DNA of 54,067 nucleotides from a virus. Each line of letters opens with the position of its first letter. Position 1 is the first letter of the stretch. Positions 1 through 54,067 of this stretch are shown piece after piece. The stretch is taken from IMG/VR virus record IMGVR_UViG_3300033153_006334, positions 1 to 54,067 of that record, one strand, 5' to 3'. The position numbers were made by a program, and so were the translations under genes. Below the pieces are notes generated by a model, which was given only the letters and a program-made list of their open reading frames with translations, was not told the DNA's origin and did no database searches.

Positions 1-17
1 CCACAACGACTGCGTAA
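1..17 (+). CDS. C-terminal end of an upstream gene, Thr-rich tail (partial)
   Basis: Only the last codons are in the window. In the frame starting at position 3 the codons read Thr-Thr-Thr-Ala followed by TAA at 15-17 and a second in-frame TAA. The frame is chosen because the same ending, a Thr run then Ala then stop, closes the genes at 770-1435, 9618-12911 and 37040-37837. In siphovirus gene order the protein just before the head-tail connectors is often the major capsid protein, so this may be a capsid protein with a Thr tail. That identity is a guess. Confidence 0.5.
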
Positions 18-42
18 TAAGCAGTATAGGGAGACAATCGAC

Positions 43-315
43 ATGAAAATCGAAAAAGTAATTATGCTTAAAGCATTAAAAGCAGGACAAACAGTTTGGG
101 ATAAGGGCACTGTTTTCAGTGCCCCAATTCCTGAGGTCATTTTGACTGAAGTAAGAAAAATGACCGGGACTGTTAAAGTATTGAAACAGGGACGGGATAT
201 TAAAGTTAAACCCGTCCCTGTCTCAAAAGAGAAATTGAAAAAAGCAACAACTACGACCACAATAAAGGTGGAAAAGAAAGAGAAACCAAAACTTAAACTA
301 AGGAAAAAGAAATGA
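43..315 (+). CDS. small basic hypothetical protein, head-tail region
   Basis: A 90-residue protein I do not recognise. The first 60 residues look like a small folded domain with alternating beta-type hydrophobics. The C-terminal third is very basic (many Lys), with a run of five Thr at about residues 69-73. GGGAG at 29-33 lies about ten bases before the ATG. It overlaps the next gene by four bases (ATGA), so the two are probably translationally coupled. Its place between the presumed capsid gene and the connector genes suggests a small structural or assembly protein. The Thr run followed by a lysine-rich end is a short version of the Thr tails on neighbouring virion genes. Confidence 0.7.
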   Translation: MKIEKVIMLKALKAGQTVWDKGTVFSAPIPEVILTEVRKMTGTVKVLKQGRDIKVKPVPVSKEKLKKATTTTTIKVEKKEKPKLKLRKKK

Positions 316-770
316 CCAAATCAGAAATGGAAGAAAAGATCGAAGAAGAGGTCAAAGGCTTGAGTACTTACATAGGTGGGGATGACTATTCTAATGCTTG
401 TGATGATGCAAGTAGAGAAACAGGATGGCTGTTCCCAGTTGCCACGGATTTTAAAATTATGTGGATGAAAAACAGAGCCAAGCGGCATCTGTTTTTTTAT
501 TTATTCACTGAGAGTGCCAGTAAATTTAAATATGAGCAAATAAACTTACAGCATAGATTTGACCATTATGATAAGATAATTAAAAAGATGGATTTGGACT
601 TTGCTGAAGCTCAAGAAAGCTTCCCAAATGAATTTGCGAATGCAGAGTCATATGAGATGTTTGGCACTAAAGTTGATGCCGGATTTAATTACGACCCAAT
701 TACAGGTAAAGACATTTCTTACAATGATAATGTCAAGGTTGTATTTACTCCGGGTGGAGATTCAGATTAA
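312..770 (+). CDS. putative head-tail connector (adaptor-like) protein
   Basis: A 152-residue acidic, mostly helical protein. It starts with a charged helix, has a central segment rich in aromatic and basic residues (about residues 50-75), and ends in an acidic tail. ATG at 312 overlaps the stop of the preceding gene and its own stop overlaps the next ATG (TAATG). Size, helical character and place directly after the capsid region match the head-tail adaptor proteins of siphoviruses (the HK97 gp6 or SPP1 gp15 position), but I see no diagnostic motif. The role rests on gene order only. Confidence 0.6.
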   Translation: MTKSEMEEKIEEEVKGLSTYIGGDDYSNACDDASRETGWLFPVATDFKIMWMKNRAKRHLFFYLFTESASKFKYEQINLQHRFDHYDKIIKKMDLDFAEAQESFPNEFANAESYEMFGTKVDAGFNYDPITGKDISYNDNVKVVFTPGGDSD

Positions 771-1435
771 TGACAATTGGTCCCGATATAAAAGAAGTAT
801 TGGCTGAAGTTGGTGTCAAGTATCTGGTTCTTAGAGATTCAGGAAATATTACCGGTGAATATCTTACATATAAACCAAATGCCCAAGTAACAAAGCCTTT
901 CATCCGAGAGTATTTCCTTGAAGCTGCATTGTCTTATGATACAAAGGCAGTTTCTGGTGATATAATTCAGTTTGTTACAACAGCAGATTGTTATATCATT
1001 ATGAACAGCACACCAGCTTTATTTGAGAATGCAGTAATAAAATATGAATCTGTTCTTTATAAAACAAATGTTCTTATTGATGTTTTGAGACCGTCCAATG
1101 TGAGGGATGTTAATACATTGCAGATGAGAACCGTATGGACTCCAATCAAAACACAAGCAAAAGCCCTTATTTCAGTTCCCATGTTTGGAATTGACTTGGA
1201 CACAAACGAAGAGCTTGGTTTAATTGGAATTGGAAATTATGAGCTTTATCTTCCAAGTTCTTATGGTGCTCAAGTATTGGACAGAATCAGAATATCATCG
1301 AGCGAATTTTATCGAGTTGAAACCGTCAAGAGAAGACGGTACAATAATGTGGATGTTCTTGACATCGGAGAAGATGTTGGTCCCACGACTTCCACTTCCA
1401 CAACCACAAGTAGTACCACAACTACTACAGCATAA
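770..1435 (+). CDS. putative head closure or neck protein with Thr/Ser-rich tail
   Basis: A 221-residue protein with a folded part of about 200 residues and a C-terminal run of about 18 residues made almost only of Thr and Ser, ending in Ala. A beta-rich segment at about residues 165-195 (DRIRISSSEFYRVETVKRR) resembles the part of head stopper proteins where a short barrel reads '..R.RI....YRV..V', so a closure role is possible but weakly supported. It overlaps the upstream gene by one base. The terminal tract uses mixed Thr and Ser codons, so it is not a simple DNA microsatellite. The same kind of ending recurs on the tail tube and tail tip proteins. Confidence 0.6.
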   Translation: MTIGPDIKEVLAEVGVKYLVLRDSGNITGEYLTYKPNAQVTKPFIREYFLEAALSYDTKAVSGDIIQFVTTADCYIIMNSTPALFENAVIKYESVLYKTNVLIDVLRPSNVRDVNTLQMRTVWTPIKTQAKALISVPMFGIDLDTNEELGLIGIGNYELYLPSSYGAQVLDRIRISSSEFYRVETVKRRRYNNVDVLDIGEDVGPTTSTSTTTSSTTTTTA

Positions 1436-1477
1436 TGAGTATGCTGTCAGTTAGATACCCGACATAAGGAGTATGTC

Positions 1478-1642
1478 ATGACCAATGTACGCACAACATG
1501 CCCTGAGTGTAAATGTACGTTTTACATAACAAAAGAAAGAAGAGAGAGTTTCAATTGCCCTGTTTGTAATACTGCTTTAGTAAGAGTAGTTCCGTTGCCC
1601 AAGGGGGAACCCGTAGAAATAGATGGGAGACATGTAACATGA
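1478..1642 (+). CDS. 54-residue zinc-ribbon protein
   Basis: A short gene supported by AAGGAG at 1466-1471, six bases before ATG 1478, and by an ATGA overlap with the next gene at 1639. The protein has two cysteine pairs, CPEC at residues 8-11 and CPVC at 27-30, plus Cys13, separated by a basic segment. This is the usual spacing of a small zinc ribbon. It lies in a structural gene cluster, where such proteins sometimes serve as regulators or assembly factors. The exact role is unknown. The pairing of cysteines is clear, while zinc binding is inferred. Confidence 0.75.
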   Translation: MTNVRTTCPECKCTFYITKERRESFNCPVCNTALVRVVPLPKGEPVEIDGRHVT

Positions 1643-2034
1643 AAATGCATTTATTTATACTGCCTTCGTTTAAAAAAAATTCGGGGGGAGCCAGTACTGT
1701 TGAATCCTTCCCTAAAGATTGTATAGGCACTGTATCTTTTGTCAATACTTATTCTGATATAAACTCAACAAGTAAGGATGCTCCCTGGTATGGAGTCTTT
1801 TTTGATAATGAGTATGTAGACAAAGCAATTAAAAAGAACTTGAAAACATTTTTGATGACAATTGGCAACAATGCTCTTGTTATGTATAAAAAGAATTATG
1901 AATATCAGACAGCAGATTATATGCCAAGAATATTTAGGAGCAGTTTAGTTTTGTCTGCGCCTTTTGTTTCTGAGCAAAAACTTGAATTTGAAAAAATATT
2001 AAATGGATGGGTGTGTGAACATGGCTTTAAATAA
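1639..2034 (+). CDS. hypothetical head-tail region protein
   Basis: A 131-residue protein without a motif I recognise. The N-terminus contains a short hydrophobic strand, the middle has a segment rich in Lys and aromatic residues, and the C-terminus is amphipathic. It starts inside the stop of the zinc-ribbon gene and its end overlaps the start of the HK97 gp10-like gene. Its place among the head-tail joining genes suggests a minor virion or assembly protein. A second upstream-type start is not evident. Confidence 0.65.
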   Translation: MKMHLFILPSFKKNSGGASTVESFPKDCIGTVSFVNTYSDINSTSKDAPWYGVFFDNEYVDKAIKKNLKTFLMTIGNNALVMYKKNYEYQTADYMPRIFRSSLVLSAPFVSEQKLEFEKILNGWVCEHGFK

Positions 2035-2551
2035 GTTTGCAAGATTCAATCAACTTCATTTTAAAAGGTTTCTTTCTGCTTTGAATGGGATTAATGCCCA
2101 TGTGAAGAGAGAGAAGAATGATTTTCCATATAGAAACGCTGTTGCCTTTTCTAATTTAGTTGTAGGAAATATAAGCACCCAAAAATATGCTGTTGGCTAT
2201 GCTCCTTTGAATCCAAGATATAAGGAATGGAAAGCTCACTATGGTAGGTCAGGAAGAGAGTTTTGGGCTTTGTTTAATAATCTCATTCAGAGGATTGCTG
2301 CTTTTAAGGTAAAAGGCGGATGGATGGGTGGAATTGAAGTTGGAATGGTAGTAGGGGGAACATCTTGGTTTGGAAAAGGAGATATGGGACATTCGGTAGA
2401 TGTAGCTGAATATGCCAGATTTCTTGAGTATGGAAGAAAAGGACAACCTGCGAGACCACTATTTGCTCCATCGACTGAGGAATATTGGCAAGATGGGTTT
2501 CAAAAACAAGGGATGCAATCATTACGCAAAATGAAAGGATATTGGAAATGA
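2021..2551 (+). CDS. HK97 gp10-like tail completion / neck protein
   Basis: This protein carries the ending typical of the HK97 gp10 family: YARFLEYG at about residues 127-134, then PARPLFAP about six residues later. The motif places an aromatic-Glu-Tyr-Gly turn before a Pro-rich segment near the C-terminus. These proteins sit at the head-tail junction or help complete the tail. I chose ATG 2021 (176 residues) because it gives a 14-base overlap with the gene before. ATG 2003 in the same frame would add six residues and cannot be excluded. It overlaps the next gene by four bases. Confidence 0.8.
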   Translation: MALNKFARFNQLHFKRFLSALNGINAHVKREKNDFPYRNAVAFSNLVVGNISTQKYAVGYAPLNPRYKEWKAHYGRSGREFWALFNNLIQRIAAFKVKGGWMGGIEVGMVVGGTSWFGKGDMGHSVDVAEYARFLEYGRKGQPARPLFAPSTEEYWQDGFQKQGMQSLRKMKGYWK

Positions 2552-2769
2552 AACTATTGGGATTAGAACAAAGAGATATTTATATTGCAGTGGAGTTTTC
2601 GGAAGCTCAGTTGCGAAATATGCAGCGGTTCTTTGAGAAAGCACTTCCTATCTTCATTAAAGTATATGGTGACACTGAGGAAGAACTGGTAGATGTAATT
2701 CAACAGATAAATGTAAGCACAGAGAAGATAATTGAACATGTAGAGGAGAACATACAAAATGGCTCTTGA
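2548..2769 (+). CDS. small hypothetical tail-region protein
   Basis: A 73-residue acidic helical protein starting at ATG 2548, which overlaps the stop of the previous gene (ATGA). A longer reading from 2485 would overlap that gene by 67 bases and is less likely. The sequence is Glu- and Ile-rich with a predicted long helix at the C-terminus. The function is unknown. Its end overlaps the start of the next gene, so it is part of the same coupled set of head-tail and tail genes. Confidence 0.6.
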   Translation: MKLLGLEQRDIYIAVEFSEAQLRNMQRFFEKALPIFIKVYGDTEEELVDVIQQINVSTEKIIEHVEENIQNGS

Positions 2770-3235
2770 CCCAACTGCGAGAGAATCAAATTTTAGGGAT
2801 AGCTTGAAGGATTATTTTATTACTGGAATTGAAACTACTGAAGGCATTCCTTTGACTTTTGACAAAGCTTTGTCTTCACCAAATTTGCAGGGAAAAACTG
2901 TTCACAGATGGGTAAGTGTTATTATAGATACAATACAACTGGGAACAATGTCAGAAATGAGCATAAGGTTATTTTGTTGTACGAGGCAGGACAATGAAGG
3001 ATTTAAGTTGGCTCAGTTACGAGATGCAGTAATGGGATATCTTGTAAACGATGGCACTGGTGCAGATGGACAAGTCAGGATTCCATTTTATAGAAGTACG
3101 CCAATCAGAGCAAATTGGATTCTTTTGGGCAGTTTGTTGGTACAGGATGTTTTTGAATCTGGTCAGATGGAGGCACCTGATGAGACTAAGTATAAAATTA
3201 TAACTGTTCGATTACGGACGCCATCGAAAATGTAG
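2759..3235 (+). CDS. putative tail terminator / completion protein
   Basis: A 158-residue protein whose layout fits tail terminator proteins: an N-terminal helix (DSLKDYFITG), a beta hairpin containing the words TTEGIPLTFD, a central strand pair, and a long C-terminal strand (KYKIITVRLRTP). Terminators form a hexameric ring that caps the growing tail tube, and their genes usually lie just before the tail tube gene, as here. No catalytic motif is expected. The assignment depends on position and general fold, not on a diagnostic sequence. Confidence 0.6.
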   Translation: MALDPTARESNFRDSLKDYFITGIETTEGIPLTFDKALSSPNLQGKTVHRWVSVIIDTIQLGTMSEMSIRLFCCTRQDNEGFKLAQLRDAVMGYLVNDGTGADGQVRIPFYRSTPIRANWILLGSLLVQDVFESGQMEAPDETKYKIITVRLRTPSKM

Positions 3236-3244
3236 AGGTATATA

Positions 3245-3505
3245 ATGCCCAAGAACTTTTGTTATTGTGAAAAATGTAATAAGAAACTAATCGAGAGGCT
3301 TTCAAATGGACTGTTCAAGTTTGTTTTTGGAAAAAAAGTGGATTCGTTAAGGACTCCACCAGTTTATATGTTAATACATGGCTCAGTCAAGATGAAGTGT
3401 ATAAGAAGGTCTTGCGGTCATTTTAACACATTCAGTTATTTTCCTTCCAATCAGCCGAAAGCTGAAAACTCTGGCAAAAACGAAGAAATAACTAATATAG
3501 AATAA
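3245..3505 (+). CDS. Com-like zinc-binding protein
   Basis: An 86-residue protein with cysteines at 6, 8 and 11 and again at 52 and 57, giving CEKCNKKL near the start and MKCIRRSCGHFNTF later. This resembles the Com family of phage Mu, small zinc proteins of the form CxxCxKLL followed by KCxxCGxxNxF. Mu Com is an RNA-binding translational activator of the mom gene. Here the two cysteine pairs are about 40 residues apart, longer than in Mu Com. No mom gene is seen in the window. RNA binding is therefore only an inference. Confidence 0.6.
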   Translation: MPKNFCYCEKCNKKLIERLSNGLFKFVFGKKVDSLRTPPVYMLIHGSVKMKCIRRSCGHFNTFSYFPSNQPKAENSGKNEEITNIE

Positions 3506-3518
3506 AGGAGGTGATATT

Positions 3519-4151
3519 ATGGCAACTACTGGTCCCACAACTAAAGATACCACCACAATAGCGTTGGGGTTAGCGCAGATAAGAATTGGAAGTTCTTCTG
3601 AGAATTTAACGAAACAGTTCCCTGTTCTTGCTGCATCTGATTCTATTGGTGCTCTTGCAAACACAAAGTTTGTTGGTAATGCTGAGTTCTTCAAACTGGA
3701 ATCTGGTTATCCTATGCTTGAAGATGCCGTGTTCCCACTAAGGGAGTCTGCTGCTCTTGAATGTGCGTTTAAAGAGATGACTCCTTTTAACTTGGCACTT
3801 GCAAGGGGTGTCGACCCAACTGGTGCTGAATATTCTGAAGCACATACAGGGTCTATTAAACTTGGTACGCTTGCTGCTCCGGTTAGTATTCGTATGGAAG
3901 CCATCTATACATATCCTGATGGAACAAATACGTTGAATATTATTTTTCCGAGAGCCCAAGTTTCCGGTTCTATTGAAATGGACTTTGCACCTGAAGAGCC
4001 TGCCGCCGTTGCTGTTGTGATTGAAGCAAAACGGGCAGACAGTGAAGTAGTAGGTGGAAACGCTGCATGGGATGATAAGCCCATTGGACAAATCCTGTGG
4101 AATGATGGTAGCACGTTTACCACCACCACAACTACGACTACCACAACATAA
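3519..4151 (+). CDS. major tail tube protein with a ten-Thr C-terminal tail
   Basis: A 210-residue protein preceded by a very strong AAAGGAGG site at 3505-3512, as expected for a highly made structural protein. It is rich in beta-type segments, Ala and Gly, and sits directly before the tail chaperone pair, the position of siphovirus tail tube proteins. An N-terminal segment rich in Thr and a final run of ten Thr flank the folded part. Tail tubes are stacked hexamer rings, so each ring would expose six Thr tails. Function is assigned from context and composition. The Thr tail is read directly from mixed ACC, ACA and ACT codons. Confidence 0.75.
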   Translation: MATTGPTTKDTTTIALGLAQIRIGSSSENLTKQFPVLAASDSIGALANTKFVGNAEFFKLESGYPMLEDAVFPLRESAALECAFKEMTPFNLALARGVDPTGAEYSEAHTGSIKLGTLAAPVSIRMEAIYTYPDGTNTLNIIFPRAQVSGSIEMDFAPEEPAAVAVVIEAKRADSEVVGGNAAWDDKPIGQILWNDGSTFTTTTTTTTTT

Positions 4152-4173
4152 CAATCTTTTAAGGAGAATAGAA

Positions 4174-4677
4174 ATGCCAGATAAAATTAAATTGAAAAAG
4201 AACATCGCCCAAAGGGTCAATCCCCGAATTGTGGATGTTGAAATTGGCATCCACAGTTTGAGGAAAATTAAGGTATATCCTTTATCTATGCACGATCAAA
4301 AACAACTCACGAAAATGATAGATGGGGTTTTAAAGTCTATTTTTAAAGATGATGGGAAATCGAAAGATGATAAGAACCTTATAATGGTTTCGAGAGCAGT
4401 TAAAGCAATAGAGGAAAATATTGAGCCGATTTTTAAATTCGTTCTTCCCGATGAAAATATCCCAAAATTAATGAAGGAATTGGATAATGAACAGCTTTCA
4501 CAGATTGTTGAAGTTGTTTATAACACCAATTATAAAACACCAGTAAAAAACGTAATGAGCCTCTTCCAGCCGGAGCAGTTGCAATCAGTCTTGAAGAGGC
4601 AGTTATCACAGTCTGCCAACAATACGGATACCGTCTTGAACACTTCTTCAAAAGAAGCTTTAAAGAAGGAGGTTTAA
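4174..4677 (+). CDS. tail assembly chaperone, short product (lambda gpG-like)
   Basis: A 167-residue protein starting at ATG 4174, nine bases after AAGGAG. Readings that start earlier, such as ATG 4054, overlap the tail tube gene by about 100 bases and lack a ribosome site. It lies between the tail tube and tape measure genes, where siphoviruses carry a chaperone made in two forms by a -1 frameshift. The sequence shows a lysine-rich N-terminus, a helical middle and a 3' end that reads over the slippery sequence A AAA AAC at 4545-4551. It would bind tape measure protein during tail assembly and not be in the virion. Confidence 0.8.
   Translation: MPDKIKLKKNIAQRVNPRIVDVEIGIHSLRKIKVYPLSMHDQKQLTKMIDGVLKSIFKDDGKSKDDKNLIMVSRAVKAIEENIEPIFKFVLPDENIPKLMKELDNEQLSQIVEVVYNTNYKTPVKNVMSLFQPEQLQSVLKRQLSQSANNTDTVLNTSSKEALKKEV
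4545..4551 (+). promoter_or_regulatory. canonical -1 ribosomal frameshift slippery site A AAA AAC
   Basis: In the 4174 frame the codons read GTA AAA AAC, so A AAA AAC fits the X XXY YYZ rule exactly. The -1 frame is open from 4536 (after a TAA at 4533-4535) to the stop at 4920-4922, and the site lies nine bases into that opening. Slippage here joins 126 codons of the short product to 123 codons of the -1 frame, giving about 249 residues. This matches the G/GT arrangement of lambda-like phages. I did not identify a downstream pseudoknot by eye. Confidence 0.8.
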
Positions 4678-4922
4678 CAACTGAACAAATGCTCGTTCTT
4701 TTCGAGCAGTACCAAGAGGGACAAATGCAAGAGAGGAGATTTCTTGCAGGAATACATGGTATTAATCTTGATAAGGAGATGAAAAAAACTAAAGAGGAAA
4801 GTTCTTTTGTGTTTGGTGACCCTAAGGATTATGAAAAAATGTCTGATGAGAAGAAAAAAGAGAAGACTCGACAGATGATGGGAAAACACAAATCTTGGGC
4901 AGCTAATACAATGAGGAAATAA
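4551..4922 (+). CDS. tail assembly chaperone, frameshift extension (gpGT-like T domain)
   Basis: This reading frame is translated by -1 frameshifting from the preceding gene. Upstream of its first ATG at 4689 it already encodes a coherent segment (ISLEEAVITVCQQYGYRLEH), so that ATG is unlikely to be the true start. The AAGGAGG at 4666-4672 is about 16 bases from ATG 4689, too far for good initiation. The T part is about 123 residues, ends in a very basic helix and stops two bases before the tape measure ATG. In lambda the T domain recruits tail tube subunits to the tape measure complex. Confidence 0.8.
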   Translation, partial: RNEPLPAGAVAISLEEAVITVCQQYGYRLEHFFKRSFKEGGLTTEQMLVLFEQYQEGQMQERRFLAGIHGINLDKEMKKTKEESSFVFGDPKDYEKMSDEKKKEKTRQMMGKHKSWAANTMRK

Positions 4923-4924
4923 TT

Positions 4925-7900
4925 ATGGCTGATAAATCATTAAATCTTGGAACAATATTTACCGCAGATGCTTCACAGTTCTTTTCCACTATTGGAAAAA
5001 TGAAAGCCTCGCTAAAGACACTCAACACTGCATATGTTCAATCAGGAGCAGCGGCAAAGAGGGGTTTTTCAGGAGTTGCACCAGCAGTTGACAAGACAAG
5101 CAAAGCTTTTGACAAAGGTGGAAATAGGGTACAGGAGTATAGCAAGCAAATAGGAAAGGTGGAAGGCGCTTTCAAACGGACTGTTGCAGCTATGAAAGTG
5201 ACAGCCTCTTATGGCATTGCTGCTACTGCTATCTTTGCTGTTACGAATGCATTTAAAGCAGGAATAAAGGAAATAGTTGATTATGACCAAGCATTAAAGA
5301 ACTTACAAGCAATCACAAGAGCTACGGATGCTGAAGTTGTTGGAATGGGTGAGACAATCAAACATGTAGCTGAGACTACAAAATTCTCTACAGGGGAAGT
5401 GGCTGAGGGTATGGTTCTTTTAGGTCAAGCTGGTTTTTCTGCTTCTGAAGCCATGAACGCAATGCAGTCGGTGTCTGACCTTGCTACAGGAACTTTGGGG
5501 GACATGAAGACTGTTACTGACCTACTCACTACAACTATTCGTGCATTTAATCTTGATACAATCGAATCTTCAAGAGTTGCTGATGTCATGGCGAATGCTA
5601 TAAATAGGTCAAAATTAACAATTGATAAGTTAAGAGTTGCATTCAACTTTGTAGGTGCTGCCGCTGCCCAGTCAGGACTTTCTATTGAAGAAATATCTGC
5701 TTCAATGATGTTACTTGCCAACAACGGACTTAGAGCAAGTACAATAGGTACAGGATTGAGACAAGTGCTTGCGAGACTGTTAGCCCCAAATAGGAAGCTA
5801 AGAGCAGAATTTGAGGCACAAGGAATTGCTCTTGATAAGGTAAATCCGAAGACTGTTGGTTATCAAAATGCAATGAAGGAACTTACCAAAATTCTTTTTG
5901 ATGCCGAAACTCAAACAGTTGATATGGGGAAAGCATATCAGTTGTTTGGACTCAGAGGGGCACAAGCTGTTTCCGTTCTTGTTAAAGGATTTGCTGGTAC
6001 TGGATTTCAGGGGATGCTCGACAAAACATATGAAGTTGGCACAGCCTCAGAGATGGCAGGAATACAAATGGAAGGTCTTGGAGTTATGATAAAGAACTTG
6101 GCTGACCGAGCGAGATTGATTGCCGTTGCTTTTGGAGAGGGTGGGGCAACACATGCAATAAAGTTGTTTATAAATGCACTTAGGAAGGCTGTTACTGCAA
6201 TCATCCGATTTTTGGAAACTGGACTTGGAAAACTTATTGTTAGCTTTGGAGTTGTAACAGGGAGTACCTATCTATTTTTGAAAGCAATAGCCTTATTAAT
6301 TCCTGCAATTTCTTCTTTGATGAAAATGATGTTGGCTGCAAAATTAGCGTCTGTTTCTTGGATGGCAACGCTTATAAGTATGTCAAGCCATATGACTTTT
6401 GCGAGAGCTTCTTCTGTGATGCTTGGAACATCTATTGCTAATTTGGCACATCCTTATTTAGTTGCCGCTGCCGCTGTAGGCATTCTCGTTGCGGTTGTTA
6501 ATTATTATTTGGGTTCAACACAAAGAGCGATTGATGCCACTGTAAAATTGACTCAAAAGACAACAAACAATGTACATGCACTAAAGGTATATTCACAAAT
6601 TCTTACTGTTTTATCAGATAAGAAGAAAAAAGGGAAAAAAATAGATGATGAATATATAACAGTTCTCAAACGACTTATTAAGAGCTATCCAGACTTAAAG
6701 AATCAAATAGAATTGTCTACCAAAGCTTTTGAGAAAAATGCCGCAGCGGTTAATAAAGCATTGGGAATTGAGCTACAAAACAATATAGAGCAAAGCACAA
6801 GACTTGTTCAGCTTTATACGAAGGCAGCCGAAGAAGCAAGGATAAAGACAGGACTTTGGCAATCAGTTGTTTTTCTTTGGGAAAAATATCTTGACACCTT
6901 AATAAATATATTTGACGACTTTTTTGGAACCATTGGAAGAGGATGGGCAAAAGTGTTAGATGTGTTTTCAGATATAGCGAGTAAGATTCCATTTATTGGC
7001 ACTGCTCTGTCTGAGAATCTTCTTAAAATGAAAGAAATCTTTGGTGACTTAGTTGGAGCAGCAAAGAACTTCTTTATTGGAATGGGGAAAGATTCTGAGG
7101 AGGCTACAAAAGCAGAAGAGAAAAGAATTGGTGTTTTAAGAGATGCTTCAAAAGTAATGAAAGAAGGAGGTAAATCTGCAAAGGAAATAACGGACGAACT
7201 GATAAAAATGGGAGCCACTGAAAAGGACATTTCAAAATTAACTGAGTCTTTTGTAGACCAAAAAAAAGCTCTCTCTGACCTTGAAGAAAGATATGGTGGA
7301 ACTTTAAAAGATTTACCAAATATGTTTTCGGGATTTTATGAAGAACTTGATGATTTGCGAAAAGCAGATTTTGCCAAGACTTCAGATGCCATAGATAAGG
7401 AAATAGCAGCATTTAGTAAAAAGAATGGTTTGTTATCGGATGGAACAGAAAAACGATATGAGGCTGAGGCAGCTATTCGAGCAAGAAACCTATTGAAGTT
7501 TGTTGATTCCAGTTTCAAGGAAATTTTGTCAGAAGAGGAGTTGTCAAAAAAGAAGACCGAAATATTGGATACTTATTTACAGGCAGTTGCCAAGCGATAT
7601 GATGAAAAGACAATTATTATACACAATACCTATCAAAAGGAGCTTGCACTTGCCGGAGAGAACAATGATAAACTTATTGCGGCACATGAAAAGTTTGACC
7701 TTGCAATTGTGGTAGCTGAAAACGAAAGAGCAAAAACGATTGAAGGAATCCAGAAAGTACATAATGAAAAGGTAAAAGTGGAACAGAAAAAAATTGTTGA
7801 TGAGTTGAGGGAACTGCATAAGAAAATGGCAGAAGATTTAATAAATCAACTGAAGAGCAAATATAATGAGCTAAAGGGAGAAGTTGAAAAGCTCATGGAT

Positions 7901-8884
7901 GACCTAAAGTCACTCGAAGAAAGTTATAATGATGCTATTCGAGAGTCCAAGCAAAAGACAATGACTGAAGAGGAAAAATGGTATGATGATAGAAAAGAGC
8001 TAAATCGTTTAATGAATGAAGCAAGAACAACAAACGATGAAGATACATGGAAGAAAGCTTTTGATCTTGCAAAGAGTCTTGGTAAAGAAATAGAGGATGA
8101 GCAAGGGAATGTTGTAAAGAGTATTGAAGAAACCACTCGTTTATCTCAGAGGCTAATGACCGAGATTCATGGTGAGCAAATGAAGCTTGTTCGTAAGGAG
8201 ATTGCCGAAAGAGAACACCAGATGGATGCTATAAAAGAGGATATAACAGAACTTGAAGGTCTTATTAAACAATATGGGGAAGCAGTTGATGAGGTAAGCA
8301 AAAAAGAACTTCAGTTAAGAATGGAGAAAGCACTTCAGAGTATTGGTAAGGCACATGACATTGTAACTAAATTTAAAGCCAAATGGGATGAATTAAAAAG
8401 TAAAACAATAACTCTTACTGTAAAAGTCAATGACCAAAGTGGAGGGAAGTTTGATTCTGGTCCCGATGTTGTTCCCGAAGGAAAAACAGGAGGCGTAGTA
8501 AAAGCCAAAAGAGGAGCAAAGCTTCCCGGATTTGGGGGAGGGGATAAAGTAAGAGCTTTACTGGAAGCAGGAGAATGGGTTATAAGAAAGGAAGCTGTGC
8601 AAAAATATGGCTCAGCTATGTTTGCAGCACTAAACAACCTAAACTTTGATGTTCAGGATTTGCTTGGTGGAGTTATGAAAAAAATGGGAGGATTTATCAA
8701 TCCCCCTGTACATAAATTTCAAACAGGAGGTGCCACAGCTAGTGAAGAAGGTGGAGGTGGAACCAAAATTTATAATATAACTTTCTCTCCTCAATTTATG
8801 ACAGGGGATGAAATGGCAATGAGAGCTATGGCACCAGAACTTAAACGAGTACTTGAAGATTTAGACCATAGGTGGGGTGAGTAA
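4925..8884 (+). CDS. tail tape measure protein, TP901 type
   Basis: The 1319 residues set tail length and help DNA entry. The N-terminal third matches the TP901 core (residues about 100-380, with words such as FSTGEVAEGMVLLGQAGFS). Two hydrophobic segments follow at about 437-473 and 511-530, then long helical regions, with coiled coil at about 955-1155. Near the C-terminus (about 1187-1240) is the Gly-rich element with EAGEWVIRKEAVQKYG that often closes tape measure proteins. At roughly 0.15 nm per residue the tail would be about 200 nm. It starts two bases after the chaperone stop and overlaps the next gene by one base (TAATG). Confidence 0.92.
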   Translation: MADKSLNLGTIFTADASQFFSTIGKMKASLKTLNTAYVQSGAAAKRGFSGVAPAVDKTSKAFDKGGNRVQEYSKQIGKVEGAFKRTVAAMKVTASYGIAATAIFAVTNAFKAGIKEIVDYDQALKNLQAITRATDAEVVGMGETIKHVAETTKFSTGEVAEGMVLLGQAGFSASEAMNAMQSVSDLATGTLGDMKTVTDLLTTTIRAFNLDTIESSRVADVMANAINRSKLTIDKLRVAFNFVGAAAAQSGLSIEEISASMMLLANNGLRASTIGTGLRQVLARLLAPNRKLRAEFEAQGIALDKVNPKTVGYQNAMKELTKILFDAETQTVDMGKAYQLFGLRGAQAVSVLVKGFAGTGFQGMLDKTYEVGTASEMAGIQMEGLGVMIKNLADRARLIAVAFGEGGATHAIKLFINALRKAVTAIIRFLETGLGKLIVSFGVVTGSTYLFLKAIALLIPAISSLMKMMLAAKLASVSWMATLISMSSHMTFARASSVMLGTSIANLAHPYLVAAAAVGILVAVVNYYLGSTQRAIDATVKLTQKTTNNVHALKVYSQILTVLSDKKKKGKKIDDEYITVLKRLIKSYPDLKNQIELSTKAFEKNAAAVNKALGIELQNNIEQSTRLVQLYTKAAEEARIKTGLWQSVVFLWEKYLDTLINIFDDFFGTIGRGWAKVLDVFSDIASKIPFIGTALSENLLKMKEIFGDLVGAAKNFFIGMGKDSEEATKAEEKRIGVLRDASKVMKEGGKSAKEITDELIKMGATEKDISKLTESFVDQKKALSDLEERYGGTLKDLPNMFSGFYEELDDLRKADFAKTSDAIDKEIAAFSKKNGLLSDGTEKRYEAEAAIRARNLLKFVDSSFKEILSEEELSKKKTEILDTYLQAVAKRYDEKTIIIHNTYQKELALAGENNDKLIAAHEKFDLAIVVAENERAKTIEGIQKVHNEKVKVEQKKIVDELRELHKKMAEDLINQLKSKYNELKGEVEKLMDDLKSLEESYNDAIRESKQKTMTEEEKWYDDRKELNRLMNEARTTNDEDTWKKAFDLAKSLGKEIEDEQGNVVKSIEETTRLSQRLMTEIHGEQMKLVRKEIAEREHQMDAIKEDITELEGLIKQYGEAVDEVSKKELQLRMEKALQSIGKAHDIVTKFKAKWDELKSKTITLTVKVNDQSGGKFDSGPDVVPEGKTGGVVKAKRGAKLPGFGGGDKVRALLEAGEWVIRKEAVQKYGSAMFAALNNLNFDVQDLLGGVMKKMGGFINPPVHKFQTGGATASEEGGGGTKIYNITFSPQFMTGDEMAMRAMAPELKRVLEDLDHRWGE

Positions 8885-9621
8885 TGTCCAAGATAAAATT
8901 ATATACAAGGAACATTTTAGAAACAGGAACATTTACTATTACAGGAGATGAAGAAACTGGGTATCCCGAAGAACGAGTGCATGATAGAGATATAAGTCTT
9001 TATTGGCAAGAGGATATTTTGGTCTCTCCTGAGTATTTTCATATTGACCAAGGAGTCGCTTCTTCTGTAGCTGTAGATGCTTTGATTGTTACAGGACATA
9101 ATTTTAATGGAAGTGATTTACAATGGCAATGGTCTGAAAATGATTCTGATTGGTATGATGCTGTAACAGATTGGACTCAAGGAGATGCTTTACAGATAGT
9201 TAAAACTCTTTCAATAGCTCTTACAAAAAGATATTGGCGTTTAGTGCTGACTACTTCTGAGATAGCCCAATGCACAGAAATATTTATGTCTTATGGTCAT
9301 GAATTTCAAGTAAGATTTGATGACCCTCCCGATGGAATGAAAAAGGCAAATGTAAGTTGGCAGGAAACAGTTGGTGGTATTGAGCGTTCTACAAAGTATG
9401 GTGATAGAAAGAGAGTCAGAAGTTATTCTCTATTCCTTAATGAAACTAATTTAGCTAATTTTCGTTCTGCAATGGATGATTTGGATGAAAGTTCTAAACC
9501 ATTTTATATTAAAGACCATGAAGATGATTATTGGATGTGTCGTTTGACTCGGGACCCAAAAGAGAAATATCAGACACCCGGAACTACTCCACTGACAATA
9601 GAGGTTATTGAAAAACTGTGA
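8884..9621 (+). CDS. distal tail protein (Dit-like)
   Basis: A 245-residue beta-rich protein directly after the tape measure gene, the usual place of the distal tail protein that joins the tube to the tip. A central segment with ALIVTGHNF and a Trp-rich stretch after it resembles a galactose-binding-like fold, which Dit proteins often carry in their C-terminal half. No catalytic motif is seen. It overlaps the tape measure gene by one base and the tail tip gene by four (GTGA), so all three are probably made together. Confidence 0.7.
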   Translation: MSKIKLYTRNILETGTFTITGDEETGYPEERVHDRDISLYWQEDILVSPEYFHIDQGVASSVAVDALIVTGHNFNGSDLQWQWSENDSDWYDAVTDWTQGDALQIVKTLSIALTKRYWRLVLTTSEIAQCTEIFMSYGHEFQVRFDDPPDGMKKANVSWQETVGGIERSTKYGDRKRVRSYSLFLNETNLANFRSAMDDLDESSKPFYIKDHEDDYWMCRLTRDPKEKYQTPGTTPLTIEVIEKL

Positions 9622-12600
9622 AGACTTTAAGCGCATTTAATCAGACTGCTGTTGATAATCCGCATGTGGATATAATTAGGCTTGTTAAAATTGATTTTGG
9701 TGGTCTGATTTTGTATCTGTGTGACAGAACATGGGGAGATTCAGGCAGTAAGTGTATATTTAATGGTCAAATATATGAGCCGTTAATTGTTTCTTGGGGA
9801 ACTATTGACCAAGGAAGAATCGACCCCATTACTTTTCGATACTCTCCCGGACAAGCAAGTTTTACTGTTGATAACAAACCCACTGTTGGTGGATTTGATT
9901 GTTTCACTTCTATCTTTCCTACTTATAGACCGCACAAAGCGATTGTAACAATATCACAAATATTTAATGGAGCAACACTTGCAGCAGATGAAATAACTGA
10001 GTGGGAAGGAAAGATTGAAGACTTCCCTACAATGAAACAAGATGTTGTTGGTATGACTTGTATAGGTTATGATTTATCTATATTAGCCTCCTTTGAACAC
10101 ACCACTGTTTCTTTTTCTAATTATCCCGGAGCAGACCCTGATGAAGTTGGAAAGATGCTCCCTGTTGTATATGGAGAAGCAAAGAAAGTTCCTTTTATAG
10201 CTGCTGATGTTGGTTCAATGACGACAACGACTGAGGATTTAGATACTACTGAGACTGTAATTGATGTTACGGATGCCAGTCTTTTTCCTACTTCTGGTAC
10301 GATACAAATAGACAGTGAAGAAATTGATTATACAGGAACTACCGCAACACAGTTTACTGGTTGTACTAGAGGTGTGAATGATACAGATGCTTCAGAACAT
10401 GACCCTGCTGCGACTGTTGCTGAACTACAATCTAATTATTATTTTATTATTGAACATCCGCTTGTTTCTGTGCCAGTTGTTTATGTTGAGCATAGGACAA
10501 CAGGAGAGTTTGTTAGACAATTAACAGATATTTATACAATCTATACAGGGCAAACAGGGGATGAACATGCAAGTTATCCAGGTAAAGGGGTAATTGAGTT
10601 TAATCTTCTCCCTTCCATAAATAAACAAATAAACATAGAGGCAGTAGATACCATTGATGTAGATGACGCCATTGGTGTCGATGATAATATTGGTATGTCT
10701 GTTGGAGGGAATACAAAAGACTGCTATCCTAATTCTGGTCCCTCTTCTGGTAGGGATGGTAGTACTTGGACGGCATATCGACTGCCTCTTGGTGTTACTT
10801 CTTTTGGTTTTGCATCAACAAATTATGGAACAATTGTTTCCCAAACTATCTTTGTATATGTGCAGAGTTTTGATACAGGATATTGTAATATTAGTCTTTC
10901 TGGTGGAAGTGGCAGTTTGATTGTACAAGGGTATATGTCTCATGGTTCTTGGATGCGTATTCCTTGTACTGGTGGAAGTTGGAGTTCCAGTATTGTAATG
11001 AACTCTGGTAGTGGGGAATTTTGGGTATTTGATTGTTATAAAGTTGTTGAATACAATGCCACAGGCTCCAAAACTGGTTCAGCTTATAGAGATGGAGCAG
11101 CAACAAAAACAGGAACAGTTACTTTAACAGGGAATAGTGTTGCAGATACAGTTATTGGTGGTGCTGTTTGTGCTGATGTCCAAGGTTACCCTGCTGATGC
11201 TTCTGGAAATTATGGGACTGTGGATTCTTTAATTGCAAGACCTGACCATATATTGAAGCATATTCTTGTGAAGAAGTGCAGTCTTTCTATTGATAGAATA
11301 GATACAGCTTCCTATGATGCGTCAGGAGCAAGGTATACAACATACTTCATGGAGCAAGCAGTTGTTTTGTTGAACCCTCCTGTTGTTCCTGATTTAGTGT
11401 ATGATATAGCAAGACAATCACGCTCTCTTGTGTTTTGGGAAGCAGGACAACACCATCTTAGATTTATTGAAATGGAAGAAACAACGGACAAAGAACTTAT
11501 TGCAAATAGAATTGACTTAAACTCAATAAAAGTAAGTTATACAAATCGAACTTATATAAAAAATAAATTTACTGCTGTTTTCAATAAAGAATGGACTGCT
11601 GCAAGCAGACAAGGAGTTGAGCTTTTTACAGAGGCTATTGAAGTTCAGGACGATGATAGTATAGATGATTATGGAACTTTAGAAGCAGAGCAAATTGAAT
11701 ATCCTTATATAGAGGATGGAGGGACAGCTTTAATTTGTTTGAATGATGTAAAAGTAAATAAAAAAAGACCAAAGAATTTAATAGAGTTAATTGGAGGTCT
11801 TTACTTGTCTGAGTTAGAAATGGGGGATGTTCTCTCCTTTTCCTTTAGTAGTGGTGATAAACTTGACCTAGCTTTATTGAAGCTAATAGCTTCGACAGTG
11901 AATCAATTCCGAGTTATGGGCAAAATACAAACATCTAAATCAGATATGAAACTGTATTTGTCCTTTGAGGCAACATCTGATGCAATTACCTATGAAGGAG
12001 CTTTCTACCCTATTGTTTCTTCTGATGATGGTTATTGTATATCGACTTTCTTTTATAATAATGTAAATGAAAATATTATTGGTGGTACAAGTGATGAAAC
12101 ATCGACTTCTTCAACTTCTTCGACAGCTTCAACTACCAGTACTTCAAGTTCAACCCATTCAACCACTACGTTTACAACTACATCTACAAGCACGACAATA
12201 TCAACTACCAGTTCAAGTACAACAACCAGTTCAAGTTCTTCTTCAAGTACAACCACAACTACTGGAACTTTTACAACCACAACAACGGTTAATCCTTGTG
12301 ATATTGGATATGAGACTGCAAATAGATGTGTAGGAGCAGTTGCTACAGCTTCCTCAGATGAATTAGGACACGAAGCTCCCGATGCTATTGATGAAGATAT
12401 AGATAATTATTGGAAATCTGATGCTTCTGGTTTTCCACAGTGGATTAATATAGAAATGCCAATTGCAAGAACGATTGGTAAGATTGTAATAAAGACAGAT
12501 AGTACTCAATTTACTTATCATCCTACTTCTTATGATTTGAAAGCATCAACTACAGGAGTCTTTGGTGGAGAAGAAGTCACTCTGTTAAGTCATACGAGTA

Positions 12601-12911
12601 TTAGTTGGTCTTCAAATGAGACAAAAGAATGGTGGTTTGAGAACGGAACAGCTTATAGACATTGGAGATTATATATTAATGGGAATGCGGCTGGACAATA
12701 TGCAACTATCTGTGAATTAGAATTGTATCAGTGCAATGCTTATACAACAACGACAACCACAACTTCGAGTTCAACCAGTTCTACGGCTTCAACTACGAGT
12801 ACAGTATCAACAACCAGTACCATTTCTACTACAAGTAGTACAGTTTCAACAACCAGTTCTACATATTCATCTACAACGAGCAGCAGCACAACCACAACAA
12901 CTACAGCATAA
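9618..12911 (+). CDS. tail tip / hub protein with discoidin domain and two Ser/Thr stalks
   Basis: GTG at 9618 is the start, overlapping the previous stop (GTGA). The 1097 residues divide into an N-terminal hub-like part, an inserted module at about 200-270 with the common phage pattern GTIQIDSEEIDYTG..FTGCTRG, a beta-rich middle, and a Ser/Thr tract at about 827-890. Next comes a discoidin (F5/8 type C) domain at about 890-1040, with ATASSDE and a later KSDASGFPQWINIE. A second Ser/Thr tract of about 55 residues follows, ending in Thr runs and Ala. Discoidin domains bind glycans, so this protein may touch the host surface from a flexible stalk. Both tracts use many different Ser and Thr codons. 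Confidence 0.8.
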   Translation: MKTLSAFNQTAVDNPHVDIIRLVKIDFGGLILYLCDRTWGDSGSKCIFNGQIYEPLIVSWGTIDQGRIDPITFRYSPGQASFTVDNKPTVGGFDCFTSIFPTYRPHKAIVTISQIFNGATLAADEITEWEGKIEDFPTMKQDVVGMTCIGYDLSILASFEHTTVSFSNYPGADPDEVGKMLPVVYGEAKKVPFIAADVGSMTTTTEDLDTTETVIDVTDASLFPTSGTIQIDSEEIDYTGTTATQFTGCTRGVNDTDASEHDPAATVAELQSNYYFIIEHPLVSVPVVYVEHRTTGEFVRQLTDIYTIYTGQTGDEHASYPGKGVIEFNLLPSINKQINIEAVDTIDVDDAIGVDDNIGMSVGGNTKDCYPNSGPSSGRDGSTWTAYRLPLGVTSFGFASTNYGTIVSQTIFVYVQSFDTGYCNISLSGGSGSLIVQGYMSHGSWMRIPCTGGSWSSSIVMNSGSGEFWVFDCYKVVEYNATGSKTGSAYRDGAATKTGTVTLTGNSVADTVIGGAVCADVQGYPADASGNYGTVDSLIARPDHILKHILVKKCSLSIDRIDTASYDASGARYTTYFMEQAVVLLNPPVVPDLVYDIARQSRSLVFWEAGQHHLRFIEMEETTDKELIANRIDLNSIKVSYTNRTYIKNKFTAVFNKEWTAASRQGVELFTEAIEVQDDDSIDDYGTLEAEQIEYPYIEDGGTALICLNDVKVNKKRPKNLIELIGGLYLSELEMGDVLSFSFSSGDKLDLALLKLIASTVNQFRVMGKIQTSKSDMKLYLSFEATSDAITYEGAFYPIVSSDDGYCISTFFYNNVNENIIGGTSDETSTSSTSSTASTTSTSSSTHSTTTFTTTSTSTTISTTSSSTTTSSSSSSSTTTTTGTFTTTTTVNPCDIGYETANRCVGAVATASSDELGHEAPDAIDEDIDNYWKSDASGFPQWINIEMPIARTIGKIVIKTDSTQFTYHPTSYDLKASTTGVFGGEEVTLLSHTSISWSSNETKEWWFENGTAYRHWRLYINGNAAGQYATICELELYQCNAYTTTTTTTSSSTSSTASTTSTVSTTSTISTTSSTVSTTSSTYSSTTSSSTTTTTTA

Positions 12912-12920
12912 GGAAAGAAA

Positions 12921-14471
12921 ATGGCTAACAGAGCTTTTATAAGATTTAGAAATGTAACAATACCAAGTTATTCAATAGTGTCTAATGTTTTTGCTAGGTT
13001 TACTGCATACTCTAATAGGTCTGATACTCCTGTTAATTTAAGATGTGCTTTTGTTAATGAAGAAAATCCAGATGCCCCAGTTTCCTATGCAGAATTACAG
13101 GCTTTTAGTTTAACAGATTGGGTTTCTTGGGATACTTTAGAAGGCTGGACAGATGGAACAGTTTATGATACTCCTGATTTGACAGACATATTACAGGATG
13201 TGATAAACAGTTCTGGGTGGTCTTTTAATGATAATATTATATTAATTATTGAAGATGTTAGTTCAAGTGGTCAGAGGGGGTTTTCGTCTGTACAGTTTAA
13301 TAGTGGAGATGAAAGAGCAACTCTATTTGGTGATTATACAGCGAGAGAAGGTACAGTGTCAGAAAGTTTTATTATTAGAGAAGATTTAGGTTTTTCTGGG
13401 AGTATTGGAAGAAGAGCAATCGTTAGGTCATCCAATAATGAATTATTTTGTATTTATTCCCGTGAGAATGGTGATTTTTTACAACTCTGTTGTGGCAAAT
13501 CTGTGGATAATGGGGAAACTTGGTTTGAAACAGTCTTATATTCTGTAGAATCTACATTAGGAATGGAACCAATTATAGCAATAGATAGTGATAATTATTT
13601 GCATATTGCTTGGATTGATGGCACATATTTTGCTCGACAAATTAAATATTGTAAATGGGATACAGTAGCAACTCCAACAATTCAAGAATTGACTGCTGTG
13701 AGATATAAGGTAGAAAGTATATCCATAGCTATAGATAGTAATGATTATGTTCATATAGTATGGGCGAATAGAACTATTAGTGGTAATGTTTCGGATATTT
13801 ATTATATACAATATACAACAAGTTGGCAATCCGAACAAAACTTAACTAATGCTACTACCTACCAAACAAGTCCTTCCATTGCCATAGATTCTCTTGACAA
13901 TATTCATGTTGTTTGGTCGGGGGCACCAGTAGGAGAAACTATATATCAAATTAGGTATATGGAATATACTACAAGTTGGAGTTCTATTACTACCTTAACC
14001 AATGCAGGCGCTTCTAGAGCAAACCCTACTATAGCCATAGATAGTAATGATTATTTACATATTGCTTGGATAGGCAGTATAGGTGTTTACTATAAAGAAG
14101 TTGAATATATAAAATATACTATAAGTTGGGGAAGTGTAGTCACTTTGATGTCCAGTGATATTATTATGAAGCTTGGTATTTCTATTGCTGTGGATAGTAA
14201 TGATTATATATATATTTTGTGGTCACAAAATATGCTGTCTGGAAGATACTTATTAAGACAGATAGAGTATACTACAAGTTGGAGCATCCCTATAACTTTA
14301 ATCCCACATGGAATAGAGCAAGGAAAGGAACCATCTCTTGTATCTTCTTTGCACCCAATAGTAAATTCAATAAAAGCAAATATCCCTAATACAGGGTATG
14401 CACTAATGTATGATGCTGACAGTTATAACATTATGTTCTATGGCAGTGACGATTTAACTTGGGAAACGTAA
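12921..14471 (+). CDS. beta-propeller receptor-binding fibre
   Basis: A 516-residue protein. The N-terminal 145 residues resemble a carbohydrate-binding jelly roll of the CBM96 or DNRLRF type (FIRFRNVTIP, then DLTDILQDVINSSGW). The rest holds about five blade-like repeats, each with a core like SIAIDSNDYLHIVW followed by a strand ending in YTTSW, typical of sialidase-like or BNR propellers. No full sialidase catalytic set is evident, so a binding role is favoured. It follows the tail tip gene by nine bases after AAGGAAAG. This is the last gene before the glycan cluster and a good candidate for receptor recognition. Confidence 0.75.
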   Translation: MANRAFIRFRNVTIPSYSIVSNVFARFTAYSNRSDTPVNLRCAFVNEENPDAPVSYAELQAFSLTDWVSWDTLEGWTDGTVYDTPDLTDILQDVINSSGWSFNDNIILIIEDVSSSGQRGFSSVQFNSGDERATLFGDYTAREGTVSESFIIREDLGFSGSIGRRAIVRSSNNELFCIYSRENGDFLQLCCGKSVDNGETWFETVLYSVESTLGMEPIIAIDSDNYLHIAWIDGTYFARQIKYCKWDTVATPTIQELTAVRYKVESISIAIDSNDYVHIVWANRTISGNVSDIYYIQYTTSWQSEQNLTNATTYQTSPSIAIDSLDNIHVVWSGAPVGETIYQIRYMEYTTSWSSITTLTNAGASRANPTIAIDSNDYLHIAWIGSIGVYYKEVEYIKYTISWGSVVTLMSSDIIMKLGISIAVDSNDYIYILWSQNMLSGRYLLRQIEYTTSWSIPITLIPHGIEQGKEPSLVSSLHPIVNSIKANIPNTGYALMYDADSYNIMFYGSDDLTWET

Positions 14472-14510
14472 CACAATCATTATTAACCCTAATGAAGAAA
14501 GGAGAACAAA

Positions 14511-15719
14511 ATGAAAATTGCACTATTAACAAATTTTATGGAGTTTCAACCTGGGTATTCCTTAACAGGAATTGTAAAAGACCAAGCTATTATGTTATCA
14601 AGGTTTGGTCATGACGTTCATCTGTTTGTAAATTCAGGATACAATGGGGAAGAGTTTGATGAATCTGTCACACTCCACAAGAGCATCCCTTTTACTCATT
14701 TAATAGATTATGAATCTGTTAATGATGTCACCGATGAACACAAGGAGATTATTGAGCAATGCAGGAAGAATTTAGTTGAGGAGTTAGCAGATTTTGACTT
14801 TGCTTTCACGCATGATTTCGTGTTTACAGGATGGTTTATGATATATGGACAAGCATGTAAGCAAGCTACTATAAGCCTTCCTAATTTACGCTGGCTGCAT
14901 TGGATACATTCAGTGCACAAGCTTGTCTTCCCAAACAATACGGACAGAATCAGAGTTGCAGAACAGTTTAGGGGATTTTCTGACGATGTTAGAATTATCC
15001 CACACATAAAGGATTTGCGAACGTTCTTTGATTTTAATGAGGACACTTGTAGATTTATTGATAAGTACCCTGCGATAATGCAAGCAGATGTTGTTCAGGT
15101 TCTTCCTGCTTCGGTTGATAGACTATCTTCCAAACGAGTCAAGGAAGTTATGAACATGTTTGCCGAAATGAAGATGCAAGGAAAATCGGTATTTCTTGTT
15201 ATTGTAAATCAATGGGCAACCGGAAGGAAGCAGAAAGAAGACACCAATATATATCGAACACACGCAATGAAAAATGGATTGATCGACCAGAAGGAATTTG
15301 CTTTTACTTCGGATTTTGAATCACCAAAGTTTGATGTTGGTATTCCAAAAGAAATGCTGAGAGAATTATTTCAGTGTTCTAACCTATTTATCTTTCCAAC
15401 AAGAGAAGAGAGTTTCGGATTAGTTGTTCCTGAGGCTTCATTGGCAGGGGGAGTTTTTATGGTTCTGAATAAGTCGTTGCAGATGCAAGTTGAAATCAGT
15501 GGTAACTTTGCGACATACTTTGAGTTTGGTTCACATACACAAACATTCAACCCCGATGACCCAGCAAAGTATTATCACGACCTTGCTATGATTACTATTG
15601 CAAGGATGAAAGAGAATGAATCGGTAATGACTAAGACGTTCATGCGACAAAGGTATAACATGGATAATCTTTACAGGACATTTTATGAACCAACAATGAT
15701 GGAATTGAAAGGGATATAA
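14511..15719 (+). CDS. glycosyltransferase, GT4 type (GT-B fold)
   Basis: A 402-residue protein with the layout of GT4 enzymes, which move a sugar from a nucleotide donor with retention of configuration. The C-terminal half carries the donor-site element LFIFPTREESFGLVVPEAS at about residues 290-308, including the E-x7-E motif of the family. The N-terminus (KIALLTNFMEFQPGYSLTG) has the open loop usual for this fold. AAAGGAG lies nine bases before the ATG, after a 39-base gap, so this may begin a new translational unit. It opens a block of thirteen glycan genes in the late structural gene set. The acceptor is unknown. Confidence 0.88.
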   Translation: MKIALLTNFMEFQPGYSLTGIVKDQAIMLSRFGHDVHLFVNSGYNGEEFDESVTLHKSIPFTHLIDYESVNDVTDEHKEIIEQCRKNLVEELADFDFAFTHDFVFTGWFMIYGQACKQATISLPNLRWLHWIHSVHKLVFPNNTDRIRVAEQFRGFSDDVRIIPHIKDLRTFFDFNEDTCRFIDKYPAIMQADVVQVLPASVDRLSSKRVKEVMNMFAEMKMQGKSVFLVIVNQWATGRKQKEDTNIYRTHAMKNGLIDQKEFAFTSDFESPKFDVGIPKEMLRELFQCSNLFIFPTREESFGLVVPEASLAGGVFMVLNKSLQMQVEISGNFATYFEFGSHTQTFNPDDPAKYYHDLAMITIARMKENESVMTKTFMRQRYNMDNLYRTFYEPTMMELKGI

Positions 15720-15720
15720 A

Positions 15721-16308
15721 ATGACAGGACATAGAACTTGGTTGGGGGATGAAGGGTTGAGGATTGTTGCTTGCCATCAGGAAGGGGAACTGGCAATTAT
15801 CAGAGATGTTGTTCTTGATTTTAAGCCAGAGTTAATGGTTGAATTAGGAACATGTGTTGGTGGAATTACTTTACTATTGCATCAATGTTTCCCCGATATC
15901 CCTTTGCACTCTTTTGATAATAAGTCAATAGTGAAGAGTGCAAAGAAAGCTCGGAGCAGTCTTACTATTGAGCTACTTGAAAGATTTCAGAAGGAGGCAT
16001 TCAATGAAAATGTTGAGTTCCATGTTGCAGATGTGTTTGCAGATGGGAAGTATATTGTTGAGTGCCTTCTTACAAGTGAGAAAAGAAAATTCCTTTACTG
16101 CGATAATGGCAATAAGGACATGGAAATAAATCTGTTTGCAAAATGTTTATCTATAGGAGATGTACTTGGAGTGCATGATTGGGGATTTGAAGTTGGATGG
16201 GAATGGGCAGGAGTAAAGGAAACCCTGTCTTCTTTTGAAGAGATGAGTATAAATGAAACGCTCAGAGATAAATTTTTAACAGCAAGATTTTTTAGGAAAA
16301 TAAAATGA
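15721..16308 (+). CDS. class I SAM methyltransferase, CmcI-like
   Basis: A 195-residue protein with a Rossmann-type SAM motif at about residues 39-49 (MVELGTCVGGI), an acidic residue ending the next strand (HSFDN) and a later KRKFLYCDNGNK segment. The order of these elements resembles the cephalosporin hydroxylase-like and macrocin-type methyltransferases that act on small molecules or sugars. It starts one base after the GT4 stop and overlaps the next gene by four bases. A likely role is to methylate a sugar of the glycan made by this cluster, but the target is not shown by the sequence. Confidence 0.75.
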   Translation: MTGHRTWLGDEGLRIVACHQEGELAIIRDVVLDFKPELMVELGTCVGGITLLLHQCFPDIPLHSFDNKSIVKSAKKARSSLTIELLERFQKEAFNENVEFHVADVFADGKYIVECLLTSEKRKFLYCDNGNKDMEINLFAKCLSIGDVLGVHDWGFEVGWEWAGVKETLSSFEEMSINETLRDKFLTARFFRKIK

Positions 16309-16994
16309 ATAAATTTGAAGTAGTAATACCAGTTGTTAATGTTGATTTATTGGTTAATCTTTTTGATAGCATATCTATCAATACTTTGTTGCCAAGAAAA
16401 ATTATTATAATAAATAATACTGGTAGCTCAACTAATTGGTTATTTAATAGAGCGGTTCCTTTTCTTAATAAAAAAATAACTGTTTACGTTTACTACTCAA
16501 AAACAGGACTTTGCAATGAATCAATAAATCTTGGCATTACTAAACTGTCGAAAGACTGTGATTATGTCAGCGTTTTGAATGATGATATCGTTCTTACTAA
16601 AAATTTCTTTCAGAGAAATGCAGACTTGTTACAGGATAAAGCTTGTGGTGTGTCTTGTCCTTTTACTGTTCACTCTATGGATGAGTTAAAAATAGGGGAA
16701 GTTGAAAAGCAAGTGATGAGAAAAAGAGAAGGGTGGGCACTCACAATAAAGAAAGATGTGCTTGATAAAATTCCTTTGTTTCCATCTGAAAGAATAGCCA
16801 CATTTCATTGGGATGATTGGATTTGGTTTCATACATGCAAAGATTTGAATTTTTATTGGCTAAAGGACAGAGGAAACATGGTCTTTCATCATGTAGGGTC
16901 TTCGGTAGCTAAGTTAGGTTTTAAAAAACACAAAGCAAGAGAGCGTCTTGAGTTTAATAAAATAGGTCAAGAAAAAAAGTGGGGTAGAACATGA
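16305..16994 (+). CDS. glycosyltransferase, GT2-like (GT-A fold)
   Basis: A 229-residue protein starting in the ATGA overlap with the gene before. The N-terminus (FEVVIPVVNV) is the first strand of a GT-A fold, and VSVLNDDIVL at about residues 86-95 is the acidic metal- and donor-binding motif. A later segment around HWDDWIWFH is the usual acceptor side. At 229 residues it is near the short end for a GT2 enzyme, so it is probably a single soluble domain. It forms a tightly overlapping run with its neighbours. Confidence 0.8.
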   Translation: MNKFEVVIPVVNVDLLVNLFDSISINTLLPRKIIIINNTGSSTNWLFNRAVPFLNKKITVYVYYSKTGLCNESINLGITKLSKDCDYVSVLNDDIVLTKNFFQRNADLLQDKACGVSCPFTVHSMDELKIGEVEKQVMRKREGWALTIKKDVLDKIPLFPSERIATFHWDDWIWFHTCKDLNFYWLKDRGNMVFHHVGSSVAKLGFKKHKARERLEFNKIGQEKKWGRT

Positions 16995-18112
16995 GATTAG
17001 TTTTTCTTTACACAAGTTTTGGTCCCAATCCTGTGGGTTCTAATACATACTGGAACCCAAGGGACATTACGCAGAATTTTTATGCTGTGAATATAAATGG
17101 TCTTTTATCTGAAGGCTATTTTTATATGCTTAAAAGGATGTTAGAGGAAAAGGTAGTAGATGACTTAGTTATTTTCATTGAATCAAGTAAGTCTCCCGGC
17201 TGTGTTCACTTGCAAGGAATCCCATGTTATGTCACTCCTCAGATAGAATATATCGAAGAGTTTTTAAGGGAGGACGATGTTATCTTTGCGAGAGGTGGAT
17301 TTAGAACTTGGTTTCCTTTCCTTGAGAAAATGAAAGCACAGAAAAGATGGCTTCTTTTGTATGCAGCAAATACAGGAAGGCAGAGATGGAAATTTTGGGA
17401 TGTTATTTTCGATGATCTAACAGGAAAGCATTCTTATGACATACACAATAGGTTCTTTTTCGATTTTAAGAAACCAATACATGAAGACATATTTTATCCA
17501 ACGAAAACAGAAAGGATTTATGATATTTGTATAGGTGCTTCTCATATACATGAGAAAAAAGGACAGTGGAAAACAGTCGAAGCAATAATTGAATATGAAA
17601 AGATGTTTGGTAAGAAATTAAAGTGCATCATGCCGGGGAGAGGGAACCGTGGAGTAAACACAACTAATATAAAAAATAAGGTGAGAGACTTCCACTTGGA
17701 TATCACTTTCCCCGGCATGGTTACAAGAGATGTTGTCTGTGAGATAATGAATCAATCAAAATTGTTTATGTATCTTGGTGGGGGTGGACAGAACGATAGA
17801 GGTCCCTTAGAAGCTTTGAGATGTGGAACTCCCATTATGATTGCCAATCCTCCCAATCATTCTCCTGTTGTTTATAGCAACCCACAAGTTTGTGGTGTAA
17901 TTGAGAACAGCGAAAACTTTCAATTGGTTGCTAATGAGATGCATGATGTATTAAAACAAACGAGTGAAGGGAAACGAGAATATGTTTCCAGTTATTTTCA
18001 ATCTTCTTGTGGGTTGAGTGAGGTTATCATTCCAGACATGAGAAAATTGTTTAATATTATAAGGGCAAATCCTGTGCCCAATGCAGAGACACTTAAAAAG
18101 GAGTATCTATGA
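16991..18112 (+). CDS. glycosyltransferase-like protein, GT-B fold
   Basis: A 373-residue protein with a GT-B-like plan. The N-terminal half ends in a linker near residue 175. The C-terminal half has IGASHIHEKKGQW (start of the donor domain), then a Gly-rich loop and the segment DRGPLEALRCGTPIMIA at about residues 270-286, which matches the donor-binding end of GT4-type enzymes. The classic E-x7-E is replaced by a shorter arrangement, so it may be a divergent member. It overlaps the genes before and after by four bases each (ATGA). Confidence 0.75.
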   Translation: MRLVFLYTSFGPNPVGSNTYWNPRDITQNFYAVNINGLLSEGYFYMLKRMLEEKVVDDLVIFIESSKSPGCVHLQGIPCYVTPQIEYIEEFLREDDVIFARGGFRTWFPFLEKMKAQKRWLLLYAANTGRQRWKFWDVIFDDLTGKHSYDIHNRFFFDFKKPIHEDIFYPTKTERIYDICIGASHIHEKKGQWKTVEAIIEYEKMFGKKLKCIMPGRGNRGVNTTNIKNKVRDFHLDITFPGMVTRDVVCEIMNQSKLFMYLGGGGQNDRGPLEALRCGTPIMIANPPNHSPVVYSNPQVCGVIENSENFQLVANEMHDVLKQTSEGKREYVSSYFQSSCGLSEVIIPDMRKLFNIIRANPVPNAETLKKEYL

Positions 18113-18774
18113 AAATACCAATAGGAATACTTACATACAGAAGACCGGAGTATCTTAAAAGAACGATTGAATCTTTTTTAGATTTGAATAGTGATAGATT
18201 AGATATGTTTCCTTTACTTCTACTTATACAAGGAGGCTATGATAAGGAAACTGATTTGGCAATTGAACAGTTTGAAAAGCATATGTACAGGATATATATT
18301 TCGGAAGAAAATTTAGGCTGTGCAGCAGGGTATAATAAAGTAATGGGGTATGCTTTGTCAAGAGAAACGGATTTGGTTATGCATTTGCAGGATGATTGGG
18401 AATCGAGAGAATCTTTATCAAAATATATTGATGAAATTATCAATGTATTTGAGGAGCATCAGGACATTGGTTATATGCGATTGAGAGCTTGGAGATTAGG
18501 CACCCGTGTCTGTGGAAAGAATAGAATAACGAGAGAGGGAATTAAATATGATAGTGTATCTGAGAATATAGCCAAATCTACTGCCCATTTCACACTCAAC
18601 CCAACAATCATAAGAAGTGTTGTTTTAAGGAAAATGCTCCCAATCACAAAAGAACTAAATGCTATGCACAAGTACCATGAACTTAACATGAAAGCTGCTC
18701 AGTTATATGCCAATTGTTTTCGTCACATAGGAGCAGATAGGGCAATGGAAGAGGGCAAAAGGTGGATAAAATGA
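18109..18774 (+). CDS. glycosyltransferase, GT2-like (GT-A fold)
   Basis: A 221-residue single-domain enzyme. It begins with IPIGILTYRRPEYLKRTIES, a common start of GT2 proteins, and has MHLQDDWESR at about residues 89-98, where the paired Asp bind the donor and metal. ENLGCAAGYNK at about residues 65-75 is the usual nucleotide-side loop. The same QDDW or EDDW form occurs in the enzyme at 22597-23325, so the two may be related copies. It overlaps both neighbours by four bases. Confidence 0.85.
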   Translation: MKIPIGILTYRRPEYLKRTIESFLDLNSDRLDMFPLLLLIQGGYDKETDLAIEQFEKHMYRIYISEENLGCAAGYNKVMGYALSRETDLVMHLQDDWESRESLSKYIDEIINVFEEHQDIGYMRLRAWRLGTRVCGKNRITREGIKYDSVSENIAKSTAHFTLNPTIIRSVVLRKMLPITKELNAMHKYHELNMKAAQLYANCFRHIGADRAMEEGKRWIK

Positions 18775-19472
18775 TTTGCGGATATATGCATGTTTATCAA
18801 GTACACAATTGGTCAGAGATTATGGAGCAACAGCTTTACAGAATAAAGAAGTCGAGTCTTTTTAATAAAATGGAAAAGTTGTATGTTGGTGTAATTGGAA
18901 AAGAACCAGTAAGGGCTCTTGGTAAGAAAATAGAAATAATCTATCAAATAGATAAGCCAAAATTATATGAGTCGCTTACTCTTACCTGTTTACATTTGAA
19001 CTCACACACATTTAATGGACAAGTTTTCTATACCCACACAAAAGGGGTTTCTCGAAACTCTCCACAGCCCCAAACTGATTGGCGAAAAATGATGGAACAC
19101 TTTATAATTGACCGACACAAGGAGTGTTTGAAGGAACTGAATAAAAACGATGTTGTTGGCATTAACTGGCATCTTGGGAATGGGCATATGAATGCCAAAA
19201 TTAAATTTGCTGAAGGAGCGAAAGTAACTCCTCACTTTTCTGGAAATTTCTGGTGGGCAAATACAGATTATATTAAAAAGCTTCCCATATTATTTCCATT
19301 GAAGAGTAGATATGATTGTGAGTTTTGGATAGGGAAAGCAGTTCCTAAAATAGCTGAGTTGTGGCACACAGGAATACACCATCATAGAAAAACATATGAG
19401 GAATCGGAATATATTGGAAAGATCAAAGCTCAATATTACTATGGGAATGAAAGAAGACATAACGTTGCATAG
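18771..19472 (+). CDS. putative glycosyltransferase / glycan-assembly protein
   Basis: A 233-residue protein starting at ATG 18771 in the ATGA overlap. GTG 18762 in frame would add three residues. Notable words are YTHTKGVS, PHFSGNFWWANTDYIKKLP and WRKMMEHFIIDRH. The YTHTKG and GNFWWA elements recur in polysaccharide-assembly proteins of the RgpF-like kind, though I cannot place it in a named family with certainty. Sugar transfer is likely from its context between two enzyme genes. No membrane segment is seen. Confidence 0.6.
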   Translation: MICGYMHVYQVHNWSEIMEQQLYRIKKSSLFNKMEKLYVGVIGKEPVRALGKKIEIIYQIDKPKLYESLTLTCLHLNSHTFNGQVFYTHTKGVSRNSPQPQTDWRKMMEHFIIDRHKECLKELNKNDVVGINWHLGNGHMNAKIKFAEGAKVTPHFSGNFWWANTDYIKKLPILFPLKSRYDCEFWIGKAVPKIAELWHTGIHHHRKTYEESEYIGKIKAQYYYGNERRHNVA

Positions 19473-19494
19473 ATTATAGGAGAAATCACATATT

Positions 19495-20202
19495 ATGAGC
19501 ATTGTGGACAGTTCAGAGAAGAGAAAAAGGATATTATCAGAGCTTGAAACAACGATTTTGGATTTAGGAGTTGATGACGTTCCTGTTTTTGGTGGGAAAT
19601 ACGAAGGAGGGATTCATTTACAACAGGTTTCTGATGAGATATCTGAGTGCATTTATGATTTGGTAAATATGAACTTCAATGTAAAGTTGAATTTTTTAGA
19701 GATTGGTGCTGCTGCTGGTGGGAATACATATCTGTTTAATCACTTTTTTAATTTTGAAAACATAGCAATTATTGATGATAACAAACATAAAAAATATGCG
19801 CTCAGACAAGAAATATTAAAAGACGTTCCTCACAGTGAGTTTATTGGTAATTCTCACTCGGAGCAAGCAGTAAAATTTTTGGAAAATCTTCAATGTAATT
19901 ATAACATAATATTTATTGATGGTGACCATAGTTATGAGGGGGTGAAGCAGGATTTTGAAACGTACAAGAAATTTTTAAACTACAGTGGTTTTGTTATTTT
20001 CCATGACACATATTTTTGTGAAGGAGTTAGACGCTTTGCAAATGAGTTAAAAGAAGAGGCACTTTTGTTTAATCCCCACCACAATGATATACAGCCGATA
20101 AAATTCTTTGGTGAGTATATAAGTGAAGGGAAAAGAAAATTAGGAATTACAGTTTTTCAAATTTATTCAATCCCAAAATGGAGGGAAAACGATGGAATGT
20201 AG
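19495..20202 (+). CDS. class I SAM methyltransferase (Methyltransf_24-like)
   Basis: A 235-residue protein with a SAM motif at about residues 66-76 (LEIGAAAGGNT) and the family mark IFIDGDHSYEGVKQDF at about residues 139-154, followed by a strand ending in FHDT. The IDGDHSYEGV form is typical of methyltransferases found in sugar and polysaccharide gene clusters. It starts 22 bases after the preceding gene, with TAGGAG as ribosome site, and overlaps the next gene by 11 bases. The substrate is unknown. An O-methyl sugar is the most likely target from its neighbours. Confidence 0.8.
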   Translation: MSIVDSSEKRKRILSELETTILDLGVDDVPVFGGKYEGGIHLQQVSDEISECIYDLVNMNFNVKLNFLEIGAAAGGNTYLFNHFFNFENIAIIDDNKHKKYALRQEILKDVPHSEFIGNSHSEQAVKFLENLQCNYNIIFIDGDHSYEGVKQDFETYKKFLNYSGFVIFHDTYFCEGVRRFANELKEEALLFNPHHNDIQPIKFFGEYISEGKRKLGITVFQIYSIPKWRENDGM

Positions 20203-21358
20203 AATATGCAATACAACTCTGAAGAAGTTTTTAGATTTAGGGAAACAGCCAATCGCCAATAAGTTTTTGAAAGCAGATGAACTTTTGAATGAGAGATACT
20301 ACAAACTTGAGATGTTCTTTTGTCCCGAGTGTTATACGGTGCAGATAGGAAACTGTCCCTCAAAAGAAGATGTATTCAATGATGAGTATGCCTTTTATTC
20401 TTCAACTTCTGAATACATGAAACGACACTTTGAAAATCTGGCAGTGGGGATAAAAGAGAGTAAGATGCTGCCAAGAAATGGTTTTATTGTTGAGATAGGA
20501 AGTAATGATGGTACATTTCTAAAAAACTTTAGGGATTATGACCATTTAGGAATTGAGCCATCGAGAAATGTTTGCCTTGCTGCGAGTGAAAATGATATGG
20601 TGTGTTTGAACAGATTTTTCAATGAAGAAACTGCGAATTGGATTATTGATATGTATGGCAAAGCTGATGTGATAGTCACAACAAATTGCTTTCCACATAT
20701 GATTGATAGAGGGTCAGTACTCAATGGGATAAGGAAGTTGATGAAACCTTCAGGAATATGGATAAATGAAGAAGCATATTTACAGAATATAATAGGCAAA
20801 TGCTCTTATGACCAGTTCTATAATGAGCATATTTATTTTTCTTCCATTGCTTCATTTAAAAAAGTTGTGAAAATGTATGGCATGAACTTATGGAATATGC
20901 GATTAATTCCGGTACATGGTGGGTCTATTAGATATTATACCACACATGGAGATATAGCGCCTTCTCATCAATTTAGTATGAATGATTATGAAGTCAAAGA
21001 AAACTTAAATCTGTTTTGTAGGTTTGAGCAGTTTGCAGAAGATGTTAAAACAAGACGGCATATATTTTTAGATAAGATGCTCGAATTAAAAGGGGATGTT
21101 GTTGGATATGGAGCAACAGCGAAAAGCACAACAGTATTAAATTATTGTAAGATAGGTAATAGTTTAATAAGCAGGATATATGATACGACACCTATCAAGC
21201 AGGGAAAACTTAGTCCGGGGATGCATGTTCCAGTTGTACCTTATTATGAATTTGAAAGAGATAATCCTAAAAATGTGGTTATGTTTGCTTGGAATCATAT
21301 GGAAGAGATTATGGAAAAAGAAAAGGGAAAGGATATCAATTGGATTCTACCAATATAA
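20192..21358 (+). CDS. NDP-sugar C-methyltransferase (TylCIII / NovU-like)
   Basis: A 388-residue protein with the three-part plan of sugar C-methyltransferases. A zinc-binding N-terminus has CRIC at residues 3-6 and CPEC at 44-47. The SAM domain has VEIGSNDGTFL at about residues 98-108, and FYNEHIYFSS near residue 210 carries the Glu-His pair of this family. The C-terminal domain has VVGYGATAKSTTVLNY. These enzymes add a methyl branch to carbon 3 of a keto-deoxysugar nucleotide. No dTDP-sugar biosynthesis genes are in the window, so the host must supply the precursor or the genes lie elsewhere. GGAGGG precedes the ATG. Confidence 0.85.
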   Translation: MECRICNTTLKKFLDLGKQPIANKFLKADELLNERYYKLEMFFCPECYTVQIGNCPSKEDVFNDEYAFYSSTSEYMKRHFENLAVGIKESKMLPRNGFIVEIGSNDGTFLKNFRDYDHLGIEPSRNVCLAASENDMVCLNRFFNEETANWIIDMYGKADVIVTTNCFPHMIDRGSVLNGIRKLMKPSGIWINEEAYLQNIIGKCSYDQFYNEHIYFSSIASFKKVVKMYGMNLWNMRLIPVHGGSIRYYTTHGDIAPSHQFSMNDYEVKENLNLFCRFEQFAEDVKTRRHIFLDKMLELKGDVVGYGATAKSTTVLNYCKIGNSLISRIYDTTPIKQGKLSPGMHVPVVPYYEFERDNPKNVVMFAWNHMEEIMEKEKGKDINWILPI

Positions 21359-22020
21359 ATAAATATGTGTATATACATATTCCAAGATGTGCTGGTACCT
21401 TTACTAGAGATGTTCTTAGGAATACTTTTGGAATAAAAAGAGTGTATCGAGATTTAGCCTATAAAAAGGAAGCCAAGCTGCACAAATCACAAAACAAGGA
21501 AGAACCATTTATTGTCAACCGTTTTGTTTTGTGTGAACGAGTGTACCCAAAAAGATTCCACATTATTGACGAAAAAAACTATGACATTATCTTTGGTCAT
21601 TTTACAATAAGAAAATATGGAATGATGGGTTGGCCTTTTATTACTTTTTTGAGAGACCCAGTTGAAAGAGTTATTTCTGAATACAATGCTTTGAAGAGGG
21701 AAAATGAAAAATATTTTAATCTAAGCGTTGTAGAATATGCGAGTCTGAATCGAAACTTGCTAACATGGATGCTAAATGGCAGTATTGATGACCTTTCTTT
21801 TATCGGATTTGTAGAGAAGTATGAGGAGAGTTTAGAAAGACTTGAATCTTTTTTAGGCAAGAAAGTAATAAGAATTGGTAGAGCGAGAAAAAACCATAGT
21901 AATTATAAAAACAGAAAATACAAGAAATATATGCCTACTGATGAAGAGAGAAAGATAATTGAATCTTTTAATAAATTAGACATGGAGTTGTATAGGGAAG
22001 CTTATGAAACCATTAGTTGA
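21340..22020 (+). CDS. carbohydrate sulfotransferase (family 2-like)
   Basis: The likely start is TTG 21340 (226 residues), six bases after GGAAAGGA. ATG 21289 would add 17 residues but overlap the gene before by 70 bases. The protein begins with YVYIHIPRCAGTFTRDVL, the 5'-phosphosulfate loop that binds the donor PAPS. TFLRDPVERVISEYN at about residues 101-115 is the 3'-phosphate binding motif. Both are the hallmarks of sulfotransferases that put sulfate on glycans. Such an enzyme is unusual in a phage structural region and suggests a charged glycan. It depends on host PAPS. Confidence 0.8.
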   Translation: MDSTNINKYVYIHIPRCAGTFTRDVLRNTFGIKRVYRDLAYKKEAKLHKSQNKEEPFIVNRFVLCERVYPKRFHIIDEKNYDIIFGHFTIRKYGMMGWPFITFLRDPVERVISEYNALKRENEKYFNLSVVEYASLNRNLLTWMLNGSIDDLSFIGFVEKYEESLERLESFLGKKVIRIGRARKNHSNYKNRKYKKYMPTDEERKIIESFNKLDMELYREAYETIS

Positions 22021-22594
22021 TATTTACAAGGACAGTTTTTTCAGAACGAGAAACAAATTAATGTGGCGAGTTCCGATAGTGTGTGAGCCAATAGTGAACG
22101 AATTTGAACCACATTCAATTGTTGATGTGGGATGTGGGATAGGCGATTATGTTATGGGATTTCTTGGAGCCGGAGTTCCTTTTGCTCATGGAATAGAGGG
22201 CTCAGAAAACTGCATTCGCCATTTGGTTGTAAATCCAAAATATATAACCATTGCAGATTTACGGACACAACTTGATTTGCAGAAGTCCTTTGAGGTAGCA
22301 ATGAGCTTTGAAGTAGCAGAACATATCGAGCCAGAGTATGCAGATATTTTTTTGCTTAATCTTACCAACTTAGCTAATCGAATATTGATAACTGCGGCTC
22401 CTCCCGGACAAGGGGGACACTATCACGTTAACTGCCAACCAAAAGAATACTGGATAGACAAATTCAATCTTCTTGGATACGACAATATTCAAGAGAGAGC
22501 CGAGAACATTAAGAAGTTTTGGGAGCCTTGGAAACACAGGAAAGAAATATATGGAGGCTATTATAACAATCTACTGTATTTTGAGAGGAGGTAG
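22004..22594 (+). CDS. class I SAM methyltransferase
   Basis: A 196-residue protein with the SAM motif VDVGCGIGDYVMGF at about residues 40-53 and a second acidic strand end (GIEGS). FEVAEHIEP at about residues 103-111 is the post-II element common in methyltransferases, and ITAAPPGQGGHYHVN follows. The overall pattern is that of Methyltransf_11 or 23 enzymes. The ATG overlaps the sulfotransferase end by 17 bases with AGGGAAG before it. The target is unknown, and a sugar or lipid-linked glycan is likely from context. Confidence 0.8.
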   Translation: MKPLVDIYKDSFFRTRNKLMWRVPIVCEPIVNEFEPHSIVDVGCGIGDYVMGFLGAGVPFAHGIEGSENCIRHLVVNPKYITIADLRTQLDLQKSFEVAMSFEVAEHIEPEYADIFLLNLTNLANRILITAAPPGQGGHYHVNCQPKEYWIDKFNLLGYDNIQERAENIKKFWEPWKHRKEIYGGYYNNLLYFERR

Positions 22595-22596
22595 AA

Positions 22597-23325
22597 ATGG
22601 ATATTGATGTGACGATTACAGCTTGCAGAAGACCAAAAGTTTTGGCAAGAACGATGGTTTCATTTTATGAAAATATGTTATCTGGTCATAAATGTAGGGC
22701 AGCTATCAATATTGACCCTATAGGAGATGGGGATGAACAGGAAACATTGGTTAATTGTCAAATAGCTTGCAATATTGGAGCTTATAGATTGCCAAAACAA
22801 GCAAACTTTTCAAAAGCTTTTAAATGGGTTTGGCAAAACAAAGGGGATGCAGAATTTGTATTGCATTTAGAAGATGATTGGGAATTATTGAAGAAAGTAA
22901 ACATAGAACACATGGCAAATATGTTAAGAAGACATCCGAAACTTGCTTTGCTTAGATTGCCTCAGTTTAAAGCTGATGGGGACAAGATGAAAAATTGGAA
23001 CAAGTTCTTCCCATGGAATGGGGAGTACTTTGAGTGTCCAGAAGAGTTGAAGATGTCAGTTGGCTTCTGTGGACATCCATCACTTATAAAAAGGGAGTTC
23101 ATTGATAACACTGTAAATTATATTGATACAAACAAAAACCCTGAGAAGCAGTTTCACAGAGGTCCCAAAGAGATAATGGAAGAAGTTGCTAAATGGAGTT
23201 ATGGTGTTTATGGAACACCTAAAGAGTCTGCATTTATCCGAGACATAGGAAGAAAATGGATGATTGAAAACAAATGGAAGAAGAAAGGAAGCAAAGCATA
23301 TTTTATGGAGTGGGAGAAAAACTAA
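22597..23325 (+). CDS. glycosyltransferase, GT2-like (GT-A fold)
   Basis: A 242-residue GT-A enzyme. The first strand is DVTITACRRPKVLARTM and the donor motif is LHLEDDWELL at about residues 88-97. A later GFCGHPSLIKREF is the usual region near the acceptor. It has the same N-terminal pattern (strand, RRP, helix) and EDDW motif as the enzyme at 18109-18774, which suggests an old duplication. It starts two bases after the methyltransferase stop, with GGAGG before the ATG. Confidence 0.85.
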   Translation: MDIDVTITACRRPKVLARTMVSFYENMLSGHKCRAAINIDPIGDGDEQETLVNCQIACNIGAYRLPKQANFSKAFKWVWQNKGDAEFVLHLEDDWELLKKVNIEHMANMLRRHPKLALLRLPQFKADGDKMKNWNKFFPWNGEYFECPEELKMSVGFCGHPSLIKREFIDNTVNYIDTNKNPEKQFHRGPKEIMEEVAKWSYGVYGTPKESAFIRDIGRKWMIENKWKKKGSKAYFMEWEKN

Positions 23326-23337
23326 AAGGAGGTTATT

Positions 23338-24171
23338 ATGAATTACTGCGACCCGGAAGGATTTAAAAATGAATTAAGAGAGATCAAAAAGAAAGGGAGA
23401 GATACTTTCTTTTCTTGGTTTGATGGAGGTGAGACAGTAGACGGAGCATACGAGAAAGCAGAGGATATTTTTTATCGTTTAATGCTGCCTTGGGCTAAAA
23501 AACACTTGGGAGATTTGAGCAATAAAATCTCTTTGGATATTGGCTATGGTGGGGGCGGACAAGTCCTTTCGGCTTCCGAGCGTTTTAAGTATGCTACAGG
23601 GTTGGATGTACATGATGAAATCGGCTTTGTTGAGGCAGAGCTACGAAAAAGGCAGGGTGGAGAAAATAAAAACACTGCTTTGTTTATATCTAATGGTGAT
23701 ACTATTCCTATGGACAGAGATTCAATTGATTTTATTCATTCATGGGTTACCTTTCTCCATCTTGGAACTATTGAAGTTGTGGAATCTTATCTAAAAGAGA
23801 TGTTCCGAGTTATGAAAGAGGGAGGAGTTGCAGTTATCTTTTTTACTCGTTTAGTTCGGAGTAATCGAGTTCAAAGTTTGAAGCAGTATACGGCAGACTT
23901 GAGTAAGGAACAGACAAATAAACTTGGATACAGGGAAGGAGGTCCCTTAACAAGAGTCAATCTACCAAATTTTGTCTTGTCCTTATGGAAGATGCAAGAG
24001 CTTGTTAGAAAACATGGTTTCAAACTATTGGATACAACACGCTCACAGGATGGGAAGAATAAGATATATGGTCAGCATGGAGTGGTGTTTCAGAAACCTA
24101 AAAAGGAAAAGTTGGATACAAGGAAAAAGAAACCAATAATCATCAAAGTAAAGAAAGGAAAAAAGAAATGA
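23338..24171 (+). CDS. class I SAM methyltransferase with Lys-rich tail
   Basis: A 277-residue protein. The SAM motif is LDIGYGGGGQVLS at about residues 66-78, with GLDVHDE after it and a DFIHSWVTFLHL segment, as in Methyltransf_11 enzymes. After the catalytic domain comes a C-terminal tail of about 30 residues rich in Lys (KKKPIIIKVKKGKKK), which may bind nucleic acid, acidic glycan or membrane. AAAGGAGG precedes the ATG. It overlaps the last transferase gene by four bases. The acceptor is unknown. Confidence 0.8.
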   Translation: MNYCDPEGFKNELREIKKKGRDTFFSWFDGGETVDGAYEKAEDIFYRLMLPWAKKHLGDLSNKISLDIGYGGGGQVLSASERFKYATGLDVHDEIGFVEAELRKRQGGENKNTALFISNGDTIPMDRDSIDFIHSWVTFLHLGTIEVVESYLKEMFRVMKEGGVAVIFFTRLVRSNRVQSLKQYTADLSKEQTNKLGYREGGPLTRVNLPNFVLSLWKMQELVRKHGFKLLDTTRSQDGKNKIYGQHGVVFQKPKKEKLDTRKKKPIIIKVKKGKKK

Positions 24172-25094
24172 GCAAACTATCAATCATTATGCCATTTTGT
24201 AATGAATTTCCCCAATTGATGTTTACTGTTCAAGCAGTAGCACAGTCACTTTTGGGTAGAGTCGATTTTGAACTAATCGCAATTAACAACTACTGCGAAG
24301 AAGTCAAAGCACAGAACAGAGAGCAAGACAAAGGTGGGGAAACAATAAAAGCATGTCAGCGAGGGAACAAATGGCTAAAGTATCTTGAATATACAGATAA
24401 GCTTTCTCATTGGCAGTCAAAGAATTTGGGAGTCCAACATTCAACAGGGGATATTTTGTGGTTTGTCGATGCCCACTGTGCTATCTCAAGAGATGGATTG
24501 TTTGACATGTTTCATTATTATATTAAAAATCAAGATAGATTAAATGGAACAATTCATCTTCCATTGACATATAAAATACTTGAATGGCACAGACTCATTT
24601 ACAAGCTGGCTGGGGAAATCGAGCAAGGAAATCTACATTACTCCTTTACAGGATACCGTGCAGCAGATGAGCCCTACGAAGTACCTTGTATGTCAACGTG
24701 TGGAATGATGATATCAAGAGAAATCTACGATAAATTGGGAGGCTGGCCTGTTGAGCTTGGAATATACGGAGGTGGAGAGAACTTTATTAACTACACTCTT
24801 GCTGTTTTAGGAATGAAAAAATGGATAATGACGGGAGGCGGAACGCTGTTTCATCATGGGGAGAAACGAGGCTATCATTGGAACGGTGACGATATGATAA
24901 GGAACAGATTTATTGCTAATTATATGTTTGGTGGGGACAAGTGGTTATCCTTAATGAAAGAAAATCGTAAAGGGAGAAAAGAAGTATTGACAAAAATCTA
25001 TGAAGATGTTAAGGCAACCTGTAAAAAACACAGAGAGTTTATTAAAACTAAACAGGTAATTTCTATTGAAGAATGGCTAAACAAATGGAGGTGA
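24168..25094 (+). CDS. GT2/GT27-like glycosyltransferase resembling polypeptide GalNAc-transferases
   Basis: A 308-residue GT-A enzyme. The N-terminus (LSIIMPFCNEFPQLM) and the donor motif WFVDAHCAISRDGL at about residues 98-111 match polypeptide GalNAc-transferases, where the form is DxH followed by Cys. Later, GMMISREIYDKLGGWP and YGGGENFINYTL at about residues 195-207 match the Gly-Gly-Glu-Asn segment of the same family, followed by GTLFHHGEKRG. These enzymes start mucin-type O-glycosylation by putting GalNAc on Ser or Thr. Some bacterial GT2 enzymes share the GEN element, so peptide specificity is inferred. The Ser/Thr-rich virion proteins nearby would be natural acceptors. Confidence 0.75.
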   Translation: MSKLSIIMPFCNEFPQLMFTVQAVAQSLLGRVDFELIAINNYCEEVKAQNREQDKGGETIKACQRGNKWLKYLEYTDKLSHWQSKNLGVQHSTGDILWFVDAHCAISRDGLFDMFHYYIKNQDRLNGTIHLPLTYKILEWHRLIYKLAGEIEQGNLHYSFTGYRAADEPYEVPCMSTCGMMISREIYDKLGGWPVELGIYGGGENFINYTLAVLGMKKWIMTGGGTLFHHGEKRGYHWNGDDMIRNRFIANYMFGGDKWLSLMKENRKGRKEVLTKIYEDVKATCKKHREFIKTKQVISIEEWLNKWR

Positions 25095-25099
25095 CTGAA

Positions 25100-26086
25100 A
25101 TGAAATTTAAACATTTAATAATAGGGGTTCTTATTGGGCTGCTACTTGGTGGAGGTATAGTTTTTGCTAAGTGGTCTGACTACGGGGAATTAGCATCTGG
25201 CAACATAGTTGATGGTGATGATTTTCTTGTAAGAGATGTTTCAGATGAATCCCTTGCTGCTACTGGAACACAGAAAAGATATAGTTGGGCTTCAATTAAG
25301 ACAGATTTGGGCTCTGCCGGATTTGGTGGAGATATAACAGCCGTTCTTGACTGTGCCTCTGGCGATTGTGATGATTTAGTAGATGCACCCACAGCTTTTG
25401 CAAGCACAGACGCCACTCCTGATGTATCAAGTGGAGCAGTATTTATAACCGCAAATGCAAGCGGTACAACAATAACGGATTTTGATACTGAATTAACAAA
25501 TGGTAAAATTATCTTTGTTATTGTGAATGATGCAAATACTACCTTTGATTTTACAGGCGAAGGGCTCGAAGGAATGTCCAACGATTATCTTGCAGATACA
25601 GGCGATCTTTTAATTTTTGTCTATACGACTACAGACAATCAATGGCACGCCACTATGTTTCCAAAGGAAATGAATGTGACTCTTGGTGGTTTTACTGCAA
25701 CGAGGTCTTTAGTTTCAGATGGAAGTGGAGATGTGATAGTTTCGTCAGGAGTTACTCTTGAATCTACTGCAACGATTGATTTAGACACTCCCGAAAAAGC
25801 AAGAGGGGCAATGATATTTAACAATGCCAACACTGTTCTTGATGTTACTTTGCCACCAGCAGCAGCCGGGTTAGAGGTATGGGTTTATTCTCTTTATGCA
25901 CAGGTGGTAACTATTGATGTTGATGACGGAGTTGATGTTATTCTTCTCAATGGAGCAAGTGTGGGGGCAGGAGATTCTATTGATTCCCCCGGCACAGTTG
26001 GAGATTTTATTCATCTTGTTGCTATAGATGCTACTTATTGGGTAACTCTTGAACGGTCTGGTACATGGATTGATGGGGGACCATAA
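25100..26086 (+). CDS. exported beta-rich fibre-like protein
   Basis: ATG 25100 follows GGAGGTG by seven bases and gives 328 residues. ATG 25073 would overlap the transferase gene and place residues before the signal peptide. The protein starts with a Sec-type signal sequence (positive MKFKH, then a Leu/Gly-rich core and FA|KW). The rest is beta-rich and Gly/Asp/Thr-rich, as in tail fibre or appendage proteins. No enzyme motif is seen. A signal peptide is unusual for a tail protein, since tails assemble in the cytoplasm. It overlaps the next gene by one base. Confidence 0.7.
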   Translation: MKFKHLIIGVLIGLLLGGGIVFAKWSDYGELASGNIVDGDDFLVRDVSDESLAATGTQKRYSWASIKTDLGSAGFGGDITAVLDCASGDCDDLVDAPTAFASTDATPDVSSGAVFITANASGTTITDFDTELTNGKIIFVIVNDANTTFDFTGEGLEGMSNDYLADTGDLLIFVYTTTDNQWHATMFPKEMNVTLGGFTATRSLVSDGSGDVIVSSGVTLESTATIDLDTPEKARGAMIFNNANTVLDVTLPPAAAGLEVWVYSLYAQVVTIDVDDGVDVILLNGASVGAGDSIDSPGTVGDFIHLVAIDATYWVTLERSGTWIDGGP

Positions 26087-27246
26087 TGAAAAAAACACTT
26101 ATATGTCTTTTTATTTTATTGATGCCTTTATTCTGTTTTGCTGCCCCAAGTGTAACAGGGGTATCGGGAACATGGACACATGGTGAGGCTGTTACAATTT
26201 CAGGTTCTAACTTTGGTACAAAGTCTCCTGCTGCACCTCTTATGTGGGACGATGCTGAAGGTAGAACCAGAGATACTCATACGGCTCTGACTTCTCATGG
26301 ATGGGATTATGTAAATCAGATTGCATATGCTTTTGACCCTGAATATAAATCTGATGGGTTCAGAAATGTGTCTGCTGCGCATAGTCAATCTTTGCAGCAT
26401 ATAGCTTTTGGACACGATTATAGCTCTAACCCCTCAAATCCTGCAAACACAATGGATGTTGGGATGGATGCTGGGTCAAACCAAGCTCAATGGTTTATGA
26501 TTTGTTATTATAGACTTGACCCGCTTTTTCCTGAGTATGAATCAGGGAGCAATATTAAAGACTTATGGCTTGCTGTTGATGGGTTTGATGAGTCTGGTGA
26601 CCCACACAATTATTTCTATCAAGATCAGGATGCTCTAACAGATGCCGAGACAATAGGTTTTGGTCTATTACAGGGGAATAGTGAGGGGGATTGTGATGTT
26701 TTGTGGTTTAAGGATTCTCCGTATGACGACAGGGGAAATAACCCTTTTAATGATTGGGTTCACTATGAGTACAAAATAGGGACAGATATTGGGTTAGAAA
26801 AGTTGTCTATAGATAATGTTCCTAGTTATGGTTATGATGAAGCTGACTGTATTGGGGGTAGAGGGAATACTCGTTATATTACAGTGGGGACATACTACAG
26901 GAAAAACTCAACCCTTGCTACAGACGATGATGCTTTTAGGCATTATGACGATATATATATTGATATTACGTTATCAAGGGTGATGCTTGCTAATAATTCA
27001 ACTTATTCAAGTGCAACAATTATAGAACCACAAATACCTTCTGCCTGGGCTACTGGTGAAATAACAGTTACAGTAAATCAAGGAGCAATACCAGATGGCA
27101 CGGCATATCTTTTTGTATTTGATAGCTCCAATGATGCTAATGGAACAGGTTATGAAATAACATTGGGCGATGGTGAAGAAGGAACTTGTTTTATAGGGGG
27201 CTCCCAAACAATAAAAAGCGGAAGCCAAACAATGATTTTTAAATAA
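26086..27246 (+). CDS. exported IPT/TIG-domain protein with lectin-like fold
   Basis: A 386-residue protein with a clear signal peptide (MKK, hydrophobic core, CFA|AP). Residues about 22-50 (GVSGTWTHGEAVTISGSNFG) are the start of an IPT/TIG immunoglobulin-like domain. The middle is rich in Tyr, Asp and Trp and resembles a concanavalin-type lectin or glucanase sandwich, but no catalytic Glu pair is certain. The C-terminus has a short IPT-like strand set. It follows the previous gene by TAATG overlap, and both are exported. A role in binding polysaccharide at the cell surface is possible. Confidence 0.65.
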   Translation: MKKTLICLFILLMPLFCFAAPSVTGVSGTWTHGEAVTISGSNFGTKSPAAPLMWDDAEGRTRDTHTALTSHGWDYVNQIAYAFDPEYKSDGFRNVSAAHSQSLQHIAFGHDYSSNPSNPANTMDVGMDAGSNQAQWFMICYYRLDPLFPEYESGSNIKDLWLAVDGFDESGDPHNYFYQDQDALTDAETIGFGLLQGNSEGDCDVLWFKDSPYDDRGNNPFNDWVHYEYKIGTDIGLEKLSIDNVPSYGYDEADCIGGRGNTRYITVGTYYRKNSTLATDDDAFRHYDDIYIDITLSRVMLANNSTYSSATIIEPQIPSAWATGEITVTVNQGAIPDGTAYLFVFDSSNDANGTGYEITLGDGEEGTCFIGGSQTIKSGSQTMIFK

Positions 27247-27288
27247 ACAAAAACATCATTATTTAAATTAATTTAAGAGAAACAACCA

Positions 27289-28998
27289 ATGGCTAATGGA
27301 TTTGTAACAACAACCCCAAGTGTAAGGCATGGTACAAACGATGTACAGTTAGATGCTGGATTCGTTGTGTGCCAGAAATTTACTTGTCCGGGCAGTGGCG
27401 CACAGGATATTTCAGAAATTGGGGCATGGGTAGAAGATTCTGGATTTGAATTTAGATTGGCTATTTTTACAGATGATTCTGGAAATTCTTGCCCAGAAGT
27501 AATAGTTGCTAATTCCGAAAGTGCCACTTTATCTTCAGAAGCATCTATGGCAAAAACGAGCCATACATATGGAACAAATCCACAGCTTACGGGTGGGGTT
27601 GATTATTGGATTTGTGTATTTTTTGATAATTTAATTAATATAGATTATTTAAATAGCTCAGGTGAAAATTCTTTATATGTTACTGGCTATACAGCATATA
27701 CTTGGCCTACCGCTACAGATTGGCATACTAATACACCTGCTGCTACTTTCGACCTTGGTATTTACGCTGTTTATGCAGCTAGTGGTGAAACCACTACATC
27801 ATCTACAACCACTTCAAGTTCAACTACAACCACTTCAAGTTCAACTACCAGTACCATAAGTTCTACATCATCTACAACTACTTCAACTACAACCACTTCG
27901 AGTTCAACTACAACCACTTCAACCACATATCCACCAGTAATATTTGATGAAGGATTTGAGGGAATAGGATATGAAGAAGATAATTGGACAGTAGAATCAG
28001 GGATTGGCACTATTAACCCAGATTCCCCTGTTTCTAATGCTGGTTCTCCTACAACGTGGGGGGATAAGTGTTGCTATATAGATATAGTAGAACAGACATA
28101 TTTATATCAGCAAGTTGCTCCAAATGCCAAATATTGGAGAGTTGAGACGGTTGTTACTTCGGAGAATATTGATGATGGGCAAGAATTTATTATTTGTTCT
28201 GGGTACACATATGTTATAGGATTTGCTTGGAGTGTTGGTTGGTATAGGAATTTTTCTGGTGACATTCAATGGCGTATGAAATGTCGGCATGATGGAACAA
28301 GTAACTATTACTATGGATTAAAAACACCAAGACTAGACACACGTTATCGAATAGAAGTTAAATGGGACGCTGATACAGATACATGGGCGTGGCGACTTGA
28401 TGGAATAAATCAGCCAAATAATATTGATGATTCTGAACCTGTAACGTCTGAGGGGACACTCACTGATAACCACGTGCCCGACACCGGAGCAATATTTCTT
28501 GGTTCTGGGGATTTAACCTCTGCAAGTATCTATGTTGATTTGGTATCTGCTCGTACTTTTGATTGGGTTGGTGGAGACCCAATAACTACTACTACAACAA
28601 CTTCTTCAACAACTACAACAACTAGCCCACCAGTATTAGAAGGATATGCTTTTGGAGAACAAAATCCAACTGATGAAAACCAAGAATCTTGGGCAACATG
28701 GTCAGATGGAGCAGCAGGAAGCCCAACAATAATTGGTGATGCTGATTGGGGGCAATTGAAAGTCTGGTTAAATGCTTCAGGACAAAGTGCTGTTAAAGAT
28801 TTAGGAAGCACAAAAAACAGAATAATCGTAGTAAAAAGGGATAAATATGGCAGCGGTTCTGGTAGTATAACTATCTATATAAGAGGACAAGCAACATCAT
28901 TTACCCAAGATGAAGGTAGTCCTTCTTGGGAAGAATATACCACACCCGTAAATAAAAATTGGAGATACATACAAACAAGGATAGAATATACAACATAG
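27289..28998 (+). CDS. three-domain fibre-like protein with two Ser/Thr linkers
   Basis: A 569-residue protein. An N-terminal beta-rich domain covers about residues 1-165. A Ser/Thr tract follows at about 166-212, then a second beta domain at about 213-430, with DEGFEGIG and RVETVVTSENIDDG as in concanavalin-like sandwiches. A short Thr/Ser linker lies at about 431-445, then a C-terminal beta domain to the end. Both tracts use mixed Ser and Thr codons. The build, domains on flexible Ser/Thr stalks, resembles mucin-linked modular adhesins. It sits just before the Ser/Thr-only gene. Confidence 0.75.
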   Translation: MANGFVTTTPSVRHGTNDVQLDAGFVVCQKFTCPGSGAQDISEIGAWVEDSGFEFRLAIFTDDSGNSCPEVIVANSESATLSSEASMAKTSHTYGTNPQLTGGVDYWICVFFDNLINIDYLNSSGENSLYVTGYTAYTWPTATDWHTNTPAATFDLGIYAVYAASGETTTSSTTTSSSTTTTSSSTTSTISSTSSTTTSTTTTSSSTTTTSTTYPPVIFDEGFEGIGYEEDNWTVESGIGTINPDSPVSNAGSPTTWGDKCCYIDIVEQTYLYQQVAPNAKYWRVETVVTSENIDDGQEFIICSGYTYVIGFAWSVGWYRNFSGDIQWRMKCRHDGTSNYYYGLKTPRLDTRYRIEVKWDADTDTWAWRLDGINQPNNIDDSEPVTSEGTLTDNHVPDTGAIFLGSGDLTSASIYVDLVSARTFDWVGGDPITTTTTTSSTTTTTSPPVLEGYAFGEQNPTDENQESWATWSDGAAGSPTIIGDADWGQLKVWLNASGQSAVKDLGSTKNRIIVVKRDKYGSGSGSITIYIRGQATSFTQDEGSPSWEEYTTPVNKNWRYIQTRIEYTT

Positions 28999-29011
28999 AC
29001 GGGTTTTAATT

Positions 29012-30472
29012 ATGGCAATAATACAAGATGAAGGAGGTTTTGAAATACAAGATGAGTCGGGGGTAGGCATTGCTGATGAAGCGGGAGGGACATCTACAAG
29101 TACAACTACTACCACTTCTTCAACAACTAGTTCAACTACATCAACAATGTCAACTACATCAACAATGTCAACTACCAGCACTACCGAATTTGGTGCCACA
29201 ACACACTCAACAACAACCAGTTCCACTAGTTCAAGTACAAGTACCACCTATCCATTTAGTTTAGTTGACGACCTTGTATTGGCATGGAGTTCAACAACAA
29301 CTAGTTCTTCAACTACCAGTTCTTCAACTACCAGTTCTTCAACAGCAAGCACCAGTTCTTCTTCAAGTACCACAAGTTCTACTGCTTCAACTGCGAGTAC
29401 CACCAGTTCAACACACACTACCAGTTCAACAGCCAGTTCAACTACCACTTCTTCCAGTACTACCAGTTCCACAGCCAGTACCACAAGCTCAACACATTCC
29501 ACAATTAGTACCACATCCAGTACTTATTCGTCTACATCATCTACCGCCTCGACAATAAGCACCACAACTTCGAGTTGTAGTTCCACTTCCAGTACAGCCA
29601 GTACCACAAGCTCAACTGCCTCAACTACTAGTTCAACGCACACTTCTTCCAGTTCCACAGCGAGTACCACTTCGTCCACTTATAGTACCATAAGCACCAC
29701 AAGTTCGACTGCGAGTACCAGTTCTACCGAATCCACAACATCTACTTATAGTACCACAAGCTCGACTTCGCCCGGAGATACGACACACTCAACTACCAGT
29801 TCAACATACAGTACCACAAGTTCTACACACACTACAACTTCAAGTACAGCCAGTACCACAACTTCGACACACAGCACAACATCCAGTACAGCGAGTACCA
29901 CATCCAGTACACATACGACTACCAGTTCAACTGCGAGTACTTTGTCTACCACAAGTAGCACACACAGTACCACAACTTCGAGTTCATTTTCGACTACCAG
30001 TTCAACGCATACTACAATAAGTACCACTTCGAGTACTTATTCAACGATAAGTACCACCAGTTCTACTCATAGTACAAGTTCGAGTACCGCTTCGACTACC
30101 AGTTCAACGGAGAGTACGACCTCAAGCTCAATGAGTACAACGAGCAGCACACATACAACTACCAGTAGCTCAAGCTCAACTGGCAGCACTACTTCAAGCT
30201 ATTCAAGCACGACCAGCAGTCATTCTACGACATCTACAAGCCAAACAAGCTCAACAGTGTCAACTACCAGCAGCACGGCGAGTACCACATCCAGTACAAT
30301 GACAACTCAGACAGGAGGGACAACTACAAGTTCAACAACCACTTCAAGTTCGAGTTCAACAACCAGTTCAACGTATATACCATCTGACCCATTATGTATT
30401 TTTAAGCATGAGGATACCAAAGTAAGATATAAACATAAAGTAGTACAAACAGTTTTCAAGGAGGTGATCTAA
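29012..30472 (+). CDS. mucin-like Ser/Thr repeat protein
   Basis: A 486-residue protein. After a 27-residue acidic start (IIQDEGGFEIQDESGVGI), about 430 residues are almost only Ser and Thr, broken every six to eight positions by one His, Ala, Tyr, Glu, Met, Val or Ile. The last 30 residues are normal (IPSDPLCIFKHEDTKVRYKH). No enzyme motif is present. A polypeptide of this composition is disordered, and when O-glycosylated it would become a stiff mucin-like rod. The glycan gene block lies about 4 kb upstream. It overlaps the next gene by one base (TAATG). Confidence 0.8.
   Translation: MAIIQDEGGFEIQDESGVGIADEAGGTSTSTTTTTSSTTSSTTSTMSTTSTMSTTSTTEFGATTHSTTTSSTSSSTSTTYPFSLVDDLVLAWSSTTTSSSTTSSSTTSSSTASTSSSSSTTSSTASTASTTSSTHTTSSTASSTTTSSSTTSSTASTTSSTHSTISTTSSTYSSTSSTASTISTTTSSCSSTSSTASTTSSTASTTSSTHTSSSSTASTTSSTYSTISTTSSTASTSSTESTTSTYSTTSSTSPGDTTHSTTSSTYSTTSSTHTTTSSTASTTTSTHSTTSSTASTTSSTHTTTSSTASTLSTTSSTHSTTTSSSFSTTSSTHTTISTTSSTYSTISTTSSTHSTSSSTASTTSSTESTTSSSMSTTSSTHTTTSSSSSTGSTTSSYSSTTSSHSTTSTSQTSSTVSTTSSTASTTSSTMTTQTGGTTTSSTTTSSSSSTTSSTYIPSDPLCIFKHEDTKVRYKHKVVQTVFKEVI
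29090..30380 (+). repeat. degenerate Ser/Thr-coding repeat tract
   Basis: A 1.3 kb stretch of DNA built from short degenerate repeats that encode SSTx(S/T)TT-like units. The single x position is His, Ala, Tyr, Glu or Met. Units mix TCN and AGY serine codons and all four Thr codons, so the repeat is conserved as protein more than as DNA. Because it is repetitive it may also vary in length by recombination. Shorter tracts of the same kind occur at 1384-1435, 12093-12290, 12740-12911, 27780-27930 and 37763-37837. Confidence 0.85.
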
Positions 30473-30810
30473 TGGCTTCAGTAGAATCTTTTGAAAAACA
30501 GAATTATGAGTCTTTCTTTATTGCGGCTGATTTAGTAGACGTATTAGAGACGGGGGAAATAATAGACTTAGGAAGTACAACCATTGTGGCGGTAAAAGAG
30601 GACGGAACGACAGATGCAACAAACATTGTTTTGCAGCCTCTAACAAAAACATTAGATGACTCCCCCGATGGTGGAAGTAATAATATGGTCAAGATTCGAG
30701 TCCAAGCAGGTGTGGAGGCAGATTCTCCATATAAGATAACATTCAAGATTCCCACAAGTTTGAACAACAAATGGGAAGTGGATGTTAAGCTGAAAATAAA
30801 GGAGCTTTAA
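30472..30810 (+). CDS. small beta-rich fibre-associated protein (paralogue of 38110-38439)
   Basis: A 112-residue protein after a strong AAGGAGG site, overlapping the mucin-like gene. The C-terminal half (DSPYKITFKIPTSLNNKWEV, ending in KLKIKEL) matches the protein at 38110-38439 almost position for position. It is an acidic, beta-rich small domain, probably part of a fibre or appendage. Both copies follow a gene with a Ser/Thr tract by a few genes or directly, which hints at a shared module. The exact function is unknown. Confidence 0.65.
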   Translation: MASVESFEKQNYESFFIAADLVDVLETGEIIDLGSTTIVAVKEDGTTDATNIVLQPLTKTLDDSPDGGSNNMVKIRVQAGVEADSPYKITFKIPTSLNNKWEVDVKLKIKEL

Positions 30811-30828
30811 AAATGGATTTCACAGAAC

Positions 30829-31179
30829 ATGATAGAAAACTTATTACTGAGCATGATGTCTGAGCATGATGTCAAATTAAGTTCGTTATGTTTAAGTATA
30901 AAAACATTAAACAAGGATATGAAAGACGGATTCAAAACAATATTTGACAAGTTGGATAAAAGCACAGAAGGCTGTTCAGATAATAGAATAGAATGCAGGA
31001 AGGAAATTGACAAGGAGCTAAAGAAGTTTTTTACCAAGACTGTTCTTATGTGGATTTTTTTCTTTGTCATCACAGGAATAGTTAGTTTAGGTGTCTTTAC
31101 TGGTAAAATATCTTCTAAGGTAAGTGTGAATACACAGAGGATAGTAGACATGCATCCAAACAATAGGATAGGTGAATAA
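30829..31179 (+). CDS. coiled-coil membrane protein, start shifted by a 13-bp duplication
   Basis: As read here it has 116 residues: a helical N-terminus, two Cys near residues 49 and 56, a hydrophobic segment at about 71-93 (VLMWIFFFVITGIVSLGVF) and a short basic end. This is the plan of small holin-like or XhlA-like membrane proteins. The best start signal, however, is AAAGGAG at 30798-30804 before ATG 30813, whose frame runs 16 codons and stops at 30861 because of a 13-bp tandem repeat. Without the duplication that frame would join this one (TEHDVKLSS). ATGs at 30853 and 30856 could restart translation. Confidence 0.6.
   Translation: MIENLLLSMMSEHDVKLSSLCLSIKTLNKDMKDGFKTIFDKLDKSTEGCSDNRIECRKEIDKELKKFFTKTVLMWIFFFVITGIVSLGVFTGKISSKVSVNTQRIVDMHPNNRIGE
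30847..30873 (+). repeat. 13-bp tandem duplication
   Basis: TGAGCATGATGTC occurs twice in a row at 30848-30860 and 30861-30873, and the C at 30847 extends the match to 27 bases. The unit is not a multiple of three. The duplication therefore shifts the frame of the reading begun at ATG 30813 and creates a TGA at 30861-30863. It could be a recent mutation, an assembly error or a reversible switch. Confidence 0.85.
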
Positions 31180-31180
31180 A

Positions 31181-31609
31181 ATGATTTGGGAACCAAGTAT
31201 AAAACTACTTCGAGTAGAAGAAAATTTTGACTATGGTACGTTTGGAAACTGGATTATCAACACCAGAGTTTTTTGCGTTACTCTTGAGCCACCTGACATA
31301 GAAAACTCAAGAAACATTTCCAGTATACCTGCACAGCAGTATGAGTGCAAACGATACTCTTCTCCAAAGTACCCAGACACATTTCAAGTAATGAATGTGC
31401 CCGGAAGAGATAAGGTACTTATACATGCAGGCAATCTGAAAAAACACACAGAGGGTTGCATACTGCTTGCTGAGAAGTGGGGAAAACTGGAAGTGGCAAC
31501 ACAGGAAGAGAGAGCAATATTAAATTCTGGAAAAACATTTGACAAATTCATTAAAATGATGTATGGGGTTAATAAATTCAACCTAACTATAGTGGAGCAT
31601 TACGGATGA
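31181..31609 (+). CDS. DUF5675-like protein, L,D-transpeptidase-like
   Basis: ATG 31181 is taken as start (142 residues). GTG 31172 would add three. The sequence has the DUF5675 pattern: an N-terminal strand pair, IPAQQYECKRYSSPKYPDTF in the middle, then VPGRDKVLIHAGN and HTEGCILLAEKWG at about residues 66-98. The His and Cys in this order resemble the catalytic pair of L,D-transpeptidase folds, so action on peptidoglycan is possible. It lies after a membrane protein and before a J-domain gene. It overlaps the next gene by four bases. Confidence 0.7.
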   Translation: MIWEPSIKLLRVEENFDYGTFGNWIINTRVFCVTLEPPDIENSRNISSIPAQQYECKRYSSPKYPDTFQVMNVPGRDKVLIHAGNLKKHTEGCILLAEKWGKLEVATQEERAILNSGKTFDKFIKMMYGVNKFNLTIVEHYG

Positions 31610-31962
31610 ACAAAAAAATTACAATACAGGAAGCGTTTAAAATCTTAGGCATAAATGCTGTGTGGGTAGATAGGCTTCAGCAGGTTAGCAGTTATGAGTC
31701 TACCTGTAAAAAAGTTGAGGAATTTAAGACAGTGTTAAAGAAAAGGAAGCGACAATTGATGCTTCAATACCACCCGGATAGAAACAATGGTGATGTTGAA
31801 TCAACGAACAAGACTAAGGAAATTCTCAATCTGTGTACTATTTTTGAGAATATAAAAGTAATGAGACCCCAACCAGTTCAGCAACCAGTTGTTGTCCATT
31901 ATTATTATCATCAATCTTATAGTAGTTACGGAGGTACTACTACTTCAACAAGTGGATGGTAA
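31606..31962 (+). CDS. J-domain (DnaJ-like) co-chaperone
   Basis: A 118-residue protein with a J-domain in the first 85 residues. It has the helix II basic face (KKRKRQLMLQY), the HPD motif at residues 56-58 (YHPDRN) and a following helix. J-domains bring DnaK-type chaperones to a client. The last 35 residues contain Gln/Val, Tyr/His and a short GGTTTSTSGW end, a reduced version of the Thr/Ser tails. It is rare to find this gene in a tail region, and it may help fold the large fibres encoded around it. It starts in the ATGA overlap with the previous gene. Confidence 0.8.
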   Translation: MNKKITIQEAFKILGINAVWVDRLQQVSSYESTCKKVEEFKTVLKKRKRQLMLQYHPDRNNGDVESTNKTKEILNLCTIFENIKVMRPQPVQQPVVVHYYYHQSYSSYGGTTTSTSGW

Positions 31963-32024
31963 TAAATTATGGAATGTGGTGGTTGCTCACTTTATTTTAA
32001 ATCATTAGAAAAGGAGATTGAAAA

Positions 32025-34535
32025 ATGGCTATTACATATAGTTTAGTAGCAGCAGATTGGACGTTCGACAATATAACGGGAGAGCTTCGTTATATTGGAC
32101 ACGACCACAATGGAGTATCACCATCGTATGCAACTGTGATCGAGCTTCATCGGTGGCTTGGTCAATTATCAGATGACCAGTCGCCAGCAAATGTAAGTGA
32201 CAAGATGTATATTCCAATTCCCAAAGCGTCTGAACGATCAACAGACAACATCATAACACTCGTAAACGGCGTCAATATTGATGCAGTCGCAGCCCAACAT
32301 CTTTATGACGGCTCTATTATTCAAAACGGTGGGGATGATATTTGGGATGGAATCTTAAATTTTGGTAATGCAAATGTGCAGATTCAAATAATTCGGAACG
32401 GTGCAATTATTACCGATGACTTTTGGAATTATAATGTGGGGGCTGCATGTGACTCAACCGATGGAACTGGTGCTACCATGACGGATTCGGGGGAAACTTG
32501 GGTATTGAATCAGTATGCTGGTTATACAATCAAAAACACTACTGATCTTTGCAAAGGAATTGTAGCCAGTAATAGTACTGGTGGAATTGCAACCTTCAGA
32601 TCAACAGGGGAACTCGTTGGTGGCACGAACGATTATTTCACCAGTGCTGATAACTACTTGATTGGAGTCCCGCTTAATCCTTCACCTTCACAGGGCATTT
32701 CTCACAGGTTCCTAATTAAAGTTAGAGAAAATGGAGCAGATATTGACGGACGTAGACTTCTTGGTATTTGTCGTAGAATGGGCAACACCTTTGCATGGTT
32801 TCCGATTAATGGAACCGTCAGGGGCAACAACGTATTGTCTCTTGCTGATTCTCAAGACCTTAACTTTGATGAAGAACCACAAACAGTTGTTGGTGCTACT
32901 TGGGATTCTGAGTTTTCCGGTGAGGATTTGGGTTTCCAACAGTTTGATGTTGATGCCAACTTAACTGATGAGGATTATTTCGGCAAACTGACATGGACAG
33001 GCACCCACGATATAAACGACCTATTTCAACGTGCAATGGGCGAAACAGCAGACGGAACAGGCTATACAGTACACGGCTTGGACGGTGAGGTATTAAGGGG
33101 TGTTACGCACTCTTTTGGTTTTAACGGAGAAGCCGGCGCTATTGTAGTTAGTGATTACGATATGCTTGTATGGGGGACGTTTATAGACCACGATGCTCCA
33201 ACAGGAGCCTTTACCGTTGGTGAGGTAATAGTTGATGAAGACCCAGCCGGCGGAACAGCACCATCCTTTTACGCTACTATATTGTCAATTGATGATACTG
33301 ATGATTCGATGGTTGTTGTTATAGATTCTGGCGTTATTGGAAATACTCAGACTATATATGGACTGAGTTCTGGTGCTGATGCTGATACAACCTCCGACCC
33401 AACAGAAGTATCTGGTGGTGGTGTTGTGCATGTACTGGCAAATGATACTGCAAATGATATATTGTATGTGCAGGTGATTAAAGGTACAGTCCCGGCAGAT
33501 GATGACACCTTATATTATGGTGGCACAGACTTATCAGCCGCTGACCATACTGATTATCTTTTGGTAGCAGATGAAGTTGATACCATTGCAGAGTTTTCAA
33601 TTTCAAAAACTGCTCCGTACATAGGAGTTTCCACTGGCTCGGCTATTATTGGTTCTCATGGTGTTGGTATAGATAATATTAAATTAAATTCAACGGATAA
33701 AGTTCTGCCTCTTGGGGAAACAACTCCGATTTCACCACCGCTGTCAGCCACCAACACACTTTCAGGACTGGTATCTGCCGAAGATCAGATATTAGTGGCT
33801 CCGACAGATGGAACGACAGTTGATCGTCAGGGCGACCCAACTATGGGTGCAGCATTTTTCACTATAGCTACTATATTGAATGGTGGTGCGGAGGCAACTA
33901 TTACTGTTAATGAGGACTTGTCCGATAGTGACATTGACGCATGGCTCCCGACTGCGGGTTACATTGATATTGTGAACGATGAAGGTCTCGTTGTAACCAT
34001 TGAATACGACTCGTATGCAACAGGTCCCAACACGTTTACCCTTTCTTCAACTTATGACTTTTCTGGTTCCGGTGTGAACGATTCTGTAGCTGTGGATAAT
34101 TACTGCTTTGTTTATCAGATGCACTTAGTAACAGCCCTGACAACCGGAGCAGAAGTAGCAGCCGCGGTGAATGAAATTGTCGGTAGTACACCAGATAGCG
34201 GAACTATCCGAATAGTGAATGATGATGGATTCCATATCAGACACCCGTATTCAGTCTATAACGATGGAACTGATATATTTACCATTACAAGTGCGGTTTT
34301 TGATGGTGACGGCTTAACAGAACAGGCAGCTATTGGAAGCGGAGTTTATGTAACTTACATAGACAAGGCGGCTGATGCAGCTACGGCGGACTTTGTAGCG
34401 GTGTATGACAATGATTTAAACTTAACTATCTGTATTCGGGACGGTAAGAGTACTCCGATTAAGGAAGATAAAAAGCGTTGGACGTTCTCAGACTCTAACC
34501 AAACATTTGGTGTAACAAGGACTTCGGATACATAA
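32025..34535 (+). CDS. large beta-rich fibre or appendage protein
   Basis: An 836-residue protein after AAAAGGAG. It is dominated by beta-type segments rich in Gly, Asp, Thr and Val, without Ser/Thr tracts. I recognise no enzyme motif. The C-terminus (DLNLTICIRDGKSTPIKE, then RTSDT) looks like a folded end. Parts of this gene are visibly richer in G and C than the fibres before it (rows near 33241 are about 47 percent GC against about 30 percent near 14101), which suggests a different origin. It overlaps the next gene by one base. Confidence 0.65.
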   Translation: MAITYSLVAADWTFDNITGELRYIGHDHNGVSPSYATVIELHRWLGQLSDDQSPANVSDKMYIPIPKASERSTDNIITLVNGVNIDAVAAQHLYDGSIIQNGGDDIWDGILNFGNANVQIQIIRNGAIITDDFWNYNVGAACDSTDGTGATMTDSGETWVLNQYAGYTIKNTTDLCKGIVASNSTGGIATFRSTGELVGGTNDYFTSADNYLIGVPLNPSPSQGISHRFLIKVRENGADIDGRRLLGICRRMGNTFAWFPINGTVRGNNVLSLADSQDLNFDEEPQTVVGATWDSEFSGEDLGFQQFDVDANLTDEDYFGKLTWTGTHDINDLFQRAMGETADGTGYTVHGLDGEVLRGVTHSFGFNGEAGAIVVSDYDMLVWGTFIDHDAPTGAFTVGEVIVDEDPAGGTAPSFYATILSIDDTDDSMVVVIDSGVIGNTQTIYGLSSGADADTTSDPTEVSGGGVVHVLANDTANDILYVQVIKGTVPADDDTLYYGGTDLSAADHTDYLLVADEVDTIAEFSISKTAPYIGVSTGSAIIGSHGVGIDNIKLNSTDKVLPLGETTPISPPLSATNTLSGLVSAEDQILVAPTDGTTVDRQGDPTMGAAFFTIATILNGGAEATITVNEDLSDSDIDAWLPTAGYIDIVNDEGLVVTIEYDSYATGPNTFTLSSTYDFSGSGVNDSVAVDNYCFVYQMHLVTALTTGAEVAAAVNEIVGSTPDSGTIRIVNDDGFHIRHPYSVYNDGTDIFTITSAVFDGDGLTEQAAIGSGVYVTYIDKAADAATADFVAVYDNDLNLTICIRDGKSTPIKEDKKRWTFSDSNQTFGVTRTSDT

Positions 34536-34783
34536 TGTTGCCAAATCCAAGATATACTAGGCAGGGACATTGCAATCGTTGTGGGTGGTGTTGTTGTGAA
34601 TATCATAATTGCCAAGATTTGATATATAAAGATGGTAAGGCAGTTTGTACTGTTTATGATAATAGACCTGACAGATGCAGAGTGTTTCCAGAAGCTCCAC
34701 CTATTTTACATGAGGGTTGTGGATTTTGGTTTATAGACACTTGGGAAAATAATCGAATAGTTAAATATGGTAAGGACTTATAA
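34535..34783 (+). CDS. CxxCxxCC metal-binding protein (YkgJ-like)
   Basis: An 82-residue protein with the cysteine pattern GHCNRCGWCCCEYHNC near the start and later Cys in AVCTVY, DRCRVF and EGCGFW. This is the YkgJ-type iron- or zinc-binding domain, which in bacteria is linked to metal handling or to modification of other proteins. It sits between two fibre genes, joined by TAATG overlaps on both sides, so it is made together with them. The partner is unknown. Confidence 0.75.
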   Translation: MLPNPRYTRQGHCNRCGWCCCEYHNCQDLIYKDGKAVCTVYDNRPDRCRVFPEAPPILHEGCGFWFIDTWENNRIVKYGKDL

Positions 34784-36771
34784 TGGCAGTTACAGTATCA
34801 GCAAAAAATTATACTCTTGTTAATGACTGTGAGGACGAAGGTTTATTTGTTGGTCTTACAGGGGGTGATGTAAGCGATTTTTTTAAATATGGTACTCAGT
34901 GTTGTGGGTATGAACTTTGGGGTGCTGGCTTAAATACCCTAACAGTAACGAGTAACGAAGATTTTAGCGGAGTTTGTCATGTTCGATGGTGGATGATGAC
35001 TACCGTTCTCAATGAACTCGATACTGATGCTAATGGTGGAGTACAATTCTGGTGTTCCGATGGGGGCAATACGGGGTATTGGAATGTTACAGGGAGTACA
35101 ACTTATCCTGGTGGATGGTATAATCCAGTAATTGATTTATCAAGAAGCGTTGATGCTGGTACAAAACCTGCTGCTATGGGGTCAATAACAACCTGGGGTT
35201 TTAGGTTTAACCTCACAGATGGTGCAAAGAAAACCCAGTCCCTTTGGATAGATCATGTTTCAACGTGTGATGGGCTTGTAATAAGTGGAGATGATGGTGG
35301 AGGCTATTTCAATCACGATGCTATAGTTTTAGCCGACCTTGCAACCACCCTTGCAACAGGCTGTATTAGAGAAATTGGTGGGGTTATTTATCTTACGGGG
35401 TTAATTGAGTGCGGTTTAGCTGCATCTGCCACAAAGTTTCAGGCCAAATCGCAAACAATAATATTTGAAAACAGGCCGGTAAATGCTGACCTATACTCTT
35501 ATGATATTGTGGACGATGGAATTAATACGACTGAGTTTATTCTTGGAAATAAGGTTGGAACTGCTGGTGTTCAGGGGTGTCTTATTAGGGTTGAATCAAT
35601 ATCCCAGACAGCTAAGTTTGATATTGATGGTTCAACGGATACAGATGTTGACAATTTTAAATTATATGGAACCACATTTTTTGGCGGAGATAGCATTGAT
35701 TTTGCTGGGGCAGCAGCAGCGGTTGAGATATTAGGATGTAGTTTTGAGGCTTGTGGTCAGATTGACCCAGATGATGCGAGTGTTTTGGGTTGTTTTTTTA
35801 TTGATACATCTGATGGGGATGCTGCTTTATTATGGAATGAAAGTATTGATATAAGCAGTTGTAGTTTTATTGGCAACACAACGGGTGCGGCAATTGAAAT
35901 GCCATCGGCTGTTGGAACTCCATACGATTATGATGCGTTATCGTTTTCGGGAAATACTAATGATGTTCTTAATTCGTCTGGTTCTGCTATCAGCATTTCC
36001 AAAAGCAACGGTTCAAACCCAACTACGTCAGAGGGCTCAACTGTTAATTTTCTGTCAGCGGCGGTTACAGTTCAGGCAACAATAACTGATTCGGCTGGAG
36101 AAGAAATTGAAAACGCTCTTGTTTATCTTCAAGCAGATGCAAAATCAAGTGGTACGGCAACAACTGATACAACCGACAAGCTGGTTGATACTAATGCCAC
36201 TTTTGAAACTAATGGTGTGGCGATTGGAGATACTGCCTTTAATCAAACAGACGGTACTTCCACATTAGTAACAGCGGTTGATTCAGAAACATCATTATCA
36301 CTTGCTTCAGATGCCTTTCCTGATGGTAACGAAGACTATCGGGTGGGGGGTCCCTTGCCAGACAAAGACGTTGTTACTATTGTCAATTCTGGGACTACCG
36401 CAACAGTAACACATGTCGCACATAATATGGTTAATAACGACCACGCCTATATTGAGGGTGGGTCGCTTATAGCAAATGAGGGTGTTTTTCAGATAACATA
36501 TATCAGTGTTGACAGTTATTCTTATACGATGGGAAGCACCCCCGGTAGCAGTCCGACTGGTACGATTCTGTCAACTTTTGTGGGTCTTTTTGGGCTTACA
36601 AATGCAAGTGGGGTAAAAAACACAAGCCGTGTATACGGCAACAACCAACTACTTGTGGGATGGGGGCGGAAAGCGACCTCAAGTCCATATTACGAAGAAG
36701 CACCAATAAGGGGGACGGTTGATTCTGCAAGTGGATTGTTTGCAACAGGAGTTTTGGTGCTTGATGAATAG
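34783..36771 (+). CDS. large beta-rich fibre protein
   Basis: A 662-residue protein with long stretches of short beta strands. The middle (about residues 160-400) has repeats with DIDGSTDTDVDN- and GCSFEACGQ-like words that could form a beta helix, as in tail spikes. At about residues 425-445 there is an Ig-like start (TVQATITDSAGEEIENALVY), followed by further beta domains. No catalytic site is evident. It follows the metal-binding protein by a TAATG overlap and is probably part of the same appendage set. Confidence 0.65.
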   Translation: MAVTVSAKNYTLVNDCEDEGLFVGLTGGDVSDFFKYGTQCCGYELWGAGLNTLTVTSNEDFSGVCHVRWWMMTTVLNELDTDANGGVQFWCSDGGNTGYWNVTGSTTYPGGWYNPVIDLSRSVDAGTKPAAMGSITTWGFRFNLTDGAKKTQSLWIDHVSTCDGLVISGDDGGGYFNHDAIVLADLATTLATGCIREIGGVIYLTGLIECGLAASATKFQAKSQTIIFENRPVNADLYSYDIVDDGINTTEFILGNKVGTAGVQGCLIRVESISQTAKFDIDGSTDTDVDNFKLYGTTFFGGDSIDFAGAAAAVEILGCSFEACGQIDPDDASVLGCFFIDTSDGDAALLWNESIDISSCSFIGNTTGAAIEMPSAVGTPYDYDALSFSGNTNDVLNSSGSAISISKSNGSNPTTSEGSTVNFLSAAVTVQATITDSAGEEIENALVYLQADAKSSGTATTDTTDKLVDTNATFETNGVAIGDTAFNQTDGTSTLVTAVDSETSLSLASDAFPDGNEDYRVGGPLPDKDVVTIVNSGTTATVTHVAHNMVNNDHAYIEGGSLIANEGVFQITYISVDSYSYTMGSTPGSSPTGTILSTFVGLFGLTNASGVKNTSRVYGNNQLLVGWGRKATSSPYYEEAPIRGTVDSASGLFATGVLVLDE

Positions 36772-36780
36772 GAGGCAATC

Positions 36781-37050
36781 ATGGTGAACAACGATGAAAG
36801 AAGGATTAAGGCTGGCGAAAGAGAAGTAGTTAGAGCTTCAGAAGAAGTTAATAGACGCAATGCGGAATCGGCAATACAGTTTGCTAATGGTACCAGAAAG
36901 ATGGTGTTAGAAATGCGGGCTCTGTTTGACACTCTGCAAAATCATGTTATAAATCAGCTTGCACAGATAAATGAATTGCGGGAGCAACTGTCTAAACTTC
37001 AACAGGAAATTTATGCAAGGGGAACAGTGAGGAATAGCGATGGCGATTAG
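36781..37050 (+). CDS. coiled-coil protein
   Basis: An 89-residue protein that is helical along its length, with alternating basic and acidic residues (KAGEREVVRASEEVNRRN) and a heptad-like C-terminal part (QINELREQLSKLQQEIY). It starts nine bases after the fibre stop with AGGAGG before ATG and overlaps the next gene by 11 bases. It may form a trimer or dimer stalk next to a fibre protein, or act as an assembly factor. No named family is recognised. Confidence 0.65.
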   Translation: MVNNDERRIKAGEREVVRASEEVNRRNAESAIQFANGTRKMVLEMRALFDTLQNHVINQLAQINELREQLSKLQQEIYARGTVRNSDGD

Positions 37051-37837
37051 CGTAAATCCAATGACCAAAGAAGTTATCATTCCACAAGTTGATCTGTCCT
37101 TGGTTACAGGTACCCTATATGAGTTGGACGTAAACGATCTTAGATTGTGGTGTAAGGATTGGGAAGACAATTCAGACGGCGGGATAACTCACGAAAGGAC
37201 TAATGACCATTTTACGGAATATACGGTTGCTGGTGTTACATATGCAAGAGCTATTATTTTTCTGCCACCATACAATTTTACTTTTGAGGATGGTCAATAT
37301 TCTGTGCGCCTTACAGGAGCCAATACGAATTTGTTTGATGTGGAAAATAGAATTTTAAATCAAAATCAAGTACAGCTTATCCCGAGCAACTCAGCCGGAT
37401 TGATTGTTGTAACACAGGGGTCAGGAGTTACAGAGCAAGACAAAATAGACATCATAGAAGGTGCGGCTGCTGCTGTCTTTGAAGAACAGACGGCAGACCA
37501 CAAAGAGGATGGCTCATATGGTGCAGAATTGGCAACCAAAGACGATATTGCTGCAAGTTCTTCTGATATTTCTAATGCTGTTTGGGAACATGAAAATGCT
37601 ATTTTTATAAAAGACATAGAAGGTGGAAGATGGAAGCGTGATGGCACCCAGATGATTTTTTATAAAGCTGATAATGTAACAGAGGTAGCACGTTTTGATT
37701 TAAAGAAATTTGACGGAACTCCCGCAACTGAAAGTGATGACGAAGTGGCAGAAAGAGTTCGGGTAACAACAACCAGTACAACACATTCAACAACCAGTAC
37801 AACACATTCAACAACCACTACATCAACAACGGCATAA
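37040..37837 (+). CDS. fibre-like protein with Thr/Ser/His C-terminal tail
   Basis: A 265-residue protein. The first 115 residues form a beta-rich domain with YARAIIFLPPYNFTFEDGQY and an LTGANTNLFDVENR segment, a pattern common in phage fibre base domains. A helical linker follows, with an Ala-rich EGAAAAVFEEQ and a DISNAVWE helix. A further strand set ends near residue 242. The last 25 residues are a Thr/Ser tract with two His, ending in Ala. This tail has two perfect copies of a 21-base unit. It belongs with the Thr-tailed proteins of the tail tube and tip. Confidence 0.7.
   Translation: MAISVNPMTKEVIIPQVDLSLVTGTLYELDVNDLRLWCKDWEDNSDGGITHERTNDHFTEYTVAGVTYARAIIFLPPYNFTFEDGQYSVRLTGANTNLFDVENRILNQNQVQLIPSNSAGLIVVTQGSGVTEQDKIDIIEGAAAAVFEEQTADHKEDGSYGAELATKDDIAASSSDISNAVWEHENAIFIKDIEGGRWKRDGTQMIFYKADNVTEVARFDLKKFDGTPATESDDEVAERVRVTTTSTTHSTTSTTHSTTTTSTTA
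37769..37810 (+). repeat. two tandem 21-bp units coding TTSTTHS
   Basis: The 21-base unit at 37769-37789 is repeated without change at 37790-37810. Each unit codes TTSTTHS in frame. Perfect identity suggests recent duplication, unlike the degenerate repeats in 29090-30380. It shows that Thr/Ser tails can grow by unit duplication. Confidence 0.85.
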
Positions 37838-37840
37838 GAT

Positions 37841-38107
37841 ATGAGTATAATCACCAAGGGATATGGAGTAGCAAGTAGGATTATCACTAAAGGATATGGT
37901 GTGGTAACTACTGCACCTTCTGTTTTACTCGCTGTTGCTCGAAAGTTCTTTAAAACGGAGCGAGAAGTCTATTTTAGAAGAGATTCTATCGACTCCTATG
38001 CTCGTAGAATAGTGGTAGATTCCTATTGCTATGCGGAAGCTCAAGTATTTGAACGAAGAGAAGCTATGGACACATACGTTCATGCCAGAAAACAGGACGA
38101 AAGGTAA
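37841..38107 (+). CDS. small hypothetical protein with doubled ITKGYG motif
   Basis: An 88-residue protein. It begins with IITKGYG, and the same seven residues return about ten residues later after a short spacer (GVASR). The remaining part is basic with Arg, Tyr and Ser in RRDSIDSYARR and a final helix. Small phage proteins with repeated KGYG or RGFG motifs near fibre genes are known to me, but their role is not clear. It begins three bases after the Thr-tailed fibre stop and ends two bases before the next gene. Confidence 0.6.
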   Translation: MSIITKGYGVASRIITKGYGVVTTAPSVLLAVARKFFKTEREVYFRRDSIDSYARRIVVDSYCYAEAQVFERREAMDTYVHARKQDER

Positions 38108-38109
38108 CA

Positions 38110-38439
38110 ATGAAAAAATTTAAGAAACAGATATCTGAAGAGTTCTTTGCACATGGCAGTATATTGAATGTACAAGAAGATGACGAAACAATAGTTCTTG
38201 GTACAAGTTCTATCACTGCTGTTGATAATGTGGCAACTGATGCTACCACAGATGTATTGGAAGGCGGAACAGAAGAATTAAGGGACGACCCAGATGGCAG
38301 TTTTACAAACAATGTTCTTGCTATGCGAGTAAAAGCGGGAACTGAAGCTCTTTCTCCATACAAAATAACATTCAAGATAGTAACGAGTAAGGGCAATAAA
38401 TATGAAATAGATATACAAATGACAATCAAAGAACTTTGA
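38110..38439 (+). CDS. small beta-rich fibre-associated protein (paralogue of 30472-30810)
   Basis: A 109-residue acidic protein. Its end (SPYKITFKIVTSKGNKYEI, closing with MTIKEL) matches residues 77-112 of the protein at 30472-30810, and the middle (EELRDDPDGSFTNNVLAMRV) matches as well. The two copies lie in the fibre region about 7.6 kb apart, so a local duplication is likely. It has a plain ribosome site (AAAGG before the ATG) and no signal peptide. The role is unknown but probably linked to fibre assembly or display. Confidence 0.65.
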   Translation: MKKFKKQISEEFFAHGSILNVQEDDETIVLGTSSITAVDNVATDATTDVLEGGTEELRDDPDGSFTNNVLAMRVKAGTEALSPYKITFKIVTSKGNKYEIDIQMTIKEL

Positions 38440-38451
38440 AGGAGGTAGGTT

Positions 38452-39378
38452 GTGAAGACTTTAATATACGTTTTTTTGGGTTTACTTATTGCTTCGATTT
38501 GTTCGGCATCTGTAACACTTCGATGGGATGCCAATACAGAAACAGATTTAGCAGGTTATAAATTATATTATAAGATAGACACACCAGGGTCCCCTTATAA
38601 TGGAACTGGTGCAACTGAGGGCAATTCACCAATAGACATTCCTTTAACAACAGTGGGTTTCGACCAGGTCAATCCTGAGTTTACGGTAAATGAATTAAGT
38701 GTTGGGAGTATCTATTTCTTAGTCCTTACTGCATATGACACAGCAAATAATGAGAGTGGCTACTCAAACGAAGTATTGACTTTTTATATGTCTGCACCAG
38801 TAAATGGGTTTGTGATTAATTCAAGTAATTATACTGCCTTTAATGTAAGTGGTAGAGCAGCAGCTTTCATTGATGTAAATATCTACTCTAACAATGTATT
38901 AATTGGAACAGTGGCACCCGATGCAGATGGAGTATGGTCAGCAGATATTAATTTTACTGGTGAAGTTGAGGGACCAATTAATATAGAAGCTAAAACAAAT
39001 ACACCTACAACTCTGTTGACATCTGATAGTGCGGCTGGCACGTTAAACTATTCAGCCCCTGACCCACCAATAATAACTCAATCATTAGTAGTTACTTCTG
39101 TTACTGCTACGTCAGTGGGTCTTGAATGGGAGGATATTCCTCAGGCAACTGGATATGTTGTGTATAGAGATGGTACAGAAAGAGACCGGACAGCAGACAA
39201 CCAGTATACAGATGTGGGATTGACACCAGATACAACCTATGAGTATGAAGTATCAACAGTAGATAATGTCAATATTAAATCAAATTCAGAAAGTGTTACA
39301 ACATCAGAAGAAAGCACAACTACACCACCACCCAAAAAGAAAGATAGTGGTTGTTTTATTAACTCAATCAAACAGTGA
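38452..39378 (+). CDS. exported fibronectin-III protein with C-terminal CFI motif
   Basis: GTG 38452 follows AAGGAGG. A signal peptide (MKT, hydrophobic core, CSA|SV) is followed by a fibronectin-III domain at about residues 20-112 (VTLRWDANTETDLAGYKLYY), an Ig-like domain at about 118-200 and a second FnIII at about 207-288. The C-terminus is ESTTTPPPKKKDSGCFINSI, where GCFI recalls the CFIATAAYG ending of some exported proteins of Gram-negative bacteria, here cut short. Fn3 domains mediate surface binding in phage and bacterial proteins. Confidence 0.75.
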   Translation: MKTLIYVFLGLLIASICSASVTLRWDANTETDLAGYKLYYKIDTPGSPYNGTGATEGNSPIDIPLTTVGFDQVNPEFTVNELSVGSIYFLVLTAYDTANNESGYSNEVLTFYMSAPVNGFVINSSNYTAFNVSGRAAAFIDVNIYSNNVLIGTVAPDADGVWSADINFTGEVEGPINIEAKTNTPTTLLTSDSAAGTLNYSAPDPPIITQSLVVTSVTATSVGLEWEDIPQATGYVVYRDGTERDRTADNQYTDVGLTPDTTYEYEVSTVDNVNIKSNSESVTTSEESTTTPPPKKKDSGCFINSIKQ

Positions 39379-39390
39379 AGGAGGTAAATT

Positions 39391-39945
39391 ATGGATTGGA
39401 CAAAAGTAGTTGATTTGGTTAAAACATCAGCGCCAATACTTGGAACTGTTATTGGTGGTCCCGCAGGAGGTGCGATTGGTGGCTTAGCAAGTGGTGCAAT
39501 TTCGTTAGTAGCTTCAGCTTTTGGGGTAGAGGATGTAGAAAATCCAGAAGTTATTTACAATGCCATTAAGGCTGACCCAGATGCCATAGTCAAATTAAAA
39601 CAAATTGAATTAGAAAATAAGGTAGAACTGGCAAAATTGGCATTGCAGAGCAACCAATCTTATATTTTAGATACCCAAAATGCAAGAGGCAGGGAAGTAG
39701 AACTTACAAAAGCAACAGGTAAGAAAGAAATCAATTTATATGTTTTAGCATGGTTGGTTGTTAGTGGATTTTTTCTATTGACAACTGCATTGGTATTTAT
39801 AACTCTTCCAAAAGATTCAAGTGGAGTTGTTTTTATGTTGTTTGGTGGTCTCGTTGCTGGGTTTACTCAAGTGATGAATTATTTCTTTGGGACAAGTAAA
39901 TCATCTGGTGATAAAACGAACTTGTTGGCACTTAAAAAGGACTAA
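39391..39945 (+). CDS. holin, 3TM type
   Basis: A 184-residue protein after AAGGAGG. An N-terminal Gly/Ala-rich hydrophobic segment (VIGGPAGGAIGGLASGAISLV) is followed by a charged helix of about 70 residues. The end has two hydrophobic segments, LAWLVVSGFFLLTTALVFI and VFMLFGGLVAGFTQVMNYFF, then a short SKSSGDKT tail. The ending MNYFFGTSKSSGDK is the mark of the 3TM holin family, which forms pores for release of the lytic enzyme. It lies at the end of the late block, as usual for holins. Confidence 0.8.
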   Translation: MDWTKVVDLVKTSAPILGTVIGGPAGGAIGGLASGAISLVASAFGVEDVENPEVIYNAIKADPDAIVKLKQIELENKVELAKLALQSNQSYILDTQNARGREVELTKATGKKEINLYVLAWLVVSGFFLLTTALVFITLPKDSSGVVFMLFGGLVAGFTQVMNYFFGTSKSSGDKTNLLALKKD

Positions 39946-39978
39946 TGGCAGTTAACTTTTAACAGGAGGTAAGTAAGC

Positions 39979-40149
39979 ATGGATATTTTTATTGGCATTG
40001 TAGTCGGAGTTGTGGTTGGTGGGGTTATTATGTTTCTTGTGGCTCGAAACAACCAGAAGAAATTTAATGAAGCATTGAACATTGACCCTAAAGCGAAAGC
40101 TAAAGAGGCTCTTGCTGAGTTAAAGCGGAAAATTGGAAGTAAGATATAA
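39979..40149 (+). CDS. small single-pass membrane protein
   Basis: A 56-residue protein with AGGAGG at 39964-39969 before ATG 39979. It has one transmembrane segment (about residues 4-22, IFIGIVVGVVVGGVIMFLVA) and a basic, Ala/Lys-rich cytoplasmic or periplasmic tail (KAKAKEALAELKRK). It follows the holin by 33 bases and ends just before the convergent terminator. The place suggests a lysis helper such as a spanin or antiholin, but no lipobox or Cys supports a specific class. Confidence 0.6.
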   Translation: MDIFIGIVVGVVVGGVIMFLVARNNQKKFNEALNIDPKAKAKEALAELKRKIGSKI

Positions 40150-40156
40150 TTGATCT

Positions 40157-40185
40157 AACTCCCCTCTATTCTTTAGGGGGGAGTT
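40157..40185 (+). terminator. possible hairpin at convergent gene junction
   Basis: AACTCCCC at 40157-40164 and GGGGAGTT at 40178-40185 form a perfect 8-bp stem with a 13-base loop. It lies between the last rightward gene (stop 40149) and overlaps the C-terminal codons of the leftward gene at 40166-40405. No clear U run follows on either strand, so factor-independent ending is uncertain. It may separate the two converging transcription blocks. Confidence 0.4.
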
Positions 40186-40405
40186 CAAACAACCTGTCCC
40201 ACTCATTATATAATTCCCTCAATGCATTCTTTTTTGAGTCTCTAATAGTTTCTAAGTATTTAATAGACCGTTTGATTTTTAGATAACTGAGCTTTTGGGC
40301 AATTGCGGCTTCTGACTTGTTCACATGATTTGCAATTTGTAAGTTGGTTTTGCAATCATAGTTAGCAAGCAGATAATCCATTTGCCACTCTAACCATTCA
40401 GCCAT
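40166..40405 (-). CDS. small helix-turn-helix (Myb/SANT-like) protein
   Basis: A 79-residue protein. The first half has the pattern WLEWQMDYLLANYDCKTN and IANHVNKSEAAIAQKLSYLK, in which a Trp-led helix is followed by a turn and a recognition helix, as in small Myb/SANT or gp-type HTH proteins of phages. The second half is basic and helical. It overlaps the Rad50 C-terminal gene by one base and is the last gene of the leftward block. It may bind DNA or regulate transcription. The target is not known. Confidence 0.65.
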   Translation of the reverse strand: MAEWLEWQMDYLLANYDCKTNLQIANHVNKSEAAIAQKLSYLKIKRSIKYLETIRDSKKNALRELYNEWDRLFELPPKE

Positions 40406-41022
40406 TACTTTTCCTTTACAGTACTTATTTTTCCCTTTTTAGATACATAGAAAGTTTTGTCCGCCGATATATTTATTTCATCTTGATGGGACACCATTAT
40501 TATTTGAAGTCCGAGACTCGTAGATATCATTTTAAGCATGTCGGATACTTTGTGTTGCAAGTCTGGGCTAACATTCCTAAACGGTTCATCCAGTCCCATA
40601 GTAGCACGATTCTTTTTTAAAGACCAAAAGGATATCCTCAAAGCAAAGGATGCTATGTCAACGGCTCCGAATCCAGACCCTTCCAATGGATGATATTCAT
40701 TCCCATGCTCTTTAAATAACAAGTCACATTCTGTCTTATTTCTTCTTGTTACAAATCTGACTACAAACTCGATGTCTTCATCAAACACCGAGCGTATAGC
40801 AGTCGTGACAAGCTTGGAAATGTGATATTCTAGATTGCTCTGCGTTATCCTTGCCACTTCTTGGAAGATTAAACGTGACTTCTCCGCATGTGTAGCTCTA
40901 TCTTTATGAAAGGTATAGCTCTCTTCTAGACTACCAATTTGTTCTTCCAGTAATGCCTTTCTTGTTTTGGCATCCCGAAAGTGTTCTTTTATGCCTTCAA
41001 ATTCTTCTAAGTTCATTACCAT
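40405..41022 (-). CDS. Rad50/SbcC C-terminal ATPase half (split)
   Basis: A 205-residue protein with the C-terminal half of a Rad50-type ATPase. A coiled-coil start is followed by the signature-like segment EGSGFGAVDIASFALRI at about residues 114-130, Walker B MGLDEPF with Asp145 and Glu146, and the H-loop MVSHQDE with His179. There is no Walker A. That motif lies in the gene at 42383-43465, so the two proteins together would form one ATPase. Such enzymes hold DNA ends for the Mre11-type nuclease at 41248-42174. It overlaps the small coiled-coil gene. Confidence 0.8.
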   Translation of the reverse strand: MVMNLEEFEGIKEHFRDAKTRKALLEEQIGSLEESYTFHKDRATHAEKSRLIFQEVARITQSNLEYHISKLVTTAIRSVFDEDIEFVVRFVTRRNKTECDLLFKEHGNEYHPLEGSGFGAVDIASFALRISFWSLKKNRATMGLDEPFRNVSPDLQHKVSDMLKMISTSLGLQIIMVSHQDEINISADKTFYVSKKGKISTVKEK

Positions 41023-41255
41023 TCATATCCTTCCCTTAACACATTGTATTTTTTATCCAGTTCCTTCTGGCTTTTTTCCATCTTCTTTTTGATGTCCTTT
41101 AAGAGTTTAACAGCTTCTTCAACAGTGGCAACACCAAATCTTTCTTCCATCTGTTTGAGCAAAGTTTCGAGCATTCCCCCTAACTTGCTTTGTTCTTCCT
41201 TTGCTTCACCTATTGCCTCTTCCAATTCGTCCAGTTTCTTTTCAATTTCATCCAT
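41016..41255 (-). CDS. small coiled-coil protein
   Basis: A 79-residue, highly charged helical protein (DEIEKKLDELEEAIGEAKEE at the start, then KKKMEKSQKELDKKYNV) with heptad-like spacing. It lies between the Mre11-like gene, which it overlaps by eight bases, and the Rad50 C-terminal gene, which it overlaps by seven. It may supply part of the returning coiled coil of the split Rad50 complex. I do not see a family motif. Confidence 0.65.
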   Translation of the reverse strand: MDEIEKKLDELEEAIGEAKEEQSKLGGMLETLLKQMEERFGVATVEEAVKLLKDIKKKMEKSQKELDKKYNVLREGYEW

Positions 41256-42174
41256 TCATTACCTCCTCTATTATGTCTAAAGTTCCTTGTTCGATTGAGT
41301 CTTCATTCTCTTTTATATATTGTTGTAGGTTTAATGCATAGTCAAGACCTTCAATCTTAACATTATCTTTTAATCGAGCAACAAATGCCTCAAGCTCTTT
41401 GTTTTCCTTCTTTTCCTTTTCGATTACAGACAAGTCAAATACTTTCTCAGCAGGCTCTATTGGTATGTAATGCTTTTCGATTGTCCTGTCTTTAGTATCA
41501 TAGATATAAACACATGGCTTATGGTCAAGCTGTGCTGTTGTCATTCGCATTAAAGACCCACAATTGATAAGATGTTTTTTATTATTTTTGCCCATTGAAA
41601 TAGAAAAAGAATTGTGGTTATCCCCAGCCACCACAAGGTCAAACTTATGACTGCGTAGAAAAATAGCCCCTTTAGTTGCATCTTCCTGTCCCTCCCATAG
41701 TTTTTTGTTTTTAATTACCATCTTGTGCATGACTAAGATGTGTATGTCTTTCTTTGGTGAGTCCTGATGTAATACTTTTGGAATGTCTTCAAACCATGAA
41801 GCTCCATATAGATGTATGTTTGCAAAGGAGTGTTCATAATTGATAATATCTAAAACTCTTGCAGCCTCTAATACCCTAAGAGGAGTGTTCTTTGTATCAG
41901 AACTATGGTATCTCAAATCGTGCTGCCCAAATATTGTTTTAATAGGACAATCATATGTTTGTAAAAGAATCTTTATTATTTCCCCTTTGAGAAGGTCATT
42001 TGCTTTATGACTGTCAAAGAAATCCCCAGGCTGTAATATCAATGAACAATTCTTTTCTCTTACAAGATTGAGAATGTAATTCAGTTTTTTCCACTGTGCT
42101 TTAAAATAATTGTCGATTCTTTTTTTAGGTTGACTTGTTGTTATATGCCAATCACCTGTTAGTAATATTTTCAT
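41248..42174 (-). CDS. Mre11/SbcD-like nuclease
   Basis: ATG 42174 overlaps the stop of the preceding gene, giving 308 residues. Longer readings start inside that gene. The metallophosphoesterase motifs appear in order: GDWHI at 7-11, PGDFFDS at about 47-53, GQHDLRY (usually GNHD) at about 79-85, MHKM, then VAGDNHNSF and NCGS near residues 187-210. These enzymes cut DNA as nuclease or palindrome endonuclease together with a Rad50 ATPase. Both Rad50 halves flank it. The Gln in place of Asn in motif III is a small deviation. Confidence 0.85.
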   Translation of the reverse strand: MKILLTGDWHITTSQPKKRIDNYFKAQWKKLNYILNLVREKNCSLILQPGDFFDSHKANDLLKGEIIKILLQTYDCPIKTIFGQHDLRYHSSDTKNTPLRVLEAARVLDIINYEHSFANIHLYGASWFEDIPKVLHQDSPKKDIHILVMHKMVIKNKKLWEGQEDATKGAIFLRSHKFDLVVAGDNHNSFSISMGKNNKKHLINCGSLMRMTTAQLDHKPCVYIYDTKDRTIEKHYIPIEPAEKVFDLSVIEKEKKENKELEAFVARLKDNVKIEGLDYALNLQQYIKENEDSIEQGTLDIIEEVMNG

Positions 42175-42380
42175 TTTTGAAATCCTATTTTTAATTTTTC
42201 TGCTTCCTTTTTGTGTACTTCTATGTCTTCTAACCATTTAGAATGTCTAGTTCCTGTCTCCCACCACACACATTCATAAGAAACATTTAGGGTTTTGCCT
42301 CTAATACACACAGCTAAAATTATACCATTTCTATTAGGTTGCTTTATTTTTACTTTGCTGCCAATAGCCAAAACTTCCAT
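42171..42380 (-). CDS. small SH3-like beta-barrel protein
   Basis: ATG 42380 follows GGAGAAAA and gives 69 residues. The sequence begins VLAIGSKVKIKQ, with alternating strands after it, and ends in a charged helix. The pattern is that of a small SH3- or KOW-like barrel, which often binds nucleic acid. It lies between the two Rad50/Mre11 genes, overlapping the nuclease gene by four bases. I do not recognise a named family. Confidence 0.6.
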   Translation of the reverse strand: MEVLAIGSKVKIKQPNRNGIILAVCIRGKTLNVSYECVWWETGTRHSKWLEDIEVHKKEAEKLKIGFQK

Positions 42381-42382
42381 TT

Positions 42383-43465
42383 TTATTTTCTCCAATGTTG
42401 TTGGTAAGCTCCACATTTCGAGCAAAACATATCTTTATTCGATTTTAGCAGTTGAGTTCTTTCCTTTGTATCAGTTCTGAGCGTGTCAGAGACAAAATTT
42501 AAGGACTTTTCCACTGTCTGAACGTCATTGTATAGCTTTTCAAGTTCATCATGCTTATTTTTCAACTCAGACAGTTCGGTAGATAATACTTTTGCCTCTT
42601 TTACATCACTATCAAGAGAAATGATGTCCTTGGCAAATTCCATCCCAGCTATTGTATTATTACATTGATTTACCAATGAGTTGAGTGCTTCTTTTTTTTC
42701 CTTCAGTTTTATTAATCGAGCTTGCCTTTTCTTTATTTGTTTGAATGATATTTCAATCTCCAACCATTCTTCTATCTCTGCAAGTTCGTTTTGCTTTCTT
42801 TTTATTTCCCTTCTTGATTCATCGAGAGTGTTATAATGTTTTTGCGTTGTCGATACGTTGCTGTATATTATATTGATTTGGTCTATTTGATTCCCAACGT
42901 CTTCCAGATTATCATACTTTTTTATCTCTTCCCTTTTATGTCCTATTTCATTTTTAAGTCTGCCACTTTCTGCAAGAGAAGAACTAATTATTCTGCTAAC
43001 GGTTTTGTTAACTTCGTGGATGATCTCAAGACCTACTATCTTGTTCAATGCTTTAGCTACGTTGCCGGGAGTCTCTTGCAGCATGAAGAATTTTTCTGCC
43101 TGAGATTGAATGTTTATATTATTCATGTTGGATATGAGACTGACTTCTTCTGGCACATCTGTTCGGAGTGCTTCGAGTGGTTCACAATCACTTGCAATGT
43201 ATCCGTTGAATTTGTTGTGCCTTTGTCTGCTAATATAAGTGCCATCATCAAACCCAATTGATGATTCTGTTATTTCTTTATTTGTGGAGAACCAAGATTT
43301 GAAGTTGAATCCTGAAGGTTTGTTTTGGAGTGCCCATATCATTGCTCGTATGAGTGAGGACTTGCCATGATGGCTTGTTCCTTTGATGTTATTCACGCCC
43401 TTGTCAAATTCAAGGAGTGAATATTTATGCCCTTGAAAGTTAGTTACTTCGAGTGCTTTAATCAT
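42383..43465 (-). CDS. Rad50/SbcC N-terminal half with terminal zinc-hook-like motif (split)
   Basis: A 360-residue protein. It starts with IKALEVTNFQGHKYSLLEF, the first strands of Rad50, followed by Walker A GTSHHGKSS at 29-37 and a Q-loop region (NIQSQAEKFF). About 200 residues of coiled coil follow. It ends with MFCSKCGAY, a CxxC zinc-hook-like motif, eight residues before the stop. No signature or Walker B is present. These lie in 40405-41022. Usually Rad50 is one chain with the hook in the middle of the coiled coil, so here the gene is broken at the hook. Confidence 0.8.
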   Translation of the reverse strand: MIKALEVTNFQGHKYSLLEFDKGVNNIKGTSHHGKSSLIRAMIWALQNKPSGFNFKSWFSTNKEITESSIGFDDGTYISRQRHNKFNGYIASDCEPLEALRTDVPEEVSLISNMNNINIQSQAEKFFMLQETPGNVAKALNKIVGLEIIHEVNKTVSRIISSSLAESGRLKNEIGHKREEIKKYDNLEDVGNQIDQINIIYSNVSTTQKHYNTLDESRREIKRKQNELAEIEEWLEIEISFKQIKKRQARLIKLKEKKEALNSLVNQCNNTIAGMEFAKDIISLDSDVKEAKVLSTELSELKNKHDELEKLYNDVQTVEKSLNFVSDTLRTDTKERTQLLKSNKDMFCSKCGAYQQHWRK

Positions 43466-43491
43466 TTCTTTTCCCTATGGATTAGATTGTA

Positions 43492-43695
43492 TTAGTATTT
43501 TATGCCTGCAATACGTTGCCCGACTGCCAATACGTGATTTTCAAGTATTGTGATTCTTTCTACAATCTCTGGTCTACTGTGTTCATCTACCAAACGACAT
43601 AGTTTGTGCAGCCGTTCTAATTCATTGTCAAAGTATTTGATATTTTCCATACTCTCTTCAACATACCAAGGATATTTCTTTTTAAAGAATTGCAT
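43492..43695 (-). CDS. small helical hypothetical protein
   Basis: ATG 43695 follows GAAAGGAG and gives 67 residues. A longer reading from 43785 crosses a structured region and is not needed. The protein is mostly helical (MENIKYFDNELERLHKLCRL) with a final strand. No family is recognised. Its leader contains the hairpins described at 43717-43798, so it may be controlled by RNA structure. It lies between the Rad50 N-terminal gene and the Hc1-type gene. Confidence 0.6.
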   Translation of the reverse strand: MQFFKKKYPWYVEESMENIKYFDNELERLHKLCRLVDEHSRPEIVERITILENHVLAVGQRIAGIKY

Positions 43696-43716
43696 TGAAT
43701 CTCCTTTCAAGAAGCG

Positions 43717-43798
43717 GTGCCAGCAGGACGACCGGCAGACGGGGAAAGATAAGCTAACCCTGGCAGTTTCGTCCATTGTTGCCACCGGATACTGGCAC
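43717..43798 (-). promoter_or_regulatory. candidate structured leader RNA
   Basis: This stretch lies between the Hc1-type gene and the ribosome site at about 43703 and is much richer in G and C than its surroundings. Its outer arms, GTGCCAG (43717-43723) and CTGGCAC (43792-43798), pair perfectly over seven bases. GGACGA (43726-43731) and TCGTCC (43769-43774) pair inside, with smaller GC pairings within. The leftward transcript places the structure directly upstream of AAAGGAG and ATG 43695. It may be a cis-acting regulator, a processing site or a small RNA. I do not match it to a known riboswitch class. Confidence 0.4.
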
Positions 43799-43804
43799 GT
43801 TGAA

Positions 43805-43987
43805 TTATCCTGCTTTTTTTATGTCCATAAGGTCTTCCCTTATAGACTTACAGGTTTTTATTAATGACATCAGTTTTTTCCTCAGACGAGTGCAAGCAAC
43901 CTTTTGTCCTTTATCTGCTTTTTCAGCATCCGTCTGAAATCCATCTACTATTTGAACCATCTTGTCGATTTGTGGTGTAATCTTCAT
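43805..43987 (-). CDS. Hc1-type histone-like protein
   Basis: A 60-residue basic protein. The segment FQTDAEKADKGQKVACTRLR at about residues 17-36, with a following helix of Lys, Cys and Ile, resembles the Hc1 histone H1-like family, in which DLAKAEKGNKAAAQRVR is typical. Hc1 proteins compact DNA in chlamydiae and related bacteria, and relatives occur in some phages. The lysine-rich C-terminal tail of Hc1 is absent here, so this is the core only. It starts in the ATGA overlap with the PD-(D/E)XK-like gene before it. Confidence 0.6.
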   Translation of the reverse strand: MKITPQIDKMVQIVDGFQTDAEKADKGQKVACTRLRKKLMSLIKTCKSIREDLMDIKKAG

Positions 43988-44478
43988 TTTACCTCCTTCC
44001 TCTTCAGTATTAACTTTTTCTCTTTTAAGATAAGTTTCGGTTCCTTCTTTGTCAACTGTGGCAATGATAAATATGTTGAATAACCAGATGATTCGGAAGA
44101 ATATTTGCTTCTTCCTACATCAGACAATAATTTAAAAAATACATCTGCATCCAAGACAATAATTGGTTCATGTTGATTTCTTTTTACTACCAATAGCCAA
44201 TCAGTTCCTTTTTTTTGATTCTCTTTAGCTTGGACTATCCACTTAGGAATTGACCAAGTTTCTTGATATTTACATTCAACAGCCCAAGGAAACATCTTTT
44301 GAGCTTTTCCGATTAAACGAACATCCGTACCAGACTGACCCATTTCTCTTGAAGCAATGAGTTCATCTTTCCCACATGGAATGCCAGTCAACTCAGATAT
44401 CTTTCTCATCGTCCATTGTTGTAACCGTCTTCCTTTGGCTTTTGCAGACTGTACAGATATTCGTTTATTTTTTTTCAT
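43984..44478 (-). CDS. PD-(D/E)XK-type nuclease, resolvase-like
   Basis: A 164-residue protein. It has GTDVRLI (the Asp site) at about residues 50-56 and FPWAVECKYQETW at about 63-75, where ECK is the E-x-K pair of the PD-(D/E)XK fold. An upstream Glu in the first helix and a Lys-rich C-terminus complete the pattern of phage Holliday-junction-resolvase-like or VRR-type nucleases. It would cut branched or recombining DNA with RecA and the Rad50/Mre11 set. It overlaps the Hc1-type gene by four bases. Confidence 0.7.
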   Translation of the reverse strand: MKKNKRISVQSAKAKGRRLQQWTMRKISELTGIPCGKDELIASREMGQSGTDVRLIGKAQKMFPWAVECKYQETWSIPKWIVQAKENQKKGTDWLLVVKRNQHEPIIVLDADVFFKLLSDVGRSKYSSESSGYSTYLSLPQLTKKEPKLILKEKKLILKRKEVK

Positions 44479-44480
44479 AG

Positions 44481-45353
44481 CTATTTATCCTTGAAGACGT
44501 ACACTGTCAACCATGGTAGAGTTCTTAACCATGCACTTCCTTTGGAGTATCCGGTTCCTGCTGAAGACGAAGCACTTCTACCACGATTGTCCATATCATT
44601 TATAATTCCGCCAGAGCCATTCCATCCAACTCCCCAACCACTGTTTTCCGATTTAGTAGTTGCGCCTTCATCTATAAACATAATCTTTGTGCCTTGCATT
44701 ATACAGGCACTCAGGACAGCCTTTTGTAATACGACAAAGGAAGAAACCATTTCCTTTGTATACTTTGGATTGGATTTGATCGTCAATATTCCAATGGCTT
44801 CCACTTTGTTCAAGTCAACTGATTTTACTACTTCTATCGACCCCGTTGGCTCTTCTTCGTGTCTTCCATTGTATGACCCACCAGAAGTGATGCACTTTCC
44901 TTTTCCCCATGCTTTGTCGTAATGCTTTAATGCGTGTTCATAGGAATAGTCTTTCTTAAATTTAGTAAGTAAATCAAATTTGGTAAACTCAGAGCCATGA
45001 TTTGCACTTTCTTTATATGTTCCTAAAGGCGCAAATACAATATCTGGGACAACAAGATGATTCCGTTTTGTTTCTGCTTGTTCAAAGACAACATTTTGCT
45101 TTACCCCTTCATTGTGTGCAGTCTGTCCTTGTATCTGTCCTTGCTGTTGTCCTTGTTTGTTGTAATTAATATTTGTGTTTTTGTTTATATTGGTATTCAC
45201 ATTCTTGTTGAAATTGGCATTTGCGTTGACGCTTGTGTTTTTGTTTATGTTGGTATTTGTATCAATATCAATATCTCCAAGAAATGCCATTGACGGAGTT
45301 GAAATAAAAAATACCAGTAAGATTGCGAATAAGATTGTGTATAATTTTTTCAT
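44481..45353 (-). CDS. exported Asn-rich protein
   Basis: A 290-residue protein with a signal peptide (MKKLYTILFAILLVFF, then SMA|FL). After cleavage, about 40 residues are Asn-rich (NTNINKNTSVNANANF), followed by a Gln/Gly-rich patch (QGQQQGQIQGQ). The rest is a mixed alpha/beta domain with two Cys. No catalytic motif is recognised. It lies in the leftward replication block next to the lytic transglycosylase gene. An exported protein with an Asn-rich stretch could sit in the periplasm or the outer surface of the infected cell. Confidence 0.65.
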   Translation of the reverse strand: MKKLYTILFAILLVFFISTPSMAFLGDIDIDTNTNINKNTSVNANANFNKNVNTNINKNTNINYNKQGQQQGQIQGQTAHNEGVKQNVVFEQAETKRNHLVVPDIVFAPLGTYKESANHGSEFTKFDLLTKFKKDYSYEHALKHYDKAWGKGKCITSGGSYNGRHEEEPTGSIEVVKSVDLNKVEAIGILTIKSNPKYTKEMVSSFVVLQKAVLSACIMQGTKIMFIDEGATTKSENSGWGVGWNGSGGIINDMDNRGRSASSSAGTGYSKGSAWLRTLPWLTVYVFKDK

Positions 45354-45371
45354 GGTTAGTTTCTCCTTTTT

Positions 45372-46265
45372 TTATAAAGTTGTGGTTTTTGTTTCAACCG
45401 AAATAATAATTGTTGAGCCTATTTGCATACGCAAATAGTCTACTTTTGGATTAAGCTCTTGCAGTTTCTTCCAATTCAACATATTGCCCGTATATTTTTG
45501 AGCTATCAAGGAGAGAGTGTCCCCTTCAATAACTGTGTGTGTTCGAGCTTTTTGTTGTGCTGGTTCTTCTTCGTCCAACTCTAAAATCACCTCCTTTATT
45601 TGTTCATTATGACCATTTTCTGATAGTCCTTTAAAGACAACAAACTTGCCCATTGAGTTATAAACATTTTTTACATATTGTTTATCGTAGTTTACATACT
45701 GCAAAAGGGCTTTCTCCATGTTGTTATTATTTTCACCCAAGTATTGTTTTAGCACAAAAGCACCAGAGTCAACGCCTGTTTCTATATCGTGGAAATCAAA
45801 TCTGCTTTCTAAGTTGAGTTTTTTTACCCATACAGGCATTACCTGCATCAGTCCTCTTGCCCCTGCTTTGCTGCGTAGAGTTGGATTGAAATGGCTCTCC
45901 CGTTCCATCACTGCAATAATTGGGATGATTGGCAGATTATGTTTATCACTTGCAATTACAATGTTTTTGGCAATCTCTGTTGCAACAAGTCTTGGTATTG
46001 TTTTATTAATCCGCAGTATATAATCCCTAATTTGATTGTTAATCTTTCTTTCCTTCTCCTGCATTTCAACCACTTTCTGTACAAGTGAGATATTGGCATC
46101 TAGTAGTTTATCTGTAATTACTTTTGCCTCTGCCAAGTCAGATTTGTATGCATGTATCTGCCACCCCATCAAGAGAAGAGTAATAGAAATTACCGACATA
46201 ATTAAAACTACTCCCAATTTTTTCTTGTCAATCCTACTTTCTTTTTCTAATAGGTTTGCACTCAT
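45372..46265 (-). CDS. membrane-anchored lytic transglycosylase with LysM
   Basis: A 297-residue protein after AAAGGAGG. A transmembrane segment at about residues 18-34 is followed by a coiled coil and a transglycosylase domain (about 107-210) with ERESHFNPTLRSKAGARGLM. Glu123 in the ESHF segment is the likely catalytic residue, by analogy with Slt enzymes. A LysM peptidoglycan-binding domain (about 243-290) ends the protein. It cuts glycan strands of the wall. It is unusual that this wall enzyme lies in the early-type leftward block and not beside the holin. Confidence 0.85.
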   Translation of the reverse strand: MSANLLEKESRIDKKKLGVVLIMSVISITLLLMGWQIHAYKSDLAEAKVITDKLLDANISLVQKVVEMQEKERKINNQIRDYILRINKTIPRLVATEIAKNIVIASDKHNLPIIPIIAVMERESHFNPTLRSKAGARGLMQVMPVWVKKLNLESRFDFHDIETGVDSGAFVLKQYLGENNNNMEKALLQYVNYDKQYVKNVYNSMGKFVVFKGLSENGHNEQIKEVILELDEEEPAQQKARTHTVIEGDTLSLIAQKYTGNMLNWKKLQELNPKVDYLRMQIGSTIIISVETKTTTL

Positions 46266-46282
46266 TTTGTCTACCTCCTTTG

Positions 46283-46960
46283 TTATTGTAAGTTAAATGC
46301 GTCTTCCCATTCTCTAAAACTTTCAGCATTTGTAAATGATCTAAAATTTAATTTCTCGAATGTATCATAGAAATCTTTTGAATACAAGATGTTTTCTTTG
46401 TACACAAAATCCTTTGTTCCTTCAAATGGTAAGGATACTAATGGTTTGTTTCTTTTTATTATCTCTTGCCCTTCTTCAGACTCAATACTTTTGAATGTTT
46501 TGTGGTGTTCTGGTAATGTTTTAAGTAAGTATTTTATAGCAGTCTTATATCCCACTCCTTCAATACCAACCACGTTATCAGTTGAACATCCTGCCATTGC
46601 TTTTACGTTTCGCCATTCGTAACTGTTAATCCCATATTTCTTTTGAAACCTGGCTCTTGTCATCATTTCTTTAGATTGAAAATCCCACTGAGAAGAGTAC
46701 AATCCTATGAATTGCCATAAATCATTGTCTCTACTCACTACAATTTTCATTGGGCAATTCGTACACTTAACCAGAGAGGCTATAATATCATCCGCCTCAA
46801 GTCCCGTTTGAATAAAGTTGTTCTCGTTATTCTTGAAACCAAGAGCAGGAAGAACATCCCTTCTCAGTCTATGGAATTGTGTATAAGCAATGCCATCAAA
46901 AACTTTCTCCTCTTTTGTCTTCGATAGAGCTTTGCACGATAGCTTAATTTGCTGTCCCAA
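46283..46960 (-). CDS. 5'-3' exonuclease, C-terminal fragment (frameshifted)
   Basis: This reading holds most of a flap-type nuclease: GLEADDIIASLV, the acid pair in VSRDNDLWQF, and the helix-3-turn-helix element GIEGVGYKTAIKYL. The apparent start is TTG 46960, but the coherent sequence begins near KTKEEKVFDG, directly after the point where the N-terminal reading at 46864-47133 loses its frame. The two readings differ by one base step. Adding one base near 46920 would give a smooth protein of about 283 residues. It could be a real mutation, an assembly error or a split gene. Confidence 0.75.
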   Translation of the reverse strand: MGQQIKLSCKALSKTKEEKVFDGIAYTQFHRLRRDVLPALGFKNNENNFIQTGLEADDIIASLVKCTNCPMKIVVSRDNDLWQFIGLYSSQWDFQSKEMMTRARFQKKYGINSYEWRNVKAMAGCSTDNVVGIEGVGYKTAIKYLLKTLPEHHKTFKSIESEEGQEIIKRNKPLVSLPFEGTKDFVYKENILYSKDFYDTFEKLNFRSFTNAESFREWEDAFNLQ

Positions 46961-47133
46961 GTGAAGGCAAATGCGTTAGAATTGAACCTTTTTGCAAATC
47001 CGAGTACATCATTAAGGAAGTTAAATATAATCTCTGTTTTCATCTCATCGAATGACAGTTCTACATTCTTCATGGCATGTTTAGCTCTATGGCAAATTGC
47101 AGGACTATCTATTATTATCAAGTCTTGTTTCAT
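46864..47133 (-). CDS. 5'-3' exonuclease, N-terminal fragment (frameshifted)
   Basis: An 89-residue reading that begins KQDLIIIDSPAICHRAKHAM, the start of a FEN/T5-type nuclease with its metal-binding Asp9. It continues to FTWDSKLSYRAKLYRR, the conserved segment before the helical arch. After that the sequence RQKRRKFLMALLIHNSID does not fit the family and stops. The -1 frame from the same point continues the family pattern at 46283-46960. The gene starts with ATGA overlap with recA. The whole enzyme would remove primers and flaps during replication. Confidence 0.75.
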   Translation of the reverse strand: MKQDLIIIDSPAICHRAKHAMKNVELSFDEMKTEIIFNFLNDVLGFAKRFNSNAFAFTWDSKLSYRAKLYRRQKRRKFLMALLIHNSID

Positions 47134-48296
47134 GCGTATTTTGGTTTCCTATTTAGTCGAATCTTTTCTTCTATATCATTCCATGTTTGACCGACAAGTA
47201 GCTGCAAGTCGTATTCTAAGGATTGTAACTCTATTTCGTTTATTATTTTTTCCTTAGTACCTTCAAGTCCAAAATCTGTTGCTTTTATTGTGCGTCCTGT
47301 TGGTTTCTTTTTCGTTTTTGGATTAGCTTTCTTTACTGTTCCCATTTTCCATATACCATTTTCCAATAGAAAGTCTACGTTTGCTGAAAGGTCATCAACT
47401 CCATAGTCATCAAATATTGGGAAGACGACTGAGCGTTTCTTGCCAGTTAATTTATTTTTAGTCAGTTTTGCTTGTGTGCTGACACCAATAGCTCTCTTTC
47501 TTCTAAGGAATGTCTTTAGAACAGATAACCATAATTCGTGTGTGCTGTAAAACTTTAAAGCTTTTCCACCACTCCTTGTTTTGTCTGTGAAGCCAAATCC
47601 TATATTATCCCTTGTCTGTGAAATAGGCATTACAAGAGCTTCCATGTCTTTGATGTCTCGGCAAATAACTCTTAGTATTTCCCCAATTAGCTTTGGCTTT
47701 TCCAGTTTGTAACTTCCTTTTTTCTTCTTGGCTTTTCCGTCCTCTTCCTCAACTTCTATCTTTCCACTATCTTTTGCCATTTGCATAGCTCTTTTTCTTT
47801 CTTCGATTGAGGTAAGAGCATCCAAGCTGTCAAGAATATAAACGAATGGTCTGCCATTTTGTATTGCTGCTACTATGTTACCATAGAAGTCTTGAATTGT
47901 ATCGGATACCACTTCCATATTTATTCTATCATTTGTCTGATGCCCAAATAGATATTCAAGATTTATTTCAAGAGCGGCTTCAACATCATCATAATAGAAA
48001 TCATAGTCATCAAACCGTTTGTGCATTGCCATTTCCGCACAACAAGAAAGAGCCAACATTGTTTTTCCTGAAGAACTATCCCCAATTAGATTGACAAGCT
48101 TTCCGAGTCCATAGCCACCTAAAGGATTGTCTGTACAAGCACAGTTTAGCAAAGTAGAACCAGTTGGTATGATATTGTCTGTACTGATTTTTTCTTTTAC
48201 TCGAATCTGTATTTTTTCTTTTGTTGCGTTCCTTATCTGAGCCGTTACTGATTTCTTTTTCAGCGTTGGCTTTTTCTTTAGTATTAGCTTTGCCAT
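47130..48296 (-). CDS. RecA-type recombinase
   Basis: A 388-residue protein with GGGAGG before ATG. The N-terminus is lysine-rich. Walker A is GDSSSGKT at residues 72-79 and Walker B FVYILDSLDAL at about 151-161. An insertion with KAKKKKGSYKLEK lies near residue 190, where cellular RecA has a short loop, and further lysine-rich inserts lie near the C-terminus. It would pair DNA strands for recombination-linked replication. It lies downstream of the ssDNA-binding protein gene, separated by a structured 86-base leader. Confidence 0.88.
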   Translation of the reverse strand: MAKLILKKKPTLKKKSVTAQIRNATKEKIQIRVKEKISTDNIIPTGSTLLNCACTDNPLGGYGLGKLVNLIGDSSSGKTMLALSCCAEMAMHKRFDDYDFYYDDVEAALEINLEYLFGHQTNDRINMEVVSDTIQDFYGNIVAAIQNGRPFVYILDSLDALTSIEERKRAMQMAKDSGKIEVEEEDGKAKKKKGSYKLEKPKLIGEILRVICRDIKDMEALVMPISQTRDNIGFGFTDKTRSGGKALKFYSTHELWLSVLKTFLRRKRAIGVSTQAKLTKNKLTGKKRSVVFPIFDDYGVDDLSANVDFLLENGIWKMGTVKKANPKTKKKPTGRTIKATDFGLEGTKEKIINEIELQSLEYDLQLLVGQTWNDIEEKIRLNRKPKYA

Positions 48297-48307
48297 TTTG
48301 CCTCCCC

Positions 48308-48378
48308 ATTGATTGTTGTGCGCTCGGCCAATTTCGCCAGAATCAATAACCGATAGTTTTTATCGTGGACACGCACAA
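48308..48378 (-). promoter_or_regulatory. candidate pseudoknot RNA upstream of recA
   Basis: Four perfect 5- to 7-bp pairings crowd the 86 bases between the ssDNA-binding protein and recA genes. ATTGATT (48308-48314) pairs with AATCAAT (48341-48347). TTGTGCG (48316-48322) pairs with CGCACAA (48372-48378). CGATA (48351-48355) and TATCG (48361-48365) form a small hairpin. The first two overlap in order A-B-A'-B', which is a pseudoknot arrangement. On the leftward transcript the 48308 arm is one base from the CCTCCC complement of the recA ribosome site, so it could control translation. Confidence 0.45.
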
Positions 48379-48382
48379 AAGT

Positions 48383-49459
48383 TTATTTCTTTCTCAAGAC
48401 GAGAGGCTTCTTCTTACTTTTTACAGCCACTGGTTTTTTCTTTTCTTTCTTTTTCTTAGCTTCTTCTAACCGTTGCTGTTCGTCTGAGCAATCATCGTAT
48501 GAGTCGCACTCTTCACATTGTTCATACTTATCACATTCAATGCCAAACTTTGCTCCGTATGGACATTCACCAGCAGTTGACTCTTCCGGTTCTGTCTCTT
48601 CCGGTTCTGTCTCTTCTGGTTCCGGTTCTGGTTCTGTCTCTTCTGGTTCTGTCTCTTCTGGTTCCGTTTCTTCTGGCACCTCTTCAGTAGGGGGGTCTTC
48701 TTCCCCATTGAATACAGCAAATACTTTATCTTCGTCTGGGTGCATATCAATGATTTCGTCCAAAGAAAAGGATGTGTCAAGAACTTCATCGGGAATTGGT
48801 TCTTCTCTGTCAATGAATCTGTGACCTATCCAATCTTGGCTGTCTCTGTCTGTTCCACTATCATCTTTATATGTGCCAGACTTTAGGATTTCAAATGCAA
48901 TTGTTTTTCCATTGTCCGGGTCGGAGAAGATAACAGGAGCGCCCCCTTTTGGATTCTTTGCAATTGCATCAATTTTCTTTTCAAAGAAGAAATGGGCAAC
49001 TTCAAAAATTTGCAGTCCTTTTTCTTCTTCTTCGGGAGTATCATGTACCCATACAAGATACACAGTCCTTCTCTTTGGAGCAATTGGTTTCCACTGTGAT
49101 TTTGTAAGACGGTTCTTTCTGATGTAATCACAAATGGGGTCTGCGAGTTTGAAGTTCTTTACTTGGCACACAAATGGGTCATTTCCTACTCCGATGTTTT
49201 GGTGAACCCATAAGTCAATGACGTATGATAGTCTACCTTCTGCCACTTTCGGATGATTTTCACCAGTAATAAAAGGAATGATGTCGATAAGATGTTCCCC
49301 ATACTCAGGACGCCAGAACTCCATCCCTTCGGGAACTGCATCCTTGAGAAAGTATGTTCCATAATCTCCGCTGCCAGTATCATCCTTTGTTTCAATTGCT
49401 TCCTCATGCCTCTCTTTCAAATCTTTCTTGAGTTTTTTTGCTTTTTTTCTGAATGACAT
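48383..49459 (-). CDS. single-stranded DNA-binding protein, gp32-like
   Basis: A 358-residue protein with a basic N-terminus (KKAKKLKKDLKERHEEA) and a DNA-binding core with WRPEYGEHLIDIIPF. A cysteine set similar to the zinc element of some gp32-like proteins follows the core (ECPYGAKFGIECDKYEQC). An acidic tract of repeats of EETEP-type comes before the cysteines, and the C-terminus is lysine-rich. Gp32-type proteins coat single-stranded DNA during replication. The tract resembles the acidic tail used to bind partners. The gene overlaps the next gene upstream by one base. Confidence 0.75.
   Translation of the reverse strand: MSFRKKAKKLKKDLKERHEEAIETKDDTGSGDYGTYFLKDAVPEGMEFWRPEYGEHLIDIIPFITGENHPKVAEGRLSYVIDLWVHQNIGVGNDPFVCQVKNFKLADPICDYIRKNRLTKSQWKPIAPKRRTVYLVWVHDTPEEEEKGLQIFEVAHFFFEKKIDAIAKNPKGGAPVIFSDPDNGKTIAFEILKSGTYKDDSGTDRDSQDWIGHRFIDREEPIPDEVLDTSFSLDEIIDMHPDEDKVFAVFNGEEDPPTEEVPEETEPEETEPEETEPEPEPEETEPEETEPEESTAGECPYGAKFGIECDKYEQCEECDSYDDCSDEQQRLEEAKKKKEKKKPVAVKSKKKPLVLRKK
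48580..48676 (-). repeat. 15-bp minisatellite coding acidic EETEP units
   Basis: Within the ssDNA-binding protein gene a unit of about 15 bases coding the acidic words EETEP and EPEPE repeats about six times with small changes. The units are in frame, so loss or gain of a unit keeps the frame. Such tracts vary readily in length. The protein function of the tract is probably a negatively charged linker. Confidence 0.75.
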
Positions 49460-49995
49460 TACTTTTTACCTCCTTTTCTCTTTATGTTAAGTTTTACTTT
49501 CTTCTTTAATCTCGGATTTTTGTCGAGTTCATCTTCTACCATTTTATGCATCTCATCTGTTTTAATCTCATCAAAATTCTGCTTGGATACTTTTGGGTCT
49601 GCCCAGTATCCTGAGATGTAGAGAGATACAAGTCCTTCAAGAGCTTTCTTTCTGTGTTCAAAAGCTAACTTAGCGATAGATAGTATATTCACTTCTTCAT
49701 TCAAGTCAAGTAAGGTGTTGTTAGCCTCCTTATGTTTATCCGTATCGACAACATACCCACGTACCACAGTCTCAGTCAACTTGATTTTTGGAAAGTTCTT
49801 TTCCCAATTCTTCCTTGCATCCTTGTCTATGTCTGAGTCAATGAGAGCAAGATTTTCTTTCTGTCTGTCTCGCTCCTTTGTCCTCTCAGCCCACAGTTTA
49901 CCATATTTCATCACATGCTCAGCCTGGTTTTTTAAATTCTTTTCCAGACTGCTTAGATCAATTGCCAAATCTTCTTTATAATCAAGTATACTCAT
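49459..49995 (-). CDS. helical hypothetical protein, replication block
   Basis: ATG 49995 follows AAGGAGGTG, giving 178 residues. TTG 49998 just before is a less likely start. The protein is helical and charged, with a basic C-terminus (KKVKLNIKRKGGKK). I see no motif. It lies directly upstream of the ssDNA-binding protein gene and overlaps it by one base. Mediator proteins of recombination, such as UvsY in T4, occupy such positions and are also helical and small, but there is no sequence proof of this. Confidence 0.6.
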   Translation of the reverse strand: MSILDYKEDLAIDLSSLEKNLKNQAEHVMKYGKLWAERTKERDRQKENLALIDSDIDKDARKNWEKNFPKIKLTETVVRGYVVDTDKHKEANNTLLDLNEEVNILSIAKLAFEHRKKALEGLVSLYISGYWADPKVSKQNFDEIKTDEMHKMVEDELDKNPRLKKKVKLNIKRKGGKK

Positions 49996-50007
49996 CAAAT
50001 CACCTCC

Positions 50008-50235
50008 TTATCTAAAACACTCTGCTGGTGTTCTTTTTATAATTCTTTTGGCTATTTTAAATGCTCTCATTTGAGTTCTATCCCAACTCAAAACACTTTC
50101 TAAAAGAAAGGTGGTGTCCCCATCTTTTCTTTTTAAAATAATTTCTGTTTCAACATCCCTAATAGGCACATCAAGAATGCAGTTAAACGCTGCCAAAAAC
50201 TGAGATTTATTGTGTACTATACATTTTTGATTCAT
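50008..50235 (-). CDS. small hypothetical protein
   Basis: A 75-residue protein after AAAAGGAG. It has a short hydrophobic start, a strand pair (ETEIILKRKDGDTTFLLES) and a basic end with RIIKRTP. No family is recognised. It lies between the clamp loader and the helical protein of the replication block, with 12-base gaps on both sides. Confidence 0.6.
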   Translation of the reverse strand: MNQKCIVHNKSQFLAAFNCILDVPIRDVETEIILKRKDGDTTFLLESVLSWDRTQMRAFKIAKRIIKRTPAECFR

Positions 50236-50247
50236 ATCTTACTCCTT

Positions 50248-51213
50248 TTAGAATGGGATATCGTCTTCGCTCTGTTCCTGACACGCAAAGAAGCAACCTA
50301 ATGTCACTCCTGCTTTGCCAGTGTACATAAAACTGTCGGTAAAACATGCAATGATACTTGCGAGTCCAGTAGGAACACCAACATGATTTAACATTACTGT
50401 ATTAAGATAGCCAAGTATTGCATATCGTATTGATTCTGGCTCCCCTTTCAGATTCTTTAAGAGCTTTCTTATCTTTGTCCATTTATTTATAACGGATAAT
50501 TTTGGGTCAATCAATGCTTTGCATATTTCTTTTATAGAAGACTCGGACACGATAAGATTTTCAACGGCATCTATTGCCTTTTCTTCGTCTTCCATATCAA
50601 TCACACCATCAAATAGAGACAGAGCTTGTCCTGCACTTCCCCAACATGACTTGGCAATCTTTCTTATCACACCTATTTTATATTCCTTTTCTTCTTTTCC
50701 TGCAACTGTCTTGAGCAATCGAATAACTTGACTTCGTATTAATGGCTTCAGTTCAATTTCATGGCAACGTCTTCGGATTGCTTTGAGTGTATTTGGCTTG
50801 ATAGTTGACGGCTCAGAAGTGCATAAAACAAAGTGTGCATGTTCTGGTGGCTCTTCAAGTAGTTTTAAAAGAGCTTCCAGTGCGGGACCAGTTATCATGT
50901 GACATTCATCCAACAGATATAATTTTTTGTCACCTGCCATTGGAGCGTAGACAACATTCTCAGCTATCTTTCGTATCGTATCAATACCACGAGTGTTTGC
51001 TGTGTTGTATTCGTAGAAGTCTGCTCCTGATACTTCAAGATATTCTTTTATAATTCTTGCAAGGGTAGTCTTTCCACCTCCGGGCAGTCCGGTGAAGAAA
51101 AAGCTTGAGGGAATATCAACTCTCTCAAGGACAGAGCCAAGACTTTCAATTGCTGTTTCATTTCCGACAAAATCTTCCAGTGTTTTTGGTCTGTGTTTAA
51201 TTTGTAGTGTCAT
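50248..51213 (-). CDS. DNA polymerase clamp loader ATPase (RFC/DnaX-like)
   Basis: A 321-residue AAA+ protein. Walker A is GLPGGGKTT at 42-50, Walker B with DECH at about 102-105, and sensor-1 like LCTSEPSTI follows at about residue 130. It has the SRC-like segment RRCHEI near residue 150. The C-terminal domain is helical, as in clamp loaders that place the sliding clamp on primed DNA. No sliding clamp gene is seen in the window. It overlaps the upstream small gene by 17 bases. Confidence 0.85.
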   Translation of the reverse strand: MTLQIKHRPKTLEDFVGNETAIESLGSVLERVDIPSSFFFTGLPGGGKTTLARIIKEYLEVSGADFYEYNTANTRGIDTIRKIAENVVYAPMAGDKKLYLLDECHMITGPALEALLKLLEEPPEHAHFVLCTSEPSTIKPNTLKAIRRRCHEIELKPLIRSQVIRLLKTVAGKEEKEYKIGVIRKIAKSCWGSAGQALSLFDGVIDMEDEEKAIDAVENLIVSESSIKEICKALIDPKLSVINKWTKIRKLLKNLKGEPESIRYAILGYLNTVMLNHVGVPTGLASIIACFTDSFMYTGKAGVTLGCFFACQEQSEDDIPF

Positions 51214-51427
51214 TGTTTTTTGCCTCTATAATTTTTGCATGTTGCTTGCAGTATAATCCTTCCACACCGTAACCCATTTTGCGTGAGCATTGACAAAAAT
51301 ATCCAAAACTGATGCTGATTTCATATGCACAGTGCCCCTCTCTCCATTTGGTTCCTTTTGGATTTCCTGCCCACCTACCATATAAATATTGTCTCGCCTC
51401 TTTTCTTGTTTTTGGAAAATCAATCAT
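51197..51427 (-). CDS. small Cys/His metal-binding protein
   Basis: A 76-residue protein. Cys and His fall in the order GHCAYE, FCQCSRKMG and LYCKQHAK, a spacing that suggests a zinc site. Small proteins with the same words (YG.WAGNPKG, QCSRK.G.G, YCKQHA) occur in phages, and their role is not known to me. It starts in the TAATG overlap with the 47-residue gene. Confidence 0.6.
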   Translation of the reverse strand: MIDFPKTRKEARQYLYGRWAGNPKGTKWREGHCAYEISISFGYFCQCSRKMGYGVEGLYCKQHAKIIEAKNNDTTN

Positions 51428-51570
51428 TATACCTCCTCCACATCATGCTTTTCTTTATGGCGTTTGATAACTTTACCATTAGATAGTTTAACTAATATAG
51501 TCTTGTCATTTTCCTTGACCACTTCTCCTCTCACATTCTTTTTACTTCCCAAATTGAAAGTTACTGTCAT
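51427..51570 (-). CDS. 47-residue SH3-like protein
   Basis: A short gene with AAAGGAGG before ATG 51570 and a TAATG overlap with the next gene. It is 47 residues, with the strand order TVTFNLGSKKNVRGEVVK, then ILVKLSNGKVIKRHKEKHD, which resembles a small SH3-like barrel. The codon start, ribosome site and overlaps on both sides support it as a real gene. The function is unknown, possibly nucleic-acid binding. Confidence 0.65.
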   Translation of the reverse strand: MTVTFNLGSKKNVRGEVVKENDKTILVKLSNGKVIKRHKEKHDVEEV

Positions 51571-51779
51571 CTAATTACACCTCCTTTATTGATTCGTTTT
51601 TTAATATCTCGATAACTTTTCCTTATTCCAGTACAAACTATATTGGTTCTCATTCTGTTTGTAACAAGTCCTTTTGTTTTTTCTTTACTTCCCCATGAGT
51701 ACTGTCTTCCCATGATATTGTCTGCTCCAACATCATAACCAATTTCCTGTCTGATTTTCTTTGCACGACCGCTGTTCAT
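51567..51779 (-). CDS. small basic hypothetical protein
   Basis: ATG 51779 overlaps the lipoprotein stop (ATGA) and follows AAAGGAAA. It gives 70 residues that are rich in Lys, Arg and Gly with no clear motif. A longer reading from 51833 would overlap the lipoprotein gene by 58 bases. The basic content suggests binding to nucleic acid. No family is recognised. Confidence 0.6.
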   Translation of the reverse strand: MNSGRAKKIRQEIGYDVGADNIMGRQYSWGSKEKTKGLVTNRMRTNIVCTGIRKSYRDIKKRINKGGVIR

Positions 51780-51982
51780 TGTGGTTTTCCTTTCTTTGGG
51801 ATGCATTGAATATGAAGGATTGTCCCATCCCAAAAACTTCTTGTTAGTTCTGTGTCCATTCCTGCTTCCTCACATTTTTTGTGTTGCAAAATAGTTTCTT
51901 CGGAAGTCATTGGTTTTGGATGCCTTGCTTCACCACACCCAATTACAATAGCCATTAGTACAAATAGAATAATTATTTTCAT
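51776..51982 (-). CDS. small lipoprotein
   Basis: A 68-residue protein beginning with a hydrophobic signal (MKIIILFVLMA) and a lipobox IVIGC, so Cys16 would be lipidated. The mature part has two more Cys and is mixed. Phage lipoproteins of this size, such as T5 Llp, can block a receptor and exclude a second infection. That is the most likely idea, but there is no sequence match to prove it. It overlaps the polymerase end by four bases (ATGA). Confidence 0.65.
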   Translation of the reverse strand: MKIIILFVLMAIVIGCGEARHPKPMTSEETILQHKKCEEAGMDTELTRSFWDGTILHIQCIPKKGKPQ

Positions 51983-54027
51983 TTTCTCACATCCTTTTTG
52001 TCATACCATGTCCCATCTATTTCTGTTATTTCGTGGTCTATTCTAAGTGGCACAATAATCCAATCAAATTCTTTTCGGACTCTCACTGTGCCAATATCAT
52101 TGATAAGATAAATTATCTCTTCCTCTTCAGGCGGATACAAGTCGTTCACAATCGAGTCATATATTTGACCAATTATTTTTGTTTTGAGCTTTCGCTTTTC
52201 CATTTCTTTTAGCAGTTCTATCAATGTCCACAACAATATATGAAAGGCAGTTCCCTGTGCTTGATAGTTAGTGCAATCATTCTTTGCCAAGTATCCTCTA
52301 AAGACAAAGCCAAGATGTGTTTCTATAAATCCTTGCTTTCGATACAGTTTGTTTATTTTTTCTTTCCATTTTTTATAGTGAGGGAATCTCTCGTCCCAAA
52401 ATACTCTTTCTACTTCCTTGCAATGTTCCACAAAGGCATTATAATTATTAACACCTTTCTTTCTCAAGTGCTGTCCTAATGTTATGCCCGAATCTAATTT
52501 AAGTTTAATGCAGTTGTCCCATAGATTCTTTGCACATGAGCCATACCAATCTCCGTAGAACTCAGGAAAGACCCATTGGTTCTTTGCATAGAATCGAATC
52601 TTTTTTGTGACTTCCTTTTGTTTCAGCTTCCACAAATCAGCAGCAGAATCCCTATGCATGTCAGAGGCAGTGTCAGTAACATATTTTATTAGATTCTTGT
52701 CCATGTTATAACAAGTACTCGTAGTCACTTCTATACCACTGAAGTCACTCTCAAGAATCTTCCATCCTTTTGATGGGATGATGCCTGAACGAGTATATTT
52801 TTTTGCCTCTTCATCTCTCTTTGGAATGTTTGCAAAGTTTGGTCTGTCTGTGCTTGGTCTATATGTCACAGGAATATTTAAGTTGGACATTGGGTGCATT
52901 TTGCCATTATATGTCTCTCGCTTAAACTGGGCAACGTATGTACCTCTAACTTTCTCTAATTTTCTGAAGAGCAATAATTTCTCAGCGAATGGTGAATTTA
53001 TCTTGGCAATTGCATCTTTATCTGTTGAGTAACTTCCTTTTGTTGTTAATATCTTTGGTAGTTTTAGGATATCATAGAACAATTGTCCTAAATCCTTTCC
53101 CGAAGTGTTGCTCAACGTTCTCCCCGTCTTATCTCGAAAGAGTTTGGCTTCTTTTCCTTCGTTCAGATACTTTTCAAGCTTGGCAATCTTCCTGTCCAAC
53201 TCTCCTGTTCCTTCTTTTGTAGATAAGGAATTGTAATATTCTTCATTGATACATATACCATTTTGTTCAACTTTAGATAAAGCTAACGTCCCATCATGTA
53301 GTAAATAATATGCATCAATCATCTTCTTTTTATCTGTGGGACCAATCATATAGTCTTCTTCAAATTGTGGTAACTGTATTTCTTTAAACAACTTGCGACA
53401 AAACAAGGAATCCAAACCACCATAATGAAGCACATCTTCAAGTGGTGCTTGTTCGATTTTATTAAAAGCGTTGGAGTTCTGAGCTTTCAAAAATCTTTTT
53501 ACTTTCGCATCATAAGGAAAGAAACCAAAATTAATGTAAGTTTGAAAGTTCAAGGAAGTATACGCTGAACGATTATCAAGAATGTGTGCAGCAAGCATCG
53601 TATCCCAAAACCATCCTTTGATTTTAACGTTCAATAATGTTGATGACCATACATCCTCAAACTTGATGTTATGAGCTATCTTGCCGATGTCAGGATTTTG
53701 TAGTATCTTTCGCCATCTCTTTCTTATCTGTTTGAACATTAGAGGAGACCAGTGGTCTTTATAATCGAAAGGAAAAGAGAAGGCTTCATCCCCACAGCAA
53801 ACAGAGATTGTGGATATCTTGTGTCCGGGAGCGTATGGTTTGAGCCCAGTTGTTTCATAGTCAAATGCTAAATGTTCTGGTTCTTTTTCAAGAATGTCAT
53901 CCAGTACATCACAAACAGAATCAAAATCATACAAGTAGGTAACTTGTTTATTTTCATCCTGAAATGTAAACGGCTCTAATGTCAATGCCTCCGCAGCGTT
54001 CTTTACATCACGCATCCAACAGGACAC
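51979..54027 (-). CDS. family A DNA polymerase with 3'-5' exonuclease domain
   Basis: The 682-residue reading starts at GTG 54027. The same frame stays open for a further 13 codons to the window edge, so the gene may be longer. The exonuclease domain has DYETTGL with Asp56 and Glu58, HNIKFED at 119-125 and a YGGLD element. The polymerase domain has motif A LESDFSGIEV near 425, the KKIRFYAKNQ segment of motif B, and motif C QIYDSIVND near 622. The Asp-Ser form in motif C differs from the usual His-Asp-Glu. It would be the replicative polymerase of the phage. Confidence 0.88.
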   Translation of the reverse strand: MSCWMRDVKNAAEALTLEPFTFQDENKQVTYLYDFDSVCDVLDDILEKEPEHLAFDYETTGLKPYAPGHKISTISVCCGDEAFSFPFDYKDHWSPLMFKQIRKRWRKILQNPDIGKIAHNIKFEDVWSSTLLNVKIKGWFWDTMLAAHILDNRSAYTSLNFQTYINFGFFPYDAKVKRFLKAQNSNAFNKIEQAPLEDVLHYGGLDSLFCRKLFKEIQLPQFEEDYMIGPTDKKKMIDAYYLLHDGTLALSKVEQNGICINEEYYNSLSTKEGTGELDRKIAKLEKYLNEGKEAKLFRDKTGRTLSNTSGKDLGQLFYDILKLPKILTTKGSYSTDKDAIAKINSPFAEKLLLFRKLEKVRGTYVAQFKRETYNGKMHPMSNLNIPVTYRPSTDRPNFANIPKRDEEAKKYTRSGIIPSKGWKILESDFSGIEVTTSTCYNMDKNLIKYVTDTASDMHRDSAADLWKLKQKEVTKKIRFYAKNQWVFPEFYGDWYGSCAKNLWDNCIKLKLDSGITLGQHLRKKGVNNYNAFVEHCKEVERVFWDERFPHYKKWKEKINKLYRKQGFIETHLGFVFRGYLAKNDCTNYQAQGTAFHILLWTLIELLKEMEKRKLKTKIIGQIYDSIVNDLYPPEEEEIIYLINDIGTVRVRKEFDWIIVPLRIDHEITEIDGTWYDKKDVRK

Positions 54028-54067
54028 AAGATTTTTATCCTTGCTGCTCCGAATAATATAAGACGGA

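Follow-up and report, generated by a model that had tools for sequence, protein, structure and literature searches.

A thirteen-gene late cassette of an uncultured siphophage as a probable O-glycosylation system for its own virion proteins

The window, by which we mean the whole 54,067-nt (54 kb) IMG/VR fragment IMGVR_UViG_3300033153_006334, comes from an uncultured tailed phage (a siphophage). Between positions 14511 and 25094 it holds a block of 13 ORFs, all on the + strand, inside the late genes; a TMP gene (4925-8884) and a tail-tip-like gene (9618-12911) flank the block on one side and fibre/lysis-side genes on the other. An earlier note had described a thirteen-gene glycan block within the late structural genes, between tail tip and fibre, and this placement is borne out. 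It had also described the genes as joined by ATGA overlaps, which holds for exact 4-bp overlaps at four of the 12 junctions; elsewhere we find overlaps of 11, 13, 17 or 70 bp, or gaps of at most 22 bp. The block is a single tightly packed operon, composed as follows (PF accessions give the Pfam assignments):

14511-15719, + strand: g1, GT4-like glycosyltransferase, 5' bookend (PF00534, 9.2e-6; 402 aa; first in every related cassette)
15721-16308, + strand: g2, probable class I (CmcI-like) methyltransferase (motifs VELGT...DNGNK...VHDW kept in homologs)
16305-16994, + strand: g3, GT2-like glycosyltransferase (PF00535, 2.3e-4)
16991-18112, + strand: g4, GT4-like glycosyltransferase, common inner core gene (PF00534, 1.4e-4; 17 homologs among related cassette interiors)
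18109-18774, + strand: g5, GT2-like glycosyltransferase (PF00535, 8.3e-5)
18762-19472, + strand: g6, unclassified, possibly a glycosyltransferase (no family match; 73% identity to its sister-contig counterpart)
19495-20202, + strand: g7, O-methyltransferase, Methyltransf_24 (PF13578, 2.1e-11)
20192-21358, + strand: g8, sugar C-methyltransferase (PF08484, 2.7e-34; PF08421, 6.4e-18)
21289-22020, + strand: g9, sulfotransferase, start codon uncertain (PF03567, 6.1e-7; IHIPRCAGT motif; present in the sister contig too)
22004-22594, + strand: g10, methyltransferase, common inner core gene (PF13489, 8.1e-5; 16 homologs among related cassette interiors)
22597-23325, + strand: g11, GT2-like glycosyltransferase, common inner core gene (hhalign 95% to g5; 19 homologs among related cassette interiors)
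23338-24171, + strand: g12, methyltransferase (PF08241, 1e-9)
24168-25094, + strand: g13, GT-A glycosyltransferase resembling polypeptide GalNAc-transferases, 3' bookend (PF00535, 3.9e-10)

The Pfam search of the 13 genes left three without a match (g2, g6 and g11). We assign g2 by motif, because the methyltransferase motifs are present in its alignment but its match to the g7 profile is only 11%; g7 itself also has a weak match to a PHROG annotated as DNA methyltransferase. Profile searches of the PDB with g3, g5, g6 and g11 returned nothing informative, and none of the four matches GalNAc-transferases as g13 does. The earlier tally of seven glycosyltransferase-like genes, four methyltransferases, one C-methyltransferase and one sulfotransferase is thus right or plausible for 12 of the 13, with g6 unproven. 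No multi-pass membrane protein is found among the 13 block proteins, and a nucleotide search of the block against cultured phages gave zero matches.

A sister contig keeps the block order, with 11 of the 13 genes present at 52-89% identity. We also observed that g1 lies at the 5' end and g13 at the 3' end in 39 of the 39 related loci holding both, and that the genes between these bookends vary; GT9, epimerase, UDP-sugar dehydrogenase and hexapeptide transferase genes occur in the relatives' cassettes. Since the order is kept in the sister contig and the g1...g13 cassette recurs in 39 further loci, the block is not a chance assembly. One related cassette adjoins Desulfobacteraceae chromosomal genes at its border, and lysogeny is therefore possible in the family.

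Polypeptide GalNAc-transferases start mucin-type O-glycosylation, and it is these enzymes that g13 resembles. They are the top PDB matches of its sequence profile (GalNAc-T10, 4.9e-8), and when its AlphaFold2 model (pLDDT 90) was searched with Foldseek the best 50 PDB fold matches were all GalNAc-transferases, with E values down to 2.4e-17, at about 13-17% identity in the structural alignments. In the alignment, residues D101, H103 and H229 of g13 fall at the positions of the three GALNT1 metal ligands (Asp209, His211 and His344; PMC4202792), and every homolog aligned at these sites keeps them (53/53, 53/53 and 55/55, respectively); E204 is likewise invariant among about 55 homologs. At 308 aa, g13 consists of the catalytic domain only and lacks the ricin-type lectin domain that eukaryotic GalNAc-transferases possess. 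Taken together, the sequence profile and the model suggest that g13 is probably the initiator, placing the first sugar onto Ser/Thr. Searched by tblastn against cultured phages, g13 gave a single distant match (24%), a transferase of Tunturi_4, which we dropped as a cultured relative, the first 45 kb of that phage being without Ser/Thr tails or tracts.

The other bookend, g1, has homologs at 45-92% identity and in the window lacks 16 residues that these homologs keep. At the sequence level its profile matches no solved glycosyltransferase in the PDB, GtfA included; its AlphaFold2 model is poor (pLDDT 58), and tblastn against cultured phages found no counterpart.

Around the block, virion genes of the window encode proteins with Ser/Thr-only tracts or C-terminal Ser/Thr tails, candidate acceptors that had gone unmentioned in the earlier note:

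1385-1432, + strand: C-terminal Ser/Thr tail of the virion-region protein 770-1435, kept in relatives
4119-4148, + strand: C-terminal poly-Thr tail of the presumed tail tube protein 3519-4151, kept in the related contigs G001, G007, G008, G012 and G015
12072-12308, + strand: Ser/Thr tract in the tail-tip-like protein 9618-12911, ahead of its F5/8C domain
12723-12908, + strand: C-terminal Ser/Thr tail of the same tail-tip-like protein
27760-27954, + strand: Ser/Thr tract in the fibre-like ORF 27289-28998
29012-30472, + strand: mucin-like protein with a Ser/Thr tract at about 29066-30394 (446 of 486 aa in the tract)
37772-37834, + strand: C-terminal Ser/Thr tail of ORF 37040-37837

The sister-contig counterpart of the mucin-like protein has 924 aa, and in relatives the major head protein (PHROG_29, 7e-44) bears such a Ser/Thr tail as well. 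Such tails end 53 of 1801 ORFs in the family and 0 of 1236 in random viral loci (p 7e-13), and tracts occur in 26 of 50 family loci and 0 of 120 random ones (p 4e-17); both p values are nominal, the contigs being related to one another, and the control loci were not matched for late genes. All 68 tail- or tract-bearing ORFs lie on the strand of the block, and at least one tail or tract is present in 18 of the 19 long cassette contigs, none being found in the exception, G034. Cassette and tracts occur together in G003, G004 and G006, in which most virion genes lack homology to those of the window.

Most tracts are not proline-rich. Their codon diversity is broadly that of the rest of the genome (somewhat reduced in G009), with both Ser codon families in use, which rules out DNA slippage as their sole origin and indicates that the protein sequence is maintained. 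The converse idea, that tracts imply the g1/g13 pair, failed: an (ACN)8 scan picked out 22 viral contigs whose Thr-rich tracts are moderate, many of these contigs being short fragments and all queried for g1 and g13 only, and 0/22 had g1 or a convincing g13 match, so that tracts of this kind need not depend on the pair.

We hypothesize that the block is a phage-encoded O-glycosylation operon acting on the phage's own virion proteins, a reading to which the sequences and models lead us to give a probability of about 0.75, and that the phage probably coats its particles with a mucin-like layer. The earlier note had favoured virion proteins from gene position alone; that target is now supported by candidate acceptor tails and tracts that are enriched over random viral DNA and lie on the block's strand, by the resemblance of g13 to Ser/Thr-glycosylating enzymes in profile, fold and metal ligands, and by the co-occurrence of cassette and tracts even where the virion genes are non-homologous. 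During late expression g13, perhaps with g1, would attach the first sugar to Ser/Thr of dedicated acceptor segments, namely the Ser/Thr-only C-terminal tails of head, connector and tail proteins and the mucin-like tracts of tail-tip and fibre proteins. The glycan would then be lengthened or branched by g1, g4, g3, g5, g11 and perhaps g6, and capped and decorated by the methyltransferases and the sulfotransferase, giving a glycosylated brush with a predicted role in shielding the particle or tuning adsorption. Swapping of genes within the g1...g13 frame between phages may give each phage its own glycan. The glycan and its linkage we infer from features established by sequence: the cassette and its fixed order, the fold and metal-ligand conservation of g13, and the presence, enrichment and shared strand of the tails and tracts.

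The enzyme that makes the first Ser/Thr link could be another. GT4-type GtfA initiates glycosylation of streptococcal serine-rich repeat proteins, and g1, highly conserved and just as invariant as g13 in its bookend position, might do likewise, or a host enzyme might, with g13 elongating the chain on the virion proteins. We consider this unlikely, given that it is g13 that fits the fold and metal ligands of an initiator, whereas g1 has neither a profile match to solved enzymes nor a reliable model. More doubtful still is that the operon acts, during infection or in the lysogenic state, on a host surface polysaccharide (LPS, O antigen or capsule), remodelling it for instance to keep out superinfecting phages, with the tracts being unrelated flexible linkers. 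This had been named as the main alternative, and methyl-, C-methyl- and sulfo-transferases together with sugar-nucleotide enzymes are indeed common in surface polysaccharide loci; the additional genes of the relatives' cassettes and the cassette beside Desulfobacteraceae genes also speak for it. It is disfavoured, however, by the lack of a Polysacc_synt-family flippase in the 18 contigs examined and of any multi-pass membrane protein in the block, by the position in a late operon, and by the likeness of g13 to protein rather than lipid-linked O-glycosyltransferases, and it offers no explanation for why head and tail proteins are enriched in Ser/Thr tails.

That the enzymes glycosylate modified bases in phage DNA, a target against which the earlier note had already argued, we regard as highly improbable. 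DNA hypermodification by phage glycosyltransferases is known (work cited in PMC12619734), and one could point to the PHROG match of g7 and to thymidylate-synthase-family matches in 3 of the 18 contigs, although these could be ordinary thymidylate synthase. However, g7 fits Methyltransf_24, a small-molecule family, the thymidylate-synthase family has no member in the other 15 of the 18 contigs, and no base-modification gene is seen in the window, itself a weak argument because the window is an incomplete genome fragment.

The nearest phage parallel to the proposed virion O-glycosylation is in the mycobacteriophages Che8, Corndog and Myrna, whose phage-encoded glycosyltransferases modify the C-termini of capsid and tail tube proteins and protect particles from antibodies (Freeman et al. 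2023, as related in PMC12363180 and PMC12619734). The window's phage likewise carries glycosyltransferase genes of its own, together with candidate Ser/Thr acceptor tails on virion proteins. No significant blastp match links Che8 gp109 or gp110 to a gene of the block, and neither is hit by the g1 or g13 profile; Ser/Thr tails are absent from the capsid and tail proteins of Che8. The three transferase genes of Che8 are far removed from its head and tail genes, in contrast to 13 genes in the tail region here, accompanied by methyl and sulfo decoration genes and mucin-like tracts. With the eukaryotic GalNAc-transferases (CAZy GT27), g13 shares the GT-A fold, the DxH and third His ligands and Ser/Thr-rich candidate acceptors (PMC11074326; PMC4202792), but it lacks the lectin domain and its GT27-type activity is putative. 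The Gram-positive serine-rich repeat glycoproteins (GtfA/GtfB, accessory Sec) likewise pair a very long Ser/Thr-rich acceptor with an adjoining, variable transferase cluster and carry strain-specific glycans (PMC6973325, PMC6291802); they differ in that the acceptors here would be virion rather than cell wall proteins, with no export system expected, and in that g1 does not match solved GtfA in sequence. Glycan loci for flagellin or surface polysaccharides that include methyl- and sulfo-transferases are similar in gene types and mosaic content, but the present cassette is bookended by g1 and g13, lies in phage late genes and has no membrane flippase that we could find. A search of the open literature found no precedent for a phage mucin-like protein or a phage GalNAc-transferase.

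Phage virion glycosylation is known from a few mycobacteriophages. In the present family the candidate acceptor segments can be read from the sequence, the likely initiating enzyme is of a recognisable catalytic type, and dozens of phage contigs from the environment carry the glycan genes as a portable cassette, in at least one case next to Desulfobacteraceae chromosomal genes. We give even odds to the broader proposal of a widespread phage family with self-contained mucin-type O-glycosylation, in which dedicated poly-Thr/Ser tags ending head and tail proteins, and mucin-like fibre tracts, are served by a GalNAc-transferase-like initiator and swappable genes in the g1...g13 frame diversify the coats. 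If true, phages would be shown to use the chemistry of mucin-type O-glycosylation, mucin-like glycoproteins could be produced in the bacterial cytosol with a compact system, and it would become possible to test what particle glycans do in adsorption and shielding.

The IMG/VR virus record, a linear and probably incomplete sequence of 54,067 bases, has its positions 14511-25094 filled by 13 ORFs, all on the + strand, which we call g1 to g13 in order and assign as follows:

g1, g4: + strand, GT4-like glycosyltransferase (Pfam)
g2: + strand, CmcI-type methyltransferase-like (motif only)
g3, g5, g13: + strand, GT2-like glycosyltransferase (Pfam)
g6: + strand, unclassified
g7, g10, g12: + strand, methyltransferase (Pfam)
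g8: + strand, C-methyltransferase (Pfam)
g9: + strand, sulfotransferase (Pfam)
g11: + strand, GT2-like (comparison with g5)

The gene types proposed in the earlier note are thus Pfam-backed for g1, g3, g4, g5, g7-g10, g12 and g13, whereas g11 is reached through g5, g2 through a motif and g6 has no class; the ATGA overlaps said to join the genes occur at 4 of 12 junctions, the rest being short gaps or other overlaps. The placement among late structural genes holds, with tape measure and tail genes upstream and fibre-like and lysis-side genes downstream. The window's g1 (14511-15719), as assembled, lacks 16 residues after HWIHSV that aligned homologs contain. The ORFs directly 3' of the block (25073-27246; 337 and 386 aa) and the one at 38452-39378 have hydrophobic, signal-peptide-like N-termini, atypical for virion fibres, and a small Cys-rich ORF (34535-34783, 82 aa, CxxC/CC motifs) is flanked by two large fibre-like ORFs.

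A g13 profile built from eight homologs and searched against solved structures matched mainly polypeptide GalNAc-transferases (T10 at 4.9e-8, T9, T4, T7, T12, T2, T1), and also a GlcNAc-transferase (6h1j) and heparosan synthase; the other GT-like genes searched in this way gave no such GalNAc-transferase matches. The AlphaFold2 model of g13 is confident, and GalNAc-transferases account for every one of its best 50 fold matches in the PDB. Residues D101, H103 and H229 correspond to the GALNT1 metal ligands Asp209, His211 and His344 (PMC4202792) and are invariant where aligned among about 55 homologs, as is E204 of the GGE motif. Lacking a lectin domain, g13 is GalNAc-transferase-like, not a proven GT27 member.

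Scanning with a g13 profile yielded 50 viral loci, and g1 is also present in 31 of 37 new records. Wherever both could be placed (39/39 loci), g1 comes first and g13 last on a single strand, separated by 0 to 9 genes. This interior is a mosaic in which a g4-g10-g11 core is frequent; among its otherwise unassigned genes are methyltransferases, glycosyltransferases, acetyltransferase-like hexapeptide proteins, epimerases and UDP-sugar dehydrogenases. The sister contig, G002, retains 11 of the 13 genes in the same order and encodes a 924-aa counterpart of the window's mucin-like protein. Three more distant contigs (G003, G004, G006) share g1 and g13 with the window, carry few or none of its virion genes, and also have Ser/Thr tracts near the cassette; contig G009 has the tail module in common with the window and contains a tract of >1,200 aa. 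The cassette also lies on one bacterial MAG contig, from Desulfobacteraceae UBA5616 (L390:11035-20918), where its neighbours are ordinary genes of a chromosome (FAD-dependent glycerol-phosphate oxidase type, citrate transporter, transaldolase); these metabolic genes suggest a prophage border and, for part of the family, a host within the Desulfobacterota, although MAG binning could mislead. A Proteobacteria MAG (L391:142-3353) has homologs of g1 and g13 at a short distance from each other, with no same-strand interior genes, next to bacterial enoyl-CoA hydratase, permease and CinA genes; this pair could be a minimal cassette.

Candidate acceptors, which the earlier note had not noticed, are Thr/Ser-only segments in several late proteins:

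29012-30472: + strand, Thr/Ser-only over nearly the entire length
9618-12911: + strand, tail-tip-like, two tracts, one directly ahead of an F5/8 type C carbohydrate-binding domain
27289-28998: + strand, one tract
770-1435, 3519-4151, 37040-37837: + strand, short C-terminal tails

In the tail-tip-like protein the carbohydrate-binding domain sits between the two tracts, resembling a binding head on a stalk. Within tracts, codons are about as diverse as elsewhere and Ser is encoded from both of its codon families, so it is the amino acids that are maintained, not merely a DNA repeat.

Against 120 viral loci picked via a random 14-mer (1.1 Mb), tracts (at least 35 Ser/Thr per 50 aa) were found at 26/50 g13 loci versus 0/120 (Fisher p 4e-17) and tails (11 Ser/Thr in the last 16 residues) in 53/1801 family ORFs versus 0/1236 (p 7e-13), both p values being nominal, as the contigs are relatives of one another, four fragments in the family set were picked by tape-measure homology and the control is unmatched for late genes. 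Five cultured-phage stretches, totalling 136 kb, show neither feature. Across 19 long contigs, 18 hold at least one tailed or tract-bearing ORF, and all 68 such ORFs lie on the block's strand. A tail is also present on the major head protein (PHROG_29) of relatives that show 80-90% identity to the window in neighbouring genes; the window itself, being a fragment, probably lacks head genes. A 149-aa ORF of another family contig (G041 56385-56834, minus strand) is partly a Ser-Pro repeat (SPSPSP...), a further low-complexity Ser segment. The reverse test failed: Thr-rich tracts also occur in viral contigs without g1 or g13, so tracts alone are no proof of the system. At the level of sequence, the acceptor segments, the cassette and the conserved catalytic site are established.

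Remodelling of the host surface by the block is unlikely, given that 18 contigs showed no Polysacc_synt-family flippase, that none of the 13 block proteins is a multi-pass membrane protein and that such a role leaves the Ser/Thr tails unexplained. Modification of phage DNA is less probable still, with no base-modifying genes seen in the window, itself a fragment, and no thymidylate-synthase family member in 15 of 18 contigs.

The probable glycosylation of the phage's own virion proteins has its nearest known counterpart in mycobacteriophage Che8 (PMC12363180, PMC12619734), whose transferases are unrelated to those of the block and whose capsid and tail proteins are without Ser/Thr tails of this kind. 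Late expression would produce soluble enzymes beside the virion proteins; g13, perhaps together with g1, would place the first sugar on Ser/Thr tags and tracts, the remaining transferases would extend the glycan, and methyl and sulfo groups would cap it. We infer both this chemistry and its benefit to the phage: the resulting glycan brush would shield the virion or adjust how it binds.

Follow-up and report, generated by a model that had tools for sequence, protein, structure and literature searches.

A Ser/Thr-rich fibre stalk, Ser/Thr-tailed virion proteins and a linked GT27-like enzyme suggest O-glycosylation of the virion in uncultured tailed phages

A Ser/Thr stalk gene with heptads kept at the protein level

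The 54,067-nucleotide stretch of viral DNA analysed here (IMG/VR record IMGVR_UViG_3300033153_006334, hereafter the window) carries a plus-strand gene whose product consists largely of Ser and Thr, within a series of tail, fibre and glycan genes (Table 1). The 486-residue product contains 180 Ser and 179 Thr (359/486, 74%), in agreement with the initial annotation, which had described a protein made almost only of these two residues; the tract between the short ends, estimated there at about 430 residues, measures 429 and is 83% Ser plus Thr. The maximal Ser/Thr segment score of 92 lies far above chance, 20 codon-shuffled windows giving 5–7. The composition was thus as described, but the tract is ordered rather than random. 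It follows the heptad x-S-T-T-S-S-T, in which x is Ala, His, Tyr or Ile; a hydrophobic stretch of a few residues, YPFSLVDDLVLAW, breaks it at a position that relatives share; and it is one of several such tracts in the window. Pairs of non-Ser/Thr residues spaced seven apart number 30, against 8.3 ± 2.4 expected (z = 8.9; 2000 shuffles, highest 17). The same lag-7 test on the tract of the nearest relative, G001, returned 42 pairs against 12.6 expected (z 9.7). Pro occupies 2 of the 429 positions.

Table 1 Features of the window discussed in the text
Position	Strand	Feature	Basis or remark
770..1435	+	Head-closure-like protein, Ser/Thr C-tail TTSTSTTTSSTTTTTA (1385-1432)	Name from position
3519..4151	+	Tail-tube-like protein, C-terminal ten Thr (4119-4148)	Name from position
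9618..12911	+	Tal-like tail protein, F5/8-type C sugar-binding domain; Ser/Thr tracts 12087-12299 and 12738-12908 (C-terminal)	Name from position
14511..15719	+	GT1-like glycosyltransferase, most widely shared cluster gene	
16305..16994	+	GT2-like glycosyltransferase	
16991..18112	+	GT1-like glycosyltransferase	
18109..18774	+	GT2-like glycosyltransferase	
19495..20202	+	Methyltransferase (Methyltransf_24)	
20192..21358	+	Sugar C-methyltransferase-like (Methyltransf_13/14)	
21289..22020	+	Sulfotransferase (Sulfotransfer_2)	
22004..22594	+	Methyltransferase, core of shared cluster	
22597..23325	+	Cluster gene without Pfam match, common to tailed phages; probable GT-A-type transferase	
23338..24171	+	Methyltransferase (Methyltransf_11)	
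24168..25094	+	GT27-like glycosyltransferase, candidate polypeptide O-transferase	
27289..28998	+	Multi-domain fibre-like protein, Ser/Thr linkers 27781-27945 and 28579-28644	
29012..30472	+	Ser/Thr stalk protein gene	ATG to TAA, 486 aa; short N-terminus, Ser/Thr tract, short C-terminus
29090..30376	+	Ser/Thr tract, 429 aa, 83% S+T, heptads xSTTSST	Composition and lag-7 test
30377..30469	+	C-terminal repeats of about 9 residues (FKHEDTKVRYKHKVVQTVFKEVI)	Conserved in kind in relatives; last codons hold AAGGAGG ribosome site of next gene
30472..30810	+	112-aa protein after Ser/Thr gene	Fused to Ser/Thr protein C-terminus in G004 and G008
37040..37837	+	Ser/Thr C-tail protein (tail 37763-37834), start of second module	
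37841..38107	+	Repeat protein, 9-residue spacing, second module	Read by eye
38110..38439	+	Paralogue of 112-aa protein, 50%	

The identity of synonymous codons at lag 7 in the tract is 0.247, compared with 0.254 for shuffled codons. Because the heptads exist at the protein level while the synonymous codons beneath them are scrambled, selection acts on the protein and maintains the heptads, and the scrambling likewise argues against recent DNA slippage or an assembly artefact. An assembly error had been raised by the initial annotation, and a DNA-level origin, whether by misassembly or as a slippage repeat, would be in keeping with the low complexity of the tract and with its different length in relatives (429 versus 557 residues). 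Against this, the protein-level heptads are written in scrambled codons, orthologues occupy the same place in several metagenomes, and the capsid, neck and tube proteins of dozens of records bear short tails. The homologue check, through conservation in relatives together with codon scrambling, ruled out the assembly error, and we give an artefact of any kind next to no credence. At the end of the gene (30440-30475), AAGGAGGTG serves twice: it codes for the conserved C-terminal motif FKEV[VI] and is the ribosome site of the following gene, so the conservation of this motif may lie partly at the DNA level.

Relatives of the stalk gene and its 112-residue partner

A direct search with the Ser/Thr protein yielded no relative that could be confirmed, presumably since the tract is masked as low-complexity sequence, and relatives were therefore reached through neighbouring genes. 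The orthologue in G001 (L007:7356-10130) has 924 residues, a 557-residue Ser/Thr tract, a similar C-terminus and an extra N-terminal domain of about 340 residues, and it is followed by a copy of the 112-residue protein that is 82% identical to that of the window. Through this small protein four more records (G002, G004, G007 and G008) were found, with a giant Ser/Thr or Ser-only gene at its 5′ side and 9-residue repeats after the tract. Pfam and PHROGs left the 112-residue protein unnamed, and it has no clear relative in the PDB. Its fusion to the Ser/Thr protein in two of the records suggests that the two proteins are probably parts of one fibre, and on our reading the 486-residue protein forms the stalk of a fibre that, in the window, has a short globular head or none.

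The window also holds a smaller second module (37040-38439) with the same order of Ser/Thr tail, repeat and 112-residue-type protein. The stalk of G002 (L072:10972-13053, minus strand) consists almost wholly of Ser, interrupted at about every eighth position by R, Q, K, I, L, N, F or Y, and this record is without any of the cluster enzymes of the window. In a separate part of the window (46283-47133, minus strand), an exonuclease-like ORF that is single in G001 (289 residues) is spread over two overlapping frames, with a frameshift or sequence error as the probable cause.

Ser/Thr tails and linkers on other virion proteins

The further Ser/Thr tracts of the window all lie in frame within plus-strand genes (Table 1). 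Head closure, tail tube and Tal are names assigned from gene order, and the capsid protein is named from Pfam and PHROGs; apart from the F5/8-type C domain of the Tal-like protein, neither database provided a name for the Ser/Thr proteins of the window. Because the window starts just past the place of the capsid gene, its own capsid tail falls outside the sequence. The major capsid protein of relatives, identified by Pfam (PF03864, 7e-32) and PHROGs (major head protein, 1e-43), terminates in Ser/Thr tails, TSTTTTTSSSSTTTTTA being one example, and their head-closure-like and tail-tube-like proteins are Ser/Thr-tailed as well. The tail peptides, among them TSTTTTSSSSTTTTTA and ASTTSSTHSTTSST, are candidate acceptors; their sequences vary, yet they are biased towards Thr (69–83% of Ser plus Thr) and often have Ala as the last residue. 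The expectation of one dedicated acceptor protein, put forward in the initial annotation, consequently did not hold, because Ser/Thr tails are carried by capsid, neck, tail-tube, tail-tip and fibre proteins too.

The tails on capsid, neck and tube proteins are all-or-none within a locus: among 81 loci with at least two readable proteins, some of them redundant, 70 were tailed, 11 untailed and 0 mixed. In phages with other backbones (a set that includes G067 and G072), tailed proteins match the PHROG families major tail protein with Ig-like domain, head-tail adaptor Ad1, head decoration, minor tail protein and head scaffold, and, judged from these matches, appear for the most part to be outward parts of the virion.

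Three side observations concern these proteins and their relatives. The Dit-like gene, a single ORF in the window (8884-9621), is split in G001 (L006:4293-5154) by a clean insert that encodes a Ser/Thr tail of 39-40 residues ending in TTTTTTA and then a stop, followed by an AGGAG ribosome site and by a new ATG, with homology kept in both halves; it thus seems that the gene acquired a tail in its middle and now yields two proteins. In other phages (L233, L252, L261 and L265), small proteins of 90–150 residues with Ser/Thr C-tails are encoded in tandem, two or three in a row, close to GT1-like enzymes. Relatives of the capsid protein (L410, L411 and L412) occur in metagenome-assembled-genome contigs named Melioribacter, Desulfobacterales and Bacteriovoracaceae, which are weak hints to hosts, the binning of viral contigs being unreliable.

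The glycan gene cluster and its GT27-like enzyme

A cluster of GT1-like and GT2-like transferases, methyltransferases and a sulfotransferase (14511-25094) lies inside the tail-fibre gene region. The initial annotation had placed the stalk gene next to a glycan block; the block is indeed upstream, but about 4 kb away with three genes between. The sulfotransferase recurs in G001 and, as a weak match, in G009 and G037, and its place in the cluster suggests glycans that would be sulfated and hence negatively charged. The GT1-like enzyme at 14511 was considered as a transferase of the Gtf type that acts on Ser-rich proteins, and support for this was not found. NDP-sugar epimerase genes lie at most 3 kb from the GT27-like gene in G056 and G068, and the window's own record yielded none. 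Among known isolates, the GT1-like enzyme has no relative, the GT27-like enzyme one distant relative (Tunturi_4) and the capsid protein two distant matches.

The GT27-like enzyme has 308 residues and a predicted structure composed of a catalytic domain plus helices only. A single-sequence search of the PDB pointed weakly to kinship with polypeptide GalNAc-transferases, as expected from its motifs. A profile of 25 homologues matched pp-GalNAc-T10 (1.3e-14) and T7 (4e-12), and also T12, T9, T4, T1 and T2, over residues 5–251, the catalytic domain; the other GT2 entries in this search matched mostly in the N-terminal half only. An AlphaFold2 model built from the 25-sequence alignment was confident (pLDDT 94.8, compared with 36.7 from three sequences), and the best 50 matches listed by Foldseek against the PDB were all polypeptide GalNAc-transferases (best E 1.6e-16, TM 0.79). 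D101, H103, H229 and the GGE motif are invariant in the 25 homologues and fall on the equivalent positions in human and other animal enzymes; by this alignment D101 and H103 of the DxH motif and the distal H229 match the metal ligands of GT27 enzymes.

The enzyme is therefore like the GT27 polypeptide GalNAc-transferases in its predicted GT-A catalytic fold, DxH motif, distal His and GGE(N) motif, and unlike them in having no C-terminal ricin-type lectin domain and no membrane anchor, an identity of 12–18%, and YGGGEN instead of WGGEN. Because the lectin domain is missing, we file the modelled protein as GT27-like and not as a member of GT27. It shares its predicted fold with the enzymes that initiate mucin glycans in animals, and we regard it as the candidate polypeptide O-transferase.

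Tails and cluster occur together

In the window lineage, 14 of 14 records with the cluster are tailed, and 0 of 6 untailed records of the same backbone carry it, a link that counts as one event because tail and no-tail form a single split on the capsid tree. Three tailed fragments in which no cluster gene was found (G029, G031 and G038) are counted in the corresponding Fisher test (p = 0.0008). The six untailed records were defined by homologous capsid, neck, tube or tape-measure genes, and five of them carry other glycosyltransferases. Outside this backbone, Ser/Thr C-tails are present in 8 of 9 cluster phages without a homologous capsid protein and in 0 of 13 cluster-negative relatives and isolates (Fisher p = 3e-5), a count that leaves out G067 (weak capsid match) and G059 (whose polymerase resembles that of the window lineage, to which it may belong) by a choice made after the tails were counted; with both kept, the figures are 9 of 11 and p = 4e-5. 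The 13 controls are unmatched for host and habitat and include Tunturi_4, where the first 48 kb contain no Ser/Thr tract despite a distant GT27-like enzyme. No Ser/Thr tails were seen in G069 and G059, which bear a GT27-like gene. Records with the GT1-like enzyme only also carry Ser/Thr tracts; the GT27-like enzyme is thus not always the partner, and the enzymes of the cluster may be interchangeable.

Many phage and bacterial proteins use Ser/Thr linkers. On this general ground the tracts could be unmodified, flexible, protease-resistant spacers and tails, with the glycosyltransferases acting elsewhere, and such a reading would accommodate both the phages that have tracts without a GT27-like enzyme and G002, with its Ser-rich tracts and no cluster gene. 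We consider it unlikely, because tails on three separate proteins come and go together and along with the cluster, because the association repeats in phages with unrelated capsid proteins, and because a cluster enzyme has the predicted fold of a polypeptide O-transferase.

The untailed records G046, G047, G048, G050 and G051 (L283-L293, L297-L298) carry a GT1-type protein of about 690 residues instead of the window cluster, near which some untailed relatives have a GT2-type protein of about 250 residues; tailed and untailed sub-lineages may use different surface chemistry. This different pair of glycosyltransferases would also suit a cluster that modifies the host envelope or the phage DNA, for superinfection exclusion or anti-restriction, with a shared host or habitat behind the co-occurrence, and phage glycosyltransferases are often so used, as suggested for Tweety gp104 (PMC2884959). 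The window cluster, however, sits among tail-fibre genes, its GT27-like fold points to a peptide acceptor according to the model, and no membrane pair of the GtrA/GtrB type was noticed in its Pfam results, so that a target in the envelope or DNA appears improbable.

A proposed mucin-type coat on the phage particle

Taken together, these observations lead us to propose, with a probability of roughly three in four, that the phage encodes a virion-wide O-glycosylation of its own particle and that the 486-residue protein is the stalk of one fibre; we infer that sugars are attached, which sugars these are, in what order the enzymes act and how the phage benefits. The proposal is based on the sequences and their conservation, on the all-or-none tails and their linkage to the cluster, and on the fold predicted for the enzyme. 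Several findings count against it, namely the scarcity of Pro in the tract (GalNAc-transferases usually favour Pro near the site), the window record without an epimerase, the single split on the capsid tree, the tailed fragments without a cluster, the untailed records with a GT27-like gene, Tunturi_4, and the Ser/Thr tracts of records with the GT1-like enzyme only. The suggestion of the initial annotation that a mucin-like protein is served by the sugar genes upstream is well supported computationally by the linkage of tails and cluster and by the GT27-like fold, but was too narrow.

In the proposed scheme, the acceptors would be the Ser/Thr C-tails of capsid, neck, tail-tube and tail-tip proteins together with the long fibre stalk. 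The GT27-like enzyme would add the first sugar to Ser or Thr inside the host cell, other glycosyltransferases of the cluster would lengthen the chains, and the methyltransferases and the sulfotransferase would cap them with methyl and sulfate groups. Where no epimerase is near, the sugar nucleotide could come from the host. Dense sugars might then give the particle a mucin-like coat and stiffen the stalk, and the heptad spacing may, as a guess, set the spacing of the sugars or keep the chain soluble. Candidate benefits are shielding, protease resistance, the spacing of receptor domains and the holding of particles in slime.

We lean, by a small degree, towards a wider form of this proposal, in which environmental tailed phages cover the entire virion (capsid, neck, tube, tip and fibres) with a mucin-type coat by means of a module that crosses lineages and includes a viral relative of the mucin-initiating GT27 enzymes of animals, with acceptor tails appended to any outward-facing virion protein. 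For a metagenomic finding, the system appears unusually well supported by sequence comparison and structure prediction. A few mycobacteriophages are known to glycosylate their virions; if the proposal is true, virion glycosylation is common in uncultured phages and uses an initiating GT27-like enzyme whose peptide tails are legible directly in the sequence, and Ser/Thr C-tails on capsid and tube proteins are a simple sequence sign of glycosylated phages.

Comparison with known systems

In the open-access literature, we found no paper on Ser/Thr tails or tracts, mucin-like phage proteins or a phage GT27-like enzyme. Like mucins, the window phage has hundreds of clustered Ser and Thr residues, short periodic repeats and a candidate dedicated O-transferase. 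Unlike the PTS domains of mucins, its tract is poor in Pro, its repeats are loose and seven residues long, and its O-glycans are putative. A long short-period repeat whose number varies among relatives is present in gp54 of Tweety, a phage that also encodes a glycosyltransferase (PMC2884959). In gp54 the repeat unit is an Ala-rich tetrapeptide in which the third codon position is invariant at two sites (PMC2884959), whereas the codons of the window tract are scrambled.

The closest parallel is found in mycobacteriophages. Two papers (PMC11256854, PMC12619734, citing Freeman et al. 2023) report virion glycosylation by phage-encoded glycosyltransferases in Che8, Rita and others, with glycans at the C-termini of the major capsid and tail-tube proteins. 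The initial annotation knew of no described phage system of its kind; these papers limit that view as regards virion glycosylation by phage enzymes. The same two protein classes are Ser/Thr-tailed here, the capsid class being seen in relatives, as the window's own capsid tail lies outside the contig. In contrast, the Che8 capsid protein ends in ...KTGS and its tube protein in ...YSDGS, with no Ser/Thr tract. Homology of the cluster with Che8 gp108-110 was not found: the GT27-like and GT1-like profiles gave no match above noise, and BLAST of all cluster proteins against gp108-110 returned E values no better than 0.08. In mycobacteriophages the sugars themselves are reported (PMC11256854, PMC12619734), whereas the system of the window is known from its genes, from which we infer the sugars. 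Judged from these reports and our sequence comparisons, the window system appears to reach the same places on the virion as that of the mycobacteriophages, through different acceptors and different enzymes.
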